NCBI GenBank assembly: GCA_030651895.1
Contig: JAUSBR010000010.1
Span: forward strand, 248,001-312,000
Reading direction: 5' to 3'
DNA from: Sideroxyarcus sp.
GTDB taxonomy: Bacteria; Pseudomonadota; Gammaproteobacteria; Burkholderiales; Gallionellaceae
DNA: 64,000 nucleotides
Shown here in pieces: positions 1 through 64,000 of the stretch (position 1 is its first letter; each line of letters starts with the position of its first letter). The notes under the pieces were generated by a model that was given only the letters and a program-made list of their open reading frames with translations, did no database searches and was not told the origin of the DNA. Made by a program: the position numbers and the translations under genes.

Positions 1-425
1 TGAGTGATGAAATATGCATGAAATAAACTTATACAAACTTATACTCAAAGGTATAACTTCATATAACTCCATGAAACATTGTAAGAATGGCCGTATTTTC
101 AAACAACTGAAGCAGTGTCCGCTCTGGCCTGCTAACCAGTCCAATTGCATCGCCCTATGAGTGGACTGCTTTGGCCGAACATCCGACCATGCTTGTCAGG
201 TGAAGTCAGAGCTATTTATACAAATCCTGTAAATTGCCAACCATTCCATTTGCTTGTTATCGTTATTGGATGGACAATGCAACGGTGGCTGATGCGATTT
301 CTACTCGCGCCTCACGCAGCCTTCACCATCCGCACTGAATCAACCATCCGAAATGACCTGCCGATCTTTGGCTAGGGGATACGGCTTTTCTTTTTTTCTG
401 GTCGCTCTGACAAAGGAGTCTTGCA
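1..425. other. Left edge without a supported gene
   Basis: I see no convincing coding region here. A 76-codon open frame at 145-375 has no ribosome site and no recognisable protein character. The first 80 bases are AT-rich with a repeated 'acttata' motif. The last part (about 405-425) carries the ribosome binding site AAAGGAG of the next gene. The island continues beyond the left edge of the window. Confidence 0.5.
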
Positions 426-1076
426 ATGTCTAACAAAACCAACAAATCTTTACTTTCGCCGAAGTTCGCTTTGGCGCTTCAGTTCGCCAACGAAATACAC
501 AGCACACAGTCCCGCAAGGGTTTGGGAGCGCCTTACATCTCTCACCTGATGGCGGTGAGTGGTCTGGTGATGGAATACGGTGGTAATGAAACACAAGCAA
601 TTGCGGCGTTGTTGCACGATGCCGCCGAGGACTGCGGTGGACGGCCGATGCTGGAAACCGTGCGCGTCCTTTTCGGTGAGGAAGTGGCCGAGATCGTGGA
701 AGCCTGTACCGACACCTTTGACAATCCCAAACCAGAATGGCGGCCTCGTAAGGAAGCCTATTTGGAGGCAATGGCCAAGAAGCCAAGTCTAACAAAACTC
801 GTGTGCTGCGCGGACAAGTTGCACAATATAACCAATACGCTGCGTGACATCAGGATAGCTGGGGCGGCAGCTTGGAAGGAGCGGATGGAGAAAACGGAGA
901 ACAACACCAGTGCAAAGCAGTGCTGGTATTACCTTGGCTGTCTTGAGGCGCTTTCTGCGGGATGGAGCGATCCAATCTGCGATGAGTTTGCTCGCTCGGT
1001 CATGGTGTTGTGCGAACTAGTGGGCACAACAAAGGATGTATCCAAGGCCCGACAATGGATGGGAGGTGAGGGATGA
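426..1076 (+). CDS. HD-domain phosphohydrolase, RelA/SpoT hydrolase-like
   Basis: A 216-residue protein with the HD signature of small (p)ppGpp hydrolases (MESH1/SpoT-HD family). R30-K31 and H40 are followed by H64-D65, E68-D69 and a downstream D130 within 'ADKLHN'. These residues form the metal site that removes the 3'-pyrophosphate of ppGpp in the family. There is no synthetase, TGS or ACT domain, so it is a stand-alone hydrolase. The start is fixed by AAAGGAG seven bases upstream of the ATG. It lies at the left of a defence-rich island, where such small alarmone hydrolases can be accessory genes or antidotes; that role is inference. It could also act on another nucleotide. Confidence 0.75.
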   Translation: MSNKTNKSLLSPKFALALQFANEIHSTQSRKGLGAPYISHLMAVSGLVMEYGGNETQAIAALLHDAAEDCGGRPMLETVRVLFGEEVAEIVEACTDTFDNPKPEWRPRKEAYLEAMAKKPSLTKLVCCADKLHNITNTLRDIRIAGAAAWKERMEKTENNTSAKQCWYYLGCLEALSAGWSDPICDEFARSVMVLCELVGTTKDVSKARQWMGGEG

Positions 1077-1129
1077 GCACAGCTCCAATCCCGGAAACAC
1101 AATTCCTACTTGAGAAGGAGAATTGAATC

Positions 1130-1594
1130 GTGTCTATTGTCATTGATCGACAAATTCAAAGACCGTCACCGAAAAACGTCGAAGGGATAGAGCTTGTAGA
1201 AATACCGAAGGACTCGCCTTCGCTTCGTTTGCAAACTCCAACCTATACGAGAGTTGATCCAACCTGGTGGGAGGTTGAGATGGCTGTCGGTTCTTGTCAG
1301 GGGGAAATGGATGGAGGATTCGGTGAGTTTTGTGTCTTGTCAAAAATTGATTCCAACACGTATGTGCAGACTGCCATTTGTCTCGGCGAACCTAATTCCT
1401 GGCGACTAGAGTGGCGAATCACAGAGAAGGACGGGACATACACCCATTTCTTTGCGCGGAATCCATGTGACGACGAAAATGCGGACACATTGGATAGTGT
1501 CGACGATGTTATTCTGGCGTTTAAAGCGTTTTACCAGAACAGGGGGCTGCCTGATTCGTTGATGTGGAAGAAGTATGTCATTTGGGGGGAATAG
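1130..1594 (+). CDS. Small protein of unknown function, possibly immunity-like
   Basis: A 154-residue acidic, aromatic-rich soluble protein starting at GTG, with GAAGGAG about 11 bases upstream. I do not recognise the family with confidence. Its layout (a GGFGEFCVL strand, then a YVQTAICLG strand, a LEWRI strand and a late aromatic helix ending in KKYVIWGE) loosely recalls Imm1-type immunity proteins that accompany polymorphic toxins, but no toxin is adjacent. There is no signal peptide or membrane segment. It lies 53 bases after the HD gene on the same strand, so the two may be cotranscribed. Confidence 0.45.
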   Translation: MSIVIDRQIQRPSPKNVEGIELVEIPKDSPSLRLQTPTYTRVDPTWWEVEMAVGSCQGEMDGGFGEFCVLSKIDSNTYVQTAICLGEPNSWRLEWRITEKDGTYTHFFARNPCDDENADTLDSVDDVILAFKAFYQNRGLPDSLMWKKYVIWGE

Positions 1595-1952
1595 CAAGGC
1601 TTCATCTGACAATACCTGTCAGATGTTCGGCCATAGCCGAAAGCAGAAGTAGCGCACCGTTATCCAGAATTGGAGTCAGCCACAAGTGGCTATCGAGCCT
1701 GAAAAATGGATAGCAAGTTGGCAGAAATTCAAGGCCATTTCATCGAAGTATCCGATGTCGAACTTCGGCTACCACATCGTAGGTTTCGAAGTGCGTGGTA
1801 GGCATGGCGCAGTGTATCTACCAACTCCTGGGTGAACCCGGGGTTGACACAGATGCACAATATACGTTGGAAGGGGGAGTAAGCAGAATCAAGTGATCAT
1901 GCAAGAGGCGACCAAAGAGTTCATTCAACATTACCAAATTGACCTTGAGCAG
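1595..1952. other. Gap with a possible truncated reading frame
   Basis: About 360 bases without a complete gene. An ATG at 1899 opens a frame (MQEATKEFIQHYQIDLEQLRSI...) that reads like a real protein start. It runs into the 3' end of the convergent WYL gene and stops after 48 codons near 2044. It may be the head of a gene cut when the Wadjet module was inserted. Nothing else is recognisable; no promoter or repeat stands out. Confidence 0.3.
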
Positions 1953-2768
1953 TTACGCAGCATCAAAAGTGAGTTTCAAATTCTTTGCCTCTGGCACAAA
2001 GAGCTGATACTCCGGTGGCGTCTGCTTATTGATATCAGTTGCTAAACGCAAATCTTGAATGATGTAGCCGGCCAAACACTTCCTAACGACAAGCCGACGA
2101 GCACTTGCGCCAGGGTAATATTCGGCAGCGATAATGGTCTGTTGCTCGGGGCTTAGACTTGGGTGCGCTGTCACATAAAAGCTGACCGTTTCATTCCATT
2201 CTTTGTCATTGGCTCGTGTGTATGGAGCAACTTCATCAAATTCCACGATTGAAGAGATTCTGCCTAACGTGAAATCTCTGAATTCTTGTCGTTTGGCACA
2301 CCAAGCCCGCACATGCCATCTGCGCGGAGCTCGAACCATAGCATGGGGAAATATCTGGCGTTCAGATCCCTTTGGATCGTTCATTGAGTGATATACGATG
2401 CTCAGTCCATTCTTGTTCTTGATTGCCTGCATGATGGCAACGAAGACATTGGGAGCTACGACAGAAAGATCAAGTCTGGCATCTTCAACAACTTCTTCAC
2501 CTGCACATTGAGCCTTCACAATGCGCAAGTAATCATCCAACGCGCGATTCTTGCTTTTCTCTAATGCTCTGGGCGTGAGCCGCAAAGGGGAGCGGCTCGT
2601 TTCTTTGGTAGCATGTTTCCCCACCCGTTTGACCAACTCGGCCATCAATTTGCTCGCCCATACAGGTTGTACGCCGAGCAACTCGCGAATGCGCTGATTA
2701 TCGATCTCGCCTTCCCAATAGAGGACCGTTTCGAGATCGGAGATTCTGTCGGAAATGGTAGTCGCCAT
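1953..2768 (-). CDS. WYL-domain transcriptional regulator of the Wadjet operon
   Basis: A 271-residue regulator: an N-terminal winged-helix region (about 1-70), then a WYL-type domain (about 115-175) with 'IVYHS' and 'WHVRAWC' (151-157) followed by 'FRDFTLGRI' (163-171), and a C-terminal extension. This is the plan of the BrxR/CapW-type repressors that control defence operons. It is divergent from jetA across 75 bases holding a 20-base perfect palindrome and a second inverted repeat, as expected for an autoregulated repressor that senses a ligand or DNA damage. The predicted promoter places transcription initiation at or next to the ATG. Repressor function is inferred from family and context. 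Confidence 0.82.
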   Translation of the reverse strand: MATTISDRISDLETVLYWEGEIDNQRIRELLGVQPVWASKLMAELVKRVGKHATKETSRSPLRLTPRALEKSKNRALDDYLRIVKAQCAGEEVVEDARLDLSVVAPNVFVAIMQAIKNKNGLSIVYHSMNDPKGSERQIFPHAMVRAPRRWHVRAWCAKRQEFRDFTLGRISSIVEFDEVAPYTRANDKEWNETVSFYVTAHPSLSPEQQTIIAAEYYPGASARRLVVRKCLAGYIIQDLRLATDINKQTPPEYQLFVPEAKNLKLTFDAA

Positions 2769-2774
2769 GTTTTT

Positions 2775-2826
2775 ATTATCCTACAGGATAAATTAGCTTG
2801 CAAGCTAATTAAGCTTGGGGTATAAA
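2775..2826. promoter_or_regulatory. Divergent promoter/operator sharing one -35 box
   Basis: A perfect 20-base palindrome spans 2791-2810. Its centre TTGCAA (2798-2803) is its own complement and can serve as -35 in both directions. Rightward it is followed by 17 bases and TATAAA (2821-2826) for jetA. Leftward it is followed by 17 bases and GATAAT (read on minus, 2780-2775) for the WYL gene. A second inverted repeat, arms TTATCCT (2776-2782) and AGGATAA (2785-2791), covers the leftward -10. Protein bound at the palindrome would block both promoters at once. Confidence 0.7.
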
Positions 2827-2843
2827 TTTGCCCACGGTAAACC

Positions 2844-4280
2844 ATGAACATTTTCGATCGCCTACCTTCTGGGATATTTAATGCGCTCACCGGCAAAAAC
2901 AACCGGCGCACATGGGATCTCCTTGTCCGGCTTTACGAAAACTATTTCGGCCCAGATGCAGTTCCAGACTACCCGGACGGATACCTACACGAAAAAGTCG
3001 TCAGAGAAATCGAACGATTTTTGCTGGATTCAGGATGGGAAAATGAATCCGATGGAGATGCCGGAGAGTTAGCAACACCAATAGCAGTTCAGGCAAACCA
3101 GCTTCTTGGGCGCTTGATCGAAACTGGGTGGCTCTGCGAAGAACGTGTAGGGCTTCGCAATTTCATCAGCATGCGCCCGTCGGTCGCTCGCTTCTTCGAG
3201 ATCCTGCAGCAATTCACCAATGAAAAGCCTCAGTTGCTGGGTGGAAACGTTCTTATGATTTACAACCAACTCAAAGGGGTAAAGCAGGATCCGAAGGGGC
3301 AGGCTGCTGGTTTTGTTAGCGCGGCTCAACTGTGCGTTCAGCTTATTAGCTCCCTAAGTACCACGACCTTGCGCGTACGGGATCTTATGAAAGAGCTCAC
3401 TAATGAAGAGGCGACACCTGTTTTCGTCAGGCGTTTTTTTAGTGAACACATCAGCGAACTTTATGTTCGCGACTATAGGCAATTGCGTACAGAAAACCAT
3501 CCGCTGCGATTACGTTTTGAAATTCTGGAGCTTGTCCGAGAAGTAACGCAAGATGATTCGATAAAAAGTACGCTGCTGAGAGGTTATGCAGACCTGCCAG
3601 GGGCAAGAGCAGGTGAGGAAGAAGAGGCTCTTGACCGTGATGTACGACGATTTAGGCAGTTGCTCGATGTCGAGAAATTCCTTGATCGTATGGACAATGT
3701 GATTGATGCGGCCACACAGCGCGCAATTGCTTATCTTGGTTACCGCCTGAAGGCGACTGAACGCATCGAGGAGGTGCTATCAGATACGATCCAGGCTATC
3801 AATAAGGCCGAAGCTATCGGCCTGCCACTTGAGGGTAAATTGATTAGTCCTGACCCGCTATTAAGTGAAGAGCGACTGAGAATGCCGCCCCTCCCACCTC
3901 AGAAGCCAACTCGCACCCCATTGCAAAAACGCGAGATGACGGTGCATGAGCGAGCCGCACACGTACTACGAAAAGCGATGCTGAAACATCGAGAGGTCTC
4001 ACCAGCTTCGATGAAGAGGTATGTCGAAGCTCATATGAAGCCGGGGACGTCAATCGAAGCAACGGATCTGCCGCTAGAGAAAGTCGAAGATGCAGTGGCT
4101 TATCTTGGGCTATTAAGACTCGCAGGTATATCTACAAGACATCCAAAATCGATCACAAGAAACCCGTTACTTCGCAATCTTGATTTCGAGGTTACATTGG
4201 TCGAAGGAGATCGATTCGACGGTGAATACTTCAATACACCAAACTTCAGAATCACAAGGAGAACAGGCAATGCCTCGTAA
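2844..4280 (+). CDS. jetA: Wadjet anti-plasmid system subunit JetA
   Basis: A 478-residue protein beginning MNIFDRLPSGIFNALTG with 'FGPDAVPDYPDGYLHE' near residue 32-47, characteristic of JetA of the Wadjet SMC complexes. JetA is the kleisin-like MukF analogue that links the SMC heads of JetC, with JetB as the MukE analogue. Winged-helix-like and helical segments fill the length, with no enzyme motif. Wadjet extrudes loops on small circular DNA and cleaves it through JetD, so it restricts plasmids. It is the first gene of a tight four-gene operon; its stop overlaps the jetB start by 11 bases. The Wadjet subtype is not assigned. Confidence 0.85.
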   Translation: MNIFDRLPSGIFNALTGKNNRRTWDLLVRLYENYFGPDAVPDYPDGYLHEKVVREIERFLLDSGWENESDGDAGELATPIAVQANQLLGRLIETGWLCEERVGLRNFISMRPSVARFFEILQQFTNEKPQLLGGNVLMIYNQLKGVKQDPKGQAAGFVSAAQLCVQLISSLSTTTLRVRDLMKELTNEEATPVFVRRFFSEHISELYVRDYRQLRTENHPLRLRFEILELVREVTQDDSIKSTLLRGYADLPGARAGEEEEALDRDVRRFRQLLDVEKFLDRMDNVIDAATQRAIAYLGYRLKATERIEEVLSDTIQAINKAEAIGLPLEGKLISPDPLLSEERLRMPPLPPQKPTRTPLQKREMTVHERAAHVLRKAMLKHREVSPASMKRYVEAHMKPGTSIEATDLPLEKVEDAVAYLGLLRLAGISTRHPKSITRNPLLRNLDFEVTLVEGDRFDGEYFNTPNFRITRRTGNAS

Positions 4281-4923
4281 CTGGAACTCTTTGGCGGACG
4301 GCTCAGAAGGCATCTATGTGGTGGATGACTTCAAGAGAGCCATGTATCAACTGGTAACTCATCAGTGCCTTTATTCGCGATTCAATCATCACTCTACCGC
4401 TTTTCGGCTCATTTCAAAGTACCGCGACGAGTTTGAAGAGGCTGTCGCACTGTTGGGATTGAGATTGGGATTCAACGATAGATTGGAGTTTTGTTTCCTA
4501 ACGCCAGAGGTGGTTAAAGATACGCCGCTCGGTATCGATGAAACACGCTTTCTTCTCGTATTGCGGCAACTGTACCACTTGAAGGGAAGTGCCGGTGATC
4601 TGAGTATTGATGGGGATGCGTATATTTCACTTGATGAGCTTGAATCTACATATCGCTCAATGACAGGCGAGGAACTCGATTCCAAGGTTCATGTTGTACG
4701 TGGGCTAGTAAAGATGGCCTCAAGAAAGGGGATGGCCAAGCTGTTTGAAAAGCTTGAAGACGATCCACAGCCTTTCGCAATCATTATCCTGCCGGCAATC
4801 GCGGAAATATTGAGTGAGCATGTTGTTGCAAGATTTGGTGCACAGGTGAAATCTGGCTTAGTTATCCATTCAGCTTTGTCTAACGGTGCTAGTAGAGAAG
4901 AGGTGAACAATGAAGGCGCTTAG
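4270..4923 (+). CDS. jetB: Wadjet subunit JetB
   Basis: A 217-residue DUF4194-type protein, the MukE-like partner of JetA. I chose the ATG at 4270 (MPRNWNSLADG). The longer open frame from 4180 lies wholly inside jetA, while the 4270 start gives the usual family length and the short overlap typical of coupled genes. The body is helical with a 'LRQLYHLKGSAGD' segment and ends acidic. It is followed by a 14-base overlap into jetC. Function follows from the complete jetABCD context. Confidence 0.82.
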   Translation: MPRNWNSLADGSEGIYVVDDFKRAMYQLVTHQCLYSRFNHHSTAFRLISKYRDEFEEAVALLGLRLGFNDRLEFCFLTPEVVKDTPLGIDETRFLLVLRQLYHLKGSAGDLSIDGDAYISLDELESTYRSMTGEELDSKVHVVRGLVKMASRKGMAKLFEKLEDDPQPFAIIILPAIAEILSEHVVARFGAQVKSGLVIHSALSNGASREEVNNEGA

Positions 4924-7900
4924 CACTCTCCATTTAGTCCAGTATTCATTCTGGGATTATGAGACTTTTAATTTAAAACTCGGCGGGACGGCATTTCTCG
5001 GACCGAATGGTGCAGGTAAAACGTCTCTGGTTGATGCTGTTCAAGTAGCCTTGGTGGGAGGGCATGGAAATCACATGCACTTTAATACGCAATCAGTCCA
5101 CAAGGATAATCGCTCGATCCGGGATTACGCCCTAGGGACAATGCGATCCGGAGAAGGTGGGCAAGATGTCATTAACCGTAAGCGTGATGAGGCGCTGTCC
5201 TATATTACGCTGGTATTCGAAGGTGAGACGCCGGCTGATGTGGTCAGTGCAGGAATCTGCGTGCACTCCCTTGCTTCAGAGAAAACACACCGCACCCTTG
5301 GACTATACATTTTACCTGGGGTGAAATTGAAACTCGAAAATCATCTCGGCGCATTGGATGATGGCGCGAAAGCTCCCCTAGACTGGCCGACTTTTGAAGC
5401 ATTGGCCAGAAAGCTTGCAAAACAAGAAGGGCGAACACCAACGCTGACCAATAAACCAGAAACATACCTTGATGAACTACTTCATGCACTCCAGCACTCA
5501 GGACGCTCTATTGATCGAGAAAAGTTTCTGAGATCCCTTGCACAAAGCCTGCGACTCAAAGGAATCAGTAGCGTCAATGATTTCCTGCGAGGATATCTGG
5601 TCGATGCACAACCAATAGACAAGCAGGGCACGCTCAAACACATCAGGACGGTTCGCGCGCTAGGCAAACAAATCGAGGAGGTAAAGGAGCAGATCGTTCG
5701 ACTAAATGATATTGATTCCAAATTTGCAACTGTCGCAAATCACTATGTGACGCGAGCCAATGCCAGTGCGGTCAAAGCACAGCTATTGCTGGAGGCAGCA
5801 GACACTCGGGTCGGCGAACTGGAAAGTAGCAAGGCTAGCCTTGTCGAAGAAATTGAACGGTTCGATGGGGTGATTGCGAGCCTTAAGGAAGAAGATCAGC
5901 TCTTGTCCAAGTCTCACGACGATCTGCTTCAATCATATAGCTCTGATCCAGCCATGCAGGATGCTAAGCAAAACCAGAGATTGCGCGAGGCGTATCAAGT
6001 AAACGTCAACGAACATAAGTCTAGCGTCGATCGTTTAGTGCTCGATTTGCGTACTGCGCTCAACGCTGCGGCTGAGGTATTGGAGGTATCCGGAAATGAT
6101 GGAGCGCCTGCAGTTTTTGCGTTGTTAAAACGCTTCGACAGTGGTGCGAAAAATGGCACCCATCCAGGTTTGGCAGAAATGAAGGAGGGACTAGATATAT
6201 TGAAATCATTGTCTTCCACCATTGATGCAATCCTTCAGGAGAATACAAGTAAGCATGAAACGGCTGTGAGGCAGCTTCAAGCTGCTACTGCCAAAGTTCA
6301 AGTTGCCAGAAAAGGGATGAGTCTTCCAGACGATGATGTCGCTGTGGCTATGTCGCTATTCAAGCAAAATGGCATTGAGAGCCGAACTGTAGCTAGTTTT
6401 GTAAAGGTACGAGATATCAGATGGCAACCTGCGATTGAATCCTTTCTCGGGAGGAACAGATTTTCTATTGTGGTTGATGCCGGACGTGAAAGAGATGCTG
6501 TCCGACTCCTTCGTGCATTGAACAAACCACTTTATGATGTGACGGTAGTTCAGCCGAATCACCTGAAAGAAAATATTGGTTCTGGTGTTGAACCACACTC
6601 TGTCGCCGAACTGTTGATAAGTGAAAATAAAGTTGCCTTGGCATATTTGCGCAGAATTTGCGGAAGGATGCGACAAGTTGAGACTGAGGCAGAACTTGAG
6701 AAATATGATCGGGCGCTTACGGTAGACGGCATGTTGAGTGCGAATGGAGGAACTCGAAGAATCAGGCTCATTCCACAGGCCGACTATGCTCTGGGAGCGG
6801 AAGTAACTGCTGCAGATATGGTTCGTCTTACTGAAGATTTCAAATTGGCGACCACCGAGGAAAATCGAGCTAAACAGCGCTTTGACCAATCCAAAGAAGC
6901 CAGTGATAAAGCTAGACACACAATTAGAGACGCTACCCTCGACAAGTATAGTCATGCCGTTACAGTCCTGTCCGTAGCCCAAGCATCACTATCTTCAGTC
7001 CCCGAAAAAGATGTCTCAACCTTGCCGGAGCACTTGTCCAACATTAAGTCTCGCATGGAGTTTGCCAAAGTCGCATCGGAAGAGGTAAGAACAAAGCTCC
7101 ACAAGGCTATTGGAGATAAAGCGAATTCCCTGGCAATTCAGAAAACCACTGCTGAAAACTTGGAAAATGCAAAAGCCGATCTTGAGCAGGCAAAGCATAA
7201 TCACATTCGAACTATTGAGGATGTTGACTACGACAATGATAGGGCGCTGAAGCTATACGACTATTCGAGTAACTTGGCAGCAAGCGATGGACCTGAAGTG
7301 GCCCTCAGGCATCTGCAAGACACAGCCAATCAGGCAAATTCAAAGTTGATCAATGCGGAAAGCACTGCCAAATCTGAGTTCACTTCCTATATTAATGAAA
7401 TGTCGATCAACTTGGTCGACGAACGCAGTGATTGGCGTAAGGCCTCGAAATGGGTCACGAATCACGTTCAAAAACTCACTGAGTCCACACTTGTGGAGTA
7501 CGAGAGTGAAGCCTGCGCTGCTCGTGAAGCGGCAAATCAGTCTTTCAGGGCTGATGTGTCTTTCCGTATGCGCGAAGCAATCAAACGGGTTGAGCATGAT
7601 ATCCATGACTTGAATGGCATCTTGAAGGTGTGTCCTGAATTCACAGGTGGTGAGAAATATAAATTCATCGCAGAACCCGCCTTGGCGCACAAGGGCTTGT
7701 ATGACTTAATTCAAAGTAGTGCATTTGTTGAAACCGGGACGGCGCCATTGTTCGAGGCTGCTGACGACATTCAAAAAACGCTGATAGGTTTTCTTGAAGC
7801 GTGTGAAACGGGTGAAGGCAAAGCAAACAACCCGCTTGAGGATTATCGGCTGCTATTCAACTTCGACCTTGAGATCAGGGTGGGAGACAAGAAAGTGGAC

Positions 7901-8320
7901 TGCCTCAGCAAACGTTTGGGCGTCGGATCCAACGGCGAACATCTGGTTCCCTTCTACGTGATCGCAGGCGCCTGTCTTGCCAATGCCTACCGCATGAAAG
8001 CCGGCGAGCTGCACAATGGTGCTGCGGTGATGATCATAGATGAGGCATTCCATGGTTTTGATGCTCAAAACGCTTTCGTAACCGCCAAGTTCTTAAGATC
8101 GCTCGGCCTTCAACTCGTCATGGCGGCCCCTGATGCGGATGTTGGAAAATTGATTCCCGTTCTTGGTTCCTATTACGATCTAGATCGATTTGGTTCTGAT
8201 GTATTTACCGAAGAAATACTGATCAAAGACGGCGCTGAGAGTATGTTTGAGAGAGACATGCCGACTCGTAATCCTGAATTGGTTGCGAATATGGTTGAAC
8301 AACTGAGCCTCACAACATGA
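4910..8320 (+). CDS. jetC: Wadjet SMC-like ATPase JetC
   Basis: An 1136-residue SMC/MukB-like ATPase. The Walker A GPNGAGKT is at residues 31-38. Long coiled-coil arms (about 270-470 and 660-900) flank a hinge-like region near 470-640. The C-terminal head has 'VGSNGEHLVPFYV', resembling a signature motif, and Walker B MIIDEAFHG with D1044-E1045. As the motor of Wadjet it dimerises and extrudes DNA loops, using ATP, to sense small circular DNA. Length and architecture fit the family. Its stop overlaps jetD in an ATGA arrangement, suggesting coupled translation. Confidence 0.88.
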   Translation: MKALSTLHLVQYSFWDYETFNLKLGGTAFLGPNGAGKTSLVDAVQVALVGGHGNHMHFNTQSVHKDNRSIRDYALGTMRSGEGGQDVINRKRDEALSYITLVFEGETPADVVSAGICVHSLASEKTHRTLGLYILPGVKLKLENHLGALDDGAKAPLDWPTFEALARKLAKQEGRTPTLTNKPETYLDELLHALQHSGRSIDREKFLRSLAQSLRLKGISSVNDFLRGYLVDAQPIDKQGTLKHIRTVRALGKQIEEVKEQIVRLNDIDSKFATVANHYVTRANASAVKAQLLLEAADTRVGELESSKASLVEEIERFDGVIASLKEEDQLLSKSHDDLLQSYSSDPAMQDAKQNQRLREAYQVNVNEHKSSVDRLVLDLRTALNAAAEVLEVSGNDGAPAVFALLKRFDSGAKNGTHPGLAEMKEGLDILKSLSSTIDAILQENTSKHETAVRQLQAATAKVQVARKGMSLPDDDVAVAMSLFKQNGIESRTVASFVKVRDIRWQPAIESFLGRNRFSIVVDAGRERDAVRLLRALNKPLYDVTVVQPNHLKENIGSGVEPHSVAELLISENKVALAYLRRICGRMRQVETEAELEKYDRALTVDGMLSANGGTRRIRLIPQADYALGAEVTAADMVRLTEDFKLATTEENRAKQRFDQSKEASDKARHTIRDATLDKYSHAVTVLSVAQASLSSVPEKDVSTLPEHLSNIKSRMEFAKVASEEVRTKLHKAIGDKANSLAIQKTTAENLENAKADLEQAKHNHIRTIEDVDYDNDRALKLYDYSSNLAASDGPEVALRHLQDTANQANSKLINAESTAKSEFTSYINEMSINLVDERSDWRKASKWVTNHVQKLTESTLVEYESEACAAREAANQSFRADVSFRMREAIKRVEHDIHDLNGILKVCPEFTGGEKYKFIAEPALAHKGLYDLIQSSAFVETGTAPLFEAADDIQKTLIGFLEACETGEGKANNPLEDYRLLFNFDLEIRVGDKKVDCLSKRLGVGSNGEHLVPFYVIAGACLANAYRMKAGELHNGAAVMIIDEAFHGFDAQNAFVTAKFLRSLGLQLVMAAPDADVGKLIPVLGSYYDLDRFGSDVFTEEILIKDGAESMFERDMPTRNPELVANMVEQLSLTT

Positions 8321-9534
8321 CTTCTGTTTCCAATCATGCATTAGAGAAACTGCTTCGACGTGCTGAAAATGCACTGGCCAAAGGCTCGACGAATAGGGTC
8401 ATCTCAATAAACTTTACAGATAAATCGTTTCCGGCATATTTGAAGCTTGGGACATTTGCTGAAAAAGAAGCATGCAATGGAGAGCTGCGGCTCGCGGAGC
8501 GTGATGGAGCAATTAAGGTCATCTGGGATAAGAAGGCTGGAGTAGAAAAACATATCGGACAAATTGTCTTAGACGACCCAGTTGCGCTGGCGAAATTTTT
8601 AGGGATCAAGCCCAGGTGGGTCGCTGTAGCTGAAGTCGAAGGCAAGCTCTCGAGTAAATTTGAAAATTATCCAGTTTTGAAGGAGGTTGTTGCTCAGTGG
8701 AGAATTGGGAAAATGCCACGCGGCACGACTACAGAAGACGTGAATGATTGGTTGGATGCTGTGCGCGTGGTTGAGCATTGCCGTTGCAGCGATACGCTAG
8801 ATATTCCGGTCAGGCGTGTCAGCGCGAAACTAACTTGTGACAGCAAGCGTGTTGAGAGATTATTTGATGCTATCGATGTGTTACTTCATAACGATATTCA
8901 CGTAAGGCAACGTGACGCAGAGGAAGTATTCGCTGAAATCGGGCTAATCAAATATCCGCCCACTCTTCTAATCGCCGGAGATGCGAGGGTGTTAGTTGAG
9001 TTTAATAATGAAAATGCAGATCTGAAAATTGAGCGCCCCTATCTCGGCCTGGCGCCATCGTCCATCAAGAGTTTCGTCGTGAGTAATAGCCCAATTACCA
9101 TTCTGTCGGTCGAGAATTTAACCACATTCCATGAGCTGTCAGCAGTCAAGGAAAGCCCGAAAAATCACATCTTGCTATATACCGGCGGCATGCCAAGTCC
9201 TTCGTGGAAGAGAGTCTATAGGCTTTTGTTAGGAGTGCTTCCAAGTAGATCGCGTATATTTCATTGGGGCGACATTGATGCTGGCGGCTTCAGAATTGCC
9301 AGCCATTTAGCTGAGTGTTGCAAGGCAGCCGGCAAGCGTCTTGAGCTACACATGATGGATCTAACGGCCCACCCATTCTCTAGTCAAGATGCTGTGCGGC
9401 GGGACCTGACTGCCAGGGAAGTCAAAGAAATAGAGCAGATATGCAAGCAGTGGGATTGGCTGCCGCAATTTGAATGGGTTTCAGGCAATCCTCTTGCCAT
9501 TGAGCAAGAGTCATTGCCTGTCACTTGGCCATAG
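8317..9534 (+). CDS. jetD: Wadjet nuclease subunit JetD
   Basis: A 405-residue protein with the DUF3322/DUF2220 layout of JetD. The N-terminal half binds DNA and the C-terminal half is a Toprim domain related to topoisomerase VI A. The Toprim catalytic glutamate is E266 in 'SVENLTTF' and the acidic pair is D319/D321 in 'HWGDIDAGGF', the metal site for plasmid cleavage. All required residues are present, so the nuclease appears intact. It is the last gene of the Wadjet operon, coupled to jetC through ATGA. A 92-base gap then separates it from the next operon. Confidence 0.86.
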   Translation: MTSVSNHALEKLLRRAENALAKGSTNRVISINFTDKSFPAYLKLGTFAEKEACNGELRLAERDGAIKVIWDKKAGVEKHIGQIVLDDPVALAKFLGIKPRWVAVAEVEGKLSSKFENYPVLKEVVAQWRIGKMPRGTTTEDVNDWLDAVRVVEHCRCSDTLDIPVRRVSAKLTCDSKRVERLFDAIDVLLHNDIHVRQRDAEEVFAEIGLIKYPPTLLIAGDARVLVEFNNENADLKIERPYLGLAPSSIKSFVVSNSPITILSVENLTTFHELSAVKESPKNHILLYTGGMPSPSWKRVYRLLLGVLPSRSRIFHWGDIDAGGFRIASHLAECCKAAGKRLELHMMDLTAHPFSSQDAVRRDLTAREVKEIEQICKQWDWLPQFEWVSGNPLAIEQESLPVTWP

Positions 9535-9626
9535 GGCGGGTATAGGCCAAATGGCATATATGTCACGAATATCCTTCGTGGTAGCATCGTTGGAAATGTC
9601 GGAAATGTGAGTAAAGGGGAAGTGTT

Positions 9627-12005
9627 GTGGGAAAGAAAAACTCAGGAAGCCCTTTGCTTATAGGGATAGTAGTCGTCATATGGATTTTAGCTTCTGTTCC
9701 CAGAGAGGTGTGGGTTGGACTAGTCATCCTGGTACTCGCCGCGTTGGGTATACGATATTTCTTTATGTCTCCAAGCAGTACTGATGTTTCTTCCTTGTCC
9801 GATGATTCCTTGCCTCAAACTAGTCAGCGAAACACCAGACCATCAACTTCCCGATCTTCGACAGTTGGAGCAAATGTCGATGACTTAGTAACAATCACTT
9901 TCAGCGATGGCAGATCCGGTAGAGAGTATTCGATTCCTACGACTCGTTCCGGTCCTCTCGAAAACGCAAAGTGGATTCCGTCTGGACAAACTACGACGGT
10001 TGCGGGAATTGGAATAGCGCGCGGAATGTTGTATGTCAGTACCGCCCCAAGAAGAGGCTTTCAGGATGCTGATCCAGCACTTATTGACCCAAATCTCAAG
10101 GTTACTTCTGCAGAAATTGATATCTCGTTGCCCCTTACTGGCTACTGGCCGAGCTATGCAACGATAACTCCCGATGCAAGGAAAGCGTATCTACGTTGGC
10201 TTGCTGGCGGCAGACAGGCGCCACTAGCCAATATTGGATATGTATTTTTATTCTTCTATGGTCTAGAACGAAGAGCCCTGGTGGATGCGCAGACAGAGCC
10301 TGATGCCCGTGCAGAGCTCCCATTAATCAAGACTGAAATTCAGCGATTGCTAGAAATTTACGGGGAAAATCACTCGTTCCGCCGTTACGCTACTCAACTG
10401 CTGGACTATGTCACTTTTTCTCACTGGGCTGAGAAAGAGTACTTGGCAGCGCCGCCAAGCGTGCCCGAAAGCTGCTTCGAATTGCCTTTCCGACTTCGCG
10501 TTGGATTGGGGCAGATGGCAGTCGATAAAAAGCCAGTTTTCGCCGATTGGGCACTTGCATGGGCGCTTTCTGATCCAACTATTGTGCGCAGAACTCCCGT
10601 GACTCGATGCGCCGACTTGTTCGCAGTGCTGTTTAAGGAAAAGTATGTCGAATCTTGTGGTGAAGGCATAACTCTAAAAGTCAATCGGACCAAGCTCAGG
10701 ATTTCCTATCATCCAGCATCTTCCGGGCTAAGCTATAACGACTTCTCCCACTCAATTGCGGACCTACCAGATGTGTCGGCTGCAAAGACTCCCGTAACCA
10801 AGTTGCAGCAAATTGTGGATGAATGCACAGCGGAGCTTGATTCCTACAGCCGTTATCTAGGGCGCAATCCAGACAAAGCGGAGACTCTTGATGCCCTATT
10901 GCAGCTCCCCGTTTCACTATGGCCGGCCGCTGTACGCGCAGAGTTAGAGGATATCAAGATTCAAGTCGGGGATGGACTTCTGCTGATGTCCTTTGGCGAA
11001 CTTTCTGGCCGCCTCAAGAGCGCTGGGGGGCTATCGCGCGAAAAAGTTCTGGGCTTAGCGCGCGCCCTTGGAAGCCTACACTTGGGGCTTGAACCAGATG
11101 TGCTGGCTGGCTACAAGACTCCCAAGGCGGAAGACAAAATTGCGCTTTTTGCCACCCCGGCCGAGGATAGCGCTGCGCGCAATGCTCCGGCTTATGCTGC
11201 CGCTGTGGTCACTTTGGATTTGGCATGCGGTGCTGCGCTTGCCGATGGCGCGTTTTCAACACACGAGATGCTGCATTTAACCCGTCAAATCGATTCATGG
11301 GCACATCTCAGTGACGCTCATCGAAAGCGCCTTAAAGCTCATTTGCGCTTAGGCATGGATCAGCCCTTACCCCTTTCTTCTCTCAAGAAGAAAATGGAAC
11401 CGCTGCCGGTTGAGGCCAAACGATCCATTGGGCGCTTCTTGGCTCATCTCACCCAGTCGGACGGGCAGGTTACTCCCGAGGAAGTCAAATTCCTGGAGCG
11501 AGTCTACGTGACACTGAGTCTCGATACACAGCTCCTGTATTCTGATCTTCATGTTGTGCCCGATCTAGGCGGGAAGGGAGTTTTACCTACAGTCAGCGGC
11601 ACACAGAAACCCAAGTCGACGACCGGATTTACCCTCAATGCGGAGCGCATTGTCCAACTGCAGAAAGAAACAGAGGAAGTGTCCGCATTGCTGGCCGGTG
11701 TATTTGCTGAAGAACAGCATAGCGATCCAGATTCAGAGGATGTCACCATTGACGAATCTTCTGATGCACCTGCTGGCATACTTGGCCTGAATGCTGAACA
11801 TTCCGCCTTTGTTCGACGCTTGGTTTCACGGTACAGTTGGCCTAAATCTGACTTGAACGATGTGGCGGCCGATATGGAATTGATGCTGGACGGCACGCTG
11901 GAACATATAAACGAAATGATGCTGGATATGTTCGATACACCTTTGACCGAGGGTGATGACCCCATAGAAATTAATCGAGAACTAGTGGAGCAACTACCCT
12001 TATGA
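9627..12005 (+). CDS. sngA: Shango-type TerB-domain protein SngA
   Basis: A 792-residue protein starting at GTG after AAAGGGGA. Two hydrophobic segments (about 8-23 and 26-46) anchor the N-terminus in the membrane. A Ser/Thr-rich linker and a TerB_N-like region follow, then a TerB-like helical bundle near 520-620 ('LACGAALADGAFSTHEM' and 'LTQSDGQVTPEEVKFLERVY', acidic metal-binding style repeats) and a C-terminal TerB_C-like part. Together with the ATPase and DEAD-box helicase that follow with overlapping reading frames, this matches the three-gene Shango anti-phage system. The membrane anchor suggests sensing at the envelope. Function is inferred from gene order and domain type. Confidence 0.75.
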   Translation: MGKKNSGSPLLIGIVVVIWILASVPREVWVGLVILVLAALGIRYFFMSPSSTDVSSLSDDSLPQTSQRNTRPSTSRSSTVGANVDDLVTITFSDGRSGREYSIPTTRSGPLENAKWIPSGQTTTVAGIGIARGMLYVSTAPRRGFQDADPALIDPNLKVTSAEIDISLPLTGYWPSYATITPDARKAYLRWLAGGRQAPLANIGYVFLFFYGLERRALVDAQTEPDARAELPLIKTEIQRLLEIYGENHSFRRYATQLLDYVTFSHWAEKEYLAAPPSVPESCFELPFRLRVGLGQMAVDKKPVFADWALAWALSDPTIVRRTPVTRCADLFAVLFKEKYVESCGEGITLKVNRTKLRISYHPASSGLSYNDFSHSIADLPDVSAAKTPVTKLQQIVDECTAELDSYSRYLGRNPDKAETLDALLQLPVSLWPAAVRAELEDIKIQVGDGLLLMSFGELSGRLKSAGGLSREKVLGLARALGSLHLGLEPDVLAGYKTPKAEDKIALFATPAEDSAARNAPAYAAAVVTLDLACGAALADGAFSTHEMLHLTRQIDSWAHLSDAHRKRLKAHLRLGMDQPLPLSSLKKKMEPLPVEAKRSIGRFLAHLTQSDGQVTPEEVKFLERVYVTLSLDTQLLYSDLHVVPDLGGKGVLPTVSGTQKPKSTTGFTLNAERIVQLQKETEEVSALLAGVFAEEQHSDPDSEDVTIDESSDAPAGILGLNAEHSAFVRRLVSRYSWPKSDLNDVAADMELMLDGTLEHINEMMLDMFDTPLTEGDDPIEINRELVEQLPL

Positions 12006-13297
12006 GTACCATCCGAGCAAAAGACCGTGATGCAGTAATTCAATCCCTACGAGCTGGGGTAGTCCCACGATCAGGGCAACACCTCGTACAGGTGGGGCGC
12101 GTCAAAGAGCTCGAAGCACTAATGAAGGACGTGGAGCGAATCGCTGATTGCGGCTCTGGTTTTCGCGTTGTGATTGGCGAATATGGATCCGGCAAGACGT
12201 TCTTCTTGAACCTGGTGCGCTCTATTGCTCTTGAGAAGAAGCTGGTCACCATGTATGCCGACCTCAATCCTGATCGAAGACTGCACGCCTCAGGAGGCCA
12301 AGCCCGCTCACTTTACGCAGAGCTGACCAAGAACATGGCAACACGTACTAAACCTGATGGAGGAGCCCTGTCCGGAGTAGTTGAAAAGTTTGTGGCGCAA
12401 GCAGTATCAGATGCCAAAGCGAATGGGACAACAACTGAGGTGCTTATAAAGCAGCGGTTAGAGCATCTGATGGAGATGGTAAATGGCTACGATTTTGCGG
12501 AAGTCATAGCTGCATACTGCCGAGGGTTCGAGGAAGGAAATGAACAGTTGAAGGCAGATGCGATTCGCTGGCTTCGTGGCGAATTTTCCACCAAGACAGA
12601 TGCTCGTGCCGCACTTGGGGTTCGAACAATAGTTGACGACGCGTCGGTATATGACCAACTCAAGCTACTTGCACGATTTGTCCGTCTGGCCGGCTATAGT
12701 GGTTTGATGGTCTGTCTCGATGAACTGGTTAACCTGTACAAGCTAGCGAATACGCAGGCTCGTAATTCAAACTATGAGCAGATTCTTCGTATCCTGAATG
12801 ACTCTTTACAGGGCTCTGCCGAAGGGTTGGGTTTTGTGCTCGGTGGCACACCTGAGTTTCTCATGGATACTCGCCGGGGTCTTTATAGCTATGTCGCACT
12901 GCAGTCGCGACTTTCAGAAAACACCTTCGCCAGAGACGGGATGGTTGATTACTCAGGGCCGGTCATGCGCTTGGCCGGTTTGACGCCAGAGGACTTCTAC
13001 GTTTTGCTTCATAAGCTGAGGCATGTTTATGCTTCAGGGGACGTGGCCAAGTTCCTTCTGCCGGACGAAGCAATACCGATATTCATGGAGCATTGCTCCA
13101 AGCGTTTAGGTGAAGCTTATTTCCGTACTCCTCGGACTACGATAACCGCATTTATTAACCTCCTGGCTGTCTTGGAGCAAAATCCTGGTGCTGATTGGAA
13201 GGAACTGATTGGCGCGACCGAAGTAGCGGTTGATGACGGGGCAGCAGCCGATCTTGCGGTTGATCATGACGACGAACTTGCCAGCTTCCAACTCTGA
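12002..13297 (+). CDS. sngB: Shango-type ATPase SngB
   Basis: A 431-residue AAA-type P-loop ATPase with Walker A GEYGSGKT at residues 59-66 and Walker B LMVCLDE at 235-241. It resembles the DUF2791/BrxD group of ATP-binding proteins found beside helicases in BREX and Shango loci. The start ATG overlaps the stop of sngA (ATGA), and its 3' end overlaps sngC by 32 bases, so the three are made together. No nuclease domain is visible. The BrxD similarity means BREX is the main alternative, but no brxC, pglX or pglZ gene is present in the window. Confidence 0.75.
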   Translation: MSTIRAKDRDAVIQSLRAGVVPRSGQHLVQVGRVKELEALMKDVERIADCGSGFRVVIGEYGSGKTFFLNLVRSIALEKKLVTMYADLNPDRRLHASGGQARSLYAELTKNMATRTKPDGGALSGVVEKFVAQAVSDAKANGTTTEVLIKQRLEHLMEMVNGYDFAEVIAAYCRGFEEGNEQLKADAIRWLRGEFSTKTDARAALGVRTIVDDASVYDQLKLLARFVRLAGYSGLMVCLDELVNLYKLANTQARNSNYEQILRILNDSLQGSAEGLGFVLGGTPEFLMDTRRGLYSYVALQSRLSENTFARDGMVDYSGPVMRLAGLTPEDFYVLLHKLRHVYASGDVAKFLLPDEAIPIFMEHCSKRLGEAYFRTPRTTITAFINLLAVLEQNPGADWKELIGATEVAVDDGAAADLAVDHDDELASFQL

Positions 13298-15506
13298 CTC
13301 CCAAGGATTTAACCAGCTAAACGGACAAATTCAACGCTGGATTTGGAATGAGGGTTGGACCGAATTGCGGGATGCTCAAGAGCGAGCCATACCCGCCTTG
13401 ATAAACGCTGACCGCGATGTAATTGTTGCTGCCGCAACTGCGGCAGGGAAAACCGAGGCGGCCTTTTTCCCCATACTGACGCATTTACTGAGCAAAGCAC
13501 CCGACATCGGTACGGTGCTTTATATCAGTCCTCTGAAAGCGTTAATCAACGACCAATGGAGCCGACTTAACGGCTTATGTGAATCGCTCGAAATCCCCGT
13601 TACTGGATGGCATGGCGATATTTCCTCCAGCCATAAGAAACACTTCCTTAAGAATCCTAATGGCATCTTACTGATTACGCCTGAATCGCTTGAGGCTCTA
13701 TTCGTGATGCGTGGTACAGCCATGCCAGGCCTTATGGCGAACCTCCGCTATGTGGTGGTCGACGAATTGCACGCGTTCATCGGTTCAGAGCGAGGTAAGC
13801 AACTTCAATCACTGCTTCACCGACTAGAGCAAATTGCAGGTCGTCGTGTGCCTCGCGTCGGGCTATCGGCTACCTTGGGTGATATGCGGTTGGCAGCCCG
13901 TTTTCTTAGGCCGTCTGATGCTGATCAAGTGGAACTTATTGAGACGAAGGGAAGTGGTCAGGAGTTGAAAGTACTTCTGAAAGGGTACCTGGCAAAGCCA
14001 CCACGTATTGAGTCCAATCCGGATTTAGACAATCCAGAGATGGAAGATGTCGTCTCTGGAAGTATCGTCGATGTAGCTGCGAATCTCTACAAGGTGTTGC
14101 GTGGCTCAAATAATTTGGTATTTCCGAATAGCCGACAGAAGGTTGAAATCTTCACAGACTTGTTGCGCAGAAGCTGTGAGCGTGACTCTGTTCCAAACGA
14201 ATTTTGGGCGCATCATGGAAACTTGGCCAAAGAGTTTAGAGAAGAGGCAGAGCAAGCTCTAAAGGACGGTACTCGCCCGGCTACGGCAGTTTGCACTACA
14301 ACGCTTGAGCTCGGTATTGATATTGGTTCGGTCAAAAGTATTTGTCAGGTTGGAGCTTCACCATCCGTGGCAAGTCTACGCCAAAGGCTCGGGCGCTCCG
14401 GTCGCAGAAAAGGAGAGGCAGCCATTCTTAGAGCCTACTGCATCGAGCCAGAGCTTCAGCCTAACTCAGGCATTTCGGACTGCTTACGCGAAGGGCTAGT
14501 TCAATCAGTAGCGATGATTCGATTGTTGATAGCTGGGTGGTTTGAGCCGCCGCGAATTGGTGGCCTACATGGCTCAACTTTGATCCAACAAATCCTGTCG
14601 ATTATTGCAGAAAGAGGTGGGGCAAGTGCCGGCCAATTATGGTCAACCTTGGTAGCCCCAGGTAGTCCGTTTGAAGGGTTAACTAGGGACGAGTTTGTTC
14701 TTCTGTTAAAACACATGGGTGAACGGCAGTTGCTGACTCAAGATAGTTCAGGGACTCTCCTTCATGGTGAACTTGGCGAGAAACTCGTCAATCATTATGA
14801 ATTCTTTGCCGCATTTGCCAGTGAAGAGGAGTTTCGATTGCTATGTGAGGGCAAGGTGCTTGGTTCACTGCCTGTCAGTCGTCCGCTGCTACCAAAACAA
14901 TGCATCATTTTTGCTGGACGCCGTTGGCGTGTCATTGATGTTGATACAGAGAAAAAACTCATTGTCGTTGCCCCGGATAGGGGAGGGGCGCCGCCAGCCT
15001 TCGAGGGCGGAGGTTCGATGGTCCATGACCGAGTTCGGCATGAGATGCGGTTGGTTCTAGCTGAGGAAACCTCGGTGCGATTCCTTGATCAAGGGGCACT
15101 CAGTCTATTGGATGAGGCGCGGAGTTATTACAAGCGAGCGGGCTTAGACAAGATCCAGTTGATCCAACGGGGCTCTGATGTTCAACTCCTGACCTGGCGA
15201 GGAGACTGGGTTAATGATGCGCTCGCACTAATGCTCACACAGCATCGCTTGACTGCAAGTAACGAGGGGTTGCTCATTAATGTTTCTGGTGGAGCAAAGG
15301 AGCGAGTCCTCGATGTGCTTGAAGAAATCGCTCAACTTGAGGAACTCGACCCGATTGAACTTCTTGCAAACGCCAACAATATTATTCGGGAGAAGTGGGA
15401 TTGGGCCATGCCCGATACTATGGCACGGCGATCTTTTGCTTCTCTTTGCCTTGACTTAGAAGGGGCGAGGGATGCTGCACGTCAGTTAATTTCAATGAGT
15501 AGTTGA
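13266..15506 (+). CDS. sngC: Shango-type DEAD/DEAH-box helicase SngC
   Basis: A 746-residue superfamily 2 helicase. Motif I is AAATAAGKT (55-63), motif II DELH begins at D166, motif III is 'LSATLGD' and motif VI is 'RLGRSGRR' in the second RecA-like domain. A C-terminal region of about 300 residues resembles Lhr-like helicases. I start it at the ATG at 13266 (MTTNLPAS), which overlaps sngB by 32 bases; an in-frame ATG at 13230 is less likely. It is the last member of the TerB-ATPase-helicase operon and likely translocates on phage nucleic acid. Confidence 0.78.
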   Translation: MTTNLPASNSDSQGFNQLNGQIQRWIWNEGWTELRDAQERAIPALINADRDVIVAAATAAGKTEAAFFPILTHLLSKAPDIGTVLYISPLKALINDQWSRLNGLCESLEIPVTGWHGDISSSHKKHFLKNPNGILLITPESLEALFVMRGTAMPGLMANLRYVVVDELHAFIGSERGKQLQSLLHRLEQIAGRRVPRVGLSATLGDMRLAARFLRPSDADQVELIETKGSGQELKVLLKGYLAKPPRIESNPDLDNPEMEDVVSGSIVDVAANLYKVLRGSNNLVFPNSRQKVEIFTDLLRRSCERDSVPNEFWAHHGNLAKEFREEAEQALKDGTRPATAVCTTTLELGIDIGSVKSICQVGASPSVASLRQRLGRSGRRKGEAAILRAYCIEPELQPNSGISDCLREGLVQSVAMIRLLIAGWFEPPRIGGLHGSTLIQQILSIIAERGGASAGQLWSTLVAPGSPFEGLTRDEFVLLLKHMGERQLLTQDSSGTLLHGELGEKLVNHYEFFAAFASEEEFRLLCEGKVLGSLPVSRPLLPKQCIIFAGRRWRVIDVDTEKKLIVVAPDRGGAPPAFEGGGSMVHDRVRHEMRLVLAEETSVRFLDQGALSLLDEARSYYKRAGLDKIQLIQRGSDVQLLTWRGDWVNDALALMLTQHRLTASNEGLLINVSGGAKERVLDVLEEIAQLEELDPIELLANANNIIREKWDWAMPDTMARRSFASLCLDLEGARDAARQLISMSS

Positions 15507-15595
15507 AAAGTCAGGGAGCAGGGCCGCCTAAGTCATGATCTCCGTGTGATAATAAACTTGGAACTGTCTCAGATATCAGATACCGGGATTCGCAA

Positions 15596-16852
15596 ATGTC
15601 ACTCACAGAAAACCTTGCGGCAAAGCTTTGGCTACGACAGTTTACGCTTCCTGAAGCTCCGCACGCGCTGAAGATGTTGGAGAAGTTTCTATTTATTTCA
15701 GGTGAGGAATTCAGTGACAATCTTAGCCATCTTGCACTTAGTTCATTTCCGGCTGGCAATGCTGTTGCTTTTTTTGTTGAGAGGGAGCTGCGGACAACAC
15801 GGTCTGGCTTTCCATGCAAGATGTACAAGGAAACGGAAATTGGAATGGGTAGAGGCCTACCCAAGCGACTTCGGGCCGACGGTGCCGCTTTGCCACCAGT
15901 TGAATCTCCAAGAAACGATCAACAAGATATTGGTAGTGAAGGAATCGTCGCTTCTGTATTAAGTCAGTTGTGCAGGCAGAATAGGAAGAAGTTTGTGCTT
16001 CACCCTAGCGCTAATGAGATTAGAAAGCGCCGAGTGGATCATTTTGTTATTGTGACTGACTTCATTGGAAGCGGGAAGCGGGCATTGAGAATGCTGGAGT
16101 CACTGTGGCGAGTTCGATCCATAAGAAGTTGGCACAGCGGTGGTCTAATTAAATTTTCAGTCCTGAGCTACAGTGGAACGGCTGAGGGAGTAAAAAAGAT
16201 AAGAAAGCACCAGAGCAATCCAAACGTGCGAATGGTGTGCAAATGTCCCACTTTGAATAATTCTTTTAAGGGAGATGAGCTCCAAGCGATTACCGATATT
16301 TGCCGAAATCATTCTCCGGATCCTAGCGAGCCACTTGGTTACAAAGATACCGCCGCTTTGATTGCATTTGAGCACTCATGCCCGAACAATGTGCCTGCAA
16401 TATTTCATAAATCCAAGGACTCAAGGCGTAATCCATGGCACCCTCTATTTCCGTCCCGCGTAACAACACATTTTGCTCGTTCTCAGCCAAAATTGACTGA
16501 GACCCAGCTCGACAAAACGGCGCTTGATGTTTTGAAGCTCCCCAGTATCGCAACCTCAAAGGCTTTCCAAAGATCAACACCTGAGCAGTGTCGTGTTGTA
16601 GTCGTTCTCGCTGCACTAAGCAAGGGTTATCGGGACCTGGATGAGTTGGTTACAGTCACTGGCAGACGGCTGTGGGAAATCTCTTCAGCAATTTCAAAAG
16701 CTCAGGACGAAAAACTAGTTGATCACAATGGCCGTCCAACACAGCAGGGCTTCGCATTGCTGAAGCGACTTAATAGAGTCAAGCGCCCGGCAGAAATAGC
16801 GGAAAAATCCAAAAAGTACTATTATCCAACATCGTTGAGAGCGCCAATTTAA
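15596..16852 (+). CDS. Retron-associated phosphoribosyltransferase-like effector
   Basis: A 418-residue protein. Residues 151-164 carry 'VIVTDFIGSGKRAL', a variant of the PRPP-binding loop of type I phosphoribosyltransferases. A segment 'FEHSCPNNVPAIFH' near 345-360 recurs in PRTase-like proteins linked to retrons. The last 90 residues look like a winged-helix domain. It precedes the msr-msd RNA and the reverse transcriptase on the same strand, the order seen in type III-like retrons, where this protein is the toxic effector held in check by RT-msDNA. The 5' msr repeat (a1) lies inside its last codons. Substrate unknown; subtype is my inference. Confidence 0.68.
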   Translation: MSLTENLAAKLWLRQFTLPEAPHALKMLEKFLFISGEEFSDNLSHLALSSFPAGNAVAFFVERELRTTRSGFPCKMYKETEIGMGRGLPKRLRADGAALPPVESPRNDQQDIGSEGIVASVLSQLCRQNRKKFVLHPSANEIRKRRVDHFVIVTDFIGSGKRALRMLESLWRVRSIRSWHSGGLIKFSVLSYSGTAEGVKKIRKHQSNPNVRMVCKCPTLNNSFKGDELQAITDICRNHSPDPSEPLGYKDTAALIAFEHSCPNNVPAIFHKSKDSRRNPWHPLFPSRVTTHFARSQPKLTETQLDKTALDVLKLPSIATSKAFQRSTPEQCRVVVVLAALSKGYRDLDELVTVTGRRLWEISSAISKAQDEKLVDHNGRPTQQGFALLKRLNRVKRPAEIAEKSKKYYYPTSLRAPI

Positions 16853-17058
16853 TTGGTCAACTAGCATCCCCTGGATGCTTCAGGGGCAGATCTCGGTTTC
16901 TAGAGATCACGGGATCGGACTTCCGTTTCCTAATGGATGAACTCACGCCTACTGGAGAGACGGTACCTCCAACGTTCGCTCGTTGCCTTGCGACTTGAGG
17001 AGGTTCCGTCCGACCAGTCGGACTCAAAGGTAGATGAACCACTGGCACTCTCAACGAT
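16831..17058 (+). ncRNA. Retron msr-msd RNA with a1/a2 repeats
   Basis: The ends are a 16-base inverted repeat with one mismatch: a1 16831-16846 (ATCGTTGAGAGCGCCA) and a2 17043-17058 (TGGCACTCTCAACGAT). Just inside a1, CTAGC at 16861-16865 offers a TAGC context like the branching guanosine of Ec86 (candidate G at 16864). Two msr hairpins follow: AGCATCC/GGATGCT (16863-16879, or alternatively CCCCTG/CAGGGG, 16868-16886) and GATCTC/GAGATC with a GGTTT-containing loop (16889-16908). The msd holds a long imperfect stem, ACTGG...GGTACCTCC (16951-16970) against GGAGGTTCC...CCAGT (16998-17018). These parts match the standard retron RNA plan. Confidence 0.8.
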
Positions 17059-18206
17059 TCCTGAACGAAGGTCGAGACAAGCACGTTTCGCCTGAAGTGC
17101 TCGCGCACGCTGACGCAATAGCAAAGTCAATTAAGCAGGCTAATGCTGCTATCCCTCCAATCTTCACGCTTAGGCATTTAGCTCACGAAGTCGACGTTCC
17201 ATATCTGTTCCTTAGAGACGTTGTTGCACGCACAAGAGATTTCGAACCATACGCGGTCTTCAGGCTTCGCAAGTCAACAGTTGGACACCGGCCAGACCGC
17301 TTTAGGTTTATTTGCGCACCTCACCCGCACTTGCTTAAGACTCAGCGCTGGATTCATGAACACATTCTAAGCAAGGGGATGCGACACAGTGCGAGTGGTG
17401 CTTATCATCCGGACTCAAGGATTGTGGATACAGCCAAAGTCCATTGCGGCGCAAAATGGATGGTGAAGCTTGATGTTACAAATTTCTTTGAATCCATTCT
17501 TGAGCCGAGAGTCTATGAAGTATTTCAAGACTTCGGTTATCAGCCTTTAGTTTCATTCGAACTGGCGCGGATATGTACTCGAGTGCGCTTTTCGGGAAAT
17601 CCGATAAGGCCTAAAGGGCGCAGTTATTCAATCAAGAGTTATGCGCATAATCCTTTTATTGGGCATTTACCCCAAGGGGCACCCACCAGTCCAATGCTTG
17701 CAAACCTCGCATCATATGACCTTGATGAAGCTCTTACATCGATGGCAAAGACATTCGGTATCAACATCAAATACACTCGGTACGCTGATGACATTACGTT
17801 CTCAACTACAGATAAAGCATTCTCTAGAGAAAATGCCATGAAGCTAATTAATCAAGCCTATGAAGAGCTAAAGTCGCATGGTCTTTGGCCAAATCTTTCA
17901 AAAACCCACATCGTCACACCTTCTGCTCGGAAGATTGTTCTTGGGTTGCTCGTCGATGGAAAAGAGCCTCGCTTGTCACGAGAATTTAAGGACGCGCTGC
18001 GAATGCATATCCATTTTTTAAAGAAACCTGACATTGGCCCAGTAGGGCACGCAGAGCGACGCGGATTTGACACAGTAATAGGGCTTCAACATCATGTATT
18101 CGGCTTAGCTGCATTCGCTATAGGAATTGAAAACAACTGGGGACGCGCCAGAATGGCTGAGCTTCGTTCAGTAAACTGGCCCACCGCGAACATGTATTTC
18201 CCTTGA
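17034..18206 (+). CDS. Retron reverse transcriptase
   Basis: An RT of at most 390 residues. The palm has D147 in 'KLDVTNFF', 'QGAPTSP' at 214-220 and the catalytic YADD at 250-253. The retron-specific region X (usually NAxxH) reads TAKVH at 133-137, and the thumb motif (usually VTG) reads VLG at 302-304. It primes from the msr-msd RNA just upstream to make msDNA. The ATG at 17034 puts the a2 repeat inside the first codons, so translation may begin later (for example at the GTG encoding residue 22) or the RNA end may overlap the coding sequence. It stops 17 bases before the next gene. Confidence 0.9.
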   Translation: MNHWHSQRFLNEGRDKHVSPEVLAHADAIAKSIKQANAAIPPIFTLRHLAHEVDVPYLFLRDVVARTRDFEPYAVFRLRKSTVGHRPDRFRFICAPHPHLLKTQRWIHEHILSKGMRHSASGAYHPDSRIVDTAKVHCGAKWMVKLDVTNFFESILEPRVYEVFQDFGYQPLVSFELARICTRVRFSGNPIRPKGRSYSIKSYAHNPFIGHLPQGAPTSPMLANLASYDLDEALTSMAKTFGINIKYTRYADDITFSTTDKAFSRENAMKLINQAYEELKSHGLWPNLSKTHIVTPSARKIVLGLLVDGKEPRLSREFKDALRMHIHFLKKPDIGPVGHAERRGFDTVIGLQHHVFGLAAFAIGIENNWGRARMAELRSVNWPTANMYFP

Positions 18207-18223
18207 TAGTCGAGGCTGTCTAG

Positions 18224-19213
18224 GTGTCGGCGCCCAATGACATATTTGTTCCCTTAGTAGCCGAAGATAGGCTGCATCGTCAGTTTCGTGATCTTCGAGA
18301 CTCGCCTTTCCACTACGAAGCTAGATTGCTAATTAATACTCTGTACCAGCGCATGGGACTTCCTGGCAAGGGCTTCATCCGTAAATTTCAAACTGATGGG
18401 TTCCACTCACATTTATTTGAAATTGCCTGTTTCGCGTACCTCGAGAGCGGTGGCTTTATTCCAGATAGAGCTTACTCATCACCAGATTTCATGGCTTCGC
18501 GAGATGGATTTAGTCTGGCCGTCGAGGTAACCACTTCTAATCCATCTGAAGATCAATCAGCTGACATATCGTTACGGATGTTGGCAGCTTTATCTGAGGA
18601 CGAGATTGCAGCAAAGGTAAATGTAGAGTTTCCAAATCGAATGATTTCGATACTCAAGAAGAAAATGAATCGTCGATATGACCAACTTCCTCAATGTGCA
18701 GGAAAGCCGCTTGTGCTAATGGTCGCACCTTTCTTTGAGGCGGGTTCTGTTCATTACACTGATGATGCTTTGGTCGACTGCCTGTATGGGATACGTGATG
18801 CAACGACGGGATTCTTCTCTCTCCCGAAAGCGGAATCAGTCAGCGCGGTGTTGTATTGCAATGCCTTCACTGTCGCGCGCTTCTTTCGCTTATCCACTCA
18901 TTTTGAAAGCAACGAAGCGCCAATTGCAATACGAGAAGGAATGTACTACGCAGTTGAATCAGAGACAGCGCTATCTGTGAAGGAATTTCGGTACCGTGTT
19001 GGTAGTCAATCAGCGCCACGAGAGTCTTGGTCGGAGGGAGTGACACTTTTCCTAAATCCCAACGCGTTAGTCCCTGTCTCAAAGGAAGTCCTGCCTAGTA
19101 CAAGTTCATTTTCTATCCAGGACGGACACCTTGTCCGTGAAGTTCATGGATTTCATCCTGTAATATCTAATATGTTCGTATATGTAAATGATGCGTATTC
19201 CGGCCACTCGTGA
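18224..19213 (+). CDS. PD-(D/E)XK nuclease-like protein, 3' end disrupted
   Basis: A 329-residue protein starting at GTG, 17 bases after the RT gene, so probably in the retron operon. E66 in 'HLFEIACFAYLE', P87-D88 in 'SPDF' and E101-x-T103 in 'AVEVTT' form a PD-(D/E)XK-like core in which the usual lysine is threonine. Secondary-structure order (helix, hairpin with PD, strand with E-x-T) fits. The last four codons and the stop lie in a 23-base direct repeat that looks like an IS end, so the original C-terminus was probably different or longer. It could be an accessory retron effector or an unrelated restriction-type gene. Confidence 0.5.
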   Translation: MSAPNDIFVPLVAEDRLHRQFRDLRDSPFHYEARLLINTLYQRMGLPGKGFIRKFQTDGFHSHLFEIACFAYLESGGFIPDRAYSSPDFMASRDGFSLAVEVTTSNPSEDQSADISLRMLAALSEDEIAAKVNVEFPNRMISILKKKMNRRYDQLPQCAGKPLVLMVAPFFEAGSVHYTDDALVDCLYGIRDATTGFFSLPKAESVSAVLYCNAFTVARFFRLSTHFESNEAPIAIREGMYYAVESETALSVKEFRYRVGSQSAPRESWSEGVTLFLNPNALVPVSKEVLPSTSSFSIQDGHLVREVHGFHPVISNMFVYVNDAYSGHS

Positions 19214-19290
19214 TCACCTGTTCCGGTAATACGTGATCAGCAATTCCAGTTTGATCTAATCACTCAATCCGCCGATCATGAGCGCCGGAA
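19198..19290. mobile_element. Decayed IS end with short repeats (IS21-like)
   Basis: Two direct copies of a 23-base unit, TTCCGG-xxAxx-CGTGATCA, begin at 19198 and 19221, with a third partial TTCC at 19244. An inverted variant (TTCCGGCGCTCATGATC on minus) lies at 19290-19274. Multiple short repeats with GTGATCA cores near the tips are typical of IS21-family ends. No transposase remains, so this would be a remnant. The family call is from memory of such ends only. Confidence 0.4.
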
Positions 19291-19492
19291 ATTACGGTCG
19301 GCTGGTTTTTGGCATAAACGCAGCCGTAGAATGGGTAGCGATCTAGTCAAAATATCAGGCCCAGTATTGACGTCGTCCCATTCTCGGACATTAGTAGTGA
19401 CCTCCTCAATTACTAAGAAGCAGACATTAATCAGCTATGATGTGGCGAACCATCCTGGTGACCCGAAAACCTAAAACCAACGACTATGAGCT
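19214..19492. other. Gap after the retron operon
   Basis: Apart from the IS-like repeats up to 19290 I see no gene here. The stretch 19300-19490 has stops in all frames and no strong hairpin or promoter. It separates the retron operon from the next plus-strand gene. Confidence 0.4.
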
Positions 19493-21130
19493 ATGAAATT
19501 CCATCGCCTTAATCGCTATCGTACTGGCGGGACTAGCAGCAATTTGAAACTTAGCTATCCAGCTCCACGAACCCCTAACGGGCGCGTCTATCGCTTCTCG
19601 CCCAACGAGCAAGCGCATCCTCGTCATTTTGTTCTCGGCGATGTGGTTGCCGACATCAACGTGACAGACGCATTTCGGGCTCGGATGAAGCATGATCCAA
19701 GAACCACACAAACTGTTTGCCCATATAGTGGCACCATCGCCGAAGACGATGCTTTCGTACACCCGGATGATGTCAAGGCTGCCGTGGAAATGGTGAGGCA
19801 CGACGCCGTCCAGGATGTTCAGGATGCTCTGTCGGAGATGTTTAAGAATGCGTTCAAAGGAAGTTCTTCTAACAACAGTCTCATAAAGGTTACCGCAAGC
19901 GTCAAACGAAGCATACCCAAGCCCAAGCCACGCTTTGCACGGCAAGACCTCATGCGCGAACTGGTATGCGACCATTGTGGGCGGGACTATGGCGTCTTTG
20001 CAATTAGCCTCTTCTGTCCAGATTGTGGCGCGCCAAATCTTAGGCTGCATTTCGTACGAGAAGCCGAATTAGTCGACGATCAAGTATCACTCGCGGAAGA
20101 AATAGCCGTGGACAAGGAAGAACTTGCTTATCGCCTCTTAGGCAACGCCCATGAGGATGTACTCACGGCGTTTGAAGCAACACTAAAAACCGTCTATCTT
20201 CATGGGAAGTCAATAACAAGCATCAGTCCGCTTCCCAAGGTTGGCAACGACTTCCAGAACGTAGAGAAGGCGCTCAAGCGGTTCGAGGAACTGCGCCTAA
20301 ATCCATTCAATAGCCTTACCGAGGACGAAATGGAAGAGCTGCGACTCAACATCCAAAAGCGCCATGTTATTGGACACAATCTGGGAGTCGTAGATGACAA
20401 ATTCGCAGCCCACGATAATGATGCCAAAGTCGGCGAGACCGTAATTCTCGTCGGCGACGACATTCGGAAGTTCGCGGCGATTAGTCAAAAGGTTATCGAC
20501 AACCTTGACACCTGGCTCGGCGGCTCCCCATCTCCGACGATTCAAGCTCCCTTGTTGTCCATGAATATAGAGCCTAAAAGTACTTTCGCTGATCCGAAAA
20601 ACCTTATGGCGCTTGATCTTCAACTCTCGCTCTTTGCGCGAAAGGTTGGGGTCTGGATCGCCGAGCACTGTTCCGATGGTAGATGCACTCACGTCAATCT
20701 TGAGCAGTTTAAGGCGGCTTTTACGGAGAATTCCGAAATCGAACTCGAAGAAGCGATTGCTGAACTCGAAATTGACGGCTTCGTGGAGATGGCTCACACA
20801 ATGGGCGGTGGCATACCGCACTTCTGCCCGACGCTCGATCTCTATCTGACATTCGATGGACCAGCGTTTGGCAGAGATCCGATAGCCGATACGGTAACTG
20901 TCGCCGAATTGGCACTGGCAGGTTCAGATAGCGTCAATGCAGAGGACATCTTTTCCCAAACCGGCTGGGACATTCGCAGATTCAACCCCGTTTTCGAACA
21001 TGTTGCCTCCCAGATTCCGGACGGTCGCGTTAGCCGCTCCTATGGCACACAGTTCAGTGTGTCGTTCTTCTGCCTTCTCCCTGAAGATCGAGTCCGGGTA
21101 AAACGTTTGATCTCACGCCTAAAAAGCTAA
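19493..21130 (+). CDS. Zinc-ribbon protein of unknown function
   Basis: A 545-residue protein I cannot assign. Residues 159-178 form a clear zinc ribbon, C159-x2-C162-x12-C175-x2-C178. Another Cys pair is not obvious, although 'VCPYSGTIAEDDAF' (75-88) resembles a degenerate knuckle. The middle (200-350) is acidic and helical with 'HVIGHNLGVVDDKFA', resembling HEPN-like or DUF-type helical bundles. The end (about 370-540) looks like paired winged-helix segments. There is no signal peptide or membrane segment. It is alone, between the retron operon and the recombinase, and could be a single-gene defence factor, but nothing proves it. Confidence 0.6.
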   Translation: MKFHRLNRYRTGGTSSNLKLSYPAPRTPNGRVYRFSPNEQAHPRHFVLGDVVADINVTDAFRARMKHDPRTTQTVCPYSGTIAEDDAFVHPDDVKAAVEMVRHDAVQDVQDALSEMFKNAFKGSSSNNSLIKVTASVKRSIPKPKPRFARQDLMRELVCDHCGRDYGVFAISLFCPDCGAPNLRLHFVREAELVDDQVSLAEEIAVDKEELAYRLLGNAHEDVLTAFEATLKTVYLHGKSITSISPLPKVGNDFQNVEKALKRFEELRLNPFNSLTEDEMEELRLNIQKRHVIGHNLGVVDDKFAAHDNDAKVGETVILVGDDIRKFAAISQKVIDNLDTWLGGSPSPTIQAPLLSMNIEPKSTFADPKNLMALDLQLSLFARKVGVWIAEHCSDGRCTHVNLEQFKAAFTENSEIELEEAIAELEIDGFVEMAHTMGGGIPHFCPTLDLYLTFDGPAFGRDPIADTVTVAELALAGSDSVNAEDIFSQTGWDIRRFNPVFEHVASQIPDGRVSRSYGTQFSVSFFCLLPEDRVRVKRLISRLKS

Positions 21131-21260
21131 CTCAATTGTGGCACCTATGATGGCAGCTTCGAACGAGGAGTACTGGTTGGCAGTGCAGAATAATCGGACT
21201 GAGTGTTCAGATTCGACGGAATATACAAATGAAGTCCGAAGTTTTTCACACATAGGTGAC

Positions 21261-22442
21261 TTACCACTGTAGACGATGTTTTTCTTCCGTTTCTTTGTGC
21301 CGAAGATCATCCTCCGAATGAAGGTATTTGCTTGTTGTTGCTATCGACTCATGGCCTAAATTGTCTCGTACATGTTTGAGATCCATATCTTCGCTCGTCA
21401 TATTTGAAGCAGCTGTATGTCTCATCCAATGTGCAGATGCCATTTCAATCTCTGATGCTCGTGCACTAAACTCTGGGCCGCGTTCACGTAGTCGGCTGGC
21501 AGTTCTATCGAACACCTCTTTGACTATGGTGTGCACCGCGCATCGTGTTAGCGAACGTTGCTGGGTGCCGATTGGCAAGAGGAGGGGAGTGGATTCTCCG
21601 GGAAGGGGGAAGGGGGCATACCCCTTTTCGCGTCGGTAGCGCGTGAGTTCAACCATAAGCTCATTGGTTGCCGGAACGATGCGGCTCTTTTCACCTTTGC
21701 CCGTAATCTCCAGCCACCAGCGATCTTCTCCCTTATCTCGGCGGCAGAAGAATCCTTGCATCGTGTTTTCCGTGACTTCGGATATGCGTACACCGCAGAT
21801 GTAGAGCAAGGAGAATAGCCACCTCACCCTGAAGTAGTGTTCCCGGTCGCGACTGGTCTCTTTCGGCATCAATTCGATTGTTGTCTTTACTTCTTGCCAA
21901 AGCGCTTCGTCCAGGAAGCGAGTTACCCTTGGCTTTGCTTTGCGCTGACGTTGGCGCGACAGGGAGAGTGGATTGCCCACTAAGTATCCGGCGGTTACGA
22001 GCCAAGCGAACATCGCATTCAAAATGACGACCGCTTGGCGCTGGCTAGTCTTGGAGAGTGGTCCAATAAATGGTCTCCATTCTGGGTGGTGGCGTGCCCA
22101 TTTGCGCCCCGTGCCCATTACCCAACGGTCAGCGGGTTGCGGATCTTCCAGGAATCGCTGATACATCAGCAAGTCTTCATGAGTCATCGAGGACAGAGGC
22201 TTCTTGAGTTCGATAACCGACCACAACAGAAGGCGCTCAGCCTCCTTGCGATAGCTGTCCAAGGTCGTCTTTGTATCAGCATAGCGCGCCAGCCATGCCC
22301 TTATTGCCTCGATATCATTCTGTGCCGCGATTTGAGGGCGGTTGCCCGTCGCACGGTTGATGCCATGTTGGCCATTCAGTTCAACCGGCAATTCCATTGT
22401 GTCGATCGGAGCGATTCCCGAGATTCGAACAAGATTGGTCAT
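21261..22442 (-). CDS. Tyrosine recombinase (phage integrase family)
   Basis: A 393-residue site-specific recombinase with the full catalytic set: R219 ('GVRISE'), K252 ('GKGEKSR'), H338-x2-R341 ('HWMRH'), H364 ('LGHES') and the nucleophile Y373 ('SKYLH'). Residues about 40-150 form a SAM-like core-binding domain. It is divergent from a KfrA-like coiled-coil protein, and an 11-8-11 inverted core site lies in the 150-base interval. This is the arrangement of tnpS-tnpT cointegrate resolution modules (Tn4651 type). It may instead integrate the island. No Tn3-type transposase is in the window. Confidence 0.9.
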   Translation of the reverse strand: MTNLVRISGIAPIDTMELPVELNGQHGINRATGNRPQIAAQNDIEAIRAWLARYADTKTTLDSYRKEAERLLLWSVIELKKPLSSMTHEDLLMYQRFLEDPQPADRWVMGTGRKWARHHPEWRPFIGPLSKTSQRQAVVILNAMFAWLVTAGYLVGNPLSLSRQRQRKAKPRVTRFLDEALWQEVKTTIELMPKETSRDREHYFRVRWLFSLLYICGVRISEVTENTMQGFFCRRDKGEDRWWLEITGKGEKSRIVPATNELMVELTRYRREKGYAPFPLPGESTPLLLPIGTQQRSLTRCAVHTIVKEVFDRTASRLRERGPEFSARASEIEMASAHWMRHTAASNMTSEDMDLKHVRDNLGHESIATTSKYLHSEDDLRHKETEEKHRLQW

Positions 22443-22491
22443 CTTCGTGGGCTTTCAGGTCTGGTCATTTTCAAAATTGGTACGGTTTCAT

Positions 22492-22521
22492 TATTTGACA
22501 TTAGAGTAATAATGTCAAATA
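22492..22521. promoter_or_regulatory. Predicted recombination core site (res/rst- or dif-like)
   Basis: Perfect 11-base inverted arms, TATTTGACATT (22492-22502) and AATGTCAAATA (22511-22521), flank an 8-base centre. Arm and centre sizes are those of tyrosine-recombinase core sites. Nine bases, ATTTGACAT, are shared with the XerD-side arm of the dif site 1.3 kb away. A further 6-base inverted repeat, TAATAC/GTATTA around ATC (22550-22564), may bind the KfrA-like partner. The site could also act as the operator of the divergent genes. Confidence 0.6.
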
Positions 22522-22592
22522 TCCTGCTCATAAAATTGTATTTTCAACGTAATACATCGTATTATTAATCATTAAGTTCGATCAGACACTTC

Positions 22593-23561
22593 ATGATTAC
22601 AAATAACATCAACGAACAGCAGCTACAGGTCGAGATTGATCAGTTGAAAATTCAATTTCCCCAAACCAGGGATTTGTACCGCGAAGCTTGTGTGTTGCTG
22701 TTTTTCCGCCATGGCATTACGCCCACAGCTAATAAGCTCTACCAGCTTGTGCGCAGGGGAAGCATGTCTGCTCCAGCAGAGGCCCTGAATAAGTTCTGGC
22801 TTGAATTGCGCGAAAAAAGTCGGATTCGGATTGAATCCCCAGACATTCCGGAGGAGTTGAAGGAATCCGCCGGCACATTTATTTCCACCCTATGGCGGCA
22901 AGCTCAAGAAGCTGCTGTTTCGAGCCTTTCCGTACATATTGCTGATGCCAATGATAAGGTGATGCAGAGCATGAAAGAGGCGGAGACGGCCAGCAGGCAT
23001 ATGGCAGAAGCCGAGCTCGAGCTCGAAGCTGCTAAAGCCCAGCTTAACAACGCTGAAACACAAATCACTGAGCTCGAAAAGATTCATGCTGTAGATATCA
23101 ATGCATCAGCCACCCAAGAAAAAGCGCTTAAAGCGCTTATAGCCGAGCGCGATTCTTTATCCCGCACTCTTGAAGAGACAAGAAGCAGATTTAGCGAGGA
23201 TCTTGGTAGGTTAAGTGACTCACTTTTGAGGACGGAGAACCAATACCGATCCTTGGAAAAGAAATCTCTTTTGGAACTTGATAGAGAGCGTCAAAACGTC
23301 ATCAAGCTAGAAAACGTTACGGCCAAACTGCGAGAATCATCAAAAACTGACCAAGATAGATGCCGAAAAGACATATCATTGCTCCAGGACACAATCTCTA
23401 ACTTGAAAGAAAAACTGGGGGCGCTGAACGGAAAGATAAGTGAGATCACCGGGCAGCAAAAAGAAATTTCCGCTAAGCTGAAGCAAACGGAAAAGAAGTT
23501 AGAAGCAGCAAATTCAAAAATATTTCGGCTAACAGCGCAGCGCCCGAAGAAGGCAAACTAG
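22593..23561 (+). CDS. KfrA/TnpT-like coiled-coil DNA-binding protein
   Basis: A 322-residue protein. The first 110 residues form a KfrA_N-type DNA-binding domain ('LLFFRHGITPTANKLYQLVRRGSMSAP', then 'LNKFWLELREKSR'). From about 120 to the end it is an almost unbroken, Glu/Lys-rich coiled coil. Proteins of this plan include plasmid KfrA regulators and TnpT, the accessory factor that helps TnpS resolve cointegrates. The divergent recombinase and core site upstream favour the TnpT role. It could autoregulate from the same interval. Confidence 0.72.
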   Translation: MITNNINEQQLQVEIDQLKIQFPQTRDLYREACVLLFFRHGITPTANKLYQLVRRGSMSAPAEALNKFWLELREKSRIRIESPDIPEELKESAGTFISTLWRQAQEAAVSSLSVHIADANDKVMQSMKEAETASRHMAEAELELEAAKAQLNNAETQITELEKIHAVDINASATQEKALKALIAERDSLSRTLEETRSRFSEDLGRLSDSLLRTENQYRSLEKKSLLELDRERQNVIKLENVTAKLRESSKTDQDRCRKDISLLQDTISNLKEKLGALNGKISEITGQQKEISAKLKQTEKKLEAANSKIFRLTAQRPKKAN

Positions 23562-23622
23562 CAGGATTTGCTTTTGCAGTTTGGATGTCTATGCACCACG
23601 GATGCAACCGGAGTGTCAAATC

Positions 23623-23761
23623 ATCCCCGGAATTGGGAAAATTGAATGGCGGGGCAGTCAGCTGAACTATCCCCAGAGTTGTGAAAATGCTGCTGAATTA
23701 TTCCCAGATTTGCGAACAATCTCCCCACGTAGTGAAAACAAATATCCCAGAATTGTGAACA
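23623..23761 (+). repeat. Five direct repeats next to dif
   Basis: Five imperfect copies of ATCCCCAGAATTGTGAAAA start at 23623, 23669, 23700, about 23721 and 23744, all in the same orientation. The best are ATCCCCAGAGTTGTGAAAAT (23669-23688) and ATCCCAGAATTGTGAACA (23744-23761). Spacing is uneven (46, 31, 21, 23 bases), unlike CRISPR. They may be protein-binding sites for a transposase at an element end or for the KfrA-like protein. Confidence 0.65.
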
Positions 23762-23800
23762 CCGCCGTGATCCTGCAGGCCTTTTCTCTTTCCTTCTGCG

Positions 23801-23828
23801 ATTTGACATAATATACATTATGCGCAAT
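23801..23828 (-). other. dif: Chromosome dimer resolution site dif
   Basis: Read on the minus strand: XerC arm ATTGCGCATAA, centre TGTATA, XerD arm TTATGTCAAAT. Compared with E. coli dif this is identical at 25 of 28 positions, with the centre unchanged; differences are the first two bases and one in the XerD arm. XerCD, activated by FtsK, resolve chromosome dimers at this site, which marks the replication terminus. It lies exactly where the variable island meets the conserved tatD operon, as expected if elements integrate at or beside dif. Confidence 0.9.
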
Positions 23829-23895
23829 TAAGATGGGTGAGGATGGCAGGTCAGACGCGTATCTCCAGCACACCTTCCGCCATCGTTTCAGTCTG

Positions 23896-24663
23896 TTACA
23901 GCTGCTTCAGGAACAATCGGTTGAAATTTCGAGTTGTGGCCATTCCCACTTCTTCGAGCGTTATGCCGCGCAACTTCGCGATCTCTTCAGCCACATGTTT
24001 GACGTAGGCCGGCTGGTTGGTTTTTCCACGGTACGGTGTTGGCGCCAGGTACGGCGAGTCGGTCTCGATCAGGATCTTGTCGAGCGGGATGTTTGTTGCG
24101 ACCTCCTTGATGAGGGTCGCATTCTTGAAAGTCAGGATGCCGGAGAACGAGATATGGAAGCCAAGTTCGATCGCAGCCCGGGCGACCTCCAGATTCTCGG
24201 TGAAACAGTGCATCACGCCGCCCGCTTTCCCGGCCTCTTCCTCGGCCATGATGCGCAGGGTATCAGCTGCCGCTGAACGGGTATGGATGATGAGCGGTTT
24301 GCCGCATTCCCTGGCGGCACGGATATGGGTGCGGAAACGCTCGCGCTGCCATTCCAGGTTGCCGGTCAGGCGGTAGTAATCCAGCCCGGTCTCGCCGATG
24401 GCGATGACTTTTGGATGTTGGGCAAGACGCACGATCTCGGCTTGGGTCGGCTCGGCGTCCAGTTCGTAGTCAGGATGCACGCCGACTGAGGCATAGAGGT
24501 TCTCGTGGCGTTCAGCCAGATCCAGCACTTCTGGAAAGCTCAACAGGTCGACCGAGACACATAGTGCATGCGTGACGGCATTGGCGCGCATGTTGGCAAG
24601 GATGCCCTCCAGGTCATCACTCAGACCGGGAAAGTTCAGGTGACAATGGGAATCGATGAACAT
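23896..24663 (-). CDS. tatD: TatD-family metal-dependent DNase
   Basis: A 255-residue TatD/YcfH hydrolase. It opens with 'FIDSHCHLNF', where the two His bind metal, and has 'IGETGLDYYR' near 92-101, 'PLIIHTRSA', 'MHCFTENLE' and 'ILIETDSPYLAP', the ordered metal and phosphate ligands of the TIM-barrel family. It is a 3'-5' DNase or deacylase acting in the cytoplasm. It ends the large minus-strand operon after holB (6 bases between), as ycfH does in E. coli, and is the last core gene before dif. Confidence 0.9.
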   Translation of the reverse strand: MFIDSHCHLNFPGLSDDLEGILANMRANAVTHALCVSVDLLSFPEVLDLAERHENLYASVGVHPDYELDAEPTQAEIVRLAQHPKVIAIGETGLDYYRLTGNLEWQRERFRTHIRAARECGKPLIIHTRSAAADTLRIMAEEEAGKAGGVMHCFTENLEVARAAIELGFHISFSGILTFKNATLIKEVATNIPLDKILIETDSPYLAPTPYRGKTNQPAYVKHVAEEIAKLRGITLEEVGMATTRNFNRLFLKQL

Positions 24664-24669
24664 GGGTCC

Positions 24670-25677
24670 TCAGGCGGAAAACAGCTGGCGGTAGGACAGC
24701 AGCAACGATTCCAGGAACAGTTTTGGGTTGAGCGGATGGAATGCGGCACGACGTGCTTCCAGCAATTCCTTCTGGAAACGCAGCAAAGCAAGCGTGGAAA
24801 CTCCCCCTGCCAATTTGATCAGCGCGTCGGACTGCTCTGGGAAATAGCGCACCTTTCCTGCCAGTTTGGCACTGGCCAGGTCCTGACACCATTGCTGCAG
24901 GCAATGGATGACATGCACCGGAGCACTGCGTTGCAGACTATCCGCCAGCGCCAGCGCATCGAGTTTTCCGGGCTGGCGGATGGCATTAAGAAGAATAGTG
25001 CGCTCTTCCGCGCCCTCGCCCGACTCTGCCCAATCCAATGCCTGCAAGGGGGCGAACCCGGTCTGTGCCAGTGCATGTTCCGGGTTCTTCACGCCCTGCT
25101 GGGCGAGCCAGGCGGCGCCGATCTCGCGTGTCGGGGTATGCACAACGAAGCTGAGGCAGCGGCTGAGTATCGTGGGCAGCAGTTGCTGCGGCTTGTGGGT
25201 GACCAGTAAAAACAGCAGTTTGTCGGTCGGTTCTTCCAGCGTCTTGAGCAGCGAGTTGGCTGCATTGTTGTTCATCGCTTCCGCCGGATAGATGATCACC
25301 ACCCGATAGCCGCCGCAATGTGCCGAGAGATTGGCGAAGCTGGACAGGTCGCGGATCTGGTCGACCGCTATCTCACGTGACGGCTTTTTTCCGCCCGGTT
25401 TTTCGTCGCTGTCTTCGGCCGCGCTCAGGGCATCGGGTTGGATCAGGCGAAAATCGGGATGACTTTCCTGCTCGAACCAGCGGCAGGAATTGCATTCATG
25501 GCATGCTGTTCCATCCGACTTCGGGCTCTCACACAGCATCGACTGGGCAAAATTGAACGCCAGATCGAGCTTGCCTATCCCTTGCGCGCCTTTGAGCAGC
25601 AAAGCATGCGGCAGCCTGCCGCGCAGCCCTTGCAGGGCTTGCCAGGATTCCGTTTGCCATGGATAGAGTGGTTTCAT
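24670..25677 (-). CDS. holB: DNA polymerase III subunit delta prime
   Basis: A 335-residue clamp-loader subunit. The start at 25677 (MKPLYPWQTESW) is preferred because the upstream open frame runs into tmk in another frame. There is a P-loop-like 'LLKGAQGIGKLDLA' near residue 32, a zinc-binding Cys group 'CHECNSCRWF', and 'LLKTLEEPTDKLLFLLVTHKP' with the 'SRC' motif shortly after it. It works with delta and tau/gamma to load the beta clamp. Start and tmk stop are adjacent, suggesting coupling. Confidence 0.9.
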   Translation of the reverse strand: MKPLYPWQTESWQALQGLRGRLPHALLLKGAQGIGKLDLAFNFAQSMLCESPKSDGTACHECNSCRWFEQESHPDFRLIQPDALSAAEDSDEKPGGKKPSREIAVDQIRDLSSFANLSAHCGGYRVVIIYPAEAMNNNAANSLLKTLEEPTDKLLFLLVTHKPQQLLPTILSRCLSFVVHTPTREIGAAWLAQQGVKNPEHALAQTGFAPLQALDWAESGEGAEERTILLNAIRQPGKLDALALADSLQRSAPVHVIHCLQQWCQDLASAKLAGKVRYFPEQSDALIKLAGGVSTLALLRFQKELLEARRAAFHPLNPKLFLESLLLSYRQLFSA

Positions 25678-25678
25678 T

Positions 25679-26287
25679 TCAAAGTGATGCAACGATGTCT
25701 GCGAGTTGTCGCTGAACCTCATCCAGGCTCTTTTCGGCACGGATGACGGCGTAGCGCTGCGGCAATTTGGCCGCTCTGGCGAGGTAAGCCTGACGCACGC
25801 GCACGAAGAACTCGCCTTGTTCGCGCTCGAACTTGTCCAGACTGGCATTGTTGTCGAGACGCTGCCGGGCGACCTCGATGGGGATGTCGAACAGCAGGGT
25901 CAGATCGGGTTGCAGGTCTCCATGCACCCATTGTTCCAGTTGTTCCAGTTTGGACAGCGGCACTCCCCTGCCCCCGCCCTGATAGGCGAAACTGGCGTCG
26001 CTGAAACGGTCGGAGATGACCCAGGTGCCGCGTTGCAAGGCAGGGCGGATGACTTGCTCCACATGCTCGCGGCGCGCCGCGAACATCAACATGGCTTCGG
26101 TTTCGGCATGCATGGGCTGGTGCAGCAATATCTCGCGCAACTGCTCGCCCAGCGGCGTGCCGCCCGGTTCGCGTGTCACAAGCAGGTCGATCCCGCGCTG
26201 GCGCAGCGCGGCGACGAACCATTCCAGTCCGGTGCTCTTCCCTGCCCCGTCCACGCCTTCGAAGGTGATGAATCTGGCTTTGTTCAT
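25679..26287 (-). CDS. tmk: Thymidylate kinase
   Basis: A 202-residue dTMP kinase. P-loop '[11 protein letters not shown]' is at residues 8-18, the DR(Y/F) motif appears as '[18 protein letters not shown]', and the lid contains '[10 protein letters not shown]'. It phosphorylates dTMP to dTDP for DNA synthesis. The ATG overlaps the stop of mltG by 4 bases. Position between mltG and holB is the conserved order. Confidence 0.95.
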
Positions 26288-27279
26288 TTTTGCTTTAACT
26301 GGAAGCGATTCACAGCACTGTTGTGTTCGATCAGATTGGTGGAGAAGTGCGAGGTGCCATCACCGCGCGCCACGAAATACAGCGCCTTGCTCGCTGCCGG
26401 ATGCAGCGCCGCCTGTATTGCCGCTAACCCGGGCAGCGCGATCGGCGTCGGTGTCAGGCCGCTGCGCGTATAGGTATTGTACGGCGAGTCGGTGGTCAGG
26501 TCCTTCCTGCGCAGATTGCCCTTGAACTTGTCTCCCATGCCATAGATGACGGTGGGGTCCGTCTGCAGGCGCATGTTCTTGCGCAGACGGTTGACGAAAA
26601 CCGACGCGATCATCGGGCGGTCACCCGGCTGTCCGGTCTCCTTTTCGACGATGGAAGCCAGGATCAGGGCTTGATAAGGAGTGTCGAATGGCAGGCCGGC
26701 ATCGCGATTCTTCCAGCTCTCCTGCAACTGGCGCTGCATCAACTGATAGGCACGCTGGAGCACCACCAAATCACTGCTGCCTTTGTCGTAGTTGTAGGTA
26801 TCCGGAAAGAACAAGCCTTCCGCACTGGTCTCGCTGGCACCGATACGCTTGAGGATATCTTCATCGGACAGGGGCGCAGAATCATGGCGCAGTGTCGGAT
26901 CGCCATTCAATACGGCACGTAACTGCCTGAATGTGGTGCCTTCTATGATGGTCAGCGAACTCTGTTCTACACGCCCCTTGCTGATCATGTGCAGCAGTTT
27001 GAGCGGTGTGACCTCATGCTCCAGCTGATAGTTGCCCGGCTTGATCTGTCTGGCCTGGCCCAGACCCCGGGCCAGCAGGACGAACAGCCATTCATTGCTG
27101 AGCCCGCCCGCCTTTTTGATCTGGCTGGCCGCGCTCTTGAGGCTGCTGCCCTGTTTCAATGTAAACTCGAACGGGGTGCGTTCCAGCGGGATCGGGGTAT
27201 TCGCGTAATAGACGAACAGTCCCGCCAGCACGACCAGCAGGAACAACAGCCACAGCAGCAATTCTTTAATGACGTTCAT
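26284..27279 (-). CDS. mltG: Endolytic murein transglycosylase MltG
   Basis: A 331-residue YceG-family enzyme. One N-terminal membrane helix (about 6-26, '[19 protein letters not shown]') is followed by a LysM-like region and the catalytic domain, with 'ASIVEKETG' (catalytic Glu near 218) and 'TDPTVIYGM', '[20 protein letters not shown]' close to the end. It cleaves nascent glycan strands in the periplasm and ends their polymerisation. Its start overlaps the 3' end of pabC by 14 bases. Confidence 0.93.
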
Positions 27280-28075
27280 CGTTCAACCACTCTTGTATCT
27301 TCCACGACATGGGGTGCGTGGTGCGGCGGTAGCCGGCCAGTTCGCGTACCGGCCACAGGCCGAACACGCTGTTGACCAGGAAGATCTCGTCCGCCTGCAC
27401 CAGTTCTTCCATGCGGAACTCGGCCACCTTGCAGGTGACGCCATGTTGTTTGGCCCAGTCGATCACGCGGTCGCGCTGCACACCGGCGATGCCGCAGCGG
27501 GTCAGGTTCGGGGTGTAGAGGATGTCGCCGCGCAACATGAACAGGTTGCTGCGCGTGCCCGAGATGACGTATCCGGAGACATCGCTCAGCAAGCCTTCCG
27601 GCATATCAGCATCCTGCCATTCACTCGCGGCGAGTACATTCTCCAGCCGGTTCAGGTGCTTGATGCCGGCCAGCAGGAACTGATGCCCGAGCCGGACCTT
27701 GCAGACATGCACACGCACGCCCTGCTTGGCGTAGTCAGCCGGATAGGCAGTGAGGGGTGTGATGCTGAGGATACGGGTCGCTTCGGATTGTGCAGAGGGC
27801 GTATAACCCCGGGTCGAGACGCCGCGCGTGATGATGATCTTGGCGACGCCGTCAGGCTGGGTCTTGCCGAGTTGCTGAAGTTCGCTGGAAAGCACCAGCG
27901 CGGAAGGACAGGGGATCTTTAAGGCAGTGCAATCGTGCTGCAACTTGGCGAACTGGCGCTGCCAGCAGACCGGGCTCCCGGCCTGCATGCGCAGGGTGCG
28001 GAACACCCCGTCACCGTAGGCAAGACCGCGGTCTTCTGCGTTGATCGTATTACCGGGAACGCCATTGACCAGCAT
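27266..28075 (-). CDS. pabC: Aminodeoxychorismate lyase
   Basis: A 269-residue class IV PLP aminotransferase-fold enzyme that releases pyruvate from aminodeoxychorismate to give p-aminobenzoate for folate. It begins MLVNG, has 'RGLAYGDGVFRTLR' near 17-30, the PLP lysine in 'GIKHLNRLENVLA' and 'SGTRSNLFML', 'GVQRDRVIDWA' later. The start could be the ATG at 28075 or the GTG just before it at 28078. It follows fabF by about 12 bases in the conserved fab cluster order. Confidence 0.9.
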   Translation of the reverse strand: MLVNGVPGNTINAEDRGLAYGDGVFRTLRMQAGSPVCWQRQFAKLQHDCTALKIPCPSALVLSSELQQLGKTQPDGVAKIIITRGVSTRGYTPSAQSEATRILSITPLTAYPADYAKQGVRVHVCKVRLGHQFLLAGIKHLNRLENVLAASEWQDADMPEGLLSDVSGYVISGTRSNLFMLRGDILYTPNLTRCGIAGVQRDRVIDWAKQHGVTCKVAEFRMEELVQADEIFLVNSVFGLWPVRELAGYRRTTHPMSWKIQEWLNDERH

Positions 28076-28087
28076 CACGGCGCGGGA

Positions 28088-29320
28088 TCAGACCTTGCGG
28101 AATACCAGAGAACCGTTGGTTCCGCCGAAGCCGAAATTGTTGTTCACCGCCACATCGATGTTCATCTTGCGTGCCGCATTGGCGCAGTAGTCCAGATCGC
28201 ATTCCGGATCCTGCTCGAAGATGTTGATGGTGGGAGGCGAAATCTGGTGATGGATGGCCAGCACGCAGAACAACGATTCGATACCGCCCGCACCGCCCAG
28301 CAAGTGGCCGGTCATAGACTTGGTCGAGTTCACCACCAGCTTTTTGGCGTGGTCGCCGAAAGCCAGCTTGATCGCTTCGGTCTCGTTCTTGTCGCCCAGC
28401 GGGGTCGAAGTGCCGTGCGCGTTGACGTATTGCACTTGATCCGCATTCAGACCAGCATTGCGTAACGCATTGACCATGCTGCGTTTTGGTCCGTCCGTGC
28501 TGGGTGCGGTCATGTGGTAGGCATCGGCACTCATGCCGTAGCCGGAAAGCTCGGCGTAGATCTTGGCGCCGCGTGCCTTGGCGTGTTCGTATTCTTCCAG
28601 CACCAGCACACCGGCGCCTTCGCCCATGACGAAACCGTCGCGGTCCTTGTCCCAAGGACGGCTGGACGTGGCCGGATCGTCATTGCGGGTGGAAAGAGCC
28701 TTGGCGGAAGAGAACCCGCCGATCGCCAGAGGCGAGATGGTGGATTCAGAACCGCCGGCGATCATCACATCGGCATCGCCGTACTCGATGATGCGCGCGG
28801 ACTCGCCGATACTGTGTGTACCGGTGGTGCAGGCGGTGACCACGGAGAAGTTCGGCCCCTTCAGTCCATAGATGATGGACAGGTTGCCGGAGATCATGTT
28901 GATGATGGTGCCGGGAATGAAGAACGGCGAGATCTTGCGCGGGCCGCCCGCGAGATAATCGTTGTGCGTGTCTTCGATCATCGGCAGGCCGCCGATGCCG
29001 GAGCTGATGCACACGCCGATACGCTCGGCGTTCTGTTCCGTGACGACCAGACCAGAGTCCTTGAATGCCTCGATACCGGCCGCGAGGCCGAAGTGAACGA
29101 AGCGATCCATGCGGCGGGCATCCTTGGCCGGGATGTACTGGGTCACGTCGAAACCATTGACCTCACCCGCCACCTGGCAGGCGAAGGCACTGGCGTCGAA
29201 GCGGGTGATACGCCCGATACCGGATTTGCCTGCCACGATGTTTTGCCATGTTTCGGCAACCCCCACACCGACGGGCGTAATTGCGCCCAATCCGGTCACT
29301 ACTACTCTGCGCCTAGCCAA
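28088..29320 (-). CDS. fabF: Beta-ketoacyl-ACP synthase II
   Basis: A 410-residue KAS II. It opens 'RRRVVVTGLGAITPVG'. The nucleophile Cys lies in 'VTACTTGTHSIG' (about 163), and the two catalytic His are in 'NAHGTSTPLGD' and 'STKSMTGHLLGGAGG'. It elongates acyl-ACP by condensation with malonyl-ACP and helps temperature control of unsaturation in the family. It follows acpP by 44 bases, as in E. coli. Confidence 0.96.
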   Translation of the reverse strand: MARRRVVVTGLGAITPVGVGVAETWQNIVAGKSGIGRITRFDASAFACQVAGEVNGFDVTQYIPAKDARRMDRFVHFGLAAGIEAFKDSGLVVTEQNAERIGVCISSGIGGLPMIEDTHNDYLAGGPRKISPFFIPGTIINMISGNLSIIYGLKGPNFSVVTACTTGTHSIGESARIIEYGDADVMIAGGSESTISPLAIGGFSSAKALSTRNDDPATSSRPWDKDRDGFVMGEGAGVLVLEEYEHAKARGAKIYAELSGYGMSADAYHMTAPSTDGPKRSMVNALRNAGLNADQVQYVNAHGTSTPLGDKNETEAIKLAFGDHAKKLVVNSTKSMTGHLLGGAGGIESLFCVLAIHHQISPPTINIFEQDPECDLDYCANAARKMNIDVAVNNNFGFGGTNGSLVFRKV

Positions 29321-29364
29321 ACTGGACTCCGCTACGGAATGAAACGATTAGATGAAACCAAATA

Positions 29365-29598
29365 TTACTTGGAGTGCGTGTTGACGTAGTCGAGCGCCTG
29401 TTGCACGGTGGTGATCTTCTCTGCATCTTCGTCAGGGATCTCAACGCCGAATTCTTCTTCCAAGGCCATAACCAGTTCCACGGTGTCCAGAGAGTCGGCA
29501 CCCAAGTCGTTCACAAAGGAAGACTCGTTCTTGACTTCGGACTCGTTCACACCCAGTTGCTCAGCTACGATTTTCTTGACGCGTTGTTCGTTAGACAT
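29365..29598 (-). CDS. acpP: Acyl carrier protein
   Basis: A 77-residue acidic protein with the phosphopantetheine site '[19 protein letters not shown]', Ser near 37. It carries acyl chains as thioesters through all steps of fatty-acid synthesis. Length and sequence are those of standard bacterial ACP. It lies between fabG (80 bases upstream) and fabF. The 80-base gap before it may carry an extra promoter for its high expression, but I see no clear one. Confidence 0.97.
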
Positions 29599-29678
29599 CC
29601 CTGATTCTCCTACTCTAGATTAAAGTTCAAAAAGCGCAGGCATTCTACCAAACTTGCGCCGAATTCCAAAACTACACG

Positions 29679-30425
29679 TTACTCCATGTACATCCCGCCA
29701 TTCACATGCAGGGTGACGCCTGTAATATAAGCCGCACCCGGACTGGCCAGAAAGGCCACTGCAGCCGCGATATCGGCAGGCTGGCCCAGGCGCTTCAGGG
29801 GCACATGTTCGACCAGTTTGGCGCGTTGTTCCTCGCCCAGGGCGTGTGTCATGTCGGTATCGATGAAGCCGGGAGCGACGCAATTTACGGTAATGTTGCG
29901 GCTGCCGATCTCCTGCGCCAGCGATTTGGTGAACCCAGCCATGCCCGCCTTGGAGGCGGCATAATTGGACTGGCCGGGATTACCCATGCTGCCGACCACG
30001 GATGAGATGCTGATGATGCGACCGCCGCGGGCTTTCATCATGGCGCGCAATACCGCACGGCTCAGGCGAAAGACCGACTTGAGATTGGTCGTCAGCACAT
30101 CGTCCCACTCTTCGTCGGACATGCGGGCCAGCAGGTTGTCCTTGGTGATACCTGCATTGTTCACCAGGATCGAGATCTCGCCGAATTCTGCACGCAGGGA
30201 GGTCAAAACCTGTTCGGTCTGGGCGGCGTCGTTGACGTTCAGGGCGAAACCCCTGCCCTTGATGCCGGCAGCAGCCAGATAGTCGCTGATGGCTTGGGCG
30301 CCTTTCTCGCTGGTCGCTGTACCGACCACGATTGCGCCCTGCTGGCCCAACTCCAGCGCGATGGCCTGTCCGATACCGCGCGAAGCGCCCGTCACCAGTG
30401 CAATCTGTCCTTGCAGTGTAGTCAT
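29679..30425 (-). CDS. fabG: 3-oxoacyl-ACP reductase
   Basis: A 248-residue short-chain dehydrogenase. It has 'ALVTGASRGIG' (NADPH-binding TGxxxGxG) at 10-20, 'LVNNAGIT' and the catalytic Ser-Tyr-Lys set in 'ISISSVVGSMGNPGQSNYAASKAG' (Tyr near 155, Lys near 159). It reduces beta-ketoacyl-ACP with NADPH. The family's C-terminal 'TGVTLHVNGGMYM' is present. It follows fabD by 11 bases. Confidence 0.97.
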   Translation of the reverse strand: MTTLQGQIALVTGASRGIGQAIALELGQQGAIVVGTATSEKGAQAISDYLAAAGIKGRGFALNVNDAAQTEQVLTSLRAEFGEISILVNNAGITKDNLLARMSDEEWDDVLTTNLKSVFRLSRAVLRAMMKARGGRIISISSVVGSMGNPGQSNYAASKAGMAGFTKSLAQEIGSRNITVNCVAPGFIDTDMTHALGEEQRAKLVEHVPLKRLGQPADIAAAVAFLASPGAAYITGVTLHVNGGMYME

Positions 30426-30436
30426 GCTTTCTCCTC

Positions 30437-31369
30437 TTAAGCGAGTGCAGCCAGGGCTGCTTTCAGGGCTTCGCCGTCATTGATGGCCATCGCCTGCTGG
30501 TTGGTATCGATACGTTTGTTCAGTCCGGCCAGCACCTTGCCCGGTGCACATTCCACGTTATGGGTGATGCCCTGCTTGCCGAAAGCCTGCACGGTCTCTA
30601 CCCAGCGTACCGGCGAATACAGCTGGCGCACCAGTGCGTCCTTGATCTTCGCGGCATCATTATAGGAGGCGACATCGGCGTTGTGCAGTACCGGAATGGT
30701 TGGCGCCTGCACGTTGACGCTGTTCAGATAGGTACGCAGTTGTTCCGCCGCGCCTTTCAGCAGGCTGCAATGCGATGGCACGCTCATCGGCAGCATGATG
30801 GCGCGCTTTGCGCCCTTGGCCTTGGCCAGCTCCATGCCGCGTTCGACTGCGCCGCGGTTACCCGCGATGACCACTTGTCCTGCGGAATTGAAGTTCACCG
30901 CTTCCAGCACCTCGCCCTGCGCCCCTTCGGCACAGACGGCACGCACGACGTCATCGTCCAGACCAAGGATGGCGGCGATACCACCCACGCCTTCCGGCAC
31001 GGCTGTCTGCATGCACTGGGCACGGTAACGCACCAGCGGCAAGGCATCGGCAAAGCTCAACGCACCCGCCGCGACCAGCGCGGTGTATTCGCCCAGGCTG
31101 TGTCCGGCCATGATGGTCGGCTTGGCACCGTTCTGCGATTGCCAGGCACGGTACACAGCCACTCCGGCGGTCAGCATGATGGGCTGGGTGTTCACGGTGG
31201 CGTTCAGGTCGGCATCGGCGCCTTCGGCGACCAGTTGCCACAGATTCTGTTTCAGCACATCGGAGGCTTCAGTGAAGGTGTCGCGCACGGCGGCGAAGTC
31301 GGCGTAGCCGTTCATCATGCCGCGCGACTGGGAACCCTGACCGGGGAATACAAAAGCGAATTGAGTCAT
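30437..31369 (-). CDS. fabD: Malonyl-CoA:ACP transacylase
   Basis: A 310-residue acyltransferase. It begins with 'FVFPGQGSQ', has the nucleophile elbow 'GHSLGEYTALVAAG' (Ser near 94), Arg of 'RYRAQCMQ', and the catalytic His in 'SVPSHCSLL' near 200. It transfers malonyl from CoA to ACP. It sits 11 bases after fabH in the conserved cluster. Confidence 0.97.
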   Translation of the reverse strand: MTQFAFVFPGQGSQSRGMMNGYADFAAVRDTFTEASDVLKQNLWQLVAEGADADLNATVNTQPIMLTAGVAVYRAWQSQNGAKPTIMAGHSLGEYTALVAAGALSFADALPLVRYRAQCMQTAVPEGVGGIAAILGLDDDVVRAVCAEGAQGEVLEAVNFNSAGQVVIAGNRGAVERGMELAKAKGAKRAIMLPMSVPSHCSLLKGAAEQLRTYLNSVNVQAPTIPVLHNADVASYNDAAKIKDALVRQLYSPVRWVETVQAFGKQGITHNVECAPGKVLAGLNKRIDTNQQAMAINDGEALKAALAALA

Positions 31370-31380
31370 TTATATATACC

Positions 31381-32310
31381 CTACCACTTGATGAGAACTG
31401 CGCCCCAGGTGAAACCACCACCGACGGCTTCCAAAAGAATGTTCTGTCCGGCCTTGATGCGGCCGTCGCGTACCGCCGTATCCAGTGCCAGCGGGATAGA
31501 GGCAGCCGAGGTGTTGCCATGATTGGCAACGGTGACCACGACATTGCCCATGCCCAGGCCGAGTTTCTTGGCAGTGGCTTCGATGATGCGGATGTTGGCC
31601 TGATGCGGCACCAGCCAGTCGATATCGGTACCGGCCATCTTCTGCTCTTCCAGCACTTCTTCAACCACCTCGCTCAACACCGTGACGGCGAACTTGAATA
31701 CTGCCTTTCCGTCCATGGAGACCTTGGGATCGGCTTTCAGCATGTTGCGATGTTGCCCGTCGGAATGCAGCTTGGACGCCACGATGCCGGGCTTGTCGGA
31801 AGCACGCAACACCACGGCACCGGCACCGTCGCCGAACAGCACGCAGGTGGTACGGTCGTTCCAGTCCAGCATGCGCGACAGCACTTCCGCGCCGACCACC
31901 AGAACGGTCTTGGCCTGGCCGCCCTTGATATACAAGTCGGCCGTGTTCAGTGCAAAGACGAACCCGCCGCAGACAGCCTGCATGTCGAAAGCGGCACCGC
32001 CGTTGCGGATGCCCAGCTTGTCCTGCAGGATGCAGGCGGTGCTGGGGAAAGGCATGTCCGGCGAAGTGGTCGCCACGATGATCAGATCGATCTCGTCGGC
32101 CTTGATCCCGGCTGCTTCGATCGCCTTGCGGCTGGCCTGCAGCGCCAGATCGCTGGTCAGTTCATTGTCGGCAGCGAAGTGGCGCTCGACGATGCCGCTG
32201 CGGGTGACGATCCAGTCATGCGAGGTATCGACCATCTTCTCGAGGTCGTAATTGGTCAACGCCTTGGCAGGCAGATAGCTGCCCGTGCCGATGATTTTGG
32301 AATAGATCAA
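31381..32310 (-). CDS. fabH: Beta-ketoacyl-ACP synthase III, TTG start
   Basis: A 309-residue KAS III that starts fatty-acid chains from acetyl-CoA. The nucleophile is in '[13 protein letters not shown]' near 112, the catalytic His in 'PHQANIRI' and Asn in '[13 protein letters not shown]'. I start it at TTG 32310 ([14 protein letters not shown]), after AGGAGAG. The TTG overlaps the plsX stop as TTGA, and the family N-terminus begins here. The much longer open frame to 32895 is plsX read in another frame. Confidence 0.93.
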
Positions 32311-33344
32311 AGCGCCTCTCCTGAGGTTTGTTGGCGGGCATGATGCCACTTTTCGACATGCTCGCTGATGTGGTTCAGCATGCCGCCGCGCGCTTCTTCT
32401 GCGGCGCGTTCGATGGCACAAAGGAAGGCGAAGGAATCGGCGGAGCCGTGGCTCTTCACCACGATGCCCTTCAGGCCGAGAAAACTGGCACCGTTGTAGC
32501 GGCGATGATCCAGTCTGTGTTTGAAGGCTTTGAGTACAGGCAAGGAGACCAATGCACACAGCTTGGTGTACCAGCTCTGGCTGAAACCTTCCTTGAGAAA
32601 GCCGCCCATCATCTTGGCCACGCCTTCGGCGGTCTTCAGTGCGACGTTGCCGACAAACCCGTCGCACACCACCACATCGGTCGTACCCTTGAAGATATCG
32701 TCGCCCTCGACGTTGCCGAAGAAATTGAGATCGCTGGCCTGCAGCAGTTCGCCGGCCTGTTTCACTACTTCGTTGCCTTTGATGTCTTCGCTGCCGATGT
32801 TCAGCAGGCCGACACTCGGACTGTCCTTGTGCTCCAGCGCGGAGACCAGCGTGCTGCCCATCAGCGCGAATTGCAGCAGATGTTCGGCAGTGCAATCCAC
32901 GTTTGCGCCCAGGTCCAGCATACAGACCTGGCCTTTGTTGGTGGGTAGAAAGGAAGCGATGGCAGGCCTATCGATACCGGGCAAGGTCTTCAGCACATAA
33001 CGTGCGGTCGCCATCAGCGCACCGGTGTTGCCCGCGCTGACGCAAGCTGAGGCTTCGCCGTTCTTGACCAGATTGATGGAGACGCGCATGGAAGAATCTT
33101 TTTTGCCGCGCAATGCGGACTGCGGCGACTCGTCCATACCGACGACTTCGGTCGCGGCATGGATGCGCAGACGTGTCCTGTCTGCAAAGCCGAGCGTGTT
33201 CAGCTCGGCTTCGATAGCGTCGGACAGACCAACCAGCACCACCGTATCGTCAGGATGTTTCTTCAGGTAAGCGACTACCGCAGGAACGGTCACCCGTGTC
33301 CCGTGGTCACCACCCATGGCATCAATGGCTATCGTGATATCCAT
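32307..33344 (-). CDS. plsX: Phosphate acyltransferase PlsX
   Basis: A 345-residue enzyme that makes acyl-phosphate from acyl-ACP for phospholipid synthesis. It begins '[15 protein letters not shown]', the family hallmark, so I place the start at 33344; the in-frame extension to 33407 lacks family similarity. '[10 protein letters not shown]' and '[14 protein letters not shown]' are also conserved. It follows rpmF by 77 bases and is translationally coupled to fabH through a TTGA overlap. Confidence 0.95.
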
Positions 33345-33421
33345 CGGGCGATCCTTTGAGCGAGAAATGGACGGAGTAAGGCCCTCCCGGGATGGAGAGC
33401 CCTGCAAAGAACCGAATGGGC

Positions 33422-33601
33422 TTATTCGCCCTTGGTCTTGACGACTTTTCTGCCGCGATAGAAGCCGCTTGGGCTGATGTGGTGACGCAGATGCGGCTCG
33501 CCAGTGGACGGCTCGATAGCCAGTGCCGGGGTGGTCAAGAAATCATGCGCGCGGTGCATCCCGCGTTTCGACGGGGACTTTTTATTCTGCTGAACAGCCA
33601 T
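33422..33601 (-). CDS. rpmF: 50S ribosomal protein L32
   Basis: A 59-residue ribosomal protein. It begins [20 protein letters not shown] and ends in a basic tail '[12 protein letters not shown]', as in L32 of other proteobacteria. The zinc-binding Cys set of some L32 forms is absent, giving the Cys-less type; the middle reads '[18 protein letters not shown]'. It is 20 bases after yceD in the conserved yceD-rpmF-plsX order. Confidence 0.96.
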
Positions 33602-33623
33602 TTATCTACTCCTTAAAAACCAC

Positions 33624-34103
33624 TTACTTCTTTAATCCGGCCAATACCGCGAACGGGTTGGCCTTCTGTTGTAAACCATTCGTCGTCGGGGCGCATTCCC
33701 CATCGGGATGCCTGGGTGCGAACGGCAACCCCAACAACAACTCTTCTTCGATCAACGCCAACACGTCCAACTGGGACGTAGCTTCGATGGCATCGACTTC
33801 GTCGTTTTCCTCTACCTCATCCAGCCTTTCGGCCGGAAGCAACAGCAACCGGGAAACGATCTCCACCGGATAAGCCATCTCGCCGAGGCAACGCTGACAT
33901 CTCAGGATACAGGTCCCGTACAGGGAGACCTTCAGCATATCGCTATCGCCTTCGCGGTAGCCGCGTACTATATAAGTCAGCGTGCCGTCCGTCCTTGCGA
34001 GCATGTCCCCCAGTCTGGACAGCTCTGCCAGCCCTGTTTCGCCGCGCAACTCCTTGCCGTTTCGGGCAAAGTCCACGCTGTCTATTAAAGGCCGTGCAAA
34101 CAT
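33624..34103 (-). CDS. yceD: YceD/DUF177 family protein (23S rRNA accumulation)
   Basis: A 159-residue protein of the DUF177 family, thought to help 23S rRNA accumulate. It has the conserved 'CILRCQRCLGEMAYPVE' Cys pair near 72-75 and the C-terminal 'LLLGLPFAPRHPDGEC' motif. It heads the rpmF-plsX-fab operon. The promoter -10 box ends only nine bases before its ATG, so little or no leader is expected. Confidence 0.9.
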   Translation of the reverse strand: MFARPLIDSVDFARNGKELRGETGLAELSRLGDMLARTDGTLTYIVRGYREGDSDMLKVSLYGTCILRCQRCLGEMAYPVEIVSRLLLLPAERLDEVEENDEVDAIEATSQLDVLALIEEELLLGLPFAPRHPDGECAPTTNGLQQKANPFAVLAGLKK

Positions 34104-34112
34104 GAGGCGCGC

Positions 34113-34141
34113 ATGATATATATTCCGACCTTCCCTGTCAA
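34113..34141 (-). promoter_or_regulatory. Sigma-70-type promoter of the yceD-rpmF-fab operon
   Basis: On the minus strand, TTGACA (34141-34136), 17 bases, then TATCAT (34118-34113). The -35 is consensus and the -10 matches five of six. With initiation six to seven bases downstream the transcript would start about three bases before the yceD ATG (34103). Confidence 0.72.
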
Positions 34142-34161
34142 AGACGCTGTTAAGGAATATC

Positions 34162-34746
34162 TTGAGTTCTCAGCCGCTTATTCTGGCCTCGACTTCTATA
34201 TATAGGAGCCAGCTGCTCTCCACACTGCAAATCCCGTTCCAGACCGCCGCACCGGATGTCGACGAAACCCCGCTCCCCGGCGAAAGCGCCGAGCAGACCT
34301 CGCTGCGGCTTTCCCGGGTAAAGGCCCAAGTGGTGGCCGAACGCTTCCCCGACGCGCTGATCATCGGTTCCGACCAAGTGGCCCTGCTGGAAGGAAAACA
34401 GCTGGGCAAGCCGCTCAACCACGACAACGCCGTCAAGCAGTTGCGTTCCATGCGCGGCAAGGTGGTGACTTTCTTTACCGCCTTGAGCCTGCTGAATGCC
34501 GCCACTGGCGAGATGCAGACCGATGTCGACATCACCAGAGTCAGCTTCCGCGACCTCAGCGACGACGCAATCGAACGCTACTTGCTCAAGGAACAGCCTT
34601 ACCACTGCGCGGGCAGCGCGAAATCGGAGGGCTTGGGGATTGCGCTGATCGGCCGCATCGAGGGCAACGACCCCAATGCCCTGATTGGCCTGCCCCTGAT
34701 CCTCCTGGTCGGTATGCTTGAAAAACAAGGCGTTAGGATCTTGTAG
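34162..34746 (+). CDS. Maf-family nucleotide pyrophosphatase (YceF type)
   Basis: A 194-residue Maf/YceF protein that hydrolyses modified nucleoside triphosphates such as 7-methyl-GTP. It carries '[13 protein letters not shown]' (S10-T-S-x2-R15), 'DVDET', 'IIGSDQV' and 'GSAKSEGLG', the ordered family motifs. Translation starts at TTG 34162 preceded by AAGGA five bases upstream; no ATG fits. It is divergent from yceD, which in E. coli is also its neighbour. Confidence 0.9.
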
Positions 34747-34829
34747 GCAAATTTTATGTTGCGACTGCTTTTTCTTTCTGGTATTAAAGCGCGCTTGAAA
34801 AATTTAGCACCCCATTGGAGATCGACGTA

Positions 34830-35252
34830 ATGCCCGTACAAGCCAGCAAAAACTCTGCCCCGTACAAGGCCAAAAAAGGCGAAGCGTACATGAACCCCAG
34901 CCAGCTCGAGCACTTCCGCGGTGTTCTGAACGAGATCAAGCTGGGCCTGAGCCAAGACATCGACCGTACCGTGCACACCATGCAGGACGAAGCAACCGTG
35001 TTCGCCGACCCCAACGACCGCGCCAGCCAGGAATCGGACATGAGCCTGGAACTGCGCAACCGCGACCGCGAACGCAAACTGATCAAGAACATCGACAAGA
35101 TGCTGGGCCGCATCGAGGCAGGCGACTACGGCTACTGCGACAAATGCGGCGTCGAGATCGGCCTGAGCCGTCTGGAAGCCCGCCCCACCGCCACCCTGTG
35201 CATCGACTGCAAGACATTGGACGAGATCCGCGAGCGCCAAGTCGCGAAATAA
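34830..35252 (+). CDS. dksA: RNA polymerase-binding regulator DksA
   Basis: A 140-residue DksA. The coiled-coil tip carries 'DPNDRASQE' (the D-x-x-D-x-A motif needed to act with ppGpp), and the four-Cys zinc finger is 'YCDKCGVEIG...CIDCKTL'. It binds the secondary channel of RNA polymerase to adjust stable-RNA and amino-acid promoters. I start at the ATG 34830 with GGAG nine bases upstream; an in-frame TTG lies 15 bases earlier. A strong terminator follows. Confidence 0.95.
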   Translation: MPVQASKNSAPYKAKKGEAYMNPSQLEHFRGVLNEIKLGLSQDIDRTVHTMQDEATVFADPNDRASQESDMSLELRNRDRERKLIKNIDKMLGRIEAGDYGYCDKCGVEIGLSRLEARPTATLCIDCKTLDEIRERQVAK

Positions 35253-35274
35253 GCATTCGCGACACGCGGCAAAC

Positions 35275-35303
35275 AAAAATCCCTGCCTAGGCAGGGATTT
35301 TTT
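35275..35303 (+). terminator. Rho-independent terminator after dksA
   Basis: ATCCCTGCC-TA-GGCAGGGAT (35279-35298) is a perfect nine-base-pair hairpin flanked by A-run and T-run, so it can stop dksA transcripts and also the minus-strand tRNA-Gly/tRNA-Cys transcript. Confidence 0.92.
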
Positions 35304-35320
35304 ATGCGGCAAAGGAATTC

Positions 35321-35394
35321 TGGAGGTGCGACCCAGAGTCGAACTGGGCTAACCGGATTTGCAATCCGGGGCATAACCGCTTTGCTATCGCACC
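35321..35394 (-). tRNA. tRNA-Cys (GCA)
   Basis: A 74-base cloverleaf with acceptor GGTGCGA/TCGCACC, T-loop TTCGACT, anticodon GCA in 'ATTGCAAAT', and an encoded CCA end. It lies downstream of tRNA-Gly on the same strand. Confidence 0.96.
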
Positions 35395-35456
35395 GTTAAA
35401 GCAAATTGCATACTAGCAAAAATTATGGGAAAGCCCGAAAGCTTTCCCAAATTATC

Positions 35457-35532
<76 letters not shown>

Positions 35533-35600
35533 AAAAAACGAAGTCCGCATTATATGGATATCGAACTTCGTGTCAAGAAAATCGGTATAACTTTTTTGTT

Positions 35601-35631
35601 TTGATATGGCGACTCACTCGCTCTGTATAAT
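35601..35631 (+). promoter_or_regulatory. Promoter of tRNA-Leu (and rep)
   Basis: TATAAT (35626-35631) is a consensus -10. A possible -35 TTGATA (35601-35606) is 19 bases upstream, a long spacer. The GC-rich TCGCCGC after the -10 resembles the discriminator of stringently controlled stable-RNA promoters. Confidence 0.55.
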
Positions 35632-35665
35632 TCGCCGCTTACGATTTACCTGAAACTGTACCGCT

Positions 35666-35754
35666 GCCCGGGTGGTGAAATTGGTAGACACAACGGACTT
35701 AAAATCCGTCGCTGCTAACGCGGCGTACCGGTTCGATTCCGGTTCCGGGCACCA
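35666..35754 (+). tRNA. tRNA-Leu (TAA)
   Basis: An 89-base class II tRNA with acceptor GCCCGGG/TCCGGGC, anticodon TAA in 'CTTAAAA', a long variable arm (CGCTGCTAACGCGGCG), T-loop TTCGATT and an encoded ACCA end. The rep start codon is only five bases beyond the CCA. Confidence 0.96.
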
Positions 35755-35759
35755 ATACG

Positions 35760-37748
35760 ATGTTAAGCAAACTCAATCCCACGCAGCGCGAAGCGGTAAA
35801 ACACCTTGGTTCTCCCCTGCTGGTCCTGGCCGGTGCGGGCAGCGGCAAGACGCGCGTCATCACGCACAAGCTGGCCTATCTCATCGACGAGTGCGGCTAT
35901 TCGCCGCGCAACATCGCCGCCATCACCTTCACCAACAAGGCCGCCAGGGAGATGAGCGAGCGTATCGGCAAACTGCTGGGCGGGCGCGATGCCAAAGGGC
36001 TGACAATCAGCACCTTTCACGCGCTGGGCATGCAGATCCTGCGCGAGGAAGCACCGCTGCTCGGCTACAAGAAGCAGTTCTCCATCTTCGATACCGCCGA
36101 TACCGGCAAGATCGTCAGCGAACTGCTGGGCAGCCCGGACAAGCAGGAGATACGCACGGCGCAAAGCGTGATGTCGAACTGGAAGGCGGCCTTCCTCACT
36201 CCGGAGCAGGCAGGCAGGCTGGCCGAGAACGAGGAGCAGCAGCGCATCGCCCTGCTCTACGCACGTTATCAGGAGACGCTGCGCGCCTATCAGGCGGTGG
36301 ACTTCGACGACCTCATCCGCCTGCCGGTGGAGTTGTTCAAGACGCAGGAAGAGCCGCTACAGCGCTGGCAGCACCGTTTCCGCTACCTGCTGGTCGACGA
36401 ATACCAGGACACCAACGATTGCCAGTACCAGATGATGAAGCTGCTCGCGGGCGACCGCGCCGCCATCACCGCAGTTGGCGACGACGATCAGGCCATCTAC
36501 GCCTGGCGCGGCGCCAGCACCGCCAATCTGAGCAACCTGCAGAAGGACTACCCCACCCTGCGCGTGATCAAGCTGGAGCAGAACTACCGTTCCTCGCAGC
36601 GCATCCTGCAAAGCGCCAACCATCTGATCAAGAACAACACCAAGCTGTTCGAGAAGAACCTGTGGAGCGAGCATGGTCCCGGCGACCCGGTGCGCGTGTT
36701 CGCCGCCAAGGACGAGGAGAACGAAGCGGAATCCGTGGTGCTGCGCCTGCTCGCGCACAAGTTCGAGCACCAGACGCGCTTCGCCGATTACGCCATCCTC
36801 TACCGCAGCAACCACCTGTCGCGCGTGTTCGAGGAACAGTTGCGCACGCACAAGGTGCCTTACACCGTCAGCGGCGGCACCTCGTTCTTCGACAATGCAG
36901 AGATCAAGGATCTCACCGCCTACCTGCGCCTGATCGCCAACCCGGACGACGATCCCGCCTTCATCCGTGCGATCACCACGCCCAAGCGCGGCATCGGTAA
37001 CAGCACGCTGGAAAAACTGGCCGGGCATGCCGCTGTCCGCCATATCAGCATGTTCGAGGCGGCCTTCGAGCCCGAGATGGCGGAGCTGCTGCAGGCGCGC
37101 CAGCACGAGGACGTGATCACCTTCTGCAACTTTATCAACCGCATGCAGGAACGGGCGGAGAAGGAACCCTGCAACGAGGTGATGGGCGACCTGATGAGCG
37201 CGATCGACTATGAGGCCTGGTTGTTCGACAGTTTCGACCCGCGCCAGGCCGAAACAAAATGGAAGAACGTGCAGGACTTCGTCGGCTGGATGAACAGGAA
37301 ATCCGAAGCGGACGAGAAGACCATGATCGCCATGTCGCAGTTGATCGCCCTGCTCAATCTGCTTGAATCACGCGAGCAGGAGACCGATGCCGTGTCGCTC
37401 TCCACCCTGCATGCCGCCAAAGGTCTGGAGTTCGGCCATGTGTTCCTGGTTGGCGTGGAAGAGAACATCCTGCCGCACGAACGCAGCGAGTTACCGGAGC
37501 AGATTGAGGAAGAACGCCGCCTGATGTACGTCGGCATCACCCGCGCGCAGCGTTCGCTGCAGATCAGTTACTGCACCCGGCGCAAGCGTGGCAAGGAACA
37601 CGCCGGCTGCGATCCCAGTCGCTTCATCGCCGAACTGCCGCAAGAGGAGATCGTTTACACAGGCGTGGTGACGGTGGGCAATGCGCCGGCCGTCAGCAAG
37701 GAACAAGGAATGGACAAGCTGGCGCGGCTGAAGGCGATGCTGAAGTAG
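35760..37748 (+). CDS. rep: ATP-dependent DNA helicase Rep
   Basis: A 662-residue superfamily 1A helicase. Walker A AGAGSGKT is at 24-31, motif II 'LLVDEYQDTN', motif III 'VGDDDQAIYAWRGA', motif IV 'LEQNYRS', motif V 'STLHAAKGLEFGHVFLVG' and motif VI 'YVGITRAQ'. Length and N-terminus (LNPTQREAV) fit Rep rather than UvrD or PcrA. It unwinds DNA 3'-5' and helps forks pass protein blocks. The ATG is five bases after tRNA-Leu with no ribosome site in that space, so the message probably begins with tRNA processing. Confidence 0.93.
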   Translation: MLSKLNPTQREAVKHLGSPLLVLAGAGSGKTRVITHKLAYLIDECGYSPRNIAAITFTNKAAREMSERIGKLLGGRDAKGLTISTFHALGMQILREEAPLLGYKKQFSIFDTADTGKIVSELLGSPDKQEIRTAQSVMSNWKAAFLTPEQAGRLAENEEQQRIALLYARYQETLRAYQAVDFDDLIRLPVELFKTQEEPLQRWQHRFRYLLVDEYQDTNDCQYQMMKLLAGDRAAITAVGDDDQAIYAWRGASTANLSNLQKDYPTLRVIKLEQNYRSSQRILQSANHLIKNNTKLFEKNLWSEHGPGDPVRVFAAKDEENEAESVVLRLLAHKFEHQTRFADYAILYRSNHLSRVFEEQLRTHKVPYTVSGGTSFFDNAEIKDLTAYLRLIANPDDDPAFIRAITTPKRGIGNSTLEKLAGHAAVRHISMFEAAFEPEMAELLQARQHEDVITFCNFINRMQERAEKEPCNEVMGDLMSAIDYEAWLFDSFDPRQAETKWKNVQDFVGWMNRKSEADEKTMIAMSQLIALLNLLESREQETDAVSLSTLHAAKGLEFGHVFLVGVEENILPHERSELPEQIEEERRLMYVGITRAQRSLQISYCTRRKRGKEHAGCDPSRFIAELPQEEIVYTGVVTVGNAPAVSKEQGMDKLARLKAMLK

Positions 37749-37762
37749 CTTCCCAGGTTATT

Positions 37763-39289
37763 TCAGGCCGCCCCGTCAGCATAGAAGCGGATCGTGTTGC
37801 GCCCCGCCACTTTGGCCTGATACATCGCCTGATCGGCCCAGTTGAGAATGTCGTCCTGCGTGCCTTCGCTGCCGACAAACAGGGCGATGCCGATGCTGGC
37901 AGTGCACTGGTGCGCTACCGTCACTGTCGCTTGCCCTTCATGCTCTATCTTCAGCTCGTAGGTCCTGGACAGTTCTGTGCGGATCTTTTCGGCGATGGCG
38001 GCGACCTTGGCCTGCGCCCCGCTTCTGTCCGCCCCCAGCTCACCGATCATCAGCACGAACTCGTCGCCGCCGAAACGCGACACCGTATCCACGGTCCGCA
38101 CGCAGGACTTCAGTCGCCTTGCCGCCTCCTTCAGCAGCAGGTCCCCGACCGCGTGACCGCGCAGATCGTTGAGCTGCTTGAAGTTGTCCAGATCGATGAA
38201 GATCATCGCGGCATACCAGGCATTGCGCTTCTGCGCCGCCATCGTCTGGCCCAGACGATCATTGAGCAGGCGACGATTCGGCAGGTTGGTGAGCGAATCG
38301 TAGAACGCCATATGCTGCACCTGTCTGGCGCTGGCAACGAGCATCCTTTGCTGCACGCTCAGACGGTGCAACAGGATGATCACGCCGAACGTGAACAGCC
38401 AAAGGATGCCGGTGGCAACGGCGGCCTGCCAGCGGTTCCGGGCGATGATCGCATCGACCGGCTTGAGCAGGGTCGCTTCACTGATGCCGAGCACGACGAT
38501 GATCGGGGCTTCATTCAGTCTTTGCCACTGGAATATCCTCACCACCTTGTCAAAGTTGGCCTCCGTTATGAACAGACCGCTGGGGGCCGCATCCGGCCCA
38601 AGAAATGGCCGGTTGGGCCCGACATGCTTGCCGAGGACTTCTTCATTGCGCAGATTGCGCGCCAGATATTCCCCGCTCTGACGGAAGATGGCGATGGAAT
38701 CGTCGGATTCCAGCGCCAAGGCCGCCAGGGTCTTTTGCAGGTAAGACGGCGCCAGGGAAAGCACCACCACACCTGAAAATCGGCCGTTACGCCAGATAGG
38801 CCGTGTGAATTGAATGGACCATTGTTTCGAGACCCGCCCGAACACGGGCGCGCTGACAAACAAGTGCGGCTTGGCAGAACCGAGATGCGTCTTGAAGTGT
38901 TCCCGGTCGGCGAGGTACACGCGTTCCTTCATACCCAGAGTGGAATTGGCAAGATAGCCTTTGGCGTCGATCACTGCGATCTGCAGCAGCGACTGCGGCG
39001 GGAAACGCTGTTCGATCTTGTGCGCCTGATCGAGGAACGCTTCATCTTTTCCGGGAACATAATTCTCCGCAAGTTCCTGCGCGGCGAAATCGACATAGCG
39101 GATCAAAATGGATATCTGATCGACCACTGCGCCATTCAGTTGCTTGGCGCGCAATTCGGCCTGAGCGACCGTTTCCGACCGCAGCTGGTTTCCTGCGTTT
39201 TCTATCTGCCACCAGTAGAACCCGCTGGCGGCAAGAGACAGCAGGACCACCAGAAGTGCGATCTTTCTGACGCGTAGAGGGGTGATCAT
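37763..39289 (-). CDS. Membrane-bound diguanylate cyclase with periplasmic sensor
   Basis: A 508-residue protein. Start at 39289 (MITPLRVRKIALL), where a membrane helix follows at about 9-27; the open frame upstream is a shadow. A periplasmic PDC/Cache-like domain fills about 30-285 ('LADREHFKTHLGS', 'SAPVFGRVSKQWSIQFTRPI' are typical). A second helix is near 290-315. The GGDEF domain follows with intact RFGGDEF (407-411), so it should make cyclic di-GMP. No EAL domain is present. The ligand is unknown. Confidence 0.88.
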   Translation of the reverse strand: MITPLRVRKIALLVVLLSLAASGFYWWQIENAGNQLRSETVAQAELRAKQLNGAVVDQISILIRYVDFAAQELAENYVPGKDEAFLDQAHKIEQRFPPQSLLQIAVIDAKGYLANSTLGMKERVYLADREHFKTHLGSAKPHLFVSAPVFGRVSKQWSIQFTRPIWRNGRFSGVVVLSLAPSYLQKTLAALALESDDSIAIFRQSGEYLARNLRNEEVLGKHVGPNRPFLGPDAAPSGLFITEANFDKVVRIFQWQRLNEAPIIVVLGISEATLLKPVDAIIARNRWQAAVATGILWLFTFGVIILLHRLSVQQRMLVASARQVQHMAFYDSLTNLPNRRLLNDRLGQTMAAQKRNAWYAAMIFIDLDNFKQLNDLRGHAVGDLLLKEAARRLKSCVRTVDTVSRFGGDEFVLMIGELGADRSGAQAKVAAIAEKIRTELSRTYELKIEHEGQATVTVAHQCTASIGIALFVGSEGTQDDILNWADQAMYQAKVAGRNTIRFYADGAA

Positions 39290-39320
39290 GATTTGCCTGT
39301 GGACTGCGGGGGGCGTTGCC

Positions 39321-39719
39321 TTATTCGTCCACCATCTGGCCGAACAGCATCGCGGCGGTGCTTTCCAGCAATGCGACATCCAGCACTCCGATGCACTCCT
39401 CGGCGGCTTCGATACCGTCCAGCACGCTGAGGCGTTCACCTTCGGTGATCTCCCACACATCGGTCGCATCGCCGCGCGCACGCACCACCGACAGTGTGGA
39501 GATGGCCGCATCGAGCAGCTCGACGGCATTCGGTATCTGGGTCTTCTTGGTCACCAGCGCGGTGCGCACCACGGAGATGGCAGCGGCAAGCCGCCCGAAC
39601 GCGGTGACGCTGAAGCGCCCGTCGCAGGCAGCCTGATAGGGTAGATGCATATCCATCGCATAAAGGTCTTTCAGACCCTGTGTAACGGGGACACGTAATG
39701 GCGGGCGTTTTTTAGTCAT
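39321..39719 (-). CDS. Conserved hypothetical protein
   Basis: A 132-residue soluble, largely helical protein beginning MTKKRPPLRVP. I do not recognise a domain. 'LLDAAISTLSVVRARGDATDVW' and the acidic end 'DVALLESTAAMLFGQMVDE' suggest a small helical bundle. It is 31 bases upstream of the diguanylate cyclase on the same strand, so the two may be cotranscribed. No signal peptide. Coding is supported by codon regularity and clean flanks. Confidence 0.55.
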   Translation of the reverse strand: MTKKRPPLRVPVTQGLKDLYAMDMHLPYQAACDGRFSVTAFGRLAAAISVVRTALVTKKTQIPNAVELLDAAISTLSVVRARGDATDVWEITEGERLSVLDGIEAAEECIGVLDVALLESTAAMLFGQMVDE

Positions 39720-39734
39720 GCAGTGTGGCCCTCC

Positions 39735-41258
39735 TCAAACATTCTTTATTGTTTTTCCGCCGGCGGATGGCCGATCCCAGAAGCGCTTTTGCGCCAGGAA
39801 GCGTTTCCATTCCCTGCCGAACTCCGCGACGCGTTCGGCAAAGTCATGTTCCATCCAGCCGCCTATGAGCGCGAGTGTATCGTGCCGCGCGGCATTATCC
39901 AACCCGTTCAGCAGCCGGTGCGCCACGGCGATGTCATTGAGCGTGCCGAGGATGTCCTGCAGTTCGGACAATGCGGCCACATAGTCCCCTGCCTTGTTGT
40001 GGGCAAATATCCCGCCGAACATCTCGATGCTGTAACGCAACTTCTTGCAGGCGATACGCAAGGCATGCAGTTGCGCGGCATCCTCGCCGGCCAATCCTTT
40101 GCCATGCTTGAGGACCTGCCTGCTGCGCCGCTCCAGCGTTTGTGCGGCGAACTGTACCAGCGTGGTGTTCGTTTCTTCAGGGCGCACGCCGTGCATCCAG
40201 GCGCCGAAGCGCAACAGCATGCGCTGGAAGTCCTGCGCAGCCAGGCTGCTCTCCATACCGACATGCTGTTTCCGGCGCGCCCGTTCGCTCATGCTCAGCA
40301 CTTCGCGCAGCCCTTCGTGTTCGGGCAATCTGGTGCAGATGGGAGCCAGCGTCTGCGTGACAAACACGTCCCATTCGCGCGAGCGTCCAAGCTCCACGCA
40401 GAGCGAGCTCACCTGTTCGCGCAAAGCTGACAGTTCGGCATCAGGGTGCAGGCGCAATGCGATGGAGAGCACCACGCGCAAACGGCGCAGGCCGACGCGC
40501 ACCTGATGCAGGTATTCCTCGTCCAGTTTCAGCAGGGCACCGGGCACGTTGGACTGCACATGCGCCAGACAATCTCCGATCAGGCTTTGCAGGGCACTGT
40601 CCATGCTTTGCGTCTTTTTCAGCGGCGCGAATTTCCCTTTGCTCGCCGAGGGTTTTGCGGCGGAGAACAGCAGGTAGCCGTATTCCGCCTTGCTGGTGTG
40701 CTCCACATCCAGCGGCACGATGTCGAGCAGCGCCGACGCGAGTCTGAAGAGTTGTTGCGGCGATCCGGATTTGAGTTCTAGTTCCAGCTCGGAGATGGGA
40801 CAGCTCGATTGCCCGGCGCGTATCTCGCCGCTGTCCATGCACAGTTCGATCTTTGCACCCTCGAAATCCAGCAGGCGCACGTTGCGTGTGAAGTCGGTGA
40901 CGAACACCGGTTGTAGCCGGTTGCGCACCCCGCCCGGCAATTTGCCGCCGCAGGCTTTGAGCGCGGCGAAGTCGAGCTGCTCCGCCAGCACCGGCATCTC
41001 CCACTCGTTGCGCTGGTGCAACCCGGCACTCACCTGCCCGCCGCCCTTCAATGTCTGCAGCCATTGCTTGCCGACGCGGCGCAGTCGCAGCGCCATCGCG
41101 CGACGGCGCAGTTCGAGATCGGCGGTGTCGTAATAGATGCTGTAGAGTTTGAGCGTGCGCGCGCGGTCGGCGGAAAGTGAACGGATGAACGGATGCCGCT
41201 TGAGCTTTTGCAGATGCTCGGGCGAGATGTGCAGCTTGAGCTCGGTCTCGATGGCCAT
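39735..41258 (-). CDS. CYTH and CHAD domain protein, inorganic triphosphatase-like
   Basis: A 507-residue protein. The N-terminal CYTH domain opens with 'ETELKLHI' (the E-x-E-x-K triphosphate/metal motif) and has 'SIYYDTADLELRRRAMALRLRR'. From about 215 the CHAD domain is helical and His/Arg-rich ('LDEEYLHQVRVGLRRLRVVL'), which binds polyphosphate. The plan matches YgiF-type enzymes that hydrolyse inorganic triphosphate. Neighbours do not define a pathway. Confidence 0.88.
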   Translation of the reverse strand: MAIETELKLHISPEHLQKLKRHPFIRSLSADRARTLKLYSIYYDTADLELRRRAMALRLRRVGKQWLQTLKGGGQVSAGLHQRNEWEMPVLAEQLDFAALKACGGKLPGGVRNRLQPVFVTDFTRNVRLLDFEGAKIELCMDSGEIRAGQSSCPISELELELKSGSPQQLFRLASALLDIVPLDVEHTSKAEYGYLLFSAAKPSASKGKFAPLKKTQSMDSALQSLIGDCLAHVQSNVPGALLKLDEEYLHQVRVGLRRLRVVLSIALRLHPDAELSALREQVSSLCVELGRSREWDVFVTQTLAPICTRLPEHEGLREVLSMSERARRKQHVGMESSLAAQDFQRMLLRFGAWMHGVRPEETNTTLVQFAAQTLERRSRQVLKHGKGLAGEDAAQLHALRIACKKLRYSIEMFGGIFAHNKAGDYVAALSELQDILGTLNDIAVAHRLLNGLDNAARHDTLALIGGWMEHDFAERVAEFGREWKRFLAQKRFWDRPSAGGKTIKNV

Positions 41259-41264
41259 GATGTG

Positions 41265-42440
41265 CTAGACCGCTTGCCCCGCCGCATAGCCGGATGCCCA
41301 CGCCCACTGGAAGTTGTAGCCGCCAAGCTGTCCGGTCACATCCATCACTTCTCCAATGAAAAAGAGTCCGGGGACATCGTTGCATTCCATCGTCTTCGAT
41401 GACAGCGCGCGCGTGTCCACGCCGCCACAGGTCACTTCCGCCTTGCTGTAACCCAGCGTGCCGGTCGGTGTGATCTGCCAATGCTTCAGTTTATCGGCCA
41501 GCGCGCGCAGTTCTTTATCCGCGCACTGGTTGAGTGGCAGGTTCTGCGCCCATTTCATCGCAACGATGTCGGCCAGCCGTTTGGGCAGGTATTGCGCAAG
41601 GAAATTGCCCAGCAACATCTTGCTGCCGCGTTGTTGCGCGAATATTTCCCGCATATCGTGATCCGGCAGCAGGTCGATGTCCAGCGGTTCGCCCGGCTCC
41701 CAGTAAGAGGATATCTGCAGGATGGCCGGGCCGCTCAGGCCGCGATGGGTGAACAGCAGGTTCTCACGGAAGCTGTGCTTGCCGAAACTGACGACAGCTT
41801 CGAGCGATGCGCCGGACAGGTCGGCATAGGCCGCCCATTCCTCGGGATGGAAATTCAGCGGCACCAGCCCCGGCTTGAGTCTGGTCATCGGTACGCCGAA
41901 CTGCTCGGCGACCTTGTAGCCAAAGGGTGTCGCACCGATCTTGGGAATGGACAAGCCTCCCGTGGCGATGACCAGCGATGCAGATTCAATAATTCCGCGG
42001 GCGGTGTTCACCGTAAATGAGCTGCCGCGCCTGATCTCGCCCGCTTCGCACGGCATGCACCAGTGCACACCGGCGGTATCGCATTCCGACTTGAGCATGG
42101 CGATGATGGCTTCAGATTCATCATCGCAAAATAGCTGGCCCAAGGTCTTCTCGTGATATCCGATGCCGTGCCGGTCGAGCATGGCGATGAAATGCTGAGG
42201 CGTGAAACGCGCCAAAGCCGAGCGGCAAAAATGCGGATTCAGCGAGAGGTAGTTCTCGGGTTTGGCATTCAGGTTGGTGAAGTTGCAGCGACCGCCGCCG
42301 GAGATGCGTATCTTCTCCGCCAGCTTGTGCGCGTGATCGAGCAGCAGCACCGAACGTCCGCGCTGCGCCGCCGTCAGCGCGCACATCATGCCCGCAGCGC
42401 CCGCGCCGATGATGAGCACATCTATTTTTTGCACGTTCAT
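41265..42440 (-). CDS. BaiN/HI0933-family flavoprotein
   Basis: A 391-residue FAD-dependent oxidoreductase of the YhiN/BaiN family. The dinucleotide fold is 'VLIIGAGAAGMMCAL' near 8-22, followed by 'KIRISGGGRCNFTN', the family signature, and a C-terminal FAD segment 'PGLFFIGEVMDVTGQLGGYNFQWAWASG'. The physiological substrate is not known for most members. It sits 6 bases after the start of the CYTH/CHAD gene and overlaps the hydrolase stop by 4 bases. Confidence 0.9.
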   Translation of the reverse strand: MNVQKIDVLIIGAGAAGMMCALTAAQRGRSVLLLDHAHKLAEKIRISGGGRCNFTNLNAKPENYLSLNPHFCRSALARFTPQHFIAMLDRHGIGYHEKTLGQLFCDDESEAIIAMLKSECDTAGVHWCMPCEAGEIRRGSSFTVNTARGIIESASLVIATGGLSIPKIGATPFGYKVAEQFGVPMTRLKPGLVPLNFHPEEWAAYADLSGASLEAVVSFGKHSFRENLLFTHRGLSGPAILQISSYWEPGEPLDIDLLPDHDMREIFAQQRGSKMLLGNFLAQYLPKRLADIVAMKWAQNLPLNQCADKELRALADKLKHWQITPTGTLGYSKAEVTCGGVDTRALSSKTMECNDVPGLFFIGEVMDVTGQLGGYNFQWAWASGYAAGQAV

Positions 42441-43321
42441 CGCATCTGTGCCGCGTGGCGCCGCGTGAAATCGTTGAACGCGGCGCGGTATTCGAGCAGG
42501 CCGACGCTGCTGGAATTGGTGTGCTCGCCACCTTCGATGAGTTTGATCTCCTTGGGTGCTGCCGCCTGTTCATGCAACTGCTGGCTCATCCGGAACGGCG
42601 TGCGCTTGTCCCAGGTACCGTGGATGAAGAGCACCGGCACTTTCAGTCTGCCAACCTTGTCCAGCGAATCGAAACGCTGGTTCAGCAATGTATCCACCGG
42701 CAACCAGGGATACTCCGCCTCCGCCATCTCGCGCATGGAAGTGAAAGCGCTTTCCACGATCAGTCCCGCCGCCGCCGGATGGCGCAGCGCCAGCTCGATG
42801 CCCACCGCGCCGCCCATCGAGTGTCCATAGATGAAGGTGCGCTGCGGGTCCTGACGACGCTGGTACATGAGATAGTTCCAGGCCGACTCGGCATCTTCAT
42901 ACATCGCGGTCTCGCTCGGCCCGACACCCTTGCTCTTGCCGTAGCCGCGATAGTCTACCAGTAGCAGGTTGTAGCCGGCATCGTGCAGACGCTGGGTGTG
43001 TTCGATGAGGTGGCTGATGTTGTGCTTGTGACCGTGCAGATACAGCAGGGTCGGCGCAGCACTGACTGCGGCCGGAATCCACCAGGCATAGAGTTCGCCA
43101 CGCGCCTTGGCGGAACCCGAGGGGATGGTGAATTGCTCGTACTTCATCCCCAACCGGTCAGGTGTGGTCTGGATGTCGGCGCTGGGCAGATATATCTTGC
43201 TGCGCTGGATGGCCCAGAAATAAACGCATACGGCGATATAAGCCAGCACCACCGCTGTCAGGGTCCAGCGGACTCGCCGCGACCATTTCAGGATGACGGC
43301 TGTTCTTGCAGTCTTTTCCAA
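42437..43321 (-). CDS. Membrane-anchored alpha/beta hydrolase
   Basis: A 294-residue serine hydrolase. One N-terminal membrane helix (about 17-36) precedes the fold. The oxyanion region is 'LLYLHGHKHN', the nucleophile elbow is 'IYGHSMGGAVG' and the acid/His end is 'VLFIHGTWDKRTPF' with 'GGEHTN'. It resembles YfhR/BEM46-type hydrolases. Start and dnaQ 3' end overlap by 34 bases. Substrate not known. Confidence 0.85.
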   Translation of the reverse strand: MEKTARTAVILKWSRRVRWTLTAVVLAYIAVCVYFWAIQRSKIYLPSADIQTTPDRLGMKYEQFTIPSGSAKARGELYAWWIPAAVSAAPTLLYLHGHKHNISHLIEHTQRLHDAGYNLLLVDYRGYGKSKGVGPSETAMYEDAESAWNYLMYQRRQDPQRTFIYGHSMGGAVGIELALRHPAAAGLIVESAFTSMREMAEAEYPWLPVDTLLNQRFDSLDKVGRLKVPVLFIHGTWDKRTPFRMSQQLHEQAAAPKEIKLIEGGEHTNSSSVGLLEYRAAFNDFTRRHAAQMR

Positions 43322-43995
43322 ACGCAGGCTCCTTTGCTGGCTTTCTCGATATCTTCCAGTTGGCTGCGATGCAGGGCTAGTTCGTCTTCGCTGGCAGACA
43401 ACACGCGCACGCTCATGCGTATCGCTTCTCCCTCTGCATTGAGGTGCCCGCCCTCTTCATCGCTGCTGTCCTCGCCCAGCAGGCTCTCCTGCCCGCGCGT
43501 CATCGCCAGATAGACTTCGGCGAGCAGCTCGGTATCGAGCAGCGCGCCGTGCAGGGTGCGGTGCGAGTTGTCGATCTGGTAGCGGTCGCACAGGGCGTTC
43601 AGGTTGTTCTTCTTGCCCGGATGCAGTTCCTTGGCGACCTTGAGCGTGTCGATCACCTGATTTTTCAGCAGCGGCAGTCCGGCCAGTGCCAGTTCGGCAT
43701 TGAGGAAACCGATATCGAACGGCGCGTTGTGGATGATGAGTTCCGCACCGGCGATGAATTCGAGCAGCGCGGGCGCGACTTCGGCGAACTTGGGCTCGTC
43801 CTGCAAGCGGTCCAGCGTCAGGCCGTGCACCGCTGCCGCGCCTTCGTCTATCTCGCGTTCGGGATTGAGGTAACGGTGGAAGGTGCGCTCTGAGACCTTG
43901 CGCCCGTCCATTTCGATGGCGGCGACTTCGATGATGCGGTGCCCCTGTTTGGGATCGAGTCCGGTGGTTTCCGTATCCAGCACGATTTTACGCAT
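43288..43995 (-). CDS. dnaQ: DNA polymerase III subunit epsilon
   Basis: A 235-residue 3'-5' proofreading exonuclease. Exo I '[10 protein letters not shown]' (D-x-E near 6-8), Exo II '[16 protein letters not shown]' and Exo III '[18 protein letters not shown]' (H-x4-D) are intact. The start at 43995 ([12 protein letters not shown]) is the family N-terminus; the longer frame upstream lies inside rnhA. rnhA-dnaQ is a conserved pair, here with an 8-base overlap. Confidence 0.95.
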
Positions 43996-44443
43996 CACCA
44001 CCTCCCTGTATCGATTCCACGCCGCGGTTCGCCAACTGGTCGGCGCGCTCGTTGCCGTCGTGTCCCGCATGTCCCTTCACCCACACCCATTCGACATGGT
44101 GCTGCTCGGCCAGCGCGTCCAGCCTGCGCCACAGGTCTTCGTTCTTCACCGGTTTCTTGTCGGACGTCTTCCAGCCGCGCTTCTTCCAGTTGTGCACCCA
44201 TTCGCTGATGCCCTGCTGCACGTATTTCGAGTCGGTATGCAGGCGTACCTTGCACTGGCGCGTCAATGCTTCCAGCGCCGAGATCGCTCCCAGCAGTTCC
44301 ATGCGGTTGTTGGTGGTGTGCGCTTCGCCGCCGAACAGCTCGCGCTCCTTGCCCTTCATGCGCAGCAGCGCGCCCCATCCGCCCACGCCGGGATTGCCTT
44401 TGCAGGCGCCATCGGTGAATATCTCGACTACCTCTTCGCTCAT
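43988..44443 (-). CDS. rnhA: Ribonuclease HI
   Basis: A 151-residue RNase HI that cleaves RNA in RNA-DNA hybrids. Catalytic residues are D11 ('[11 protein letters not shown]'), E49 ('NNRMELLG'), D71 ('HTDSKYV') and D135 ('NERADQLA'). The basic handle '[18 protein letters not shown]' is present. Start at 44443 forms an ATGA overlap with the methyltransferase stop; the open frame upstream is a shadow. Confidence 0.97.
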
Positions 44444-45186
44444 TCTGTCTCTGTCTTCTGTGTGATCTTGTTGTTCAATTTCGGCGCCACCGGCAACAGT
44501 TTGCGCACCAGCCCCGCGTTCCATTTCGGCTTGATCAGGCGCATGCCCGGCACGCGTTTGATCGCATGCAGGAAATACACCCCGCCGCTCACCGCCCACC
44601 AGCGGTCCCCCGCCTTTTCCATGAAGTCGCAACGGTCCAGCCATTTGCGGTGATGGAACGGCGGCGCATACGCGCCAAATCGCCCGCCCACCACCTCGAA
44701 GCCGAGCAGCGCCAGCCAATCCTTCATGCGCTGCAGCGTGATGAACTGGCCGCTCCAGGGATAACCCTGCTTCCTGCCCAGCGCGCGGTGCAGCCCCCAC
44801 AGGCTGAACGGATTGAAACCGCTGATGATGAGGTTGCCCTCCGGCATCAGCACGCGTTCCACCTCGCGGATGATCTGGTGCGGATTATCAGAGAACTCAA
44901 GCACATGCGGCAGCAGCACCAGATCCAGGCTGTCGCTGTCGAATGGCAGTTCGGTGCAGATCAGCCGCACATCGTTGCCCGGCTGGTTGCCCGCAGAGAA
45001 GCGCAGCGGGATGCGGCTGTTGTGCAGGAAATTCTGCTCCGGCAAACCCATCTGTGCAGCATTGAAACCGAAGATGTCGGCCACCGTCTTGTCGAAGTAG
45101 GCCTGCTCGCGCGTCAGGATATAGCCGCCCTGCTCGCTGGCGAACCATTCACTCAGACTTTGTGCGCGTGACTTACAATTAGGCAT
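44440..45186 (-). CDS. Class I SAM-dependent methyltransferase
   Basis: A 248-residue methyltransferase of the type regularly found upstream of rnhA-dnaQ. The central part '[40 protein letters not shown]' is a methyltransferase-11 post-I region. The SAM-binding motif I is poorly conserved, so activity is uncertain. It is divergent from gloB across 23 bases. Confidence 0.85.
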
Positions 45187-45209
45187 CGCCTGTTTACCCG
45201 TAAACCTTC

Positions 45210-45956
45210 ATGTTCGAGATCGCCGCCATCCCCGCCCTGCAGGACAACTACATCTGGGCCATCCATGACGACCGTAGCGCCGTCGTGGTCGATCCCGGTG
45301 AAGCCTGGCCGGTGCTGGATTTCCTGCAACGCAAGGGCCTGAATCTGGAGGCGATCCTGTGTACCCACCGCCATCACGACCATGTCGACGGCATCGAGGA
45401 ACTGCGCGGAGTATATAACGTGCCGGTGCACGGGCGAAGCCATCCGAAGAACCCCCATATCACCCACGACTTGCGCGAGGGCGACCGCCTGACGCTGGAC
45501 CGATTCGGCCTGGTTTTCGACATCATCGAACTGCCCGGACATCTGGATGACCATATCGCCTTCGTCGCGCCGGGCTTGGTGTTTAGCGGCGACATCCTGT
45601 TTGGCGCAGGTTGTGGCAGGAATTTCGAGGGGACCCTGGCGCAATTGCATCACTCCCTGCAAAGGTTGGCGGCCTTACCCGAAGATACCCTGGTCTATTG
45701 CGCGCACGAATACACCTTATCTTGTTTGTCATATGCACTCGTTTGCGAGCCCGGCAACCTGGACATCCAGCACCGCATTGCCGATACACAGGCCTTGCGT
45801 GCCGCCGGTCGGCCGACCGTGCCATTCACCATAGCGCTGGAAAAGGCCACCAACCCCTACCTGCGCTGCACCAACCTTGAACTCATCTCCACCTTGCAGG
45901 CAAGAGGCCTGAGCGATACCAGCGAACTGGCCGTATTTTCCGCGCTGAAAGGATGA
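45210..45956 (+). CDS. gloB: Hydroxyacylglutathione hydrolase (glyoxalase II)
   Basis: A 248-residue metallo-beta-lactamase-fold enzyme. The binuclear site is T52-H-x-H-H-D-H58 ('THRHHDHVDG') and later 'LPGHLDDHIAF', 'GDILFGAGCGR' and 'YCAHEYTLSCLSYA'. It hydrolyses S-lactoylglutathione to lactate and glutathione, finishing methylglyoxal detoxification. Length fits the family. It ends 56 bases before tRNA-Ser. Confidence 0.94.
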   Translation: MFEIAAIPALQDNYIWAIHDDRSAVVVDPGEAWPVLDFLQRKGLNLEAILCTHRHHDHVDGIEELRGVYNVPVHGRSHPKNPHITHDLREGDRLTLDRFGLVFDIIELPGHLDDHIAFVAPGLVFSGDILFGAGCGRNFEGTLAQLHHSLQRLAALPEDTLVYCAHEYTLSCLSYALVCEPGNLDIQHRIADTQALRAAGRPTVPFTIALEKATNPYLRCTNLELISTLQARGLSDTSELAVFSALKG

Positions 45957-46012
45957 AAAGCACTTTTCCGATTGCCTGAATTGGCGTTCTAGTTTATTCT
46001 GCGCGCCCTTCC

Positions 46013-46104
<92 letters not shown>

Positions 46105-46110
46105 ATAAAT

Positions 46111-46140
46111 AACCGCCCCATGTGGGCGGTTTTTATTTTT
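46111..46140 (+). terminator. Rho-independent terminator after tRNA-Ser
   Basis: ACCGCCC (46112-46118), five-base loop, GGGCGGT (46124-46130), then TTTTATTTTT. It lies between tRNA-Ser and the convergent thioredoxin gene and may serve both. Confidence 0.9.
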
Positions 46141-46154
46141 AAGTACCAGTTACT

Positions 46155-46523
46155 TCAGGCGCCGGTCTGGTGATGTGCGATCAGCTTGTCGATGAACTGG
46201 CGCAGGAAGTGGTCCGGGTGCGAACTGTGGAAGCGGTCGATCTCCTGACCGCGGCTGTAGGCGATGACGGTCGGGAATCCCCTGACTTTGTGTTTTCCGG
46301 CGATGCGCATGTTCTCGTCGGCATCGACTTTAGCCAGCAGAAACTTGCCGTTGTACTCCTTCACCAGCCTCTCCAGATGCGGCCCGAGGACCTTGCACGG
46401 CGCACACCACTCGGCCCCGATATCGAGCAGAATGGGGGTCTCCTGCGAGCGTGCTACCACGAGTTCGTCAAAGTTCGCTTCTTCGACTTCGTATGAAAAA
46501 GGATGGGGGTCGTGCATGTGCAT
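46155..46523 (-). CDS. Thioredoxin-like protein
   Basis: A 122-residue thioredoxin-fold protein. The active site is W39-C-A-P-C43-K, and 'KVDADENMRIAGKHKVRGFPTVIAY' carries the cis-proline segment. The N-terminus is His-rich (MHMHDPHPF) without a signal peptide, so it should be cytoplasmic. It is divergent from hoxF across about 100 bases; that position suggests a redox or assembly role for the soluble hydrogenase, but this is inference. It may simply be a general thioredoxin. Confidence 0.88.
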   Translation of the reverse strand: MHMHDPHPFSYEVEEANFDELVVARSQETPILLDIGAEWCAPCKVLGPHLERLVKEYNGKFLLAKVDADENMRIAGKHKVRGFPTVIAYSRGQEIDRFHSSHPDHFLRQFIDKLIAHHQTGA

Positions 46524-46554
46524 GGTGGTTCTGTTCCTTCATTAAAAGTTCATA

Positions 46555-46609
46555 TTGTTTTCTGCCGGGCTCGGGGTACACTATCCCTGTACGTTTCGGT
46601 ACATGTACC
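46555..46609 (+). promoter_or_regulatory. Possible hox promoter and palindrome
   Basis: TTGTTT (46555-46560), 16 bases, TACACT (46577-46582) gives a weak sigma-70-like promoter for hoxF. A 12-base perfect palindrome GGTACATGTACC follows at 46598-46609, 12 bases before the ATG, and could be an operator or a leader hairpin. Both calls are tentative. Confidence 0.3.
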
Positions 46610-46621
46610 AACGACTACGCT

Positions 46622-48436
46622 ATGCTACCAGACAACGACCCTCGTTTTGACGCTCCGGCCCGCAAATGGATGGACGAACTGATATCGCGTCATGGCGGCG
46701 ATGCCTCGCGCCTGCTGCAGATACTCATTGAAGTCCAGGAGCATTTCGGCCATATCCCGCCAGCCGTGGCGATCCGACTCTCCGGCGCTTTGGACATCCC
46801 CTATGCGCGTATCGAGAATGTCGCCTCCTTCTATTCTTTCCTGCACCTCAATCCGCAAGGCGAATACCGCGTGCTGTTCTCGGACAACATCACTGACCGC
46901 ATGCTGGGCAGCGAAACCCTGATGGAACAGATGTGCCAGTTGCTGTGGTTGCAACCCGGCAAGGTCTCCGAAGACGGTCTGGTCAGCATAGGCCCCACTT
47001 CATGTACCGGCATGTGCGACCAGGGGCCGGCGATGCTGGTCAACGGACGCGCCATCACGCGCCTGACCCACCAGCGCGTGCAGGAGATCGCTCAACTCAT
47101 CCGCAACCGCACGCCGCTCTCCGACTGGCCGGCGGACTTCTTCAAGGTGGACGATGATGTCCGCCGCAGCGGGCTGTTGCTCGACAACAAACTGGCTTAC
47201 GGCGAGGTACTGCATGCCGCCCTGGCGGCAGGCGGGCAGAATATCGTCGATGTCATCAAGGCATCCGGCCTGCGCGGCCGCGGCGGTGCTGGCTTCCCCA
47301 CCGGACAGAAATGGGAGGCCTGCCGCAATGCGGAAGGCAACCGGCATTTCGTGGTGTGCAACGCCGACGAAGGCGAGCCGGGCACGTTCAAGGATAGAGT
47401 GCTGCTCACCCGCCAGGCCGATCTGGTGTTCGAAGGCATGACCCTGTGCGCGCTGGCGGTCGGTGCAAGAAAAGGTTTCCTCTATCTGCGCGGCGAATAC
47501 CGTTATCTGCTCGAACCCCTGCGCGCCGTGTTGCAGCGTCGCCGCGACAGCAACCTGCTGGGCGAGAGCATCCTCGGCAAACCCGGTTTCGATTTCGACA
47601 TCGACATCCATCTCGGCGCGGGGGCTTATATCTGCGGCGAGGAATCGGCGCTCATCGAATCGCTGGAAGGCAAGCGTGGCGTGCCGCGCAACCGCCCGCC
47701 ATTCCCCGTCACCCACGGCTACATGATGCAGCCGACCGCTGTGGACAACGTCGAGACCTTCTGCCAGGCCGCGCTGGCCATGCATATGGGCGCGGACAAA
47801 TACCGCGCCATCGGCACGGAGAAATCCAGCGGTAGCAAACTGATCTCAGTCTCCGGCGACTGCGCCTACCCCGGCATCTACGAATATCCTTTCGGCGTAA
47901 CGGTACGCGAGATATTGCAGGACTGCGGCGCGGTGAACACGCGCGCGGTGCAGATCAGCGGCCCTTCCGGCATCTGCGTCGGCGAAAACGAATTCAACCG
48001 CAAGCTGGGATTTGAGGATCTGCCGACTGCTGGCGCATTCATGGTGTTCGACGACAGCCGCGACATGTTCGAAGTGGCGCGCAACTTCGTGCACTTCTTC
48101 GCGCATGAGAGCTGCGGCTTCTGCACGCCCTGCCGCGTCGGCACCTCGATACTGAAACAGACCCTGGACAAGATCGCCGACGGACACGGTACGCAATATG
48201 ACCTGGCCGAGGTGGAGAATCTGGATCGCGTGCTACAGACCAGTTCCCATTGCGGCCTGGGACGCACCGCCTGCAACCCGGTGCTGCACACGCTCAAGCA
48301 TTTCCGTCCCGCCTATGAGAACAAACTGAAATCGCTGATGTTCTCGCCCGCTTTCGACCTCGACGGGTCGCTGGCACGCGCGCGGCAGATGACCGGACGC
48401 GACGATGCCGGTGCGCACCTGAAGGAGAACGAATGA
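46622..48436 (+). CDS. hoxF: NAD-reducing hydrogenase diaphorase subunit HoxF
   Basis: A 604-residue subunit of a group 3d [NiFe]-hydrogenase. Residues 1-165 are a NuoE/HoxE-like [2Fe-2S] domain ('EHFGHIPPAVA', 'SFYSFL', 'GPTSCTGMCDQGPA'). The rest is NuoF-like, with the NADH/FMN site 'GLRGRGGAGFPTGQKW', 'CNADEGEPGTFKDR', 'ICGEESALIESLEG' and the 4Fe-4S site 'ESCGFCTPCRVGTS'. It passes electrons from the hydrogenase to NAD+ in the cytoplasm. The start at 46622 (MLPDNDPRFD) is the family N-terminus; the frame to 46451 overlaps the thioredoxin gene. No clear Shine-Dalgarno is seen. It overlaps hoxU as ATGA. Confidence 0.95.
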   Translation: MLPDNDPRFDAPARKWMDELISRHGGDASRLLQILIEVQEHFGHIPPAVAIRLSGALDIPYARIENVASFYSFLHLNPQGEYRVLFSDNITDRMLGSETLMEQMCQLLWLQPGKVSEDGLVSIGPTSCTGMCDQGPAMLVNGRAITRLTHQRVQEIAQLIRNRTPLSDWPADFFKVDDDVRRSGLLLDNKLAYGEVLHAALAAGGQNIVDVIKASGLRGRGGAGFPTGQKWEACRNAEGNRHFVVCNADEGEPGTFKDRVLLTRQADLVFEGMTLCALAVGARKGFLYLRGEYRYLLEPLRAVLQRRRDSNLLGESILGKPGFDFDIDIHLGAGAYICGEESALIESLEGKRGVPRNRPPFPVTHGYMMQPTAVDNVETFCQAALAMHMGADKYRAIGTEKSSGSKLISVSGDCAYPGIYEYPFGVTVREILQDCGAVNTRAVQISGPSGICVGENEFNRKLGFEDLPTAGAFMVFDDSRDMFEVARNFVHFFAHESCGFCTPCRVGTSILKQTLDKIADGHGTQYDLAEVENLDRVLQTSSHCGLGRTACNPVLHTLKHFRPAYENKLKSLMFSPAFDLDGSLARARQMTGRDDAGAHLKENE

Positions 48437-49185
48437 GCGACACTTTCCAACTCGACGGAGCAGCGGTTCCGTTCGAACCCGGCCAGACCGTGATGCAGGC
48501 AGCGCTGGCTGCCGGGCATTACATCCCGCACCTGTGCTATCACCCCGAATTCAAGCCGCACGGCAGCTGCAAACTGTGCACGATCAAGGTTAACGGCCGC
48601 ACCACCGCTTCCTGCACCATGCCGGCCGAAGCGGGGCTCAGCGTGGAAAGCGACATCGAAGAATTGAACGCCTTGCGCCGCACGCTGGTGCAGATGCTGT
48701 TCGCCGAAGGCAACCATTTCTGCCCCTCGTGCGAGAAGAGCGGCAACTGCGTGTTGCAGGCGCTGGGCTACGACCTCGAAGTGCATGCCACCGGCTTCCG
48801 CCATCTGTATCCAGATCGTCCGATCGATGCCTCGCATCCCGATATCCTGCTCGACTTCAACCGCTGCGTACTGTGCGAACTCTGCGTGCGCGCATCCTCC
48901 GAAGTGGACGGCAAGAACGTGTTCGCGCTGGCCGGGCGCGGCATCACCAAGCACCTTATCGTGAACTCGGAATCGGGATTGCTCAAGGACACCGACATCG
49001 CGCTCACCGACAAGGCCATGGAGGTCTGCCCGGTCGGCGTGATCCTGAAGAAACGTGTCGGCTTCAGCCAGCCCATAGGCGAGCGCCGCTATGACCAGCG
49101 TCCGATCAGCGCGCAGGCGCTGGATGATGCGCCGCGCCAGACCGGTACCGGCGGGAGTTGCGCCGCATGCGAGGATCCATCATGA
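48433..49185 (+). CDS. hoxU: NAD-reducing hydrogenase diaphorase subunit HoxU
   Basis: A 250-residue Fe-S electron relay, NuoG N-terminal type. A [2Fe-2S] ferredoxin domain comes first ('HLCYHPEFKPHGSCKLCTIKV'), then a His/Cys-ligated cluster ('FCPSCEKSGNCVLQALGY') and a 4Fe-4S region ('FNRCVLCELCVRASSE', later 'VCPVGVI'). It links HoxF to the hydrogenase pair HoxYH. Coupled by overlaps to hoxF and hoxY. Confidence 0.95.
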   Translation: MSDTFQLDGAAVPFEPGQTVMQAALAAGHYIPHLCYHPEFKPHGSCKLCTIKVNGRTTASCTMPAEAGLSVESDIEELNALRRTLVQMLFAEGNHFCPSCEKSGNCVLQALGYDLEVHATGFRHLYPDRPIDASHPDILLDFNRCVLCELCVRASSEVDGKNVFALAGRGITKHLIVNSESGLLKDTDIALTDKAMEVCPVGVILKKRVGFSQPIGERRYDQRPISAQALDDAPRQTGTGGSCAACEDPS

Positions 49186-49721
49186 GCAAGAAACTGCGCG
49201 TTGCCACCACCTCGCTGGCCGGCTGCTTCGGCTGCCACATGTCTTTTCTCGATATCGACGAACGGCTATTGACGCTACTTGATCTGGTCGAGTTCGACCG
49301 CTCGCCGATCAATGACATCAAACATTGCGGCCCCTGCGACATCGGCATCATCGAAGGCGGCGTATGCAACGCGGAGAACGTGCACGTGCTGCACGAGTTC
49401 CGCAAGAACTGCAAGATACTCATCGCCATCGGCGCCTGCGCCATCAACGGCGGCCTGCCCGCGCAGCGCAACCACCTCGATCTCGGCTCCTGCCTCACCG
49501 AGGTGTACCTGACCGAACCGGGATTGGCGCATGGCCACATCCCCAACGATCCCGAGTTGCCGCTGCCGCTGGACAAGGTGCACCCGCTGCATGAAGTGGT
49601 GAAGATCGATTACTTCATCCCCGGCTGCCCGCCTTCCGGCGATGCCATCTGGAAATTCCTCACCGACCTCATCGCGGGCAAGACGCCCGAACTGGGACAT
49701 GGATTGATCAAATATGACTGA
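49182..49721 (+). CDS. hoxY: NAD-reducing hydrogenase small subunit HoxY
   Basis: A 179-residue [NiFe]-hydrogenase small subunit of the soluble type. It lacks a Tat signal and has only the proximal 4Fe-4S site: 'LAGCFGCHMSFLD', 'GVCNAENVHVLHEFRK', 'IGACAINGGLPA' and 'IPGCPPSGDAIW'. Start at ATG 49182 (MSKKLRVATTS) forms ATGA with the hoxU stop. It pairs with HoxH to split hydrogen in the cytoplasm. Confidence 0.95.
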   Translation: MSKKLRVATTSLAGCFGCHMSFLDIDERLLTLLDLVEFDRSPINDIKHCGPCDIGIIEGGVCNAENVHVLHEFRKNCKILIAIGACAINGGLPAQRNHLDLGSCLTEVYLTEPGLAHGHIPNDPELPLPLDKVHPLHEVVKIDYFIPGCPPSGDAIWKFLTDLIAGKTPELGHGLIKYD

Positions 49722-51204
49722 TTCGCTCGAAACCGCCGCCCACCCCGAGAACCTGCGCCGCGTCGCCATTGATCCGGTGTCGCGCGTGGAAGGCCACGGC
49801 AAGGTCACGCTGCTGCTGGACGAGAACGACCGCGTACATCAGGTACGCCTGCACATCGTCGAGTTCCGCGGCTTCGAGAAATTCATCCAGGGCCGCCCCT
49901 ACTGGGAAGCGCCGGTGATGGTGCAGCGACTTTGCGGCATCTGCCCGGTGAGCCACCACCTCGCGGCCTCCAAGGCGATGGACATGATCGTGGGCGCGAC
50001 GCTGACGCCGACGGCCGAGAAAGTGCGCCGTCTGATGCACTACGGCCAGATGCTGCAATCGCACGCGCTGCATTTCTTCCACCTGTGTTCGCCAGACCTG
50101 CTGTTCGGCTTCGACTCCGATGTCGCCAAGCGCAACATCGTCGGCATCGTCGCCGCCTACCCCGACATCGCCAAACAGGGTGTGCTGCTGCGCAAGTTCG
50201 GCCAAGAAGTGATTCGCATCACGGCGGGCAAACGCGTGCACGGTACCGGCTCCATCCCCGGCGGTGTGAACAAGAACGTGAGCATCGAAGAGCGCGACTA
50301 CCTGCTCAAGGACATCGAACAGATCGTGACCTGGAGCCAGGAGTCGGTCGGCATCGCCAGAAAACTCTTCGAGCAGAACCTCGACCTCTACAACAACTTC
50401 GGCCGCTTCAAGGCGCACACACTGAACATGGTGCGTGCCGATGGCGCGATGGACCTGTACCACGGCGGCCTGCGCGCACGCGATATGGACGGCAAGACGC
50501 TGTTCGACCATTACGATTACGGACACTACTGGGACGTGATCTTCGAAGACGTGAAGCCATGGTCTTACATGAAGTTCCCCTTCCTGCGCAGTCTGGGCCC
50601 CGAGACCGGCTGGTATCGCGTCGGTCCGCTGAGCCGCGTGACGCAGTGCGATTTCATTCCCACGCCGCTGGCCGAAGCGGAACGCAAAGCGTTCATGGCC
50701 TTCGACAATGGCAAAGCGGCAGGTGCGACACTGGGCTTCCACTGGGCACGCATGATAGAGATGCTGCATGCAGCCGAGCAGATACGCGAACTGCTGCTCG
50801 ATCCGGATCTGCAAGGCAACGAACTAGTCAGCAAGGGCGTGCGCCAGGAACGCGGCGTCGGCGTGATCGAAGCGCCGCGTGGCACGCTCATCCACCACTA
50901 CAAGGTGGACGACAACGACCAGATCGTGCGCTGCAACCTCATCGTCTCCACCACCCACAACAACCAGGCGATGAACGAAGCCATCCGTCAGGTGGCACGA
51001 CAATTCATCGACGGCAAGAAACTCACCGAAGGCCTGCTCAATCACATCGAAGTCGCCATCCGCGCCTTCGACCCCTGCCTCTCCTGCGCCACGCATGCCT
51101 TGGGCAAGATGCCGCTGGAAGTGGAGTTGCTGGATGCGGAAGGTGCGCGGGTGGATATGATGACGCGCAATACGTCTGGCGCGCTATGTGATTTTGCCAA
51201 CTAA
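49714..51204 (+). CDS. hoxH: NAD-reducing hydrogenase large subunit HoxH
   Basis: A 496-residue [NiFe] catalytic subunit. The N-terminal ligands are in 'RLCGICPVSHH' and the C-terminal in D453-P-C455-x2-C458-x2-H461 ('DPCLSCATH'). After H461, 35 residues (462-496) form the extension removed by HoxW after nickel insertion. 'SRVEGHGKV' near the start is the group 3 L1-region signature. Its start overlaps hoxY by 8 bases. It oxidises hydrogen reversibly with NAD+. Confidence 0.95.
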   Translation: MTDSLETAAHPENLRRVAIDPVSRVEGHGKVTLLLDENDRVHQVRLHIVEFRGFEKFIQGRPYWEAPVMVQRLCGICPVSHHLAASKAMDMIVGATLTPTAEKVRRLMHYGQMLQSHALHFFHLCSPDLLFGFDSDVAKRNIVGIVAAYPDIAKQGVLLRKFGQEVIRITAGKRVHGTGSIPGGVNKNVSIEERDYLLKDIEQIVTWSQESVGIARKLFEQNLDLYNNFGRFKAHTLNMVRADGAMDLYHGGLRARDMDGKTLFDHYDYGHYWDVIFEDVKPWSYMKFPFLRSLGPETGWYRVGPLSRVTQCDFIPTPLAEAERKAFMAFDNGKAAGATLGFHWARMIEMLHAAEQIRELLLDPDLQGNELVSKGVRQERGVGVIEAPRGTLIHHYKVDDNDQIVRCNLIVSTTHNNQAMNEAIRQVARQFIDGKKLTEGLLNHIEVAIRAFDPCLSCATHALGKMPLEVELLDAEGARVDMMTRNTSGALCDFAN

Positions 51205-51211
51205 ATAACTA

Positions 51212-51291
51212 CCGTTCGGGCTGAGCCTGTCGAAGCCCCCTGACAAAGACGAAGTGGTCCATTCACCCTTCGACAGGCTCAGGACGAACGG
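51212..51291. repeat. REP-like palindromic repeat between hoxH and hoxW
   Basis: Arms at 51212-51235 and 51268-51291 are inverted copies matching at 22 of 24 positions, around a 32-base loop. The arm contains CTTCGACAGGCTCAG, a common dispersed palindromic motif of proteobacterial genomes. It would form a strong hairpin in the hox transcript and may lower expression of hoxW relative to hoxH or protect upstream RNA. Confidence 0.8.
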
Positions 51292-51308
51292 ATGTCAATC
51301 CAATCATC

Positions 51309-51782
51309 ATGACCATTCCCCTCCTCGTCATCGCCATCGGCAACGAGTCGCGCGGCGACGATGCACTGGCACCGCTGCTGATTCGCCAGCTGCAATCTGA
51401 GTCCGGCGCGGACCTGATCGAATTCATCGAGGATTTTCAGTTGCAGGTCGAACACGTCACCGATCTGGTCGGACGAACTGCCGTGCTGTTCATCGATGCG
51501 GATATGTCGTGTGAGGCACCGTTCCATTTCTCCGCCATCACTGCCGCGCAGGACAACAGCTACACCAGTCATGCCATGACACCGTTCGCGGTGTTGCATA
51601 CCTTCAAACAGGTATACGGAACGGACGCGCCGCCCTGCTACCTGTTGCGGGTGCGTGGTTACGGTTTTGAATTGGGTGATAGTTTGAGTCCGGAAGCAAC
51701 AGCCAACTTGGAGCAGGCTGCCGCAATGGCACAGGATTGGCTGGCCGACATGGAGGCCAACTTGGGCGGTTTACCTGGCTGA
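51309..51782 (+). CDS. hoxW: HoxH maturation endopeptidase HoxW
   Basis: A 157-residue protease of the HyaD/HybD/HoxW family. It opens 'LLVIAIGNESRGDDALAP', whose Glu and Asp-Asp bind nickel in the precursor, and has 'VLFIDADMS' and 'SHAMTPFAVLHTFKQVYG' with the conserved His. It removes the HoxH C-terminal extension. It follows hoxH in the same direction, separated by the palindromic repeat. Confidence 0.9.
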   Translation: MTIPLLVIAIGNESRGDDALAPLLIRQLQSESGADLIEFIEDFQLQVEHVTDLVGRTAVLFIDADMSCEAPFHFSAITAAQDNSYTSHAMTPFAVLHTFKQVYGTDAPPCYLLRVRGYGFELGDSLSPEATANLEQAAAMAQDWLADMEANLGGLPG

Positions 51783-52118
51783 GGGGTGAGAATCAATCGA
51801 GTACGACCCCATTGATCTGTTCACCTCTGACATCAAAATCTCCTTAATCAAATCTCTAAACAGGTTGAATATGCAACGCGAAAGATACAGAGCGAACGTT
51901 CTGGTATCAGTTGGGGCGTTGCAGGCAGATACGACATGCGCCGAACGGTCTGTATATAGACCTTTTTTCTCGTTTCAATAAACAGGGGGATTTGCTAGCA
52001 TTCGACGGCAAGAAAGACTGATTTCGACAACGTAATCCGTACTTATCAATCCATTCATAATTTAGCTCTTGCAAGGTAAATATTTCCTTTCACTAGACCA
52101 TACCTTTTAATCAAACAC
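51783..52118. other. Gap between hoxW and the orphan membrane gene
   Basis: About 336 bases. They hold a likely terminator at 51947-51968 and an AT-rich stretch before the next ATG. Base composition shifts visibly here toward A+T. No coding region is seen. Confidence 0.5.
51947..51968 (+). terminator. Probable rho-independent terminator of the hox operon
   Basis: GGTCT (51947-51951), six-base loop, AGACC (51958-51962), then TTTTTT. The stem is only five base pairs but the T-run is good. Confidence 0.55.
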
Positions 52119-53393
52119 ATGGACACAGACCAATACCTAAATTACATAAGAGTCCTTCGAGACAGGGAAGATAATAAAGGGAAGAAAGCCGGAATTACCA
52201 CATGGAGCTTATTGGTCGCCCTTATCTACGTCGTGTGGCAACTCATACCAGAGGTGCCTCTAATAAAAGCAGATTCGGTACTTATTGCCTATGTAGTGCA
52301 GTTGTACGGTTATATGCAGATTACTGCCATACTCACCATTGATCTATTTAGAACATCTTTGCAACCGGTGAGAAGAGGACAATTTGGCTTTCGGATTTCA
52401 TTGTTCGAAGAAAAAAACATATCCCTCATTCATCTGATAGCTCTCCTAGCTTTAGGCCTATTGCTACCAACAGCTGGCCTACATTATTCCAATGAATACT
52501 TAGGGATTGCGTACTCTAGCTGGCCTCGAATTCAAGGTGCAATCAATACATTCATATTGTTACCATTCCTTCTGCTTACCGTAATTGTTTTCTCAGTATT
52601 AAAAATCTATCAGAGTAAAACTGAATATCCATCTCCACTCATATTGGTCGCGCAAGGAAATGGTGCCAACGGGCTCAATAGATATATATTTTTTCCAATA
52701 TCACTCTTGCTATGGATAGGTAATGCTATCTGCATTTATCTCGTTATCCAATCACTACCGTCGGACTTTTTCTCGCAAATTCTTCGAGTATCTCTTGATA
52801 GTATGTTGTTGATTCTCATTATCTCGGCTCTGCTAACCAGTACAAAAATTGACAATACATCAGCGCGGCTTGAAGCTCTTGAGCGCGACATTGTTTTGCA
52901 TGAACTAGACACACATACGGTGAGAGAACGCATCCAAGATGAACTACTTGGCCACGAGGCCGGCGAATGGCTAAGAAATCGAGTATTACAGGTTCGCCAA
53001 AAAGCAGAGAGTGTGAGGGAAGTCACTCAACAAGCTTTGGAACTAAAGAAAACAATTCTTGAGATAAATCCAGAATTCACTCATGAGCAATTCGGACGAG
53101 TTGCTGATTACACAACTAAGCTTCAAAAATTGACTACAGAATACAACGGCAATTTCGAGAGCTTGGGAAAATGGCTTATTTTCAGCATTCAGATGATCAA
53201 AGTTTACAAGGACACTTCTTTGGAAAATTTACTCAATGACGTCCATAAGCAACTTAGTGAGGTTAATGAGAACATCAAGAAAGACGTTATTAACGCTGTA
53301 CATGAAGTTGGTGTAGCAATGTCAGAAGTCAATACAAAGAGGCATGAAATGGGATTGCCAATTATCGCTTTGCCAACGTGGGTCAAACAATAA
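52119..53393 (+). CDS. Orphan membrane protein with C-terminal coiled coil
   Basis: A 424-residue protein I do not recognise. Five or six membrane helices are likely (about 27-44, 52-70, 104-122, 146-165, 193-212, 222-243). The cytoplasmic-looking last 180 residues are helical with heptads ('ARLEALERDIVLHEL', 'VHKQLSEVNENIKKDVI'). There is no enzyme motif. It is AT-rich against its GC-rich neighbours and lies between two hydrogenase operons, convergent with the second, so it looks like a late insertion. A sensor or abortive-infection type role is possible but unsupported. Confidence 0.65.
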   Translation: MDTDQYLNYIRVLRDREDNKGKKAGITTWSLLVALIYVVWQLIPEVPLIKADSVLIAYVVQLYGYMQITAILTIDLFRTSLQPVRRGQFGFRISLFEEKNISLIHLIALLALGLLLPTAGLHYSNEYLGIAYSSWPRIQGAINTFILLPFLLLTVIVFSVLKIYQSKTEYPSPLILVAQGNGANGLNRYIFFPISLLLWIGNAICIYLVIQSLPSDFFSQILRVSLDSMLLILIISALLTSTKIDNTSARLEALERDIVLHELDTHTVRERIQDELLGHEAGEWLRNRVLQVRQKAESVREVTQQALELKKTILEINPEFTHEQFGRVADYTTKLQKLTTEYNGNFESLGKWLIFSIQMIKVYKDTSLENLLNDVHKQLSEVNENIKKDVINAVHEVGVAMSEVNTKRHEMGLPIIALPTWVKQ

Positions 53394-53453
53394 ATCCGCT
53401 AGATTTGCTTGACTCAATCTTGATGGTTCGAGAGGATAAGAACGAAATATTCC

Positions 53454-55229
<1,776 letters not shown>

Positions 55230-55239
55230 TTCAGTTTCC

Positions 55240-55677
55240 TCAAGCTTTCAGGAATTCAGTCAGGATGCGGTATTGCAGCGCCGCCTCGGCATTGTCGGTG
55301 CCGACACCGGTGGCGATGCTCTCGCTGGTGCGTGCCATGCGCGCATGCATGGCGGCATCCCATGCCGGGGTTGTGCCGGACTTGAGACAGGCCAGTGCGG
55401 CCTCGGCGACGAAGTGTCCGGCCTGGCTGTTCCAGTCGCATTCCTTACCGCACAGGGTGAAGCTATCGACGCTGGCTTTCTTGGCCGACTCGAGTGCGGC
55501 GGCGAGTTCGTCTTCGGTGATATCAGCCCGCATTGCTGTGGCGATGGCGTGCTTCACTCTGGCATCCTTGCAAAGCGCCAGCACGCTCTCGGCAAAACGT
55601 GCGCCGACCTGACGCTGCCCGGCCTTGGTCAATTTGGCGATGGATGATTTGAATTCACTGTCGTTGGTGATCGTCAT
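55240..55677 (-). CDS. Hydrogenase-operon protein of unknown function
   Basis: A 145-residue soluble, Ala-rich helical protein with one Cys pair ('LCGKECDW', about 76-80). I recognise no domain. It lies between isp2 and hynL with gaps of 4 and 10 bases, so it is made with the hydrogenase and may be a chaperone or assembly factor for the large subunit. The standard four-gene Isp operon lacks it as far as I know. Confidence 0.7.
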   Translation of the reverse strand: MTITNDSEFKSSIAKLTKAGQRQVGARFAESVLALCKDARVKHAIATAMRADITEDELAAALESAKKASVDSFTLCGKECDWNSQAGHFVAEAALACLKSGTTPAWDAAMHARMARTSESIATGVGTDNAEAALQYRILTEFLKA

Positions 55678-55681
55678 GGCG

Positions 55682-56944
55682 TCATTCTCCTTCGACCAGA
55701 TATTCGGCGAGCAGCTCGGTGAGGCCCAGCACCTCGACCTTCATGTGGTAATGCTCCAATCCTTCTTCCATCACGATGCGGCAGTTAGCACAGGCGGTGA
55801 TCAGCGTGTGCACGCCGGTGCTTTCGATCTGGCGTTTCTTGACCTTGAACACCTCCAGACGCAACGGTTCTGCGCGCGAGTTGGCAGAGACACCGCCACC
55901 ACCGCCGCAACACCAGTTCATCACGCCGGCATCCGGCATCTCGCGGAAGTCTTCCGCGACCTCGCCGAGCAGACGGCGCGGCTGTTCCACCACGCCACCG
56001 CGCCGCGTGATCTGGCAGGGGTCGTGATAGGTCAGCGGACGTTTATCCTTGCCCTCGGTCTTCAGCTTGCCCGCCGCGTGCAATTCGTCCAGCACTTCGA
56101 GGATGTGCTTCACCTCGAAGCCGAACGGTTTGCCCATCAGGTTGGGACCTTCCCAGCGGATGGCGGTGAAGGCATGGCCGCATTCCGGGCTGATCACACA
56201 TTTCACTTTCAGGCGCTCGGCCGCCACCACGATGCGGCTGACGATCTCGCGCGCCAGATCGGAGGCGCCGATCTGGATGCCGCTGTTGGTCGCCTCGAAG
56301 GCATCCGGTGCCAGCGTCCAGCTGACTCCGGCCTGCTTGAAGATGCGGCTGAGCGCGGAAAGATACTCGGGAAAGTTGATGATCTCCATCGAGGACATCA
56401 GCACCAGATAATCTGCGCCCACCTTGTCGACCGGCACTTCGATGTCGGTCTCGGCCTGCACATGCTTGATCTGCGCCTGCACAGCGGGCCACTTGATGCC
56501 CATCGGGCTGCCGATGTTGATCGCGCGCGCGGTCGCGCTTTTCATGTCTTCCGGCGCATGGCCCGAGGCAGACATACCTTCGCGCATCTTGCGGATCATG
56601 TAGGTGATGTCGTTGCCTACCGGGCAGACCATCGAGCAGCGGCCGCACATGGTGCAGCTGTCATAGACCAGCGGCTCCCACTCGGACAGTTCTTCATCCG
56701 TCACCTGTTTGGACAGACCTAGCATCTTGCCCAGTTTGCCGAGCAGCGTGTATTCCTGCTTCCACACGCGGCGCAGCGGTTCCAGCTTGTGGATGGGCGT
56801 GTATTTCGGGTCGCCGGTCTCGTTGTAGAACAGGCAGGCTTCGGCACACAGTCCGCAATGCACGCAGCTGGAAAAATAGCTGGCGATGGGTGTGTCGATC
56901 ACTTCCTTGAAGGCGTTGAGGCCTTTTTCTAAGGTTGCACTCAT
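55682..56944 (-). CDS. isp2: Isp2, HdrD-like Fe-S electron-transfer protein
   Basis: A 420-residue protein with two 4Fe-4S ferredoxin sites ('CVHCGLCAEAC' and 'CTMCGRCSMVCPVG') and a C-terminal CCG domain ('WCCGGGGGVSAN', then 'ACANCR') of the heterodisulfide-reductase D type. A second, upstream CCG-like domain is degenerate. With Isp1 it forms the membrane electron module of group 1e hydrogenases. No signal peptide. The gap before it (124 bases from isp1) contains a GC-rich hairpin. Confidence 0.88.
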   Translation of the reverse strand: MSATLEKGLNAFKEVIDTPIASYFSSCVHCGLCAEACLFYNETGDPKYTPIHKLEPLRRVWKQEYTLLGKLGKMLGLSKQVTDEELSEWEPLVYDSCTMCGRCSMVCPVGNDITYMIRKMREGMSASGHAPEDMKSATARAINIGSPMGIKWPAVQAQIKHVQAETDIEVPVDKVGADYLVLMSSMEIINFPEYLSALSRIFKQAGVSWTLAPDAFEATNSGIQIGASDLAREIVSRIVVAAERLKVKCVISPECGHAFTAIRWEGPNLMGKPFGFEVKHILEVLDELHAAGKLKTEGKDKRPLTYHDPCQITRRGGVVEQPRRLLGEVAEDFREMPDAGVMNWCCGGGGGVSANSRAEPLRLEVFKVKKRQIESTGVHTLITACANCRIVMEEGLEHYHMKVEVLGLTELLAEYLVEGE

Positions 56945-57039
56945 CGGACCTCTCCTTTCATGACTCGGCCTCTTTTTCGTTCGGCTGTCATCATCAAGTT
57001 CAGGCTTCGGCCTCCGGCGTCACTCGCGGACGCTACGAT

Positions 57040-57054
57040 CCCCGCTACGCGGGG
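57040..57054. other. GC-rich hairpin in the isp1-isp2 gap
   Basis: CCCCGC-TAC-GCGGGG is a perfect six-base-pair hairpin inside the 124-base interval. No T-run follows in either direction, so it is more likely an RNA stability or processing element than a terminator. Confidence 0.4.
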
Positions 57055-57068
57055 CCCCTCTCCGCTGC

Positions 57069-57728
57069 TCATGACGCCACCCCTTTCCGCCCAAAGAAAT
57101 CGCCGTTATACCAGCGCGACACGAACACAGAGAAGGTGTGGAATAGTTTGGTGAACGGCAGCAGCACCAGCAGCAACTCGACCGAGAAGATGTGCAGCGA
57201 CAGCATCAGCGTGTATTCCAGCATCAGGTGGTGATAGGCCATGTAGCCGGTCAGCAGCGGCAGCAAGGTCACTGTCCAGGCCAGATAGTCGCCGAAGCCG
57301 GACAGCATGCGCTTCACCGGATTATTGAGGCGGTGAGCGAGCAGCACAGCCAGGGCCACGATGGCCGCGACAACCGAGGCATCGACCAGCGCCGACGGCA
57401 GCGCTGGCCAAGTCAGGCCGGTGATGCTACGAAAAAACTCGATGTGCGGTGCGAAGAAGAAGATAGCGAGGAACAGTCCGAGGTGGAACACATAGCCGGC
57501 GATATAAGTCACCGGTTCGCGTTTCAACATACCCTGCGGCGGAATGGAACGCGTGAACATGGTGCGCCAGCCGCTGCCCGGCGAGTCGGTGCGCGGTCGG
57601 GCGAGATCGGTTTTGCGGCTGAGCCCGAATATCTCGAAAAAGCGCAGCACGACACCGGCGACAAAGATGATCAGCGCCCAATTCAGCGCACTGCCGCGCG
57701 CGAAGGTGAGAAGGTCGAGATGGTTCAT
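57069..57728 (-). CDS. isp1: Isp1, NarI-like cytochrome b subunit
   Basis: A 219-residue integral membrane protein with about five helices, of the nitrate-reductase gamma/DsrM type. Haem-ligand His are in 'YVFHLGLFLAIFFFAPHIEF', 'LLAHRLNN' and 'SLHIFSVELLLVLLPFTKLFHTFS'. It accepts electrons from the hydrogenase through Isp2 and reduces the quinone pool. Start overlaps the hynS stop by 4 bases. Confidence 0.88.
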   Translation of the reverse strand: MNHLDLLTFARGSALNWALIIFVAGVVLRFFEIFGLSRKTDLARPRTDSPGSGWRTMFTRSIPPQGMLKREPVTYIAGYVFHLGLFLAIFFFAPHIEFFRSITGLTWPALPSALVDASVVAAIVALAVLLAHRLNNPVKRMLSGFGDYLAWTVTLLPLLTGYMAYHHLMLEYTLMLSLHIFSVELLLVLLPFTKLFHTFSVFVSRWYNGDFFGRKGVAS

Positions 57729-58840
57729 TTTTCCTCCCGTGTCAGTTCCTGCACGGTCACTTTTGCATGGGCCGCTTTGGCCTGTGCCTTAGTCGAGCGG
57801 TTGTACCAGGTGACCGCCACGCCCGCTGCCGCTCCGGCTGCTGCAGCTGCGCCAAGCATGGAGCCCGTCGCCGACACCGGCATCGACAGCGCCTTGTAGA
57901 GCGGCCCGGCATCCCAGAAGTTGGGTTCGGAACAGCCGATGCAACCGTGGCCGGACTCGATGGGGAAACTGGTGCCTTCGTTCCATTTGGTAGTGGCGCA
58001 GGCGTTGTAGGTCACCGGCCCCTTGCAACCCAGCTTGAACAAACACCACCCCTTGCGCGCCGCCTCGTCGTCGAAGGTCTCGGCGAACTTTCCCTGATCG
58101 TAGAACGGACGGCGATAGCAGCGATCGTGGATGGTCTCGCCGTAGAACGCCTTGGGGCGGCCGAGCGCATCAAGTTCGGGGATGTTGCCGAAGGTCAGGA
58201 AATGCGTGAGCACGCCGGTCATCACCACCGGGATGGGCGGACAGCCCGGCACGTTGATGATGGGTTTGTCCTTGATGATGTCAGCCACCGAGACCGCGCC
58301 GGTCGGGTTGGGATTCGCCTTGGGGATGCCGCCGTAGGTGGCGCAGGTGCCGACCGCGACGATGGCTGCAGCGCCCTTGGCCGTCTCGACCAGCATGTCG
58401 TAGTTGCTGATGCCCGCGATGGTCGAGTATCCGGGGTTACCCATCGGGATGGAACCGTCGACGATGAGCAGATATTTGCCGTCGTTGTCCTTCATCGCCT
58501 GCTCGCGCGCATGTTCTGCGGCTGCGCCGGAAGCGGCTTGCAGTGTGTGGTGGTAATCGAGGGAGATGAGATCGAAGATCAGGGTTTCCAGCGTCGGTGA
58601 ATGCGAGCGCGTGATGGATTCGGTACAGCCGGTGCATTCCTGGAACGAGAGCCAGATCACCGATTGCCGTCGCGCTTTGGAGATCGCTTCCGCCATCACC
58701 TTCGCCATCGAAGGGGGCAACGCCAGCATGCCAGTCATCGCGGTGCAGAATTTAAGGAATTCGCGGCGGGTGACACCGCGCTGTCTGAGCCCTTCACCCA
58801 CAGTTCCCGGCGAGGTGTCCATCGTCTGCTTTGGCTTCAT
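57725..58840 (-). CDS. hynS: Membrane-bound [NiFe]-hydrogenase small subunit, Tat exported
   Basis: A 371-residue small subunit. The N-terminus carries a twin-arginine signal 'TRREFLKFCTAM' with R25-R26. Cluster ligands include 'QECTGCTES', 'VGTCATYGG', 'NVPGCPPIP' and the C-terminal 'GCIGCSEPNFWD'. A membrane helix near 325-348 anchors it. Start at 58840, with AGGGAG upstream; the frame to 58900 is an unlikely extension. It is exported folded with HynL to face the periplasm. Confidence 0.95.
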   Translation of the reverse strand: MKPKQTMDTSPGTVGEGLRQRGVTRREFLKFCTAMTGMLALPPSMAKVMAEAISKARRQSVIWLSFQECTGCTESITRSHSPTLETLIFDLISLDYHHTLQAASGAAAEHAREQAMKDNDGKYLLIVDGSIPMGNPGYSTIAGISNYDMLVETAKGAAAIVAVGTCATYGGIPKANPNPTGAVSVADIIKDKPIINVPGCPPIPVVMTGVLTHFLTFGNIPELDALGRPKAFYGETIHDRCYRRPFYDQGKFAETFDDEAARKGWCLFKLGCKGPVTYNACATTKWNEGTSFPIESGHGCIGCSEPNFWDAGPLYKALSMPVSATGSMLGAAAAAGAAAGVAVTWYNRSTKAQAKAAHAKVTVQELTREEK

Positions 58841-58903
58841 GTCGACTCCCTGTCTTTGAAACAACGGAATGCCGGAGCATTCTGCATTGCCACCTTCCAC
58901 CGG

Positions 58904-59377
58904 TCAATTCAATTCACGAAAACCCATGATGATCTCATCGGCTTTCGCACAAACCTCTGGCAATGCTGCAGCAACGGCAGGCGACAATTCTTCTCCCCAC
59001 GCGATCACGGCAGGCTGGATACCGATCAATGCGCGCCGCTGCGGCCAGCGTCCGCTCAGCAGCGAGATGGACATCAGGTCGAGCAGCCCGACTTCGTGCA
59101 CACTGCTCTTGCGGCTGGCACCAAGGAAACGGTCCATCTCTTCACCTTCGAAGCTGCGCACCGTGCCCGGCACTGCCTCCAGTTCCGCAGCATCGATCAC
59201 CAGCAAGGCGTCGCATTCGGCGATGGGTACCGCCAGCGTGAACGACAGCGTGCCGCCGTCGAGAAATTCCATGTCTTCGCGCTGACCGTAGCGCGCTTCC
59301 AGTTCGCGCATGGCAAAGATGCCGACGCCCTCGTCGATCAGCAGCGTGTTGCCGATGCCCAGCACGAGTAGCTTCAT
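58904..59377 (-). CDS. hynD: Hydrogenase maturation endopeptidase (HyaD/HynD type)
   Basis: A 157-residue protease of the HyaD/HupD family. 'LVLGIGNTLLIDEGVG' carries the nickel-sensing Glu/Asp residues, followed by 'LDGGTLSFTL', 'LLVIDAAE' and 'SVHEVGLLDLM' with the conserved His. It probably trims HynL. Start at 59377 gives ATGA overlap with hypC. It differs clearly from HoxW, so each hydrogenase has its own protease. Confidence 0.92.
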   Translation of the reverse strand: MKLLVLGIGNTLLIDEGVGIFAMRELEARYGQREDMEFLDGGTLSFTLAVPIAECDALLVIDAAELEAVPGTVRSFEGEEMDRFLGASRKSSVHEVGLLDLMSISLLSGRWPQRRALIGIQPAVIAWGEELSPAVAAALPEVCAKADEIIMGFRELN

Positions 59378-59646
59378 GGTCTGTCGGCTGTGATGCCGGG
59401 GAAATAGGCTGCCAGATCGGTCTCGCCACGCATCGCTGCGGCCACGCCGTCGAGCGCGAGGTCGATCTCGGCGGCCTGTTGCGCAGTCAGTTTCTCGCGC
59501 GCCTGCCCCAACTGGGCGAACAGCCAATCGCCGGGCGCCACCGGTTCAACCAACATGGTATTCAGACGCTCGCGCCGACCGCGGCCTTCGCACCAGGCGA
59601 AGGCACCTTCGACTTCGACGACCTGCATGGGAATGGCAAGACACAT
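59374..59646 (-). CDS. hypC: Hydrogenase assembly chaperone HypC/HupF
   Basis: A 90-residue chaperone starting 'MCLAIPMQVVEVEG', where the N-terminal Cys2 binds the Fe(CN)2CO group with HypD. It delivers the cofactor to a large-subunit precursor. It heads the Isp-type operon, so it may be dedicated to HynL. hypA, B, D, E and F are not in the window. Confidence 0.95.
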   Translation of the reverse strand: MCLAIPMQVVEVEGAFAWCEGRGRRERLNTMLVEPVAPGDWLFAQLGQAREKLTAQQAAEIDLALDGVAAAMRGETDLAAYFPGITADRP

Positions 59647-59699
59647 GGAATGTATCCTAGCAATAAATCATGATGGGGATATTACTCTAACGGGGGATG

Positions 59700-60482
59700 T
59701 CAGCGACGTTGCCGCACGGCCTCGAACAGGCACACCGCTGTCGCCGCCGCCGCATTGAGCGATTCGACCTTGCCCGGCATTGGAATGATGAAATGTTGCT
59801 GCGCGGCCTCCAGCAAGGCCGGCGACAGACCTGCCCCCTCGTTGCCGATGGCGAACGCGAGTTTGCCGCGCAGGTTGCTGTCGTACAGTGACTTGTCGGC
59901 CTGCAGCGAAGCACACAGTATCTTGCCGGTGAAGGTGGCCGCAACCTTGAGCAGGTCGACAGACTCCGCGATGTTCAGTACGAAATGTCCGCCCATGCCC
60001 GCGCGCAACACGCGGGGCGACCAGGCATCGGCACAGCCATGCGAAAGGAACACGGCATCGCAGCCCGCTGCGGCAGCCGAACGCAGGATGGAACCGAGAT
60101 TGCCGGGATCCTGGATGTCTTCCAGCAATAGCGCGAACTGCGCATTTGATGCATCGACCTTGGCAGCGGGAATATCGACCAGCGTCAGCAGGCCGTTGGG
60201 GGTCTTGAGTTCGGAGAGTTGCGCGAACAGCGCATCGTCGAGTTGTGTCTGCGGCACATCGGCGCAGCTATCGAGCAGGGATGCGCTCTCGGCATCCTGT
60301 GTTGCCTGCTCGTTGATGATTAGATGCTTCGGCTTCTGGTCCGTATCGAGATATCCGCGCAGCAGATGCGCTCCGTCGAGCAGAGTCTGCCCTGCTTCGC
60401 GTCGCTCGCGAGCGGTAGAAGACAGTTTGAGCAGCGACTTGTAGAACGGATTGTCGCGCGAGGAGATGCGCTTGATCGTCAT
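59700..60482 (-). CDS. SpoU/TrmH-family RNA 2'-O-methyltransferase
   Basis: A 260-residue SPOUT methyltransferase. The substrate-binding domain is at about 10-100. Motif 1 'LLEDIQDPGNLGSILRSAAAAG' is near 115-136, motif 2 'FAIGNEGAGLSP' near 208 and motif 3 'IPMPGKVESLNAAAATAVCLFE' at the end. It methylates a ribose in rRNA or tRNA; the target cannot be read from sequence. It abuts scpB with a one-base overlap and lies 53 bases upstream of hypC. Confidence 0.9.
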   Translation of the reverse strand: MTIKRISSRDNPFYKSLLKLSSTARERREAGQTLLDGAHLLRGYLDTDQKPKHLIINEQATQDAESASLLDSCADVPQTQLDDALFAQLSELKTPNGLLTLVDIPAAKVDASNAQFALLLEDIQDPGNLGSILRSAAAAGCDAVFLSHGCADAWSPRVLRAGMGGHFVLNIAESVDLLKVAATFTGKILCASLQADKSLYDSNLRGKLAFAIGNEGAGLSPALLEAAQQHFIIPMPGKVESLNAAAATAVCLFEAVRQRR

Positions 60483-61177
60483 CAGGCGGCGTTGGCTTCC
60501 GGCTCGGAAGATGCCGAAGAGGGTTCGACCGCTTCCGCTTCCACCACGCTTTCGATCTTTGCGGGCTCGTCAACGATGCCCGCTTCGAGCAGCGTGCCCA
60601 TCTCTTCCAGTGCCGGCAGTTCCTGCAACGTACGCAGGTTGAGGTCGTCCATGAATTGCGGCGTAGTCGCGTACAGCGCGGGCTTGCCCGGCGTGTCGCG
60701 CGTGCCGATGCTCTCTATCCAGCCGCGCGCCTCCAGCGTCTTCAGCACCTGCGACGAGACTGCCACGCCGCGGATGTCTTCGATATCGCCGCGCGTAACC
60801 GGCTGGCGGTAGGCGATGATGGCCAGTGTCTCCAGCACGGCGCGCGAATAGCGCGGTGGCTTCTGCGGGTCGAGCCGGTCCAGGTGTTGCTGCAGTTCGG
60901 GACGCGCGCGGAATCGCCAGCCGCTGGCGACGCGGTTCAGTTCGATGCCGCTGTCGGCGTATTTGTCGGCCAGTTTCTGCAGCAGTTCTTCGACGAAACG
61001 GGTCTCCACCGGAATCTCGCTCAGGCGCTTGAGCTCGCCGATGGACAATGGTTCCTGTGTGGTCAGCAGCGCAGCTTCGAAGATGCGCAACAGTTGCGCG
61101 CTGTCCACTGCATGCTCGACCTCCGCGACCGCGGTGACCTGTTCACTCGGCAGTGAGTGCTCGACTGGTTCGGACAT
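60482..61177 (-). CDS. scpB: Segregation and condensation protein B
   Basis: A 231-residue ScpB with two winged-helix domains. 'RYSRAVLETLAIIAYRQPVTRGDIEDIRGV' is the family hallmark. The last 40 residues are a variable acidic tail. It binds ScpA of the Smc-ScpAB condensin to organise the chromosome. It overlaps scpA by 35 bases. Confidence 0.93.
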   Translation of the reverse strand: MSEPVEHSLPSEQVTAVAEVEHAVDSAQLLRIFEAALLTTQEPLSIGELKRLSEIPVETRFVEELLQKLADKYADSGIELNRVASGWRFRARPELQQHLDRLDPQKPPRYSRAVLETLAIIAYRQPVTRGDIEDIRGVAVSSQVLKTLEARGWIESIGTRDTPGKPALYATTPQFMDDLNLRTLQELPALEEMGTLLEAGIVDEPAKIESVVEAEAVEPSSASSEPEANAA

Positions 61178-61970
61178 AGATGTTCCCCAAGGTTTCGGTT
61201 TGAGTGATCTCGACCAGGCATTCTTTGGCGAGTTCGAGGATGGCGATGAAGGTGACGACCAGATGCGGCACGCCGTCGCTCAGGTCGAACAATTCTTCGA
61301 ACGGGACGTAATCGGTGTCGCGCAGACGGCGCAACACCTTGGTCATCTGCTCGCGCACCGACAGTTCTTCGCGACTTACTTTGTGGTGCGCATTGACTCT
61401 GGCGCGGGTGAGCAGCGCCAGCCAGGCATGGCGCAGGTCTTCCACCGTGACATTGGGCAGACGCTCGATGACGGTGCGCTCGATCAGCACCTGCACCAGT
61501 TCGAAATCGCGGCCTGCCTGCGGCACCTGGTTGATCTTCTGCGCGGCCATCTTCATCTGTTCGTATTCGAGCAGGCGGCGCATCAGTTCGGCACGCGGGT
61601 CTTCGGCGCCCTCCTCTTCGCTTGCCTTGGTCGGACGCGGCAGCAACATGCGCGACTTGATCTCAATCAGCACCGCCGCCATCAGCAGATATTCGGCAGC
61701 CAGCTCCAGACGATGCTGCTGCATCGCCTCGATGTAGACCATGTATTGCTTGGTGAGAGACGCCATCGGAATGTCGAGCACGTCGAGGTTGTGCTTGCGA
61801 ATCAGGTACAGCAGCAGATCGAGCGGTCCCTGAAACGACTCCAGCACCACTTCCAGCGCATCCGGCGGGATGTACAGGTCCAGCGGCATCTCCATCATCG
61901 GTTCGCCGTGGACATGCGCCACCGGGCTGGCCGGCTGCGTCTGCTGAAGTTGTGCTTCGGTTTCGCTCAT
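61143..61970 (-). CDS. scpA: Segregation and condensation protein A
   Basis: A 275-residue kleisin. 'FQGPLDLLLYLIRKHNLDVLDIPM' near 47-70 is the SMC neck-binding region, and 'LLMAAVLIEIKSRMLLPRP' follows. Start at ATG 61970 (MSETEAQLQ); the upstream extension overlaps trpS. It bridges Smc heads with ScpB. The trpS-scpA-scpB order is common in this group. Confidence 0.93.
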   Translation of the reverse strand: MSETEAQLQQTQPASPVAHVHGEPMMEMPLDLYIPPDALEVVLESFQGPLDLLLYLIRKHNLDVLDIPMASLTKQYMVYIEAMQQHRLELAAEYLLMAAVLIEIKSRMLLPRPTKASEEEGAEDPRAELMRRLLEYEQMKMAAQKINQVPQAGRDFELVQVLIERTVIERLPNVTVEDLRHAWLALLTRARVNAHHKVSREELSVREQMTKVLRRLRDTDYVPFEELFDLSDGVPHLVVTFIAILELAKECLVEITQTETLGNIYVRTSRALTAE

Positions 61971-61974
61971 GGTG

Positions 61975-63177
61975 TCAGTTGTAACCCAGACCCATCGCCT
62001 CGCGCACATCGCGCATGGTCTCGGTGGCCAGCTTGCGTGCTTTCTCGCAACCGTCGGCGATGATGTTACGCACCAGGCTCGGGTCGTCGAGATAGAGTTG
62101 CGCGCGTTCGCGCATCGGTTTCTGTTCTTCCAGCACCGCTGTGATCACCGGCTGTTTGCATTCGATGCAGCCGATGCCCGCACTGCGGCAGCCTTGCTGC
62201 ACCCACTCCCTGGTCGCATCGTTGGAATAGACCTGATGCAACTGCCACACCGGACACTTGTCCGGATCGCCCACATCAGTGCGGCGGATACGCGCCGGGT
62301 CGGTCGGCATGGTCTTGATCTTCTTGCCGACTTCGGCCTCGTCTTCGCGCAGGCTGATGGTGTTGTTGTAGGACTTGGACATCTTCTGCCCGTCCAGTCC
62401 CGGCATGCGCGATGCCGCGGTCAGCATGGCCTGCGGCTCGGACAGGATCATCTTGCCACCGCCCTCGAGATAACCGAACAGGCGCTCGCGGTCGCCCAAC
62501 GAGAGGCTCTGCTGTTCGTCCAGCAGCGACTTGGCTGATTCCAGCGCTTCACTGTCGCCCTGCTCCTGGAAGCGCGTGCGCAATTCGGTGTAGAGCTTGG
62601 CTTTCTTGCCGCCCAGTTTCTTGATCGCGGCTTCGGCCTTCTCTTCGAAACCGACTTCTTTGCCATAGATATGGTTGAAGCGGCGTGCGATCTCACGCGT
62701 GAATTCGATATGCGGCACCTGGTCTTCGCCCACCGGCACCTGCGTGGCACGGTAGATGAGGATGTCGGCACTTTGCAGCAAGGGATAACCGAGGAAGCCG
62801 TAGGTTGAGAGGTCTTTGCCGGAGAGTTTTTCCTGCTGGTCCTTGTAGGTCGGCATGCGTTCCAGCCAGCCCAGCGGCGTAATCATGGACAGCAGGAGAT
62901 GCAGCTCGGCATGCTCGGGCACGCGCGACTGGATGAACAGCGTAGCCTGCGACGGGTCAACGCCGGCGGCCAGCCAGTCGATGACCATGTCCCACACGTT
63001 CTGCTCGATGATCTGTGGCGTGTCGTAGTGCGTGGTCAGCGCGTGCCAGTCGGCCACGAAGAACAGGCACTCGTACTGGTGCTGCATCTCCACCCAGTTC
63101 TTCAATACACCGTGGTAATGCCCCAGGTGCAGATTGCCCGTGGGGCGCATTCCGGATAAGACTCGATCAGCGAACAT
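61975..63177 (-). CDS. trpS: Tryptophanyl-tRNA synthetase
   Basis: A 400-residue class I synthetase. The HIGH-like site is 'TGNLHLGHYHG' near 13-23 and the KMSKS loop is 'KMSKSYNNT'. 'GVDPSQATLFIQSRVPEHAEL' is family-typical. It is longer than E. coli TrpS (334), with an insert after 'EKAEAAIKKLGGKKAKLY', as in many beta-proteobacteria. It charges tRNA-Trp. Confidence 0.95.
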   Translation of the reverse strand: MFADRVLSGMRPTGNLHLGHYHGVLKNWVEMQHQYECLFFVADWHALTTHYDTPQIIEQNVWDMVIDWLAAGVDPSQATLFIQSRVPEHAELHLLLSMITPLGWLERMPTYKDQQEKLSGKDLSTYGFLGYPLLQSADILIYRATQVPVGEDQVPHIEFTREIARRFNHIYGKEVGFEEKAEAAIKKLGGKKAKLYTELRTRFQEQGDSEALESAKSLLDEQQSLSLGDRERLFGYLEGGGKMILSEPQAMLTAASRMPGLDGQKMSKSYNNTISLREDEAEVGKKIKTMPTDPARIRRTDVGDPDKCPVWQLHQVYSNDATREWVQQGCRSAGIGCIECKQPVITAVLEEQKPMRERAQLYLDDPSLVRNIIADGCEKARKLATETMRDVREAMGLGYN

Positions 63178-63191
63178 ATTCCTACTTCGTA

Positions 63192-63848
63192 TTAAAAAAT
63201 CGTTTTAAGCGTCCGTATCAAAGTGCCAGCCACCGGAGACAACAACACACTCAGAATCGACCTGCCTGCAACAAGCGGCAAAACTGCGAGGACGACCATA
63301 ATTATCATGCCATAAGGTTCGATCTTGGCTAACTGATTGGCCTGACGATGCGGCAACATACTGATCAGGATCCTCCCGCCATCAAGCGGCGGAAGCGGCA
63401 ACAGATTGAGCACAAACAGAACGGCGTTGATTTTAACCCCGATATCCGCCATACCGAGCAGAGGTTCGGCAAAATAATTGCCAGGGGACATAAATGCCAA
63501 CTTGTACATTGCCGCCCAGAAAAGCGCCATAGCCAGATTAGCAGCAGGTCCCGCCAGCGAAACCCACAACATATCCTCCTTCGGGCGGCGCAAAGCGGCA
63601 AAATTCACCGGCGTATTCGCCCATCCGAACAGGAATCCGCCTGCAAACAGTGTCAACAAGGGAACCAGCACTGTACCAATGGGATCGATATGCTTCAATG
63701 GATTGAGGGTGACCCGTCCCTGACTATACGCAGTCATGTCGCCAAAATGGTGGGCTACATAAGCATGTGCAGCCTCATGCATAGTGATCGCAAACAGCAC
63801 CGGGATGGCGGCCAGAGCGATGGTCTGTATCAAGGCATCTATATTCAT
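63192..63848 (-). CDS. Site-2-protease-type membrane metalloprotease (M50B)
   Basis: A 218-residue integral membrane protein. The zinc site is H24-E-A-A-H28 ('ITMHEAAHAYVAHHFGD') in the first helix, and 'LFVLNLLPLPPLDGGRIL' provides the distal Asp. About five or six helices; no PDZ domain, so it is the short YwhC/Rip-like type. Substrate not known. Its ATG overlaps the stop of the upstream YciO-like gene. Confidence 0.9.
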   Translation of the reverse strand: MNIDALIQTIALAAIPVLFAITMHEAAHAYVAHHFGDMTAYSQGRVTLNPLKHIDPIGTVLVPLLTLFAGGFLFGWANTPVNFAALRRPKEDMLWVSLAGPAANLAMALFWAAMYKLAFMSPGNYFAEPLLGMADIGVKINAVLFVLNLLPLPPLDGGRILISMLPHRQANQLAKIEPYGMIIMVVLAVLPLVAGRSILSVLLSPVAGTLIRTLKTIF

Positions 63849-64000
63849 TCTTCCTCTATCCCCAAATGTGCGGTCTCGCCCTTGCCTTTGCGCACCAGCA
63901 CGGGCGCGGCTGCGGTCAGGTCGATCACTGTGGTTGGTTCCAGCCCGACCATGCCGCCCTCGATGACGACATCCACCAGTTTCTCCAGACGTTCGCGGAT
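63845..64000 (-). CDS. YciO/Sua5/YrdC-family protein, 3' part
   Basis: Only the last 51 codons are inside the window. They read 'IRERLEKLVDVVIEGGMVG' then 'EPTTVIDLT' and 'PVLVRKGKGET', which match the C-terminal end of YciO-type L-threonylcarbamoyladenylate synthase-like proteins. The gene continues past the right edge and overlaps the protease start as ATGA. Confidence 0.85.
   Translation of the reverse strand: MRERLEKLVDVVIEGGMVGLEPTTVIDLTAAAPVLVRKGKGETAHLGIEEE

What the first reader, a model, noticed from the sequence alone, without database searches (positions are those of the whole stretch)
23801..23828. Chromosomal dif site exactly at the island/core boundary
The 28 bases match E. coli dif at 25 positions including the whole central hexamer. 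Immediately left is the defence island; 67 bases right begins the conserved tatD operon. The terminus therefore hosts a stack of anti-plasmid and anti-phage modules, as expected if elements enter by Xer recombination or beside dif. The core genes right of dif run toward it, consistent with leading-strand orientation.
Basis: partly seen in the sequence, partly recalled or inferred. Interest (0 to 1): 0.8.

Follow-up and report, generated by a model that had tools for sequence, protein, structure and literature searches.

The report
Tn7-like defence transposon beside dif
A block of anti-phage and anti-plasmid genes arrived as one jumping element that landed 33 bases from dif, the site where bacteria separate joined chromosomes, and relatives of the element sit at the same kind of site in other bacteria, which suggests that it uses dif as a landing beacon.

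Summary
The dif site is real: window 23801-23828, minus strand, 25 of 28 matches, the only copy found in the 73%-complete genome, at the GC-skew switch. The island on its left is one 33,938-bp Tn7-like transposon (TnsA/B/C + TniQ at one end, a tyrosine recombinase + KfrA pair at the other) carrying Wadjet, Shango and a type III-A retron. It has terminal inverted repeats and a 5-bp duplication (TGATC); a genus member keeps the empty site. Its right end lies 33 bp from dif, in the loop of a tRNA-Val terminator hairpin. It did not enter by Xer recombination.

The closeness to dif looks like targeting. Of five elements with both ends resolved, four have the right end on the XerD side of dif: 33 bp (this one), 32 bp (complete chromosome, other family), 37 bp (same genus), 45 bp (Virgibacillus, other phylum). 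The fifth, on a plasmid, is not at a recognisable dif. In 8 of 8 strong-family genomes where I located dif, tnsB is on the dif contig; for outgroup TnsBs, 0 of 5. My paper searches listed nothing on a Tn7-like element at dif; IS1202-family IS are the nearest precedent. How dif is read is inferred.

The parts
23801..23828 (-). chromosomal dif (in window + orientation: XerD arm left, XerC arm right)
   Evidence: 3 mismatches to E. coli dif, only match in own genome; 0 in shuffles; skew switch
1..23767 (.). right 23.8 kb of the 33,938-bp Tn7-like transposon (whole: contig C16 237830-271767; window = C16 minus 248000)
   Evidence: inverted ends, duplication, empty site in G688
23742..23767 (-). 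right terminal inverted repeat, reads CGGCGGTGTTCACAATTCTGGGATAT inward
   Evidence: pairs with left end CGGCGGTGTTCACAAAGCTGGGGATA at C16 237830
23671..23761 (.). repeated 17-bp motifs of the right end (23671-23687, 23702-23718, 23745-23761), probable transposase-binding sites
   Evidence: the repeat finder family D1; whole-genome motif search hit only the two ends
23768..23772 (.). right copy of the 5-bp target duplication TGATC (left copy C16 237825-237829)
   Evidence: single copy in empty site G688
23773..23785 (+). right half of the tRNA-Val terminator hairpin (left half beside tRNA-Val at C16 237733-237805)
   Evidence: fold of the G688 empty site has TGATC as its 5-nt loop
22593..23561 (+). 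KfrA_N-domain protein, candidate resolution helper (TnpT-like in position)
   Evidence: PF11740 6.4e-13
22493..22520 (.). perfect 11-6-11 palindrome ATTTGACATTA-GAGTAA-TAATGTCAAAT, candidate resolution core; arm 10 of 11 like the XerD arm of dif
   Evidence: identical 28-mer in Methylotenera mobilis 13 and on a G019 contig
21261..22442 (-). tyrosine recombinase related to XerC/XerD (below their cut-offs), divergent from the KfrA gene
   Evidence: PF00589 5e-17; XerC model 3.3e-27, 95.6 bits against cut-off 335
2844..9534 (+). Wadjet type I: JetA 2844-4280, JetC 4910-8320, JetD 8317-9534; ORF 4180-4923 in the JetB position was not scanned
9627..15506 (+). Shango: SngA 9627-12005, SngB 12002-13297, SngC 13230-15506
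   Evidence: PADLOC 5.7e-104, 3e-182, 1.2e-280
15596..18206 (+). retron type III-A: PRTase 15596-16852, reverse transcriptase 17034-18206
18224..19213 (+). PD-T7-1-like protein
   Evidence: PADLOC PDLC04073 1.9e-62; no Pfam family
23896..24663 (-). tatD, first core gene right of dif, running toward dif
   Evidence: PF01026 3.2e-85; conserved beside dif in the genus

Best explanation
The site is the chromosomal dif. The island is one Tn7-like transposon of a divergent TnsABC-TniQ lineage that uses dif, or dif occupied by XerC/XerD, as its attachment site and inserts its right end about 32-45 bp outside the XerD arm with a 5-bp duplication. Shown: boundaries, inverted repeats, duplication, empty site, TnsB/TniQ homology, and the same right-end-to-dif arrangement in four elements with both ends resolved. 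Inferred: TniQ (perhaps through bound Xer proteins) selects the target, TnsC bridges, TnsB joins the ends. Also inferred: in this copy, whose TnsA homologue lacks the endonuclease residues, transposition is replicative, and the tyrosine recombinase + KfrA pair resolves the cointegrate at the dif-arm-like site between their genes. dif stays intact and the defence genes ride as cargo.
For: Own element: TGATC at both ends, inverted ends, 33 bp from dif; empty site in G688. TnsB profiles hit solved TnsB (1.4e-15, 1.8e-16) with invariant D, D, E; own fourth gene TniQ 1.9e-7. G120, complete 4.59-Mb chromosome: TSD ACAAG, 32 bp. G019: TSD GCATT, 37 bp. Virgibacillus L144: TSD CGGCT, 45 bp from a Bacillota-type dif. 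G501: end-type repeats directly left of dif, left part off the contig. Strong-family tnsB on the dif contig in 8 of 8 genomes with dif located, outgroup 0 of 5 (Fisher p 0.0008). Combined distance p about 8e-9 without own, 1.4e-7 also without G019.
Against: The resolved plasmid member (L088) is not at a recognisable dif, and 63 plasmid records hold relatives, so dif is not the only target. In G475, G463 and G593 dif lies 16-89 kb away on the tnsA side, and in G291 66 kb away, with no resolved end at dif. dif was not found in G685, G180 and G141. The own insertion is also 23 bp after a tRNA-Val. Most assemblies are drafts, so 'other contig' is weak evidence. Own and G120 ends start with CG, not TGT. 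No activity was tested.
Confidence: 0.75

Rival explanations
1. The attachment site is tRNA-Val or its terminator hairpin; dif is near only because tRNA-Val, dif and tatD are neighbours in this genus.
For: The duplication is exactly the 5-nt loop of the tRNA-Val terminator. CAST I-D homes 30-33 nt downstream of a tRNA (PMC10293859, passage) and Tn7-like elements are said to use sites downstream of tRNAs (PMC8649781, passage). tRNA-Val lies within about 110 bp of dif in 9 of 28 dif-bearing genus genomes by exact motif, 12 if three variant tRNA ends are counted by eye.
Against: No tRNA at the ends of the other three resolved dif-adjacent elements: G120 has tRNA-Val 4.4 kb from its left end, none was found in the G019 flanks or L144. 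0 of 48 scanned TnsB-relative loci hold a tRNA.
Confidence: 0.1
2. A general bias to the replication terminus (TnsE-like targeting, or tolerance of insertions there), with no reading of dif.
For: Four strong members lie 16-89 kb from dif without a resolved end at it (p 1e-4 for these alone). The tRNA-Val to dif interval also holds other insertions in the genus (0.3, 0.5, 1.8, 39.8 and 60.7 kb) in genomes without this TnsB.
Against: Distances of 32, 33, 37 and 45 bp, same side and same element end, in unrelated genomes.
Confidence: 0.09
3. Entry by XerCD recombination at dif (IMEX-like).
For: An element close to dif that carries an Xer-like recombinase and a dif-arm-like site.
Against: Only one dif found in the own genome, and only chance-level half sites at the left junction; the break is 33 bp outside dif with a 5-bp duplication and inverted repeats, and the empty site is intact.
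Confidence: 0.02
4. The element-borne tyrosine recombinase, not TniQ, finds dif, because its site has XerD-like arms (compare TnsF).
For: Arm ATTTGACATTA against dif ATTTGACATAA; TnsF, a tyrosine-recombinase-derived selector, exists (PMC10293859, passages). Recombinase/KfrA-type ends lie about 39-42 bp from the XerC arm in Methylotenera and on a G019 contig.
Against: No hit to this recombinase in the resolved G019 C10 and G120 elements or on the G501 contig, nor in L144, yet all are at dif.
Confidence: 0.04

Closest known systems
Tn7 and Tn7-like transposons (PMC8649781, PMC10293859; passages seen)
   Same: TnsA/B/C + TniQ gene order, arrays of end motifs, 5-bp duplication, right end next to the attachment site, rich defence cargo including Wadjet and retrons
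   Different: Attachment site appears to be dif; own TnsB gives no Pfam match; own TnsA lacks the endonuclease residues; a recombinase + KfrA pair at the right end; own termini CG, not TGT
IS1202 family / ISAjo2 (PMC10132070; abstract and section 15 seen)
   Same: TnsB-like transposase, 5-bp duplication, inserted beside chromosomal dif and plasmid pdif sites
   Different: 1.5-kb single-gene IS, 5 bp from the XerC arm; here TnsABC-TniQ elements of 7-34 kb, 32-45 bp from the XerD arm
Tn4651-type TnpS/TnpT resolution module of Tn3-family transposons (PMC7157771; passages seen)
   Same: Tyrosine recombinase and helper gene divergent around the resolution site
   Different: Sits in a Tn7-like element; helper is a KfrA_N protein (whether TnpT is one was not tested)
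TnsF target selectors of Tn6022 (PMC10293859; passages seen)
   Same: A tyrosine-recombinase-fold protein associated with a Tn7-like element
   Different: TnsF is inactivated and targets comM; here the recombinase keeps R, H-x-x-R, H, Y by eye, and resolved dif-adjacent relatives lack a hit to it
IMEX, elements integrated by XerCD (recalled)
   Same: Close to dif
   Different: No dif duplication found; duplication and inverted repeats of a DDE transposase instead

Membership tests
chromosomal dif | 28-bp site with conserved XerC/XerD arms and 6-bp centre | tested here: met
   25 of 28
chromosomal dif | at the replication terminus / skew switch | tested here: met
   contig and complete relative G004
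chromosomal dif | recombined by XerC/XerD | not testable with these tools
   needs an assay
Tn7-like transposon | TnsB-family DDE transposase | tested here: met
   family profiles hit solved TnsB; D, D, E invariant in 8
Tn7-like transposon | TnsC-family ATPase and TniQ/TnsD beside it | tested here: met
   AAA_22 1.1e-10 and TniQ 1.9e-7; relatives' profile hits TniQ/TnsD chains. The own TnsC candidate alone found no solved relative
Tn7-like transposon | repeat arrays in both ends and a 5-bp duplication | tested here: met
Tn7-like transposon | TnsA endonuclease (not universal in the group) | tested here: not met
   homologue present but A/R/V/K at the E/D/E/K positions; tnsA is uncommon in some Tn7-like clades (PMC8649781 passage)
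Tn7-like transposon | termini 5'-TGT (typical, not used here as defining) | tested here: not met
   own, G120 and L088 start CG; G019 and L144 start TGT
IS1202 family | 1.5-kb IS with a single transposase gene, 5 bp from the XerC arm | tested here: not met
   34 kb, 33 bp from the XerD arm
IMEX (Xer-integrated element) | element flanked by two dif sites | tested here: not met
   one dif; left junction searched
TnpS/TnpT resolution module | divergent recombinase and helper with the site between them | tested here: met
TnpS/TnpT resolution module | homology of the helper to TnpT, and cointegrate resolution | not tested
   no TnpT sequence compared; activity needs an assay

The most novel reading that the evidence does not exclude
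A whole lineage of Tn7-like transposons, in Pseudomonadota and Bacillota, has dif as its attachment site and reads it through TniQ and/or bound XerC/XerD. Because most bacteria keep a dif, this would be a near-universal landing site that needs no particular gene, with transposition tied to the chromosome-dimer-resolution machinery and delivering anti-plasmid and anti-phage cargo there.
Probability: 0.7. Interest if true: 0.82.

Novelty: new variant of a known kind. Interest (0 to 1): 0.75.

Why it matters
Known Tn7-like elements home to sites such as glmS, tRNA genes or comM (PMC10293859 and PMC8649781, passages). A lineage that homes to dif would explain how defence islands gather at the terminus, would tie transposition to the Xer machinery, and would give an attachment site shared across phyla that can be tested with a target plasmid carrying or lacking dif. 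The TnsA homologue without its catalytic residues beside a two-gene tyrosine resolvase is also a good test case for the proposed switch to replicative transposition.

Tried and rejected
Xer/IMEX entry: rejected (one dif found, 5-bp duplication, inverted repeats, intact empty site).

tRNA-Val as the attachment site: kept as a rival, but no tRNA lies at the ends of the other three resolved dif-adjacent elements.

The tyrosine recombinase as target selector: not favoured, since the G019 C10 and G120 elements, the G501 contig and L144 gave no hit to it.

A res-site-hunter reading, from L130 (Tns genes lie between a recombinase and a KfrA gene) and L088 (insertion about 90 bp from the start of a tyrosine recombinase gene): noted, not established. 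No convincing palindrome beside the L088 ends.

Family ends by a general scan: of 55 loci tested, 2 gave a repeat + duplication (L088, L144). The ends of G291, G475 and G696 were sought and not resolved; those of G463 and G593 were not sought.

dif in other relatives: 21 of 62 genomes or records had a dif-like match. Of the 45 genomes behind related-loci hits, 11 had one (some with 3 mismatches); only Methylotenera mobilis 13 could be placed on the scaffold of its tnsB (66 kb). For L104 it is on another contig, for L127 the tnsB is on a plasmid, and the rest could not be tied to contig names. L130 and L145 were not held. Three plasmid records had no match.

Related recombinases: 42 of 399 order genomes. 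Of the other 41, 12 had a dif-like match; the nearest recombinase is within 1.4 kb of it in 4 (G204, G102, G214, G807), 8-95 kb away in 5, on another contig in 3. They are 38-76% identical to ours and may belong to several element types.

The search around G501's order found no further member in its other 18 genomes.

Full report
THE SITE. Window 23801-23828 (minus strand) matches E. coli dif at 25 of 28 positions with an identical central hexamer. It is the only match with up to 3 mismatches in the own genome, which is 73% complete; shuffles of the window give none. The cumulative GC skew of the 398.7 kb of contig read is highest in the 8-kb bin starting at C16 272001 (dif is at 271801), with a broad top; in the complete genus member G004 the sampled skew changes sign across its dif, 11 of 11 against 9 of 9. 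Right of dif, tatD lies within about 110 bp in 13 of 16 genus relatives, and 0.5, 2.8 and 5.6 kb away in the other three.

THE ISLAND IS ONE TRANSPOSON. Left flanks of dif in several relatives align to C16 235972-237830, so 34 kb has come in between that flank and dif. Left junction: tRNA-Val, half a terminator hairpin, TGATC, CGGCGGTGTTCACAA. Right junction: TTGTGAACACCGCCG, TGATC, the other half hairpin, dif. Genus member G688 has the empty site with one TGATC, which is the 5-nt loop of its hairpin. The element is C16 237830-271767, 33,938 bp, G+C 0.486 against 0.576 and 0.593 around it; its right end is window 23767, 33 bp from dif. Both ends carry further copies of the terminal motif.

THE MACHINERY. 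At the left end (locus L024, left of the window) lie four genes in the order and sizes of TnsA, TnsB, TnsC and TnsD. The fourth matches TniQ and the third an AAA domain; the first two have no Pfam match. TnsB relatives show invariant D, D and E and their profiles hit solved TnsB chains; the own protein alone did not. The relatives' TniQ profile hits TniQ/TnsD chains. The TnsA homologue has A/R/V/K where seven relatives keep E/D/E/K (six Bacillaceae records and a Klebsiella plasmid); G019's TnsA matches the TnsA model. Recombinase-like hits occur in 20 of 84 loci examined and in none of those seven; loci differ in length and two were chosen by KfrA hits, so this is weak. At the right end a tyrosine recombinase and a KfrA_N gene diverge around a perfect 11-6-11 palindrome whose arm matches the XerD arm of dif at 10 of 11 positions. 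The same 28 bases occur in Methylotenera mobilis 13 and on a G019 contig. Divergent genes with the site between them is the TnpS/TnpT layout (PMC7157771, passages). Inference: replicative transposition, then resolution, as Benler et al. proposed for tnsA-less Tn7-like elements with resolvases (PMC8649781, passages).

THE CARGO. Wadjet type I, Shango, retron III-A and a PD-T7-1-like protein are in the window; an AbiU2-like HEPN protein is left of it. The terminus 'stack' therefore came in as cargo of one element, though how the cargo was gathered is unknown.

IS DIF THE TARGET? Relatives were sought with TnsB. A Burkholderia aenigmatica plasmid has the same layout (Tns genes, defence genes, recombinase, KfrA), ends CGTCCGA... 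and duplication TCGGC, and is not at a recognisable dif. Chromosomal relatives were then checked against dif. G120 (complete 4.59-Mb chromosome, other family of the order): 14,189 bp, duplication ACAAG, right end 32 bp from the XerD arm. G019 (same genus): 30,144 bp, GCATT, 37 bp. Virgibacillus sp. YIM 98842 (L144, Bacillota): 7,078 bp, CGGCT, 45 bp from a site with 4 mismatches to the recalled B. subtilis dif; no match with up to 5 mismatches in 1.157 Mb of other loci. In G501 the contig holds tnsA-B-C, end-type repeats, then dif, but is cut on the left. In two Methylotenera and on a second G019 contig, ends of a similar kind lie about 39-42 bp from the XerC arm; their partner ends were not found. 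That G019 contig has low G+C (0.385 in its first 5 kb) and a dif like that of Methylotenera, so it may be foreign to the bin.

COUNTS. Strong-family TnsB genomes (E up to 1e-30): own, G019, G501, G685, G475, G463, G593, G180, G141, G291, G120. dif was located in 8 of these 11, and tnsB is on the same contig in 8 of 8: own 31 kb (element end 33 bp), G501 1.4, G019 5, G120 11.5, G475 16, G463 36, G291 66, G593 89 kb. Outgroup TnsBs (G072, G441, G478, G652, G012, G013; one clade): dif located in 5 of 6, same contig in 0 of 5; most are drafts. Fisher p 0.0008; combined distance p about 8e-9 without own, 1.4e-7 also without G019, 1e-4 for the four without resolved ends. These treat genomes as independent and were set up after the pattern was seen, so they are rough. 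In the genus, strong TnsBs occur in 2 of 34 genomes, both at dif. In the tree the dif-adjacent members are scattered through the ingroup.

ALTERNATIVES. The own insertion is also at a tRNA-Val terminator, and the tRNA-Val to dif interval holds other insertions in the genus (0.3, 0.5, 1.8, 39.8 and 60.7 kb in G005, G687, G004, G023 and G010), in genomes without this TnsB; what they are was not worked out. No tRNA lies at the ends of the other three resolved dif-adjacent elements. A regional terminus bias would not by itself give 32-45 bp.

LITERATURE. Searches pairing Tn7-like or TnsB with dif, Xer, terminus, defence island or chromosome dimer listed no paper that I recognised from title, abstract start or passages as describing a Tn7-like element at dif; one search listed 15 of 179 hits, and the library holds open-licence papers only. 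The nearest precedent is the IS1202 family, 5 bp from the XerC arm of dif and pdif (PMC10132070, abstract and section 15). Benler et al. list PF00665 as their TnsB seed (passage), and none of the four family TnsBs I scanned matched it, so that survey may have missed the lineage (inference).

SHOWN AND NOT SHOWN. Shown: dif, transposon boundaries, Tn7-like membership, repeated right-end-to-dif adjacency. Not shown: which protein reads dif, whether XerC/XerD are needed, activity of any part. The species was not identified.

Noticed in passing
L130 7994-14585 (Paraburkholderia ginsengiterrae): The Tns genes lie between a recombinase gene (74% identical to ours) and a KfrA gene, as if inserted into another element's resolution site.
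   Followed up: partly
L253 13581-18582 (Methylotenera mobilis 13): dif is flanked on both sides by recombinase + KfrA pairs that face it, as if two elements bracket dif (positions in the joined G696 region 73581-78582).
   Followed up: partly
contigs of genus members G010, G023, G004, G687, G005: The tRNA-Val to dif interval varies from about 50 bp to 60.7 kb across the genus: an insertion hotspot with unrelated content.
   Followed up: partly
L242 / G475: A relative 16 kb from its dif carries Shango directly behind its Tns genes; SngB is 67% identical to ours.
   Followed up: no
window 51309-53393: Low-G+C patch (about 0.45-0.48) in 0.60 core, with ORFs 51309-51782 and 52119-53393 that match no Pfam family.
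   Followed up: no
window 19493-21130 and L024 18460-19557: Cargo proteins of 545 and 365 aa without Pfam or NCBIfam match; candidates for unknown defence genes.
   Followed up: no
G214, G807 (order relatives): A more distant recombinase (about 40% identical) lies 0.83-0.85 kb from dif; its element type is unknown.
   Followed up: no
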